This document shows, one piece after another, positions 1 to 24,123 of a stretch of DNA of 24,123 bases. The first letter of the stretch is position 1; every line of letters starts with the position of its first letter. The notes beneath the pieces were generated by a model. That model ran no database searches, was not told the DNA's origin, and was given only the letters and a program-made list of their open reading frames with translations. The stretch is from a virus: the IMG/VR virus record IMGVR_UViG_3300046509_000016, positions 1-24,123 of that record. One strand, given 5' to 3'. Made by a program: the position numbers and the translations under genes.

Positions 1-1397
1 CGATTACGCTCACGGCGGCGGCCAGCGCCGTGGACATCCTGTCATTCACGTATGACGGGACGTACTGCTACGCGAGTCTGCAAAAGCAGGCCGAGTACGG
101 CGTGACGGCGGCCTCTACGCTGGGGTCTGGCACGGTGCAGGTGGGGGATGGCGCGCGGGGTGTCGGATCCTCGACGCTCGATGCCGCGGTCGTAAAGAGC
201 GCGAAGGGTGTGCAGAGCGCGGCGGCGGCCTCCGACGTGGCCGGATTATTCAGTGGGGACGGAAACTGGCTAAAGGACGATGGGACTAAAGGCACTCCTG
301 CGAGCGGCGGCTCTCTGGCTGCGCTGACAGATTTTCTGGCGTCCTATACGTCGAGCGTCCTGACCATCGAAGCGGGCAGGGCGAGCTTCGGAAACACACT
401 ATGCGGGGGGTACACAGCGGCCAGCACTTGGACTATCGCCAGCGGATCTGGTGGCCCGGGAGTGGCTGTGCTGTACATGGCCGATTCCTGCACGCTGGTT
501 TTGGAGTACCCGAACACGCTAACGCTGTCGGCCAGCGGATCGGGCATCACCGCGCAAGCTGTGGCGACTCCTTCAATCCCAGCCACAGCCTGGCCAGTTG
601 CGACGGTCACCATCAACGAGGGGGCCATCACCGCTGTTACGGACCTACGGTCTTTCGGCGCGAAGACGGCGCTGATTGCGGGCACGGGGATCAGCATCGA
701 TTGCACCACGGGGCCGTGCCTGGTAGAGATGGATTCGGCCACGGTCGCCGACAAGGGCGGATCGAACGCATGGACCGGGGGAAACGACTTCAGTGCAGCC
801 AGCTCCACGAAGCCGATGAAGAGCGCGACTACGCTACCGTCCACCTGTGGGGTGGGGGAGCAGGTGTTTTTGAGCACTGCTGCGGCGGGCCAGAACCTGT
901 ACGGCTGCACCGCTACTGACACTTGGACGCTGCAGGCGGGGGGCGGATCGGGGGGCGGCGGCAGCACGGGCGTTCCGAACTACTCCCAGAGCTTCAGCTC
1001 GCAGACGAGCGTGGTTCTTGCGCACGGTCTAGGGACGAAGAATGTGCTGGTGGCGTGCTACGACGGGTCCGACAATTCGATTGGTTGGAACACGCTGGCG
1101 ATTGCGGGGACGTCTCCCTTCGCGGTCACCGTGACGTTCTCCAGCGCCCAGACGGGCCGGTGTGTTGTGAACGGGAATAGCGCCGGCAAGTACAGTGCGG
1201 CGTTTACGGGGCAGACGAGCATCACCGTGGCCGGGGCGACTCATGGTCTCGGGACATGCGACGTTCGCGTTTCCGTGTTTGACGGGGCCAGCCCGAGCAA
1301 GACCGTTGAGCCGAACACCGTTACGTGCGATTCGAGCAGCAAGGACATCGCGATCTCGTTTTCGGTCAGTCAGAGCGGGAGGTACACGATCCAATGA
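1..1397 (+). CDS. Tail fibre / receptor-binding protein, 3' part (start lies before the window)
   Basis: The reading frame is open from base 3 with no upstream stop. It reads ITLTAAASAVDILSFTYDG across the GTG at 30, so that GTG is internal and the gene is cut by the window edge. The protein is rich in Ala, Gly, Ser and Thr, as phage fibres are. Counting from the GTG, a Cys-containing module (TCGVGE ... YGCTATDTW) lies near residues 270-300. A Gly/Ser linker follows near 302-312, and then two tandem domains of about 60 residues each carry a QTS...HGLGT...DG pattern (about 315-385 and 386-455). Such tandem C-terminal domains are typical of host-binding fibre tips. The stop overlaps the next start (ATGA), and the last 35 bases belong to a 49-bp direct repeat. 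The fibre role is inferred from composition and domain pattern. Confidence 0.72.
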   Translation, partial: ITLTAAASAVDILSFTYDGTYCYASLQKQAEYGVTAASTLGSGTVQVGDGARGVGSSTLDAAVVKSAKGVQSAAAASDVAGLFSGDGNWLKDDGTKGTPASGGSLAALTDFLASYTSSVLTIEAGRASFGNTLCGGYTAASTWTIASGSGGPGVAVLYMADSCTLVLEYPNTLTLSASGSGITAQAVATPSIPATAWPVATVTINEGAITAVTDLRSFGAKTALIAGTGISIDCTTGPCLVEMDSATVADKGGSNAWTGGNDFSAASSTKPMKSATTLPSTCGVGEQVFLSTAAAGQNLYGCTATDTWTLQAGGGSGGGGSTGVPNYSQSFSSQTSVVLAHGLGTKNVLVACYDGSDNSIGWNTLAIAGTSPFAVTVTFSSAQTGRCVVNGNSAGKYSAAFTGQTSITVAGATHGLGTCDVRVSVFDGASPSKTVEPNTVTCDSSSKDIAISFSVSQSGRYTIQ

Positions 1398-1411
1398 AAT
1401 TCACGCGCCTC
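1363..1411 (+). repeat. 49-bp perfect direct repeat, copy 1 (pair 1730-1778)
   Basis: It runs from CGGTCAGTCAGAGCGGGAGG to CACGCGCCTC and is identical base for base to 1730-1778. It covers the last residues of the fibre gene (SQSGRYTIQ and stop), a GGGAGG ribosome-binding site and the first codons of the next gene (MKFTRL). The match ends at both sides with a mismatch (T1362 against G1729, T1412 against A1779). Confidence 0.97.
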
Positions 1412-1726
1412 TTATCGGCGCTCTGGATTTGTGGCGCGTTGGTTGCACAAGCCCCGCACAGCGTCACTCTCTCCTGGTCTTATGACGCTGACGCGACGTT
1501 CTCGGTCTACAAGGCGAACGGACCATGCGAGGGACCGCCGACTATGGAGCAAATCGCTACGGGTCTGACGGAGAAAACCTACCAGGACACCGCCGTGTCG
1601 ACAGGCCAGTATTGCTATGCGGCGACTGCGACCGTTGCAGGCGCGGAGAGTGCGTACTCGAATCTTGCGCTCGCGGAAGTCCCGGCAACGGGCCAGACGC
1701 GTGTCACGCGGAGAGTAATCGAATGA
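1394..1726 (+). CDS. Small exported protein with a fibronectin-III-like domain
   Basis: The product has 110 residues. The ATG at 1394 overlaps the fibre stop (ATGA) and has GGGAGG about ten bases upstream, which favours it over an in-frame upstream ATG at 1325. An N-terminal signal peptide (MKFTRLLSALWICGALVAQA, about 20 residues) is followed by one beta-rich domain. The pattern VTLSWSYDAD..FSVYKA....Y.D..V..G..YCYAATA....ESAYSN is typical of fibronectin type III folds, which phages often carry as accessory surface or adhesion domains. It ends TRVTRRVIE, resembling the end of the gene at 2470. The whole gene lies between the two 49-bp repeats and could be lost or exchanged by recombination. 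Its function is not known. Confidence 0.72.
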   Translation: MKFTRLLSALWICGALVAQAPHSVTLSWSYDADATFSVYKANGPCEGPPTMEQIATGLTEKTYQDTAVSTGQYCYAATATVAGAESAYSNLALAEVPATGQTRVTRRVIE

Positions 1727-1729
1727 TAG

Positions 1730-1778
1730 CGGTCAGTCAGAGCGGGAGGTACACGATCCAATGAAATTCACGCGCCTC
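1730..1778 (+). repeat. 49-bp perfect direct repeat, copy 2 (pair 1363-1411)
   Basis: It is identical to 1363-1411. Upstream of the next gene it leaves a vestigial fibre C-terminus (SQSGRYTIQ and stop), then the same GGGAGG site and the same MKFTRL start. It therefore provides the start region of the gene at 1761. Confidence 0.97.
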
Positions 1779-2468
1779 ACTTTAGCGGTTCTACTGCTGG
1801 CGGTGGCTGGCCACGCACAGACTGTGATCAACGGCGGTCGGACGATCCTCGGGCCGTGGGATGCGAGCGGCGCGACGAGCACGCAGCCGGTCAAGGTCGG
1901 CACTACCGACCCTACCTCGTGTGGGGTGGGGGAGTGGTTCATCAACACGGCCTCCACTATCGCGATCAAGGTGTGTTCGGCGACGGACACCTGGTCGGTG
2001 TTCTTGACGGCACTCTCGCCGGTAGGTTCGTTCCCGATCGCGTCCCGGACTCAGACGAAGTGTGTGGACTTCGGCTCGGACAATGCGGCGTCGGATCTGG
2101 TGGACGCGGATCTGGGGCCACAGGGGCGCATCTGGATGCTGCCCGTGGCGGCCACCGTTATAGAGGCCACCGTGGCCGCAAATGCCGGGACGCCGAAGAT
2201 GCCGATCCTGCAAAAGAACCACGCGGGCACGGCAACGGACTTCACCAGCGCCGCGCTGGCGACGGCTTCGGCCGGCGGGGTGGCTTGTGCGGCAACCGGG
2301 AGCGCGTGCCTGGATGGGACAGCGAAAGACGGCACAGTGACGATTGTGACCGCTGGAAGCGCGAATGTGCTAGCGGCCGGGGACTGGATTCAGACCAAGA
2401 CAGGGTCCGGGTTTGCGTCGAGCGGGGCGAAGAGGGTGTCGGTCTGTGTGACGTACGCCGTGAACTGA
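1761..2468 (+). CDS. Exported fibre-associated protein with a CGVGE module
   Basis: The product has 235 residues. The start lies inside the second 49-bp repeat, with GGGAGG ten bases upstream. A clear signal peptide (MKFTRLTLAVLLLAVAGHAQ) leads into a mature protein that reuses a module of the upstream fibre: TSCGVGEWF ... KVCSATDTW here against TCGVGEQVF ... YGCTATDTW there. A 15-base stretch (TGTGGGGTGGGGGAG) is identical in both genes (846-860 and 1920-1934). The C-terminal half (about 90-235) looks beta-rich and may form a fibre-tip or capping domain. The shared module ties it to host recognition, but an exported phage tip protein would be unusual, so the role remains open. Confidence 0.65.
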   Translation: MKFTRLTLAVLLLAVAGHAQTVINGGRTILGPWDASGATSTQPVKVGTTDPTSCGVGEWFINTASTIAIKVCSATDTWSVFLTALSPVGSFPIASRTQTKCVDFGSDNAASDLVDADLGPQGRIWMLPVAATVIEATVAANAGTPKMPILQKNHAGTATDFTSAALATASAGGVACAATGSACLDGTAKDGTVTIVTAGSANVLAAGDWIQTKTGSGFASSGAKRVSVCVTYAVN

Positions 2469-2469
2469 C

Positions 2470-3093
2470 ATGAGACGACGAGAACTTCTGACACGCTTCG
2501 CCGCGCTCGCCTTTCTTGGAGCGGCATGGCGTCGGATCGCCTCGGCCACAGTGACGTACTTCGGAGTGACCACTGTCGATGCCTCCGTGAACGTAGCCGG
2601 TTCCACCTACTGGAACGATGAAATATCGTGGGTATGCCCAGGAACAGGATCGCAGGACGTAAAAGCTTTGGGCCTGTGGGCCAATGTGTGGAACGCTTCT
2701 TACCCTCAGAACATCAGGCTTGCTCTGTACGATCTAGCCGGCAACCTCATCGCTCAGGGATCGACGGCCATCTCTGTTACTAGTGCGACTCCGAGTTATT
2801 GGGAGCACTCATCGTTCGTGGACGTGGCCGGGAATCCCATTTTTCCTACACTCGTTGGAGGCACAGGATACAAGATTGTCTCCACAGGCAGCGGGACTTA
2901 CGTTGACGACTTGCAGCATGGAATTTTGTACGGTGCGACGGAAAGCATCGCGTATAAACACGTTGACTACACCGCAGGGTTCCCGGCCGCACTGCCAACG
3001 CCAGATGGTTCGGGCACCTTTAGACCAGCGCAAAGTTGCGGGGTCGAACCTACCCCGGCCAATACTCGCGTTGGGCGGAGGGTGATCGGATGA
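2470..3093 (+). CDS. Exported protein of unknown function
   Basis: The product has 207 residues and starts one base after the preceding stop. The N-terminus MRRRELLTRFAALAFLGAAW has twin arginines and a hydrophobic stretch, which suggests a Tat-like or ordinary signal peptide. The mature part is rich in Thr, Ser, Gly and Tyr. Its layout (ALGLWANVW....YPQNIRLALYD..GNLIAQGST, then VGGTGYKIVSTGSGTY) looks like a beta-sandwich of the kind used in carbohydrate-binding or surface-display domains. It ends ANTRVGRRVIG, matching the TRVxRRVI ending of the gene at 1394. GC content looks lower than in the neighbouring head genes, as for imported accessory genes. No family was recognised. Confidence 0.6.
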   Translation: MRRRELLTRFAALAFLGAAWRRIASATVTYFGVTTVDASVNVAGSTYWNDEISWVCPGTGSQDVKALGLWANVWNASYPQNIRLALYDLAGNLIAQGSTAISVTSATPSYWEHSSFVDVAGNPIFPTLVGGTGYKIVSTGSGTYVDDLQHGILYGATESIAYKHVDYTAGFPAALPTPDGSGTFRPAQSCGVEPTPANTRVGRRVIG

Positions 3094-3130
3094 AGCGGGG
3101 ATCGGCGGATCTTTGGGTGAAGGGATAAGC

Positions 3131-3448
3131 ATGGCGGAGTACTCAGTGTGGGGCAGGATCATCGAGAACCTGGGCGCTACGGGGCTGATGGTGCTCGTGT
3201 TGTGGAAGCTGGTGGACAAGTGGGCGGGGCGGTTTTTGGAGGCGCAGATTAAGCAGGCTTCGGCGATGGGCGAGCAAGCGTCGGCGATGTCGGGGTTGTG
3301 CGCCGCGGTGAGAGACGGGCAGGGCGGGCAGCAGGAGCTGCTTTTGGCGGTCCGTGTGATGGCGACGAAGATCGACGAGGTGAAGGTTTCGACGAAAGAG
3401 ATAGCCGCCAATTGCGCGGCCAGGAGGGCCCCATGTCAGCAGGGCTGA
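3131..3448 (+). CDS. Small membrane protein, possible holin or membrane-anchored accessory protein
   Basis: The product has 105 residues. The ATG at 3131 has GAAGGGA upstream and is preferred over a GTG at 3113. One hydrophobic segment (GATGLMVLVLWKLVDKW, about 15-31) is followed by an amphipathic helical region with Ala/Gln/Glu repeats (QASAMGEQASAMSG) and a Cys near the end. One membrane segment plus a coiled-coil-like tail is seen in some phage holins and hemolysin-XhlA-like proteins. It overlaps the next gene by 16 bases and lies just ahead of the packaging genes, and a lysis enzyme (5820) is nearby, so a holin role is plausible but unproven. Confidence 0.55.
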   Translation: MAEYSVWGRIIENLGATGLMVLVLWKLVDKWAGRFLEAQIKQASAMGEQASAMSGLCAAVRDGQGGQQELLLAVRVMATKIDEVKVSTKEIAANCAARRAPCQQG

Positions 3449-3795
3449 ACGCCTCCGATATGGAACATATCCGGCACAGGCGCGAGCGGGGCGACATTCT
3501 CCGCACGCTGAAAGAGGACTATCACCAGGACATGACCAGCCTCCGCAGTCTGGCGGGAGCGCTCGACTTGCAGGGGATTCCGTTGTCTCAGGACGGTCTG
3601 GAATTCCATCTGCGCTACCTGGAGGATCAGGGCTACGTGAAGATTTGGCGATACAGAGACTTGCCGAATTTTCGCCGAGACCGGCAGCTTCCGCGCTGGA
3701 CCAAAGCGGACACGCTGATTTTCGCGCGGCTGCTTCCGAAGGGGTTGCACCTGATCGATGCACTGAGTGCGGAAGATCCGATGGTGACGTTTTAG
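3433..3795 (+). CDS. Winged-helix protein of the Mu-like packaging cluster
   Basis: The product has 120 residues. The start at 3433 (GGAGGGCCCC then ATG) lies inside the end of the previous gene. The segment RGDILRTLKEDYHQDMTSLRSLAGALDLQGIPLSQDGLEFHLRYLEDQGYVKIWR has the helix-turn-helix-wing layout of small winged-helix proteins: a helical start, a recognition helix within SQDGLEFHLRYLEDQG, and a VKIWR strand. I associate proteins of this type with the position just upstream of the gp27-like small terminase in Mu-like prophages. It could assist terminase DNA recognition or regulate late transcription. Confidence 0.62.
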   Translation: MSAGLNASDMEHIRHRRERGDILRTLKEDYHQDMTSLRSLAGALDLQGIPLSQDGLEFHLRYLEDQGYVKIWRYRDLPNFRRDRQLPRWTKADTLIFARLLPKGLHLIDALSAEDPMVTF

Positions 3796-3800
3796 GGGAA

Positions 3801-3831
3801 GAACTCAGAACTTAGAATTCAGAACACAGAA
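3801..3831 (+). repeat. Heptad leader element A1
   Basis: Four heptads (GAACTCA, GAACTTA, GAATTCA, GAACACA) are followed by GAA. The final A of the element is the A of the ATG that starts the small terminase gene. It lies 5 bases after the preceding stop and belongs to the six-member A family. Confidence 0.93.
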
Positions 3832-4394
3832 TGCCGAGGTTGGTACACAAGGCGACGGACGGGCTCAGCGCCGAGGCCCAGCGGGTGCTGGCTGGGGGGT
3901 TCCGTGGGAAGAAGACGTACCGGGCGATCGCGGCCGACCTCTCCGAGATTGGCGAGACGGTACCGGCGCGGACCATCGCCCGGCGGGCGGTCGAGTGGCG
4001 CCGAGACCAGGCGCGCAGAGGGGCCGCTCGGGAGCAGGTGCAGGACCTGGTCGCCGCGATGAAGGCGAACGATCTGAGCGCGGCGGAGATGGTCCAGGCG
4101 CTGGCGATGCAGGCGCTGATGGACGATCCGGAATCCTTTGCTTCGAGCGATCCGCTGAAGGTGCAGTTTCAAGGAGTGATGGCCGAAGAGGTCCGGCTGA
4201 AAAAGCGCAAACAGGAACTGGCCGAACGCAAGCTGACGCTGGACGAGCGGCGGCTGCGGATCATCGAGGAACGCGAAGTGCGCGTGAAGGCGACCCTCGA
4301 AAAGCCGGAAGAGACGATGACGCCAGAGCAACGGCTGCGCGAGATCCAGGCCATCTACGGGATCAAGCAGGAGGCCAATGCTCGCAGCCTCTAA
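3831..4394 (+). CDS. terS: Small terminase subunit, DUF3486 / Mu gp27 type
   Basis: The product has 187 residues, a normal length for this family. The N-terminal part (about 1-60) is a helix-turn-helix region: LSAEAQRVLAGGFRGKKTYRAIAADL...ETVPARTIARRAVEWRRD. A long helical, strongly charged region follows (about 110-175) with KKRKQELAERKLTLDERRLR, the usual oligomerisation and DNA-gripping part. It would recognise phage DNA and hand it to the large subunit. It sits directly before the large subunit and overlaps it by 17 bases. The start lies in the last unit of element A1 with no strong separate Shine-Dalgarno sequence. Confidence 0.85.
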   Translation: MPRLVHKATDGLSAEAQRVLAGGFRGKKTYRAIAADLSEIGETVPARTIARRAVEWRRDQARRGAAREQVQDLVAAMKANDLSAAEMVQALAMQALMDDPESFASSDPLKVQFQGVMAEEVRLKKRKQELAERKLTLDERRLRIIEEREVRVKATLEKPEETMTPEQRLREIQAIYGIKQEANARSL

Positions 4395-5820
4395 TCCCGT
4401 GATCCCGCTACTGGCATGGCAGCAGCAATGGATCGAGGACGATCACCGTTTCAAGCTCGGCGTGGCAGCGGCGCAGGCGTCCGGGAAGTCGTTTGTCACG
4501 TCGCTGGAATCGGCGATGGACCGGATGAAGCCCGGCGCGGCTTCGGCGCAGCTCGGCATTCTCTTGAGCGCCAGCGATCGACAGAGTGTGGAGCTGATGG
4601 AGAAGGTCAAGATGCACACGCGCGCCTGGGGCGTGCGGTTCGAGGACGGCTATTTCGAGCAGACCAGCATTGTTGAACACCGGGCGATCTTTCCAAACGG
4701 GAAGCGGCTGCTGGCGCTGCCGGCGAATCCGGATACGGCGCGCGGATACTCCGGCGATCTGCTACTGGACGAGTTCGCGCTGCACCGCGATTCAAAGGCC
4801 ATTTGGGCGGCCGGCATGACGCGCGTGAGCCGGGGCTTCAAGTGCCGCGTGGTGTCCACGGTCAAAGGGTTGAACAATCAGTTCGGCGAGCTGCTGAAAA
4901 TGCTGGGCCTGGCGGACGGCATTCCTCCGGCCAAGCAGCCGGTGGAGCGGCAAGGCTGGCACGGCTACTGGGTGAACGCGGAGATGGCCGTTGCACAGGG
5001 GTCTCCGGTGGACCTGGTGGCGATGCGGGACGCGATCGGCGACGAGGACATCTGGCTGCAGGATTTCTGCAATGTCCCGATGGAAGACGGCAGCCAGTAC
5101 ATTCCGCTCTCGCTGGTGATGGCGTGCGAGTCCAGCGAGGCGACGTTGGATTGGGACGGGATGCTTCGGCCGGGGCTGTGCGCAGGTTACGACGTGGCGC
5201 GGAAGCGGGACGGGTCGGTGGTGATTCTCGGGTACCCAGTGGGGCCGCTGATGGTGATCTGTGGGGTGATTGTGCTCTCGCAGATGAGGTTCGAGCAGCA
5301 GCGCGAGATTTGCGCCGACGTCGCGGCGGTGGTGGAGGCGAGCGGTGGGCGGTTCGCGATGGACGCAACCGGACTTGGCATGCAGCTTGGTGAAGAGCTG
5401 AGCACCGGATTCACTGACGCGAGCGGACGGCGGCGCCGGTTCGAGTGCGTGGAACCGGTGAACTTCGCGACGGCGGTGGAGTCGGGGCTGAAGGACGAAG
5501 AGGGCAAGGCCGCGAAGGTGATGGTGAAAGAGCGGCTGGCCGGCCTGCTCAAGCGCCGCTGCGAGGATCGCAACATCTGGCTGCCTGAATCGGTGCAGTT
5601 GCGGCGGGAGTTTCAGGCGGTGAAGCGGTACGTCGGGGCGACGGGTGCGGTGCGGCTGGATTCGGAGCGCACGAATAAGGGCGGGCACGCGGATTGGTTT
5701 TGGGCGACGGCCCTACTGTGCGGCGCCATAGAGGGGCCGCGCCGGGAATACATCCCCGCGAGCGAGGGCGGGATGGTTGGGGAGACGGTGATGCGCGGGT
5801 TGATGGAGGCGGCGTTCTGA
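4378..5820 (+). CDS. terL: Large terminase subunit (packaging ATPase/nuclease), Mu gp28 type
   Basis: The product has 480 residues, close to the usual size. The ATG is preceded by AGGAGG and overlaps the small subunit. The ATPase domain has a Walker A motif A-A-Q-A-S-G-K-S near residues 31-38 and a Walker B motif LLLDEF near 128-134. The C-terminal RNase-H-like nuclease domain shows acidic motifs at GYDVARKRDG (about 268), FAMDATGLG (about 326) and HADWFWATALL (about 436). It drives DNA into the prohead through the portal and cuts it. The stop overlaps the start of the peptidase gene (TGATG). Confidence 0.92.
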   Translation: MLAASNPVIPLLAWQQQWIEDDHRFKLGVAAAQASGKSFVTSLESAMDRMKPGAASAQLGILLSASDRQSVELMEKVKMHTRAWGVRFEDGYFEQTSIVEHRAIFPNGKRLLALPANPDTARGYSGDLLLDEFALHRDSKAIWAAGMTRVSRGFKCRVVSTVKGLNNQFGELLKMLGLADGIPPAKQPVERQGWHGYWVNAEMAVAQGSPVDLVAMRDAIGDEDIWLQDFCNVPMEDGSQYIPLSLVMACESSEATLDWDGMLRPGLCAGYDVARKRDGSVVILGYPVGPLMVICGVIVLSQMRFEQQREICADVAAVVEASGGRFAMDATGLGMQLGEELSTGFTDASGRRRRFECVEPVNFATAVESGLKDEEGKAAKVMVKERLAGLLKRRCEDRNIWLPESVQLRREFQAVKRYVGATGAVRLDSERTNKGGHADWFWATALLCGAIEGPRREYIPASEGGMVGETVMRGLMEAAF

Positions 5821-6140
5821 TGATCCGGCTTAAGGCGGGACCGACCGGGGCGCGCATCGCGGGGCTTCAGGTGGAGGCTTTGACCGCAATCGTGATCGCC
5901 GGCAGCGTGTACTCCGCGCATGGACTCGATCTCGTTTGGACTGCGGCGACGGATTCGAAGCACATGCCGGGGTCGCTGCACTATGTCGGCCTGGCGGTGG
6001 ACATCGGGATGCCTGCCACGGCGGCGCGGGCCCAGATCGAGAGCGAGTTGAGAACTGCTTTGGCGGATGACTTTGACCTGGTGGTGGAAGGCGATCACTG
6101 GCACATTGAGTTTCAACCTAAGCGGGGGGTGAATCTGTGA
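5820..6140 (+). CDS. Small M15-type peptidase, probable endolysin or virion peptidoglycan hydrolase
   Basis: The product has 106 residues. The start at 5820 is coupled to the terminase stop (TGATG). The motif SLHYVGLAVD (residues 52-61) and the C-terminal GDHWHIEF (91-98) match the metal centre of M15 peptidases. H54, D61 and H95 are the predicted zinc ligands, and D92 is in the catalytic position, three residues before the last ligand as in T5 L-alanyl-D-glutamate peptidase. It would cut the peptide part of peptidoglycan. There is no signal peptide, so it would need a holin, or act from the virion. The position between terminase and portal is not the usual lysis cassette, although holin candidates exist at 3131, 12574 and 13458. 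Confidence 0.83.
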   Translation: MIRLKAGPTGARIAGLQVEALTAIVIAGSVYSAHGLDLVWTAATDSKHMPGSLHYVGLAVDIGMPATAARAQIESELRTALADDFDLVVEGDHWHIEFQPKRGVNL

Positions 6141-8359
6141 AGCTGCCGGCTTGGGCTGGGAAGATATTCACCGCGGAGACTCAGAGGGCGCAGAGTGGGC
6201 CGGAACTGGCGGAGATGGGTGCTACCGGGACTCCGATCTTTGGCGGGTTCCTTCGCGATGTCGGTGAGTACAACTCTGCGTTCTCGGGCGGTCCGTTCTC
6301 CGCTTATTCCACCTATGAGCAGATGCGGCGCGGGGATGCTCAGGTGGCGGCCACGCTGGCTGCGATCAAGCTGCCGATTCTTTCGGCGGGGTGGGCTGTT
6401 GCCGCGCCGGAGAATGCGACTCCGATCGAGCAGGAAGCGACCGACTTTGCTCGGAGCTGCTTGCTCGAGGAGCTCGACTTCGATGCCATCGTGCGCAATG
6501 CGCTGCTGATGCTCGATTTCGGGTGCTCGGCGCATGAGGACGTTTGGTATGTGGACGGCAATCGCGTGCGGCTGCGCAAGCTCGCCGCGCGCATGCCTTT
6601 GACTTTTTACCGGTGGATCTGCAAGCCGGGGTCGGACGAGCTGGCGGCGATCCAACAGCTTGGGTATCGCGGCGAACAATATGCGCAGGTCGAGGTCCCG
6701 ATCGAGAAGCTGGCTCTGTTCACGTATCAGCAAGAGGGCGCGAACTACGCCGGCATGTCGCTGCTGCGCCCGATGTACCAGCACTGGTACATCAAGAGCA
6801 ACCTCTACAAGGTGGACGCCATCGCGATCGAGCGAAATGGCATGGGCGTGCCGTGGATCCAGATGGGCCCCGACGCGAAGAAGGAAGATCGGACGGCCGC
6901 TAACGACTGGCTGCAGAAGCTGACGGTGCATGAGAAGGCGTCGATTCTGCTGCCTCCGGGTTGGACGTTCGGGTTGAAGGGCGTCGAGGGATCGACGCGC
7001 GATCCGAAGGAAACGATCGCGCACCACAATTTGCAAATTTCGATGGCCGGCCTGGCGATGTTCATGAACCTCGGCCAAACGCAGAGCGGATCCCGGAGCC
7101 TGGGGGAATCGCTGGGCGACTTCTTTGCAATGAGCGTGCAGGCGACGGCGGCACAGATCGCCCGCGTGATTTCGTTGACGACTCTCAAGCGGCTGATCGA
7201 TTACAACTTCGCCGGCATCGGAAATTATCCGAAGGTGGTTCCGACTGAGATTCTCAGCGTTAAGTTCTCGGATCTGGTGGCGGCTTTGAAGGATTTGGCG
7301 GCGGCGAACGTGGTGCAGCCGGATGACGATCTGGAAGCGTGGCTGCGGAAAAAGATGGGCGCGCCGGAGGCGGGGGAACCGAGGGTCAGGCCGCAGGTGC
7401 AGCCGGCCGTTCCCCCGCCGGATGTCACGAAAGACGGAACTCAGAACGCAGAACTCGGAACTCAGAAGGCTGAAGACGAGATAACCCCACGCGAAGGGTC
7501 AGGGGGCGAGCGGCCTGGTGCACCAGGTCGTAAAGTGCCCGCTCACTTGGCCGCAAGCGAGACAACTCCCTCCGGAGATCAGTTGCAGCTCCGGAGGGAA
7601 CCTCGCGGCATGGAGAAATGCCTGGCGTTGGCCGAGATCATCGGCGCTCTGGACAAGGGGCGGGATGAGGTGGCCGCCGCGCTTCGCTCGGCTCGGAGCC
7701 GGGTGCAGGCGGAGATCGTTAACAAGCTGGTGAATGCTCCGGTGGCATCGCTGCATCGGGTGTCACTCGCCGGCGATGAGAAGCTGACGGCGGCGATCGA
7801 GCAGATTCTGGCGGGGCTGCAAGAATTTGGCGCGCAGCAGGTGGCGGACGAGCGGGGCCGACAGCAGGCGGGCCAGGCGCCGTCGGACGCCGCGCTAATA
7901 CGTGCCGCCGTGAAGAAGCCTCGGCGCGATCCTCTTGGAGTCTACGCGGACGGCGTGGTGGGGGAGTTCACTAACTCTCTCACCAGCCGGGCCGCTAACG
8001 TGGCTCTCGATTGGATGCGGCGGCCGGGCGATCTCACCAAGGGCGAGATCATTCGCAAGGTCGAGGAAGAACTCGACGGACAAAGCGACAAGTGGATCGA
8101 TGGCGCGGCTTCGAAGGGCGCGAACGAAGCGTTCGCCGATGGGCGCGCGGCCGGGTACGAGGAGTACTCCTACGAGATCGGGGCGGTGCAGTACTCGGCT
8201 TTGCTGGACTTCAATACTTGCGGGAATTGCGAGGCGGCGGATGGGGCGGAGGGCGCGACGCCCGACGACGTCCCGGACGTGCCGAATCCAGATTGCGACG
8301 GCGGCGACAAGTGCCGTTGCGTGCATGTGTACATCTTCAGCGACGAGGTGAGGAAGTGA
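6137..8359 (+). CDS. Portal protein (DUF935, Mu gp29 type) fused to an F-like minor head protein
   Basis: The product has 740 residues, much longer than a normal DUF935 portal. Residues about 27-420 are portal: YEQMRRGDAQVAATLAAIKLPILSAGW, later ALLMLDFGCSAHEDVW, IERNGMGVPW and GSRSLGES. The portal is the dodecameric gate for DNA. Residues about 490-740 form an F-like head morphogenesis domain ending in TCGNCEAADG, then CDGGDKCRCVH, a cysteine pattern typical of Mu F-like proteins. The proline-rich linker (about 418-490) contains heptad element A2 and an 11-bp inverted repeat. The GTG at 6137 overlaps the previous stop (GTGA). An ATG at 6215 downstream of element B1 is an alternative start, which would put B1 in the leader. 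An in-frame ATG at 7610 could start a free F-like protein. Confidence 0.85.
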   Translation: MKLPAWAGKIFTAETQRAQSGPELAEMGATGTPIFGGFLRDVGEYNSAFSGGPFSAYSTYEQMRRGDAQVAATLAAIKLPILSAGWAVAAPENATPIEQEATDFARSCLLEELDFDAIVRNALLMLDFGCSAHEDVWYVDGNRVRLRKLAARMPLTFYRWICKPGSDELAAIQQLGYRGEQYAQVEVPIEKLALFTYQQEGANYAGMSLLRPMYQHWYIKSNLYKVDAIAIERNGMGVPWIQMGPDAKKEDRTAANDWLQKLTVHEKASILLPPGWTFGLKGVEGSTRDPKETIAHHNLQISMAGLAMFMNLGQTQSGSRSLGESLGDFFAMSVQATAAQIARVISLTTLKRLIDYNFAGIGNYPKVVPTEILSVKFSDLVAALKDLAAANVVQPDDDLEAWLRKKMGAPEAGEPRVRPQVQPAVPPPDVTKDGTQNAELGTQKAEDEITPREGSGGERPGAPGRKVPAHLAASETTPSGDQLQLRREPRGMEKCLALAEIIGALDKGRDEVAAALRSARSRVQAEIVNKLVNAPVASLHRVSLAGDEKLTAAIEQILAGLQEFGAQQVADERGRQQAGQAPSDAALIRAAVKKPRRDPLGVYADGVVGEFTNSLTSRAANVALDWMRRPGDLTKGEIIRKVEEELDGQSDKWIDGAASKGANEAFADGRAAGYEEYSYEIGAVQYSALLDFNTCGNCEAADGAEGATPDDVPDVPNPDCDGGDKCRCVHVYIFSDEVRK
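6167..6195 (+). repeat. 29-nt octad element B1
   Basis: TTCAC plus the three octads CGCGGAGA, CTCAGAGG and GCGCAGAG. If the portal starts at 6137 it is translated as FTAETQRAQ; if the portal starts at 6215 it is an untranslated leader. Related to B2-B4. Confidence 0.88.
7437..7467 (+). repeat. Heptad element A2, inside the portal/F fusion
   Basis: Four heptads (GAACTCA, GAACGCA, GAACTCG, GAACTCA) are followed by GAA. It is translated in frame as GTQNAELGTQKAE in the linker between the portal and F-like domains. It is the only A element clearly internal to a coding region. Confidence 0.92.
7514..7527. repeat. 14-bp perfect palindrome in the fusion linker
   Basis: CCTGGTGCACCAGG is its own reverse complement. 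It lies between element A2 and the inverted repeat at 7567-7599. A protein-binding site or a relic of an intergenic region is possible; chance is not excluded at this length in GC-rich DNA. Confidence 0.55.
7567..7599 (+). repeat. 11-bp inverted repeat (hairpin) with a GGAGGG arm
   Basis: TCCCTCCGGAG (7567-7577) and CTCCGGAGGGA (7589-7599) are perfect reverse complements around an 11-base loop. The 3' arm contains GGAGGG, 12 bases before the in-frame ATG at 7610, so the hairpin could hide a ribosome-binding site for an internal F-like product. There is no T tract, so it is not a standard terminator. Confidence 0.75.
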
Positions 8360-9480
8360 CGGGGAAGAACACAGAACTCAGAACACAGAACTCAGAAGGA
8401 GGCTTGCCTCGGTTTGTGATTCTTCTTTCGGCGCCGGGGGAGGCTGGCGGGCTGGTGCGGATTGCTTTGGCGAAGATCGGGACCTGGTGGAAGGGGAAGC
8501 AGAAGATCCGGATCACACGCGAGATGCTGGGCCAGGTGGTAGCGAATTTTCGGAAGCGGGCGAACGGCGAAGTGCCGATCGACTATGACCACGGCATCGA
8601 GTTCGCGGCGGGGAGCGGCGCGGCCGTTCCAGCCGCGGGGTGGATCAAGTCGATCGAGGACACGCCGGACGAGCACGGAATTCTTTGGGCGATGGCGGAA
8701 TGGACCGAGAAGGCGGCCGCCCACATTCTCGCCCGCGAGTACAAGTATTTTTCACCGGTGATCGATCCGAGCACGCGCGACAAAAAAACAGGCGAGCAGC
8801 AGGGCTGGACCCTGACAAGTGCCGCGCTCACGAACATCCCGGTGTTAGAGGATCTGCCGGCCATCGCACTGAGCGAGGGCGGGTGGAGCGAGATCGACCG
8901 CGACGGCGGCGATGAGGAGGAGACGACGGTGATCACAAAACTGATCATGGCGGATCGCGCCGCCGGCACGGTGCGCGCGGTGATGGAGGACGGGAAGGAA
9001 GTCACGCTGGCGGTGGAGGGGTTGACCCCCGAGCCGAAAGTGATGCGCCTTGCCGAGGTGAAACGCGGCGCGGATGGTCGGTTCGACTTCGCGTCGCTGG
9101 CAGAACAGCCGGTCGACACGCTGATCGCATGCGAGGTGATCCAGGCGATGAACGTGCAGGCCGAACTGGACGCGGCGGTGAAAGACGGCAAGATCACGCC
9201 GGCGCAGCGGCCGTCGATGGAGAAGTTGGCGCTGAGCGATCTCGCGGCATTCCGGGAGTTCGTGAAGGCGCAGAAACCGCAGCTCGATCTCAGCGAGCGC
9301 GGGATCGGCGGGAACGGCGGCGAGGGCGGCGACCTGAAGGCGGTTGACACGCAGCTCGACCAGCTCGCGCGGGAGCGAGCGAAGACCGATACGAAACTGT
9401 CGTACGGCCAGGCGATGAAGGTGGTGCTCGCGGAACGTCCGGAGCTGGCCAAGCGGCGCGCGGCCTTGATGCGCGATTAG
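8356..9480 (+). CDS. Head maturation protease with scaffold-like tail, Mu GpI type
   Basis: The product has 374 residues if the GTG at 8356 is used; it overlaps the portal stop (GTGA). The core has the signature of phage I-like proteases: VPIDYDHG (about 73-80), AAGWIKSIED, WTEKAAAHILAREYKYFSPVID and LTSAALTNIPVLEDLPAIAL (about 152-171). The histidine of DYDH and the serine of SAALTN are the likely catalytic residues. It would cleave scaffold and capsid precursors in the prohead. The C-terminal third is charged and helical, as expected for a fused scaffold. Element A3 is translated as NTELRTQNSE at the N-terminus. A GTG at 8416 after A3's GGAGG is a less well spaced alternative start. Confidence 0.84.
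   Translation: MTGKNTELRTQNSEGGLPRFVILLSAPGEAGGLVRIALAKIGTWWKGKQKIRITREMLGQVVANFRKRANGEVPIDYDHGIEFAAGSGAAVPAAGWIKSIEDTPDEHGILWAMAEWTEKAAAHILAREYKYFSPVIDPSTRDKKTGEQQGWTLTSAALTNIPVLEDLPAIALSEGGWSEIDRDGGDEEETTVITKLIMADRAAGTVRAVMEDGKEVTLAVEGLTPEPKVMRLAEVKRGADGRFDFASLAEQPVDTLIACEVIQAMNVQAELDAAVKDGKITPAQRPSMEKLALSDLAAFREFVKAQKPQLDLSERGIGGNGGEGGDLKAVDTQLDQLARERAKTDTKLSYGQAMKVVLAERPELAKRRAALMRD
8367..8397 (+). repeat. Heptad element A3 (runs into GGAGG)
   Basis: GAACACA, GAACTCA, GAACACA and GAACTCA are followed by GAA and then GGAGG (to 8402). It lies 8 bases after the portal stop, at the very start of the protease gene. It is the cleanest copy of the family. Confidence 0.95.
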
Positions 9481-9526
9481 CAAGCGCGCGGCGAGAGACC
9501 AGAAAAGGAGATCGAGGAAAAAAACA

Positions 9527-9934
9527 ATGGGGAACATCAGAACCTACAAAATCACGGATGCCGCGGGCGTGCTGATCTATCGGGCTGTGGTGCAGGGCAC
9601 GAACGCCGGCGAAGTGGCGAAGCCGGGGGCGGCGAACGCCGGGAAGTTCATCGGGATCACACAGGAAGCGCAGGCGACTCAGAACAAGAGCGTGCGCGTG
9701 CAGGAATTCGGCCGGACCTTCGCGGTGGCGGCCGGGGTGATCGCGGTGGGGGACGCGGTGAACATCGCGGACACGGCCGGGAAGTTGCAGTCGTGCCAGA
9801 CGGGATACGTGGCGACGCCGGGAACAGGGGCGTTGGTGTACTGCTTGGGGTTCGCGCGTACGGCGGCGGGCGCGGACGCGGACATTTTCGAAGTGGAGCT
9901 GCAGCCGCATCTGGTGAAGACAGCGGCTAGCTAA
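9527..9934 (+). CDS. Capsid decoration / head-stabilising protein (DUF2190-like)
   Basis: The product has 135 residues. The ATG at 9527 is preceded by AAAAGGAG and GAGG. The sequence is a compact beta-rich, Gly/Ala/Val-rich protein: VVQGTNAGEVAKPGAANAGKFIGITQEAQ, then VQEFGRTFAVAAGVIAVGDAVNIADTAGKL. This pattern is typical of small decoration proteins found between protease and capsid genes in Mu-like and related phages. It would form knobs or trimers on the capsid surface and stabilise it. A strong hairpin (9959-9992) separates it from the capsid gene, fitting separate control of two highly expressed structural genes. Confidence 0.78.
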   Translation: MGNIRTYKITDAAGVLIYRAVVQGTNAGEVAKPGAANAGKFIGITQEAQATQNKSVRVQEFGRTFAVAAGVIAVGDAVNIADTAGKLQSCQTGYVATPGTGALVYCLGFARTAAGADADIFEVELQPHLVKTAAS

Positions 9935-9958
9935 GCTTCCGGTTTTTCCGCTTGACGG

Positions 9959-9992
9959 GCTGGCGCGCGGGCCTGGAACACCGCGCGCCAGC
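9959..9992 (+). promoter_or_regulatory. Strong hairpin between decoration and capsid genes
   Basis: GCTGGCGCGCGG (9959-9970) pairs perfectly with CCGCGCGCCAGC (9981-9992) around a 10-base loop. There is no following T run, so intrinsic termination is unlikely to be efficient. RNA processing, mRNA stabilisation or partial attenuation between two structural genes is more likely. The surrounding 140-base gap is the longest in the window. Confidence 0.75.
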
Positions 9993-10073
9993 GGTGCAAG
10001 ACGCGGTGGGACCAGGATACCGGCGGGGCGGACCGACGGTTACCGCGGCACGTAGCGATTGGGGGAAAGAAAC

Positions 10074-11021
10074 GTGGAAGGCACAATTCACATTGACACG
10101 GCGCTGACAAACGTCAGCATCGGGTATTCGAACGGGGACTTCATCGCGGACCAGGTCGCGCCCGTGGTCCCAGTGAACTTCAAGAGCGACAAGTATTACA
10201 TCTACGGCAAAGAGCGTTTCCGGACGCGCGACGATCGGCGGACCGCGGGCGCCGAGGCGCGGAAGAGCCGTTTCTCATTGTCCAACGATAGCTACGGCTG
10301 CGAAGGGCACGCGCTGCTCGACGAGCTGCCGCGCGAAGACCAGAAGAACGCGGATCCGGCGATGGATCTGATGATCGACACCACCGAGCAACTGACCGAG
10401 GAGATGAAGCTGAACAAGGAATCGGCGCTGGTGGCCCTGCTGGTGGCTGGGATGACCAGCGCTTCGGTGGCGGCGCAGACGTCCACGAAGTGGAACAGCA
10501 ACTCGAACAATCCGGTGAACCTGATCATGGCGCAGTTGGCCATTGCACAGGCGCGGACCGGCAAGCGGCCGAACCGGATGGCGATTTCGCAACCGGTGTG
10601 GGACGCGATCTCGGTGAACACGACGGTGACCGGGAGAATCACCGGGGCCGCGAACTTGCAGGATTCGCGAGTGACGGTCGACCAGTTCGCGAACCTGCTG
10701 GGGCTGGAAGGCATCGACATCGGGTCGGCGATGTACGACACGGCGAATGAGGGACAGGCGGCTTCGCTCGACTACGTTTGGGGCGACTACGCGCTGGCCT
10801 ACTACCGGCCCCGCGTGATCGGGCGCAAGATGCTGTCTTTGTGCGCTCAGTTCCTGTGGAGCGGCGCCGGCCAGGCGGTGGGCGGGGAGAACGTCGGCGG
10901 GCAGTTCGTGCGGCGGTGGTTCGAGGACCGGCGCATCATCGACGTGGTCGAAGTCAACGAGTACTACGACCTGAAGCTGATCACGAAGGACGCCGGCTGT
11001 CTGTTCTCGGATTGCCTGTAG
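10074..11021 (+). CDS. Major capsid protein
   Basis: The product has 315 residues. The GTG at 10074 is chosen because GGGGGAAAG lies at correct spacing; a TTG at 10059 would place this site inside the gene. Features typical of HK97-fold capsids of this gene order are an N-terminal arm (ALTNVSIGYSNGDFIADQVAPVVPV), a charged E-loop-like region (KYYIYGKERFRTRDDRRT) and a long central helix (AMDLMIDTTEQLTEEMKLNKE). Later come PNRMAISQPVWDAI and a C-terminal RRWFEDRRIIDVVEVNEYYD. The position after protease and decoration genes supports the call. It would assemble the icosahedral shell after scaffold cleavage. Confidence 0.85.
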   Translation: MEGTIHIDTALTNVSIGYSNGDFIADQVAPVVPVNFKSDKYYIYGKERFRTRDDRRTAGAEARKSRFSLSNDSYGCEGHALLDELPREDQKNADPAMDLMIDTTEQLTEEMKLNKESALVALLVAGMTSASVAAQTSTKWNSNSNNPVNLIMAQLAIAQARTGKRPNRMAISQPVWDAISVNTTVTGRITGAANLQDSRVTVDQFANLLGLEGIDIGSAMYDTANEGQAASLDYVWGDYALAYYRPRVIGRKMLSLCAQFLWSGAGQAVGGENVGGQFVRRWFEDRRIIDVVEVNEYYDLKLITKDAGCLFSDCL

Positions 11022-11025
11022 CGCG

Positions 11026-11781
11026 ATGGCGGCTCCTGTACTTATTTCGATTTCGCCGGCCCTCGGCCCTCCGGGGACGGTGATCACCTGCTTGGGCTCC
11101 GGCTTCGATGCCGGGGCCCAGGTGGGGTGTCCGGACCTGGTGGCGACGACGTTTGTCTCAGCTACGGAGCTGCGGGCGACGATCCCGGCCGACATGGCTG
11201 GGGCGGCGGGTGGGTCGGCGATCGCGAGCGTGTTCGTTCAGAACGAGGATGGGTCGCGGTCCGAGATTGTGCCGTTCGCCGTGGCGTTCCCTTATCCGGC
11301 TTCGACACTGCAATCGTTCACTTGCATCGATTCAGTGTGCGGCGAGATACCGGGTTTCCGGCGCAATGGGCGGATTCAGGACGCGACGGTCGAGGGGTGG
11401 ATGCGGTCGATCGCGCAGCTCATTGCGGGGGCCATGCTGAGGCGCGGGTTGCCTCTGGATTCGACGCTATGGCAGCAGCCGGACTCTGTGACGGCCGTGC
11501 CGACCCCGGCGGGCATATTGGAGCTGATCAACCGGCTGGGGGCGGCGGCTCGGCTGGCATCGGCCATGGCGAGCGAGTTCACTTCGGGCGAGTGGGGTTT
11601 GGCGAAGAACCTCCAGCGGGATTTTGAGCGCGAGTTCAACTCTCTCTGCGGCGGCGGGTACGACAAGGTGTTTCTGCCTTCGGCGGCTACCGTGGAAGCG
11701 GGGCAACAGTTTGCCGGCGGGGACATTGTGAACAGTTGCGGGGACGCGGAGAATGCGTTCTCGAAGGGGCGGGTGTTCTAG
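11026..11781 (+). CDS. IPT/TIG-domain protein fused to a putative head-tail adaptor
   Basis: The product has 251 residues and starts 4 bases after the capsid stop. Residues about 1-90 form one IPT/TIG immunoglobulin-like domain: ISISPALGPPGTVITCLGSGFDAGAQVGC, then TELRATIPADMAG and SVFVQNEDGSRSEIVPFAV. Residues about 110-251 are helical (GWMRSIAQLIAGAMLRRGLPLD, then AARLASAMASEFTSGEWGLAKNLQRDFEREFNSL). The place directly after the capsid gene is where head-completion or connector proteins are encoded. The Ig-like part may decorate the virion surface and bind cells or glycans. The adaptor role of the second half rests on position and helical character only. Confidence 0.6.
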   Translation: MAAPVLISISPALGPPGTVITCLGSGFDAGAQVGCPDLVATTFVSATELRATIPADMAGAAGGSAIASVFVQNEDGSRSEIVPFAVAFPYPASTLQSFTCIDSVCGEIPGFRRNGRIQDATVEGWMRSIAQLIAGAMLRRGLPLDSTLWQQPDSVTAVPTPAGILELINRLGAAARLASAMASEFTSGEWGLAKNLQRDFEREFNSLCGGGYDKVFLPSAATVEAGQQFAGGDIVNSCGDAENAFSKGRVF

Positions 11782-11785
11782 GTGA

Positions 11786-11816
11786 GAACACAGAAATCAG
11801 AACTCAGAACACAGAA
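11786..11816 (+). repeat. Heptad element A4
   Basis: GAACACA, GAAATCA, GAACTCA and GAACACA are followed by GAA, then GACGGAGGG. It starts 5 bases after a stop codon, and the GGAGGG is the ribosome-binding site of the GTG at 11829. Confidence 0.94.
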
Positions 11817-11828
11817 GACGGAGGGTTT

Positions 11829-12284
11829 GTGAAAGTTGCAACATTGTTGCTTTTGGCGGCCGGTCTGATGTTCGGCCAGGCCGCAAATGTGGCGGCTGTG
11901 GGCGTGTCCGTGAACCCTGGCGGGTCTCCGCAGATTGCAGGCACCGGGCTCTGGGCCAGGCTCATCAGCGGCGAAGGCACCTATGCGTTTACAGTCGTCG
12001 ATGCGCTTCCGGCGTCGATCAAACCGTTCACCGTCACGACTCAGGTCTCCGCAGGCGTGGCGCAGCGGATCTTCACCATCAACGGCGTGGACATTATGGT
12101 CCCCACGGCCGCCGGAGCCTCGTGGAGCGGTACAAACGTTGGGTGGTCCTGGTCGAGTGGCGGCATGGCGGCGATCAAGTGGAAGCAGGCCCGCATCCTG
12201 CCCAATGTCCGGTTCTTGAAAAGCTCAGTCTCGGGCGCGGGGTACCAGGTTATTGCGGGTGTCTTGTTCGGCTGGGGGTGGTAG
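11829..12284 (+). CDS. Exported protein of unknown function (acidobacterial style)
   Basis: The product has 151 residues. The GTG at 11829 follows GGAGGG by three bases and starts a clear signal peptide (MKVATLLLLAAGLMFGQAANV, reading GTG as Met). The mature part looks beta-rich: VGVSVNPGGSPQIAGTGLWARLISGEGTYAFTVVDALP, then VTTQVSAGVAQRIFTINGVDIMVPTAAG, ending GYQVIAGVLFGWGW. A terminal aromatic and alternating hydrophobic residues would fit an outer-membrane or surface beta protein. The FGQ cleavage-region motif is common in acidobacterial exported proteins in my experience. It sits between head-completion genes, where exported proteins are not expected. Function unknown. Confidence 0.65.
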   Translation: MKVATLLLLAAGLMFGQAANVAAVGVSVNPGGSPQIAGTGLWARLISGEGTYAFTVVDALPASIKPFTVTTQVSAGVAQRIFTINGVDIMVPTAAGASWSGTNVGWSWSSGGMAAIKWKQARILPNVRFLKSSVSGAGYQVIAGVLFGWGW

Positions 12285-12288
12285 CGCG

Positions 12289-12555
12289 GTGACAGCCGAG
12301 AAACAACTCGTCGAAGCGGTCGACAGGTACGCTCTAGAGCGGCGCCTGACCGTGGACATGGGGCCGGGGGCGTACCTGGAATTCCTACAGGCCAACGGGC
12401 AGGCGTACCGGATTCCGCTCTGCCACCTGATGAGCGCCCCAGATATCCTGGGGCAGACTTCGGTGACGCGGCCGTGCCCGGTCGTGAGGCAGAGCACGGG
12501 CCTGGCGGATCCCGTGTGGCCGCATCCCGCGCGTTGGGACAAGCCGGATGACTAA
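12289..12555 (+). CDS. Small protein of unknown function in the head-completion region
   Basis: The product has 88 residues, with a GTG at 12289 five bases after the preceding stop. It is acidic at the N-terminus (EKQLVEAVDRYALERRLTVDMGPGAYLEFLQANGQAYRIPLCHLMSAPDI) with an extended Pro-rich C-terminus (DPVWPHPARWDKPDD). No membrane segment or signal peptide is visible. Its place between capsid and G-like genes suggests a virion-assembly accessory protein. The family was not recognised. Confidence 0.55.
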   Translation: MTAEKQLVEAVDRYALERRLTVDMGPGAYLEFLQANGQAYRIPLCHLMSAPDILGQTSVTRPCPVVRQSTGLADPVWPHPARWDKPDD

Positions 12556-12573
12556 CACAGTGAGGAGGACGTA

Positions 12574-12855
12574 ATGCTGGATGGATTGAAACGGAAGTTG
12601 GCGGCGGGTGTGATCGGGTCGTTTGTGAAGAAGATGGCTACTTCTCCGGACACACAGACGACGGCGCTCGGGTTCGCGGCGGCGGCGATCATCGCCAAGC
12701 AGGTGGACTTCAACGCGGTGCTCTCTTGCACCGTGCAGAGCTGCAACTACGACCAGGTGGGGACTTTACTCCTGGCGATTGTGGTGGGGCTGCTTGGGTG
12801 GCGCGCGAACAAGCAAAAGACGACGGCCGGCGAAATTGTGAAGTCACTTTTCTAA
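12574..12855 (+). CDS. Small membrane protein, holin candidate
   Basis: The product has 93 residues. A strong GAGGAGG site lies 6 bases before the ATG. A basic N-terminus (DGLKRKLAAGVIGSFVKKM) precedes two hydrophobic stretches (ALGFAAAAIIAKQ, about 31-43; VGTLLLAIVVGLLGW, about 62-76) and a basic C-terminal end. The central loop has two cysteines (CTVQSC). Two short membrane segments with charged ends and fewer than 100 residues fit a class II holin. No lysis enzyme is adjacent, so a minor virion protein remains possible. Confidence 0.55.
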   Translation: MLDGLKRKLAAGVIGSFVKKMATSPDTQTTALGFAAAAIIAKQVDFNAVLSCTVQSCNYDQVGTLLLAIVVGLLGWRANKQKTTAGEIVKSLF

Positions 12856-12859
12856 TAGC

Positions 12860-13426
12860 ATGTTTCGGTTTCGGTTGGAGATTGCCGGGGAGGTTCAGAT
12901 GGACCGGGGGATCGCCCGGTTCTCGGACGGGGTTACGGATTACCGGCCGATCTGGCCTTCGATCGAGGACGATTTCTATGCCCAGGTGAAGGATCAGTTC
13001 AAGACCGAGGGCGCTGCAGGCGGGGAGAAGTGGCAGGAACTGTCTCCGGAGTATGCGGGGTGGAAGGCTGTGAACTTCCCAGGCAAGCCGATCCTGCAGC
13101 GGTCCGGCGATCTGATGAAGTCTCTGACCAGCGGGAGCGATCCGAACGCTATCAAGCGCGAGGAGCGGAAGACTTTGACCCTGGGGTCCTCGGTTCCTTA
13201 TGCGATTTATCACCAGTCTCCGGCGCCGCGGAAAGTGCTGCCTCGGCGGCCGGAGATTATGCTCACCGAACCGTTCAAGCGGGGGGTGATGCGGATCATG
13301 CAGACGTATCTGGTTCAGATGGCTACGGCGAGCGGGTTCAGGCACGGGCTGACTCCTCTGGAGACGTCGTCGATCATGGGTCGGATGATGCGGGGGAAGG
13401 GCGGGCCGTCTTGGGCAAAACTTTGA
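12860..13426 (+). CDS. Virion morphogenesis / tail completion protein, Mu GpG type
   Basis: The product has 188 residues. The key family pattern is present: FKTEGAAGGEKWQELSPEYAGWK, PGKPILQRSGDLMKSLTSG, then LGSSVPYAIYHQ and LPRRPEIMLTE. Mu GpG-like proteins act late in joining heads and tails. The start at 12860 has no Shine-Dalgarno sequence but gives the usual N-terminus (MFRFRLEIAGEVQMDRGIARFSDG) and would be coupled to the upstream gene. An in-frame ATG at 12899 has GGGGAGG at good spacing and is an alternative that would drop 13 residues. Confidence 0.82.
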   Translation: MFRFRLEIAGEVQMDRGIARFSDGVTDYRPIWPSIEDDFYAQVKDQFKTEGAAGGEKWQELSPEYAGWKAVNFPGKPILQRSGDLMKSLTSGSDPNAIKREERKTLTLGSSVPYAIYHQSPAPRKVLPRRPEIMLTEPFKRGVMRIMQTYLVQMATASGFRHGLTPLETSSIMGRMMRGKGGPSWAKL

Positions 13427-13428
13427 GA

Positions 13429-13457
13429 TTCACCGCAGAGACGCTGAGGGCGCAGAG
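13429..13457 (+). repeat. 29-nt octad element B2
   Basis: TTCAC plus CGCAGAGA, CGCTGAGG and GCGCAGAG. The element ends at the base before the ATG at 13458, and its own GAGGG, seven bases before the ATG, serves as the ribosome-binding site. This is the clearest case of an element acting as a leader. Confidence 0.93.
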
Positions 13458-13727
13458 ATGAGCGAGATGGCAAGCATGGCGTGGGGCGTGGTCCTGGTGT
13501 TCGGCACCATTTTTTGGTTCCACCCGTTTGTTTTGCGATTTCTGGCGGCTAGGATATGGGCTCGGGCGCATGCTCTCGAGGTTGGGCGGGCAGCGTACCG
13601 CCGGATGCTGGCGGAGATCGAGGGGCGAGAAGCCCGCGGGTTTCAGGAGCATGCTCAGGCTGGCGCCGATCTGAGCGCGGCCGCTGAGGCGCACTACCAG
13701 TGCGCGCGCGAGGAGTTCCATGGCTGA
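13458..13727 (+). CDS. Small membrane protein of unknown function
   Basis: The product has 89 residues. One strongly hydrophobic N-terminal segment (MAWGVVLVFGTIFWFHPFVLRFLAA, about 7-31) is followed by a charged, Ala/Glu/Arg-rich helix (RMLAEIEGREARGFQEHAQAGADLSAAAEAH). This layout resembles membrane-anchored coiled-coil proteins such as small spanin-like or holin-associated proteins, but no conserved motif was recognised. Its ribosome-binding site is supplied by element B2. It overlaps the next gene by 8 bases. Confidence 0.6.
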   Translation: MSEMASMAWGVVLVFGTIFWFHPFVLRFLAARIWARAHALEVGRAAYRRMLAEIEGREARGFQEHAQAGADLSAAAEAHYQCAREEFHG

Positions 13728-14169
13728 GTTCGTCAAACCCGTCATCGATGCCGTGATTGCGACTTTGGAACAATACACTCCGGCGATGGTGCCGGTGGGG
13801 TATGAGCCGTTCGTCGATTTCGGGCGGCAGTTCACGGGCGTGGTGCAGAACTGGCCTTCACTGTTTGTGATGCCGGGGCGGACGGTGTTCGATCCGGACA
13901 TGCAGGGGTGCATCCGGCAGGGGCATCAGATTCAAATCAAGCTCGCGGTGACCGGGGCGACTCCGGACGAGGTGACTGATGCGGCGATGGTCTATGTTCG
14001 CGCGGTTCACCTGGCGATCGCGGCGGCGGATGCGGCTGGGGACTTCTCGGCGTACCAGCGGGTGTTCGTGGCGGCGCACGATTACGGGCCGCTGTACGAG
14101 CGGGGCGGCGGGATCGCGCGGCTACCGGAGATGGAGCTGATCGTGGAAGCGGTGGAGGCGGAGGGGTGA
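13720..14169 (+). CDS. Tail terminator / neck protein candidate (Mu gp37-like position)
   Basis: The product has 149 residues, with GAGGAG five bases before the ATG at 13720. It is a compact alpha/beta protein: VIDAVIATLEQYTPAMVPVGYEPF, NWPSLFVMPGRTVFDP, a basic strand QIQIKLAVTGATPDEVTDAAMVYVRAVHLAI, and LPEMELIVEAVEAEG. The strand-helix-strand layout and the position between the G-like protein and the tail tube gene match tail terminator proteins, which cap the tube and set the head-tail joint. Assignment rests mainly on position. Confidence 0.62.
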   Translation: MAEFVKPVIDAVIATLEQYTPAMVPVGYEPFVDFGRQFTGVVQNWPSLFVMPGRTVFDPDMQGCIRQGHQIQIKLAVTGATPDEVTDAAMVYVRAVHLAIAAADAAGDFSAYQRVFVAAHDYGPLYERGGGIARLPEMELIVEAVEAEG

Positions 14170-14303
14170 GGCGCTACCGCGTGACATTGCCGGTGGAGAT
14201 CGGCGGGGTGAAGTACGGGTTCGGCGACGTGGTCGCGCTCGATGTCGAGACGGCGGTTGAGTTCGGGTTTGCGTTGATCGCAGCAGAAGAAGAGGAGAAA
14301 TAA
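14166..14303 (+). CDS. 45-residue protein between tail terminator and tail tube genes
   Basis: The GTG at 14166 overlaps the previous stop (GTGA), and the gene ends one base before the tail tube ATG. The product begins MRRYRVTLPVEIGGVKYGFGD and continues to a Glu-rich end (AAEEEEK). The pattern (short beta strands RYRVTLPVEIGGVKYGFGDVVALD, then a helix ETAVEFGFALI) matches the small conserved proteins often found just ahead of the sheath or tube gene in Mu-like phages. It is well supported by perfect packing between neighbours. Function unknown. Confidence 0.72.
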   Translation: MRRYRVTLPVEIGGVKYGFGDVVALDVETAVEFGFALIAAEEEEK

Positions 14304-15509
14304 ATGGCTGGCTCAGCTAAGGATATTCAGGTCACTCAGGTCCAGCAGGGGCCGGGCGACCTTTGGGTTATTGGGACGCCTCCGGTGGACGCTACGCCTC
14401 GTTTGACGCTGGCGAGCGATGGGACTCCGGACGCGACGACGCACGGGACTTGCGTGCATCTTGGGGCGTTGCAGGATTGCACCACGACGATCAAGCCGCA
14501 GGTCAACATGATCTCGCTGGATCAGCTTGACGCTCCGTTCGACTTGTACCTGGGCAACCTGGACGCTCAGCTTTCGGCGACGTTTGCGCAAACGGAGATG
14601 AGCAAGCTCGCCCGGGCTTTGGGCGTGGGGACGTACGCGACGGCGAGCGGGTACAAACAGGTGACATTCGGCGGCACTCTAGTGGTTCCGACGTACTGTC
14701 TGGCGGCGATTTCGCCGACGCGCGCGGCAGCGCTGAAGCATGTTGTCAGCGTGCTGTTCAGCGCGGCACCGGCGGGCGGGTTCCAGGTGATCTTCGGGCG
14801 CGGCGCGCCGAGCCTGTACAAGGCGAAGTGGATCGGCTTGGGGGACACGGCCCGGGCGGCCGGGAAGCAGGTGGGCAACCTATACGTCACGCTCACGAAC
14901 GCCAGCGGCGGGACGCCGACGGCGAACGCATTCTCGTTGAGCGAGTTTCATCAGGGGCCGGGCGATCTGTGGATCCTGCCCGATGGGCCCACCAACGCCG
15001 AGGAGCGGGTGACGCTGGACGCGACCACGCTCACTCCGGATGCTACGGCGCACGTTGGTGCGATTCACCTGGGCGCGACGGCCGGGCCGATCACGCTCTC
15101 GGTTGTGCCGAAGATCAGCATGATCAAAATCGACCAGACCGACTCTCCGATAGGGGTGTTTGTCGAATCGATCGAGGCGTCGATCGAGTGCGAGCTGTCG
15201 CAGATCGGCGTGGACAAGCTGCAGTATGCGCTGGGCGTGGGGAGCTACACGGCGGATGCCGCGTACAAGCAGTTGACGTTCGGCGGGGCGGCGAATCCGA
15301 TCCCGTTCTGTGTGGCGGGGATCGCTCCGAAGCGGTCCGACGCGACCAAGGCTTTCGTGGCTTGCCTGTACCGGGTGATGAGCACCGAGGGCGTCGAGAT
15401 CAAGATGTCGCGGAAATCGCCCATGACTTACAAGGTGAAGTTCACGGCTCTGTCCGATCCCACACGCACTGCCGGGAAGCAGATGGGGATCGTTCACGAG
15501 ACGATCTGA
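14304..15509 (+). CDS. Major tail (tube) protein with a duplicated domain
   Basis: The product has 401 residues, about twice the size of a single-domain tube protein. AAGAGGAG precedes the ATG at 14304. The two halves are clearly homologous. QGPGDLW occurs near residues 15-21 and again near 217-223; DATTH...VHLGA matches DATAHVGAIHLGA; ALGVGTY...GYKQVTFGG matches ALGVGSY...AYKQLTFGG; and AGKQVGN matches AGKQMG. The offset between halves is about 202-204 residues. No sheath gene is present, so this is read as the tube of a non-contractile tail. In T5 a duplicated tube protein forms trimeric rings that imitate hexamers, and the same is predicted here. Confidence 0.82.
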   Translation: MAGSAKDIQVTQVQQGPGDLWVIGTPPVDATPRLTLASDGTPDATTHGTCVHLGALQDCTTTIKPQVNMISLDQLDAPFDLYLGNLDAQLSATFAQTEMSKLARALGVGTYATASGYKQVTFGGTLVVPTYCLAAISPTRAAALKHVVSVLFSAAPAGGFQVIFGRGAPSLYKAKWIGLGDTARAAGKQVGNLYVTLTNASGGTPTANAFSLSEFHQGPGDLWILPDGPTNAEERVTLDATTLTPDATAHVGAIHLGATAGPITLSVVPKISMIKIDQTDSPIGVFVESIEASIECELSQIGVDKLQYALGVGSYTADAAYKQLTFGGAANPIPFCVAGIAPKRSDATKAFVACLYRVMSTEGVEIKMSRKSPMTYKVKFTALSDPTRTAGKQMGIVHETI

Positions 15510-15538
15510 TTCACCGCTGAGACGCTGAGGACACGGAG
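15510..15538 (+). repeat. 29-nt octad element B3
   Basis: TTCAC plus CGCTGAGA, CGCTGAGG and ACACGGAG. It begins directly after the tail tube stop (TGA, 15507-15509) and runs into GAGGG, giving GGAGGAGGG three bases before the ATG at 15547. Confidence 0.92.
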
Positions 15539-15546
15539 GAGGGCTT

Positions 15547-15990
15547 ATGAGCAGAGCTTCTGAATGGCGGGATCGGGGGGCGGCGGTGGCCGTCTCCGAG
15601 GCGGTGGAGTTGGTGCTTCCTAGCGGGGCTACTATCCTTGCCCGGCGTCCGGACGCGATGCAGTTGGCGAGCTGGAACAAGCTGCCTATGAGTTTGGCGG
15701 CGGCCGCCAGCGGCGAGGGCGGGGCGGCTTCCGTCACCACTGAGCAGGCGGGGGAGTTGGCGGGGTTTCTTCGGGACCTTTTGGTTTACTGCTGTGTGGC
15801 GCCTCGGATCTCGCTGACTCCTGGCGAGGACGAAATGCATCCTCGGGACGTTCCCCAGGCGGATTGGACTTTCATTATCAACTGGGCGCTGCGGGTGGAG
15901 GAGGCCCGCTCGCTCACGGGGTTTCGTGGCGGGCGAGCAGATGCTGGCGATAGTGGCGACGGCGAAGGCGTTCGGGCAACGGCCTTCTGA
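15547..15990 (+). CDS. Tail assembly chaperone, upstream frame (G-like)
   Basis: The product has 147 residues. GGAGGAGGG supplied by element B3 precedes the ATG. The position between tube and tape measure genes and the content fit a tail assembly chaperone: SEAVELVLPSGATILARRPDAMQLASWNKLP, then GFLRDLLVYCCVAPRISLTP and DWTFIINWALRVEEARSLTGF. The C-terminal 20 residues (GRADAGDSGDGEGVRATAF) do not look like folded protein, while the overlapping downstream frame does. This suggests ribosomal frameshifting near 15925-15940 to give a longer G-T type product. Chaperones of this kind coat the tape measure during tube assembly. Confidence 0.75.
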   Translation: MSRASEWRDRGAAVAVSEAVELVLPSGATILARRPDAMQLASWNKLPMSLAAAASGEGGAASVTTEQAGELAGFLRDLLVYCCVAPRISLTPGEDEMHPRDVPQADWTFIINWALRVEEARSLTGFRGGRADAGDSGDGEGVRATAF

Positions 15991-16108
15991 GTTGGTGGGG
16001 ATTGAGGATCCTGTGGTGGCTTTGAACTTCGACATGGCGGCGGTGGTGAGGCTGAACGAAGAGCTTCACCATGGAGACGCTGAGGGCACGGAGAAGGTCT
16101 ACCTCTAA
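15926..16108 (+). CDS. Tail assembly chaperone, downstream frame (T-like)
   Basis: The frame has 60 residues from the GTG at 15926 and is open from 15818. It carries a pattern I associate with second-frame tail chaperone segments: AFGQRPSELVGIEDPVVALNFDMAAVVRLNEEL. It may be reached by a +1 or -2 shift from the upstream frame, or started at the GTG at 15926 or the ATG at 15941, both with poor ribosome-binding sites. The C-terminus (HHGDAEGTEKVYL) is the translation of element B4. The stop overlaps the tape measure start (TAATG). Confidence 0.68.
   Translation: MAGEQMLAIVATAKAFGQRPSELVGIEDPVVALNFDMAAVVRLNEELHHGDAEGTEKVYL
16065..16093 (+). repeat. 29-nt octad element B4
   Basis: TTCAC plus CATGGAGA, CGCTGAGG and GCACGGAG. 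It lies in the end of the T-like frame, 14 bases before the tape measure ATG, and its end forms GGAGAAGG. It is the only B element lying at the 3' end of a coding frame. Confidence 0.9.
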
Positions 16109-18501
16109 TGTCTCTCGATTCCACCGCCAACCTTCTGTTCACAATCGGGGCGGACAGCTCCGATGCTGAGGGCAACATCAAGAAGTTCCGCGGCATCTTG
16201 TCCAAAGATCTGGATGGGATGAAGGCGGAGTTCGCGGACTGGTCGAAGAAGGTCTTTGGCGACATGAGCACGGCCGGCGGCTTGTTCGCCGGGGTGGCGG
16301 CGGGCGTGGCGGCGGCGGGGGTGGCTATTGGCGCGGCGCTGGTTGGCGCGGCAGACAAGGCAGCGAAGTACGCGCTGGAGATCGACGAAGCCAGCGACCG
16401 GACGGGGATCGGGGCCGAGGACATGTCTCGGCTGCGGTACGCGGCGGAATCGACGGGTACCAGCTACAGCAGTTTGTTGACCGGTTTGACGGCCTTTTCT
16501 ACGGCGATTGATGCGGCGCGCGATCCGACCAGCAAGCAGGCCGATCTATTCCATCGGCTGGGAATTTCCCAGAAGGAAATCGAAAACGGTTCACGGGATG
16601 CGCTTCCGCTGTTGCTCCGGGTCTCCGACGCCTTCCGCAATGACATGACTCAGGTGGAGCGCGCGTCTGTTTCGCGGCAACTGTTCAGCCGGGGCGGCGC
16701 TGATCTGATTGACATGCTGCAGCGCGGATCGGGGGCACTCAAGGGCTTCGGCGCCGAGGCGGAGCGGCTCGGCCTGGTGATCGGCGAGGACAGCGTCGAG
16801 GCGGCTAAGCGGTACCGGGCGGAGATCGCCTACCTCAAGGCTGGGCTGGAGGGGATAGCGGTCGTCATCGGCACTACGGTGCTGCCGGTGCTGAACAATC
16901 TGTTTGTGGGCGGCGAGGCTGTCTTTGGCGGACTCAAGGCTATGATCGCCGGGGGATTCGGGCCGGCGGCGGGGGCAAATTTCGCGGCGGGGCTCGTGGC
17001 GGGTGGCCAGGAAGCGATGCTCCGGTTGGATGCGGCCGCTAAGGCTTCGATGGCCAGCAGGATGGGGCTGGAGGCTCCGGGCGGGAACAATACCGCACAG
17101 ACCAAACAGGATTTTGAGGGACTGGGCAGCATTCTGGACCAGGTGCGCGGGCAGATGGCCGGCCTGGCCGGGGAAGAAGCGAAGATCGCCTTCGAGTCCA
17201 ACCGCATGCAGGACGAGGTTGTCAAGGCGACGATGAAGCTCTCGACCTTGGCGATCGAGGGGAAGATCACCGGGACTACTTTCGCGCGGGAGGCGGCGGA
17301 TCTGGCGCAGTTGCCGGCGGCGATCGCGGCGCTGGCTACGGCGCAGATTGCCGAGCTCGAGAAGAAGCGCGCCGAGGCCGCGGTCAAGGCCACCGAGGAG
17401 CTGCAATCGAAGTTGTCCGGCTTGGAAGAACAGACGTATGCGAACCGGGCGGCGGCGGTCACTCGGGAGATCGCGGATTTGCGGCAGAAACTAACCACCG
17501 AGAAGACGCTCACGGAGGACAATCAGCGGCTGCTGGTGGCGATCGAGAAGGCGGGCTTGCAGCAGATCGAGAAGGAACGGGCGGCGGCGTTCATAAAGGA
17601 ACTGGTGGAGCTGCAGGCGCAGCTTGCGTCCATCCTGACGTCGCAGATGACGCATGCGATGCGTCTGCGGTTTCAGTACGACCAGGAGCAGGAACGGTTC
17701 AGCGCGGCCGAGGAGGAGAAGGTGGTCGCGGTCGCGAAGGGCGAGGCCGAGCAGGACGCGATCCGGCAACAGTTCGCGCTGAACCGGAAGGCGTCTCTGG
17801 TGGCGTATCTCGGAGACCTGAATGCTCTGCACAACTCGACCGGGTGGCGGGGGGTGTTCGGCGCAGAGTTCGCCGACGCGATCCGGGGGAATGAAGAGCT
17901 GCTTCAGGAGTGGGCCACTAGCGCGAACCAGAGCCTGCTAATGGTGCGGGTGGCGGGGGAGGCTGTCACCGAGTCGCTGCAACGGGGGTTCGGCAACTTC
18001 TCGAAGGCCATGGGGGCGAACATTGCCCAGGCGATCGTGTACAAGACGTCGATCGGGGAGGCGATGCGGGCGGCGGCGGCGAGCGCGCTGGAGTCCATTG
18101 CGGCCGAGTCGATTGTGCAGGCGATCTATGCCACGGCTCTGGGCTTCCTGCGCCTGGCGCATCACGATTACCCAGGGGCGGCTTCAGCGTTCACGGCGGC
18201 GGCGATCTTTGGGAGCGTGGGGGCGGTGGCGGCGGTGGCTGGGCGGGCTATTGCGCCCAAACAGGCGGGTGCTGGGGCGTCGGGGACGGACTCCGGGTCT
18301 ACGGCCTCCGGCGGGGCGGCGGACTCGTCTAGCGGCTCTGGAAGCTCTGGCGGGCCACGCGTGCAGGTCATTGTCAACGGGCACATCGTGGGCGCTTCGG
18401 GGATCGAGGAACTGACCGACATGATCAACGAGGCGGTGCAGGGGCGGGATGTGCGGCTGGTGGCTACGCAGGTGCGGCAGGAGACTCGGGCAATCCGATG
18501 A
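16108..18501 (+). CDS. Tail tape measure protein
   Basis: The product has 797 residues. Its length sets tail length, and by the usual rule of about 1.5 angstrom per residue the tail would be roughly 120 nm. It shows the expected order. A short N-terminal domain is followed by a hydrophobic segment (GLFAGVAAGVAAAGVAIGAALVGAADKA, about 53-80) that may enter the host membrane. A conserved-looking region follows (DEASDRTGIGAEDMSRLRYAAESTG), then hydrophobic stretches near 250-300 and long coiled-coil regions (about 340-560). A Ser/Gly-rich linker (about 718-752) precedes a small C-terminal domain (VQVIVNGHIVGASGIEELTDMINEAVQ). The start is coupled to the chaperone stop (TAATG). Confidence 0.88.
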   Translation: MSLDSTANLLFTIGADSSDAEGNIKKFRGILSKDLDGMKAEFADWSKKVFGDMSTAGGLFAGVAAGVAAAGVAIGAALVGAADKAAKYALEIDEASDRTGIGAEDMSRLRYAAESTGTSYSSLLTGLTAFSTAIDAARDPTSKQADLFHRLGISQKEIENGSRDALPLLLRVSDAFRNDMTQVERASVSRQLFSRGGADLIDMLQRGSGALKGFGAEAERLGLVIGEDSVEAAKRYRAEIAYLKAGLEGIAVVIGTTVLPVLNNLFVGGEAVFGGLKAMIAGGFGPAAGANFAAGLVAGGQEAMLRLDAAAKASMASRMGLEAPGGNNTAQTKQDFEGLGSILDQVRGQMAGLAGEEAKIAFESNRMQDEVVKATMKLSTLAIEGKITGTTFAREAADLAQLPAAIAALATAQIAELEKKRAEAAVKATEELQSKLSGLEEQTYANRAAAVTREIADLRQKLTTEKTLTEDNQRLLVAIEKAGLQQIEKERAAAFIKELVELQAQLASILTSQMTHAMRLRFQYDQEQERFSAAEEEKVVAVAKGEAEQDAIRQQFALNRKASLVAYLGDLNALHNSTGWRGVFGAEFADAIRGNEELLQEWATSANQSLLMVRVAGEAVTESLQRGFGNFSKAMGANIAQAIVYKTSIGEAMRAAAASALESIAAESIVQAIYATALGFLRLAHHDYPGAASAFTAAAIFGSVGAVAAVAGRAIAPKQAGAGASGTDSGSTASGGAADSSSGSGSSGGPRVQVIVNGHIVGASGIEELTDMINEAVQGRDVRLVATQVRQETRAIR

Positions 18502-18530
18502 TTTCACGCAAAGGCGCAAAGGCGCAAAGG
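18502..18530 (+). repeat. 29-nt octad element C
   Basis: TTTCA plus three identical octads CGCAAAGG. It begins directly after the tape measure stop codon (TGA, 18499-18501), and its last AAAGG is the ribosome-binding site of the ATG at 18536. It has the same 5+24 layout as the B elements with a different octad. Confidence 0.92.
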
Positions 18531-18535
18531 AACTG

Positions 18536-18745
18536 ATGGAAGCCGAGCTGCAACTCGCGATGGATGTTTTGCTCAATCCCCAGTGCCGGTGCGGGCGGGC
18601 GAAACAACTGCGGCAGGCGATCTGCTCGCGGTGTTGGAATAAATTGCCGAGAGATGCACGGGATGCGCTGTACCAGAAGGTTGGGGGCGGGTTTCGGGCG
18701 GCTTACGAGCGGGCTTGCAATCTGCTGGCAGCGGGGGGGAACTGA
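18536..18745 (+). CDS. Small zinc-ribbon-like protein
   Basis: The product has 69 residues. The ATG at 18536 is used because the AAAGGA formed by element C lies at good spacing. Two cysteine pairs (CRC near 18-20 and CSRC near 31-34, the latter followed by WNKLPRDARDALYQKVG) suggest a treble-clef or zinc ribbon followed by a helical part. Small proteins of this layout are frequent in phage genomes as DNA- or nucleoprotein-interacting accessories. It is coupled to the next gene by TGATG. The zinc site is predicted from cysteine spacing only. Confidence 0.65.
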   Translation: MEAELQLAMDVLLNPQCRCGRAKQLRQAICSRCWNKLPRDARDALYQKVGGGFRAAYERACNLLAAGGN

Positions 18746-19182
18746 TGTCGCTGCCGAAGATTGTCTATCACCCTTTGACCGTGGATGTGACGTTGCAGTG
18801 CAGTAAGGGGCCGGTGGGTTTTGCGTGCCATTACAAGAGCCGGGTGCATGACAACGTGGCCACGAGCGGGCTGCGGGAGCGGGTGTTCGAGGGGAACGAC
18901 ATGCTGATCAGCTTCAACATGCCGTTCTTGAGCGTTACCGACGACTTGCCGGGGTGGATGTCATTCGCTCAGTGGGCTCTGGCCGGCGGCAGCTTCAAGT
19001 TCTATCCGGACGCGGCTTTGTCGGATTACTACAACTGCGTGAGCGACGACGAGGGACTTCCGCTCACATACGTGGCGCCGGGGCGGTACTCGACGGGGTT
19101 CAACTTCCGGATCGTGCCGGACTCTCAGGCGCCGGCGGATCCGGGGGTGGTGATGAAGAGGTTTTACGGGGTGACCTCGTGA
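18745..19182 (+). CDS. Putative minor tail protein
   Basis: The product has 145 residues. The ATG at 18745 overlaps the upstream stop, with GGGGGGA before it. It is a beta-rich protein without signal peptide: VTLQCSKGPVGFACHYKSRVHDNVATSGLRERVFEGNDMLISFNMPFL, then GGSFKFYPDAALSDYYNCVSDDEGLPLTYVAPGRYSTGFNFRIV. Its position just after the tape measure, where distal-tail-like proteins are encoded, and its length suggest a tail-tip component. No family was firmly recognised. Confidence 0.6.
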   Translation: MSLPKIVYHPLTVDVTLQCSKGPVGFACHYKSRVHDNVATSGLRERVFEGNDMLISFNMPFLSVTDDLPGWMSFAQWALAGGSFKFYPDAALSDYYNCVSDDEGLPLTYVAPGRYSTGFNFRIVPDSQAPADPGVVMKRFYGVTS

Positions 19183-19216
19183 GGGGCGCCTACATTCAGA
19201 GTGGAAGGGGAAAGTT

Positions 19217-19612
19217 GTGAGAAAAATCTTTGCAAGCAAGTACTTCCGGGGGCTGTTGATGGCAGCTCTCATCGTGGGGTTGGGGGTGGCGTTCGAGCGG
19301 ACCGTGATGGCGCAGAGTTGCTACTGCAGCAGCGATTCTCAGGATTACGCGGGTGCGCCTTGGAATATTGCCTGTTTCAGCGCCGACAACTGCAATGCTC
19401 AGTTCTTCAGCGGATACTGCCTCTGCGTGCAATGCTCTTGGCAGTATGACGGCCAGTCGGGCGATTCGCACATCGACCGCTGCATGGAGCAAGGCGACTG
19501 CTACTTCTATCAGGCAATCTGTTCATCGCCCCAGTGCCGCACCTGCTGCTTAGGCGAAGGCCTAGGGCCAATCGGAGGCACTGATTTGCCGCCGATTATA
19601 ATCTGGGAATGA
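19217..19612 (+). CDS. Exported cysteine-rich protein
   Basis: The product has 131 residues, with a GTG at 19217 after a GGAAGGGG site. A long signal peptide (basic start RKIFASKYFRG, hydrophobic LLMAALIVGLGVAF, cleavage probably after VMA) is followed by about 100 residues with 13 cysteines. These include CYC, CLC, CC and C..C spacings (SPQCRTCCLGEG). The mature protein is probably held by disulphide bonds outside the cytoplasm. It sits with another exported protein between tail genes, as lysogenic-conversion genes (morons) do. It could modify the cell surface, bind a competitor phage's receptor or act as a small toxin-like protein. Nothing in the sequence decides between these. Confidence 0.65.
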   Translation: MRKIFASKYFRGLLMAALIVGLGVAFERTVMAQSCYCSSDSQDYAGAPWNIACFSADNCNAQFFSGYCLCVQCSWQYDGQSGDSHIDRCMEQGDCYFYQAICSSPQCRTCCLGEGLGPIGGTDLPPIIIWE

Positions 19613-19630
19613 CCGGCGGGGATCAGACGC

Positions 19631-20323
19631 ATGAAGAAAGTAACGATAAAGGTTGCCGCCGTTCTTGGCCTACTGGTGTGTGGTGTCACGGCGTCGTACT
19701 TTGCCACGGGACCGCACACATTGCGGTCCGTGTCGTTCCTCCCAGAGAACCCCAAAACCACGGCAGAGTATACTCTGGTTCAGACGATGACAAAGTCCGA
19801 CGAAGCTTCATCGTTCGGAACCAGGACCACGGCCGTTTCGGCCACAATGGGGAGATCGATAACCGCTTCCATTCGGGGTGACCAGATATCCACAAGGCAC
19901 ATCATCACCGCCGCCGACGACTCGTTTGTCGATCCGGCATCTAAGAGCGTTTTTCGGGGCATTCCCACCCAGCCACCTAACCCTATCGATGTTTGCCGGC
20001 GCACCAAGTGCGAGGTGCAAAAGGAGACCATTCTCGGATTCCGGGTGGTCAAGGGAAGCTACACCACAGACGTGGGGCACGGACAAACGCTATGGATGGC
20101 TCCGGCACTCAACTACGCCATTCTGCGCCAAGTTGCAACTCGGGATGGGAAGACGAATACCACCGAACCGGTCTCGATCAAGTTGGGACCGCCGGACCCG
20201 GCGCTGTTCGACGTGCCGGCGGACTATCGCACCATGGCTAATCGGAAGGAATTCGAGAAGGTCATGTTCGCGGCGCGCAGGGCGCCTGCTCATATGGCGG
20301 TTTCGGGGGTGCGGAAGAAGTGA
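19631..20323 (+). CDS. Exported protein resembling acidobacterial secreted proteins
   Basis: The product has 230 residues. The N-terminus (MKKVTIKVAAVLGLLVCGVT) is a signal peptide or a lipoprotein signal (LLVCG). The C-terminal half carries the pattern ETILGFRVVKGSYTTDVG, TLWMAPALNYAILRQV, then TEPVSIKLGPPDPALFDVPADYRTM. I associate this layout with secreted proteins of Acidobacteriota. Base composition looks lower in GC than in the virion genes, so the gene is probably host-derived cargo. The stop overlaps the methylase start (GTGA), so it is co-translated with it. Function unknown. Confidence 0.66.
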   Translation: MKKVTIKVAAVLGLLVCGVTASYFATGPHTLRSVSFLPENPKTTAEYTLVQTMTKSDEASSFGTRTTAVSATMGRSITASIRGDQISTRHIITAADDSFVDPASKSVFRGIPTQPPNPIDVCRRTKCEVQKETILGFRVVKGSYTTDVGHGQTLWMAPALNYAILRQVATRDGKTNTTEPVSIKLGPPDPALFDVPADYRTMANRKEFEKVMFAARRAPAHMAVSGVRKK

Positions 20324-21261
20324 GCGCCAAACTCGCAGTGATCAACGGACGGAACCAGGGGGCGGGGGTGACTGCCCCCTTCCCCTGGTACGGGGGGAAG
20401 CGGCGGGTGGCGCACCTGGTGTGGCAGGCGCTCGGGGACGTGCAGAACTACGTCGAGCCGTTCGCCGGTTCGATGGCCACACTGCTGGCGCGGCCGCATG
20501 AACCGCGGGTGGAAGTGGCGAATGACGCGGACCGGTATGTGGCGAACTTCTGGCGAGCCGTGCAGCGCGACCCGCGCGGCGTCGCCAGGCACGCGGACTG
20601 GCCGGTGAACGAGGCCGATCTGCACGCGCGGCACCGGTGGCTGGTTGAGACGGCCGGGGCGCGCATCCAGAAGATCGAGACCGATCCGGACTACTTTGAC
20701 GCGAAGGTGGCCGGCTGGTGGGTGTGGGGGATCTCACAGTGGATCGGCGGGCGCTGGTGCAGCCGGGCGGGACTGGGTTCGAAACGGTCGGATCTGCGCG
20801 GCAAGGGGATCTTCGCCGAATGCCGGCGCGACCTGGTGGCGGTGATGAACGGTCTGTCAGCCAGGCTGCGGCGGGTGAAGGTGTGCTGCGGGGATTGGAG
20901 CCGGTCGGTGACCGATGGCGTGCTGAATTGGGGGAAGGAGGTCGGCGTGCTGCTCGATCCGCCTTATGCGCTGTCGGAGCGGGACCCGAACTTGTACACC
21001 GTGGACTCGGCGGGGATCTCGGACCAGGTGCGCGAGTGGTGCTTGCGGCACGGGAAGAACCCGCGGGTGCGGATCGTGCTGTGCGGGTACGAGGGCGAGC
21101 ACAAGATGCCGCGCGGCTGGCGGGTGATCGAGTGGGCTGGTGGAAGTCCGGGCGCGATCGGGGGCGGCGGAGGGCGCAACGCGGAGAATCGGCTGCGGGA
21201 GCGGCTGTGGCTTTCGCCGCACTGCCTGGCGGTGGCCGAGTCGGAGAGGATTGCGGCGTGA
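20320..21261 (+). CDS. D12-class DNA N6-adenine methyltransferase (Dam-like)
   Basis: The product has 313 residues. The GTG at 20320 overlaps the previous stop. Family motifs are PFPWYGGKR (about residues 20-28), YVEPFAGSMA (about 44-53, the AdoMet-binding site) and LLDPPYAL (about 211-218, the catalytic DPPY). It would transfer a methyl group from S-adenosylmethionine to adenine in a short target site. No restriction enzyme gene is adjacent, so protection of phage DNA from host restriction or control of its own genes is likely. It lies in the accessory block between tail genes. Confidence 0.88.
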   Translation: MSAKLAVINGRNQGAGVTAPFPWYGGKRRVAHLVWQALGDVQNYVEPFAGSMATLLARPHEPRVEVANDADRYVANFWRAVQRDPRGVARHADWPVNEADLHARHRWLVETAGARIQKIETDPDYFDAKVAGWWVWGISQWIGGRWCSRAGLGSKRSDLRGKGIFAECRRDLVAVMNGLSARLRRVKVCCGDWSRSVTDGVLNWGKEVGVLLDPPYALSERDPNLYTVDSAGISDQVREWCLRHGKNPRVRIVLCGYEGEHKMPRGWRVIEWAGGSPGAIGGGGGRNAENRLRERLWLSPHCLAVAESERIAA

Positions 21262-21464
21262 AGGGTGTTCCCGAGCTGCGGAAGCGGGCGGCGGAGTCCG
21301 GGGTCGCGGACACCGGGGCGTACGTCGAGTGGCTGGAGGAGCGGGTAATCGAGCTTTTTAAGCAGGTTGACGAGCTGGGCGAGGGGAACACGGAGAACCT
21401 GCATGGGCGGGTGGCGGCGGAGAACGCGCTGCTGAGCCCGCGCGTGGGGCCAATGGGGCTTTAA
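21258..21464 (+). CDS. Small acidic protein between methylase and HTH genes
   Basis: The product has 68 residues, with a GTG at 21258 overlapping the methylase stop (GTGA) and an end overlapping the next start (TAATG). The middle (AYVEWLEERVIELFKQVDELGEGN) would form a coiled coil, followed by a flexible end. Tight overlap on both sides supports a real gene. It may be a small partner of the methylase or of the HTH protein. Family not recognised. Confidence 0.6.
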   Translation: MKGVPELRKRAAESGVADTGAYVEWLEERVIELFKQVDELGEGNTENLHGRVAAENALLSPRVGPMGL

Positions 21465-21772
21465 TGGGAGCACAAAAGATAGAGTATGCGGGTCTGGGGA
21501 CGCTGCAGGTGCGGCCGTTCAAGTCCGACCTGCGCCACCGTCACGTTCTGCCAATGCTGACTACGCGGCAGGCACAGGTCGTAGCACTGGTGCGCAACGG
21601 AATTCACTCGCAAAAAGAGATTGGGTTCGCCATGGGGTGGACAGCCGGCAGCACCAAGACTATGCTCTGTCTCCTCTACCAGCGCCTTCAGAAGTTCGGC
21701 TACGCGGTGGATAACTCGGCATCGCTCGCGATTTTCGCTTTCGCACCGGAGGTCCTTAAAAAGAGGACCTGA
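21464..21772 (+). CDS. LuxR/GerE-type helix-turn-helix protein
   Basis: The product has 102 residues and starts in the overlap TAATG. The segment LTTRQAQVVALVRNGIHSQKEIGFAMGWTAGSTKTMLCLLYQRLQKFG (about residues 32-79) has the four-helix layout of LuxR-type DNA-binding domains: LT.RQ..V..L...G...KEI......S..T.K..L..... . There is no receiver or ligand domain, so it is an HTH-only protein, perhaps a late transcription regulator or a regulator of host genes. It stands in the tail gene block rather than an early region. A 6-bp inverted repeat lies across its last codons. Confidence 0.77.
   Translation: MGAQKIEYAGLGTLQVRPFKSDLRHRHVLPMLTTRQAQVVALVRNGIHSQKEIGFAMGWTAGSTKTMLCLLYQRLQKFGYAVDNSASLAIFAFAPEVLKKRT
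21750..21770 (+). promoter_or_regulatory. Small hairpin over the ribosome-binding site of the next gene
   Basis: AGGTCC (21750-21755) and GGACCT (21765-21770) pair around a 9-base A-rich loop. The 3' arm includes part of AAGAGGA, the ribosome-binding site for the ATG at 21777. It could reduce start-site access unless ribosomes translate the HTH gene up to its stop. Short and possibly incidental. Confidence 0.4.
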
Positions 21773-21776
21773 GCCT

Positions 21777-23108
21777 ATGATCACCACCAACTCAGCCTGG
21801 GATGCGAAGAACGCGGCGTTGGGGAAGAAGCCGATCTATGTGTTCTCGATTGGGGGGTTGGCGCGGGTTTTTTCGACGCATGATTTGACGGCGGAGGGGA
21901 TCACCGGGGCTCCGGATTTCCGGGCGTGGCTGAAGACGCCGCGGGGGGCGTCTCAGTCGATCGACGTCCTCAACGGATCGAGTTCGATTGGGGAACTGGA
22001 GTGCGAGGTGATCGACCAGGCCGGGGTTCTGCGGCAGATCGTCGGCGGGGAAACACTGGAGGGCCATTCGGCGACGCTGAGCGTCGGTTATCCGGGTCTG
22101 GCGTACACCGCGTTTGTGCCGCTGCATTCCTACGTGCTCTACAAGATCACGCCGTCGAAGACCTACACCTCTTGGCTGTTCAAATCTCGCGATCGGCAGA
22201 TGTCGGCGAAGCGGACGATTTACCTGCACCCCGAAAACGGCGCGCCGATCTCGGACGCGAACCCGTGGGTGCTGACGGGCACGCCGGCGGAGATCACACA
22301 GGCGGTCTACCTGTTCGCTCTGAACCGGCCGTTGGCGGACGTCGACCGGACGGTGATGCAGCAGCTCGACGCCGGGAGCGAGGGGCTCTACAAGACTGTA
22401 CGGCCGTACATGTTCGTCTTGACCGAGGCTTTCGAGGCGAAGCAATTCCTGGAGACGGAGATCTTCAAGCCGGCCGGGCTGTACCCGGTGGTCGATAACA
22501 CGGGGAAGATTTCGCTGCGGGCGTTCCGGCCTCCGGCGGCCGGGCCGGTGGCGGTTTACACGTTCGACGACGACAACATGATCGTGCTGCCGGAGATCGA
22601 CCGGATGCCGATCATGAACGAGATTATCTTCAGGATCGATCAGAACGCGGATGGGTTTGAGAACGAGCTGATCTACATCGACGCCACGAGCGTGAGCGCG
22701 TACGGGCGCGCGGGGCAGCACACCATCGAGTCGAAGGGGCTGCGGACGGTGCTCGGGGCGCAGTGGTTTTGCGAGGAAGTGGCCAGCCGGCTGTTCGCGC
22801 GGTTCGCGGGGACGCCGGCGGGGTTGAGGGGCGGGGCTCCCACGGCGCAGATCGAGGCGTTCCTGCTCACTCTGCCGGTGTGGGTGGGCGACTATGTGGC
22901 CGTCACGCACCCGCTGATGCCCAACCTGCTCACCGGCGCGCTGGGCGTGACGAACCGGCTGTATGAAGTGATTGATCGCGAACCGGATTTTGCCCGCGGG
23001 AAGATGCAGTACAAGCTGCTCGACACGGGGCTGACGGGGTTGGAAGGCGCGTACGAGTTTGCGGACTCGGATCGCGAATGTCTGATTGGAACGAACGAGG
23101 TGTATTGA
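21777..23108 (+). CDS. Distal tail / baseplate hub-like protein
   Basis: The product has 443 residues. The ATG at 21777 follows AAGAGGA at good spacing; an upstream in-frame ATG at 21621 would lie inside the HTH gene and is rejected. The N-terminal part (YVFSIGGLARVFSTHDL, then FRAWLKTPRGASQSIDVLNGSSSIGELECEVID, then GHSATLSVGYPGL) has the layout of tail-tip proteins with two similar beta domains. The middle (DRTVMQQLDAGSEGLYKTVRPYMFVL) is helical. The C-terminal part (AQIEAFLLTLPVWVGDYVAVTHPLMPN) resembles hub or tail-associated proteins. Its size and position suit the structure that joins tube and fibres. Confidence 0.65.
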   Translation: MITTNSAWDAKNAALGKKPIYVFSIGGLARVFSTHDLTAEGITGAPDFRAWLKTPRGASQSIDVLNGSSSIGELECEVIDQAGVLRQIVGGETLEGHSATLSVGYPGLAYTAFVPLHSYVLYKITPSKTYTSWLFKSRDRQMSAKRTIYLHPENGAPISDANPWVLTGTPAEITQAVYLFALNRPLADVDRTVMQQLDAGSEGLYKTVRPYMFVLTEAFEAKQFLETEIFKPAGLYPVVDNTGKISLRAFRPPAAGPVAVYTFDDDNMIVLPEIDRMPIMNEIIFRIDQNADGFENELIYIDATSVSAYGRAGQHTIESKGLRTVLGAQWFCEEVASRLFARFAGTPAGLRGGAPTAQIEAFLLTLPVWVGDYVAVTHPLMPNLLTGALGVTNRLYEVIDREPDFARGKMQYKLLDTGLTGLEGAYEFADSDRECLIGTNEVY

Positions 23109-23109
23109 A

Positions 23110-23343
23110 ATGGCAAAGAAAAGAACTCAGGACTCAGAACTCGGAACTCAGAAGGAAGAGTCTAACATGGTGGAAATGCCGGCGGCGGTTCCCACTTACA
23201 CGCTGCGGGCGGACCGCAAGAGCGACATGCTGGCGATGATCGCGGTTCTGCGGATGGGTCGGGAATTTGGGGTCGAGAACCTGGCCGAGTTGGAGGCCAC
23301 GGTTCGGGAGTTCGAACTGTACGAAGAGAAGTATCTGAGGTAG
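23110..23343 (+). CDS. Small protein of unknown function in the distal tail region
   Basis: The product has 77 residues from the ATG at 23110. The alternative ATG at 23167 gives 58 residues (MVEMPAAVPTYTLRADRKSD...) and has the GGAAGAG from element A5 upstream. With the first start, A5 is translated as TQDSELGTQKEE, which looks unlike a natural N-terminus, so the second start may be the true one. The body is helical (DMLAMIAVLRMGREFGVENLAELEATVREFELYEEKYL). Confidence 0.6.
   Translation: MAKKRTQDSELGTQKEESNMVEMPAAVPTYTLRADRKSDMLAMIAVLRMGREFGVENLAELEATVREFELYEEKYLR
23123..23153 (+). repeat. Heptad element A5
   Basis: GAACTCA, GGACTCA, GAACTCG and GAACTCA are followed by GAA and then GGAAGAG. 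It lies just inside the ATG at 23110 and 14 bases before the ATG at 23167. Confidence 0.93.
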
Positions 23344-23347
23344 GCAC

Positions 23348-23815
23348 ATGGCGACGCTCATTCTCACATCGCAGCCGGGATTTACCGAAGTGCCGGATTC
23401 GGCATTCGACGCCACAAATCCAGTCACGGCCGCGAACATGAAGTCGATAAACGCGGCGGCGAAATTCGCGGCCGTGCGGACGGAGGAGTTCCAGGGGTAC
23501 TACAAGCACGGCGAGACTGTGCAACTGCCGGTTTCTCTGGCGGACGGGTACGCCTATGCGCGCGAGGAGCTGGTGTACGCGTGGTCGGTCTACTGGACCG
23601 GGGCGCCTCCGGGATCGGCGCTGAACGGGACGCCGACGCCGCCTTCGCGCGGGGCCACCGGCGGATCGGGCATGCTGCTGCAGATGGGCTTCAATATCGA
23701 TCCGGCGACGGGGGGGATCGCCTGCGACGTAAGCTACTACGTGCCCAATGGCGCGCAGACGGACACGCACGACGGGATTCTTTTGGTAACGACGCACGCG
23801 AAGAGGCAGCGGTAA
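23348..23815 (+). CDS. Putative tail / fibre-associated protein
   Basis: The product has 155 residues and starts 4 bases after the previous stop. The N-terminal region (MATLILTSQPGFTEVPDSAFDATNPVTAANMKSINAAAKFAAVRTEEFQGYYKHG) and a beta-rich second half (GSGMLLQMGFNIDPATGGIACDVSYYVPN) suggest a virion surface or fibre-attachment protein. The distal-tail location supports this. No family was recognised. Confidence 0.55.
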   Translation: MATLILTSQPGFTEVPDSAFDATNPVTAANMKSINAAAKFAAVRTEEFQGYYKHGETVQLPVSLADGYAYAREELVYAWSVYWTGAPPGSALNGTPTPPSRGATGGSGMLLQMGFNIDPATGGIACDVSYYVPNGAQTDTHDGILLVTTHAKRQR

Positions 23816-23821
23816 CAAGTG

Positions 23822-23852
23822 GAACTCAGAACACAGAACACAGAACTCAGAA
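23822..23852 (+). repeat. Heptad element A6
   Basis: GAACTCA, GAACACA, GAACACA and GAACTCA are followed by GAA and then TGAGGAAGGG. It starts 6 bases after the preceding stop, and the downstream GAGGAAGGG is the ribosome-binding site of the ATG at 23866. Confidence 0.95.
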
Positions 23853-23865
23853 TGAGGAAGGGCTG

Positions 23866-24123
23866 ATGCCGTTTGTGTTCGCAGCTCCTTGCATCGAGCG
23901 GACGGGCGTAGTGGCGGGGTTCGTGCTGTCGGATCAAGGGACGCTCACGCCGGCCATCAGTCTCGGGGTGCTGTTTGCTCAGAGCACGATGTACCGGCCT
24001 AACGGCGCTCCCAGTTTGCCGGCGGCCGACGCGAGCCAACAGAGCTGGCTGTTCTACAACACGTCGGCGGGTTTCTACTGGGCGGACACTCCGGAGCCCG
24101 AGACGGCGGGGGATGCGTTCATT
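23866..24123 (+). CDS. Tail / fibre protein, 5' part (cut by the window end)
   Basis: The frame is open from the ATG at 23866 through the last base with no stop, giving 86 residues. GAGGAAGGG precedes the start. The N-terminus (MPFVFAAPCIERTGVVAGFVLSDQG) is followed by Ser/Ala-rich segments (GAPSLPAADASQQSWLFYNTSAGFYWADTPEPE). The position at the end of the tail cluster, downstream of the hub-like gene, suggests a fibre or fibre-connecting protein. An ATG at 23851 stops after four codons and is rejected. Confidence 0.6.
   Translation, partial: MPFVFAAPCIERTGVVAGFVLSDQGTLTPAISLGVLFAQSTMYRPNGAPSLPAADASQQSWLFYNTSAGFYWADTPEPETAGDAFI

Follow-up and report, generated by a model that had tools for sequence, protein, structure and literature searches.

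Short polar tandem-repeat elements at gene junctions of a phage with a Mu-like portal and of bacteria from many phyla

The window analysed here is a viral record, 24,123 bases long, that encodes a Mu-like portal protein (Portal_Mu), a head protease, a major head protein, a terminase and a tape measure protein. All of the genes called lie on the + strand except for one short call, so that within this phage alone the term 'sense' is inseparable from 'same genome strand'. The window contains five 29-nt elements, here called octads, and six heptad elements (Table 1). When the IUPAC pattern TTCACCGCNGAGRCGCNGAGRRCNCNGAG was searched with up to three mismatches allowed, it matched at 6167, 13429, 15510 and 16065, always on the + strand and with 0-2 mismatches, and these four matches to the TTCAC form compare with none in 100 dinucleotide shuffles. 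The octad at 18502 represents a second form. The original prediction of five elements, each of 29 nt and on the sense strand, was thus exact in every coordinate when the pattern scan and shuffles were applied.

Table 1. Positions and surroundings of the octad and heptad elements in the window
Element	Position	Strand	Composition	Surroundings
Octad	6167..6195	+	TTCAC CGCGGAG A CTCAGAG GG CGCAGAG	within portal N-terminus, in frame (FTAETQRAQS)
Octad	13429..13457	+	TTCAC CGCAGAG A CGCTGAG GG CGCAGAG	2 nt past stop of 12860-13426; abuts ATG 13458
Octad	15510..15538	+	TTCAC CGCTGAG A CGCTGAG GA CACGGAG	0 nt past stop of 14304-15509
Octad	16065..16093	+	TTCAC CATGGAG A CGCTGAG GG CACGGAG	within 3' end of reading frame 15926-16108
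Octad, second form	18502..18530	+	TTTCA + three perfect CGCAAAGG	0 nt past tape-measure stop; 5 nt ahead of ATG 18536
Heptad	3800..3831	+		4 nt past stop 3795; runs into ATG 3831
Heptad	7436..7467	+		within variable portal linker (GTQNAELGTQK)
Heptad	8366..8397	+		6 nt past portal stop 8359; then AGGAGG
Heptad	11785..11816	+		3 nt past stop 11781
Heptad	23122..23153	+		13 nt past stop 23108; possibly translated in next reading frame
Heptad	23821..23852	+		5 nt past stop 23815

It had been proposed that each octad element is built from a 5-base head and three units of eight bases. This describes the element at 18502, whose CGCAAAGG units are true octads, but not the four TTCAC elements, in which the head is followed by three 7-nt cores (CGCNGAG) joined by unequal linkers of 1 nt and then 2 nt (5+7+1+7+2+7 = 29). 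Forms with a 1-nt and with a 2-nt second linker both exist; among 83 distinct viral copies, picked by their first 20 nt only, 49 have the 2-nt and 21 the 1-nt form. When 110 viral and 173 bacterial copies are aligned, bases 1-29 are conserved and either side is at background apart from a mild preference for A, the inner columns being partly selected, and the flanks not, by the 29-nt consensus scan with which the copies were picked. Constancy of the 29-nt length therefore holds for the octads but not for the heptads, whose copy number differs by five units even between phages that are 99.4% identical. The heptad units are CTCAGAA or CACAGAA cores with no linker. By eye, octads and heptads may have in common a loose theme of CNCRRAN cores with linkers of 0, 1 or 1-2 nt.

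The units CGCNGAG, CGCAAAG and CTCAGAA contain no G-tracts, and the sense strand of the phage forms is free of stop codons in every frame. Folding of the four TTCAC elements is no better than that of shuffles (z +0.4 to +1.3) and the CGCAAAGG element folds weakly (z -2.0); because single elements lack a stable fold, a covariance model would offer little gain for them. Inverted pairs of elements have very strong folds, at -53 and -60 kcal/mol (z -9.6 and -7.2). An Rfam scan of the window returned nothing above the gathering score.

Octads and heptads have a common site in the phage, the gene junction closely past a stop codon, as well as a common orientation. Three octads (13429, 15510 and 18502) are flush with the preceding stop codon (0-2 nt), four of the heptads begin 3-6 nt past one, and the remaining elements lie either within reading frames, as do the octads at 6167 and 16065, or farther past a stop (7436 and 23122 completing this set). 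The elements at 6167 and 7436 fall on stretches of protein that are variable in the portal alignment. An element often supplies or borders the Shine-Dalgarno sequence of the next gene; the 3' end of the 15510 octad makes GGAGG ahead of ATG 15547. The 16065 octad is closely upstream of the tape-measure ATG at 16108.

Terminase searches identified the related phages L077 to L080 (74-88% identity) and L297 (60%), a search with the major capsid protein found no related phages, and an annotated phage collection gave two weak matches only, both lacking annotation. The junction elements are absent from four of the five relatives (L077, L078, L080 and L297); L079 carries four or five elements of its own, twice with another family at the same place as a window element. 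Between 3795 and 3831, the 35-nt stretch of the window, with its heptad element, is replaced in L079 by an overlapping TGATG; past the stop at 11781 there is a heptad in the window, the octad CCACAAAGACACGGAGGCACGAAGG in L079 and nothing in L077; and the portal linker carries a heptad in the window and an octad in L079. An independent case from outside this lineage comes from L008, where inverted octads form a pair of about 130 bp between a stop codon and a Shine-Dalgarno sequence; the pair is absent from L069, at 88-91% identity. No target-site duplication was seen at sites with empty relatives, where the flanks are merely 74-91% identical. That elements are missing or swapped in relatives indicates that they are dispensable, recent and interchangeable between families, and the window phage seems to have picked up several element versions recently. 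A host prophage was sought by means of the terminase in 396 Acidobacteria genomes, with weak matches only.

The feature is not confined to one phage, and its original framing as such was too narrow. The octad pattern is present in 74 viral stretches, and an identical 29-mer occurs in 83 stretches of species-representative bacterial genomes from at least eight phyla, including Acidobacteria, Planctomycetota, Chloroflexi, deltaproteobacteria, Gammaproteobacteria, Nitrospirae, Elusimicrobia and Latescibacterota, among others. In 12 of the genomes with this 29-mer there are 31-228 near-matches per genome, compared with 0-1 for a backwards control, and related forms are found on annotated plasmids of Gemmatirosa, cyanobacteria, Bacteroides and Sphingomonas. 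The Sphingomonas sequence, which carries NCBI annotation, has an octad 1 nt past the rarD stop codon and its inverted partner right at the end of the convergent gene. Of 149 Acidobacteria genomes, 29 have octads and 19 have heptads; the 12 that have both amount to an odds ratio of 11.4 (P 7e-6; 11.2 when stratified by size, kinship between genomes being ignored). The two types thus share genomes as well as contexts, the latter being the stop-proximal junctions of the phage, as the original prediction had asked to be checked. Its further proposal that they are several versions of one kind of element is upheld as regards behaviour, that is, site, orientation, co-occurrence and mutual replacement at junctions, but not as regards common descent or shared machinery.

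The rule of placement was studied in two array-rich Acidobacteria, G074 and G040 (759 kb, with genes from a simple purpose-written caller), in regions chosen for containing elements, so that densities are not genome averages. These regions hold 227 noncoding period-7 arrays, compared with none in shuffles. The share of gaps with arrays is 35-37% where genes are codirectional, 29-33% where they converge and 9-18% where they diverge (35%, 33% and 9%, respectively, in G074 alone), and the median distance from a stop codon to the first array is 5 nt. Each family places one strand past stop codons and its complement ahead of starts, a rule kept by 145 of 146 arrays of many families when only arrays near a single gene end are counted, with a few exceptions once those near two gene ends are included. 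The post-stop strand was defined from the same data, and it is the arrays ahead of starts, 55 out of 55, that form the independent test. Single and paired arrays keep the rule equally, and families of the AATTGAG type follow it too.

Stop-free coding was ruled out as a general cause of this polarity, TGA being present in the post-stop strand of the main G074 family. Pairs of arrays bracket unrelated interiors, and with no common body in the 77 pair interiors of G074 and G040, a MITE-like unit with a shared body was rejected for these genomes. Where pair interiors are alike, other repeats nested in them appear to be the source, and two pairs in L008 that resemble each other inside are a possible exception. 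Partner arms share variants beyond what is found for permuted partners, which means that the arms arise together or convert each other.

Viral octads are mostly sense and closely past stops. On viral contigs 31 of 44 sense elements are within 8 nt of a stop, compared with a null median of 30 nt, and this anchoring is weaker when unpaired viral elements are taken alone (P 0.02). The anchor is the preceding stop codon and not the next start. Viral octads have the post-stop polarity of bacterial pairs. The phage heptads, which read CTCAGAA on the sense strand, have the polarity found ahead of starts in G074 pairs. As both are sense in the phage, the rule there (sense, and stop-free in every frame) differs from the bacterial one.

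Taken together, these results make it probable that the phage elements belong to a widespread and heterogeneous class of short, polar repeats at gene junctions that resides chiefly in bacterial chromosomes, and that the phage copies are of host type and are tolerated. The class is found at gene boundaries, has fixed polarity and is abundant in certain genomes of many phyla. In the phage lineage its members are dispensable, differ between close relatives and are situated either in loose linkers of proteins or in the gap that separates a stop codon from the ribosome-binding site. Host-type elements could have been spread as preformed units by some process, their copy number might then have been altered by slippage, and their persistence may reflect how few spots in a compact phage genome tolerate 29-32 extra bases. 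A sense strand that is stop-free in any frame and without a strong fold would do little harm to translation. The poor folding of single phage elements and the empty sites in relatives speak for dispersed elements that the phage tolerates rather than for a signal essential to it. Counting against dispersal, neither an enzyme nor a transfer event was seen, and the terminase has just weak relatives in the 396 Acidobacteria genomes. Three side observations also count against it: bacterial pair interiors have no common body, which would be usual in a mobile element; the sense bias of single viral elements would agree with a translational role too; and the strand of the phage heptads matches the pre-start, not the post-stop, strand of G074 pairs.

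It is also possible, if doubtful, that one undescribed process common to many phyla writes polar tandem elements of many families at coding boundaries, with no need of a quadruplex or palindrome, and marks the phages of its hosts as well. Two further explanations seem unlikely, and about equally so. In the first, the repeats are binding sites in 5' leaders for the ribosome, S1, Csp or a CsrA-like or other RNA-binding protein, and set the expression of the downstream gene. Window elements do end 0-15 nt ahead of the next start, their ends often form GGAG or AAGG, and most TAACTGA repeats are directly upstream of starts (MacGregor 2015, PMC4679880). However, position is tied to the preceding stop rather than to the next start, many elements lie between convergent genes with no downstream start (for example at Sphingomonas rarD), some are inside genes, and there are relatives that have none. 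In the second, a Y1/HUH transposase of the RAYT type recognises head and repeat as a tag, the inverted pair being a REPIN-like mobile unit. The singlets and inverted pairs past stop codons look REP-like, and in the 149 genomes strong Y1_Tnp (PF01797) matches co-occur with octads (odds ratio 5, size-stratified 4.1) and with heptads (19, stratified 10.3), although these statistics ignore the shared ancestry of the genomes. Arrays are close to only about two of 20 fetched Y1 genes, though, inverted flanking copies are found at none of the 20, and the internal palindrome by which REPs are defined is missing from single elements. The lead to this transposase is statistical, local linkage being absent.

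Rather less likely again is that selection acts on RNA hairpins at gene ends (terminators, mRNA stabilisers or RNase III sites), a single copy then being half an element. The very strong folding of the pairs, the sharing of variants by partner arms and the scarcity of arrays between divergent genes would all agree with this. Against it, unpaired arrays make up about half of the occupied codirectional gaps in G074 and all copies in the phage window, arm lengths barely correlate (r 0.17), the consensus unit differs between arms in 30 of 98 pairs, and a consistent U-run is absent by eye. G-quadruplex formation, as proposed for GGGNATC heptads, is very improbable even though those heptads follow the same rule of polarity and form inverted pairs (Rehm et al. 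2015, PMC4692102); with no G-tract in the octad and phage heptad units, and the rule kept by families of the AATTGAG type, quadruplexes are not the general cause and are possible for G-tract families only. Repetition by chance, whether coding or of low complexity, in this GC-rich phage has nothing beyond the purine-rich composition in its favour and is excluded by the empty shuffles, both for the window and for the two array-rich genomes, and by an exact 29-mer that crosses phyla.

The elements are real and constitute a variant of a known, poorly explained kind of repeat. REP, BIME and REPIN elements with their RAYTs are alike in being of 20-40 nt, extragenic, present as singlets and inverted pairs and near gene ends, and differ in having an internal palindrome with a GTAG/CGTC-type tag and adjoining RAYT genes, neither of which was found for octads. 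The short tandemly repeated repetitive (STRR) heptamers of cyanobacteria form degenerate heptameric intergenic arrays, as here. They are not known to have a head or a fixed three-unit form, unlike the octads. We found no description of headed octads in the open literature, most subscription journals being outside the search. Part of the pattern is already published for two other repeats. The heptameric GGGNATC and GGGGA(C/T)T repeats of Xanthomonas and Nostoc, studied as quadruplex formers, are also short tandem intergenic units of the same polarity with inverted pairs, few occurrences between divergent ORFs and copy-number variation (Rehm et al. 2015, PMC4692102), and the placing of one strand past the stop and its complement ahead of the next ORF is what the 145 of 146 arrays of G074 and G040 display. 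In contrast, octads are built from a 5-nt head and three units (29 nt in all), are not of the quadruplex-capable GGGNATC type, occur in many phyla and phages, and are single rather than paired in the phage window. The TAACTGA direct repeats of Beggiatoaceae, Cyanobacteria and Bacteroidetes, for which translational control was proposed, likewise consist of two to six intergenic, oriented heptads scattered over distant phyla with no known mobility mechanism (MacGregor 2015, PMC4679880). They differ in sequence, in having stops on the forward strand and in the lack of a fixed head, and were tied by their author to the start codon, whereas octads are anchored to stops.

The octads show that the polarity rule known from G-rich repeats does not need G-quadruplexes. 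Such elements occupy a large share of the intergenic space in some bacteria, and phages with and without them at the same junctions provide a natural before-and-after comparison. The elements are also a possible host fingerprint for orphan phages.

Among L215, L219 and L221, viral contigs with 99.4% identity differ by 35 bp, or five units, in heptad copy number, which is direct evidence of slippage. In the genome scan the bacterial genome G115 gave 183 matches in the control, in which the heptad pattern was run backwards, and a different heptad family is therefore abundant in this genome; the stop-start junctions of distant phage relatives hold octad and heptad families that are different still.

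Octad pairs in the deltaproteobacterium G005 (regions L184-L190) have their heads pointing inward, whereas most genomes show the opposite arrangement. A single intergenic gap in L230 contains both types, with a heptad inverted pair enclosing an octad inverted pair.

In the window, two reading frames overlap immediately upstream of the tape measure gene, an arrangement resembling that of a frameshifted tail-assembly chaperone pair, and the second of these frames holds an octad element at its end. Separately, two gene starts are each surrounded by a copy of a duplicated stretch.

Positions of features in the window and in compared sequences
Feature	Position	Context
Duplicated stretch, ~45 bases (GGTCAGTCAGAGCGGGAGGTACACGATCCAATGAAATTCACGCGCCTC)	1365-1410 and 1733-1776	Around two gene starts
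First overlapping frame	15547-15990	Window
Second overlapping frame	15926-16108	Window
Octad element	16065-16093 (+)	End of second frame
Adenine DNA methyltransferase (MethyltransfD12)	20320-21261	Late region of window
Nested inverted pairs	L230 8588-8855	Intergenic gap
Further octad/heptad families	L298 414-439; L300 7090-7153	Stop-start junctions, distant phage relatives
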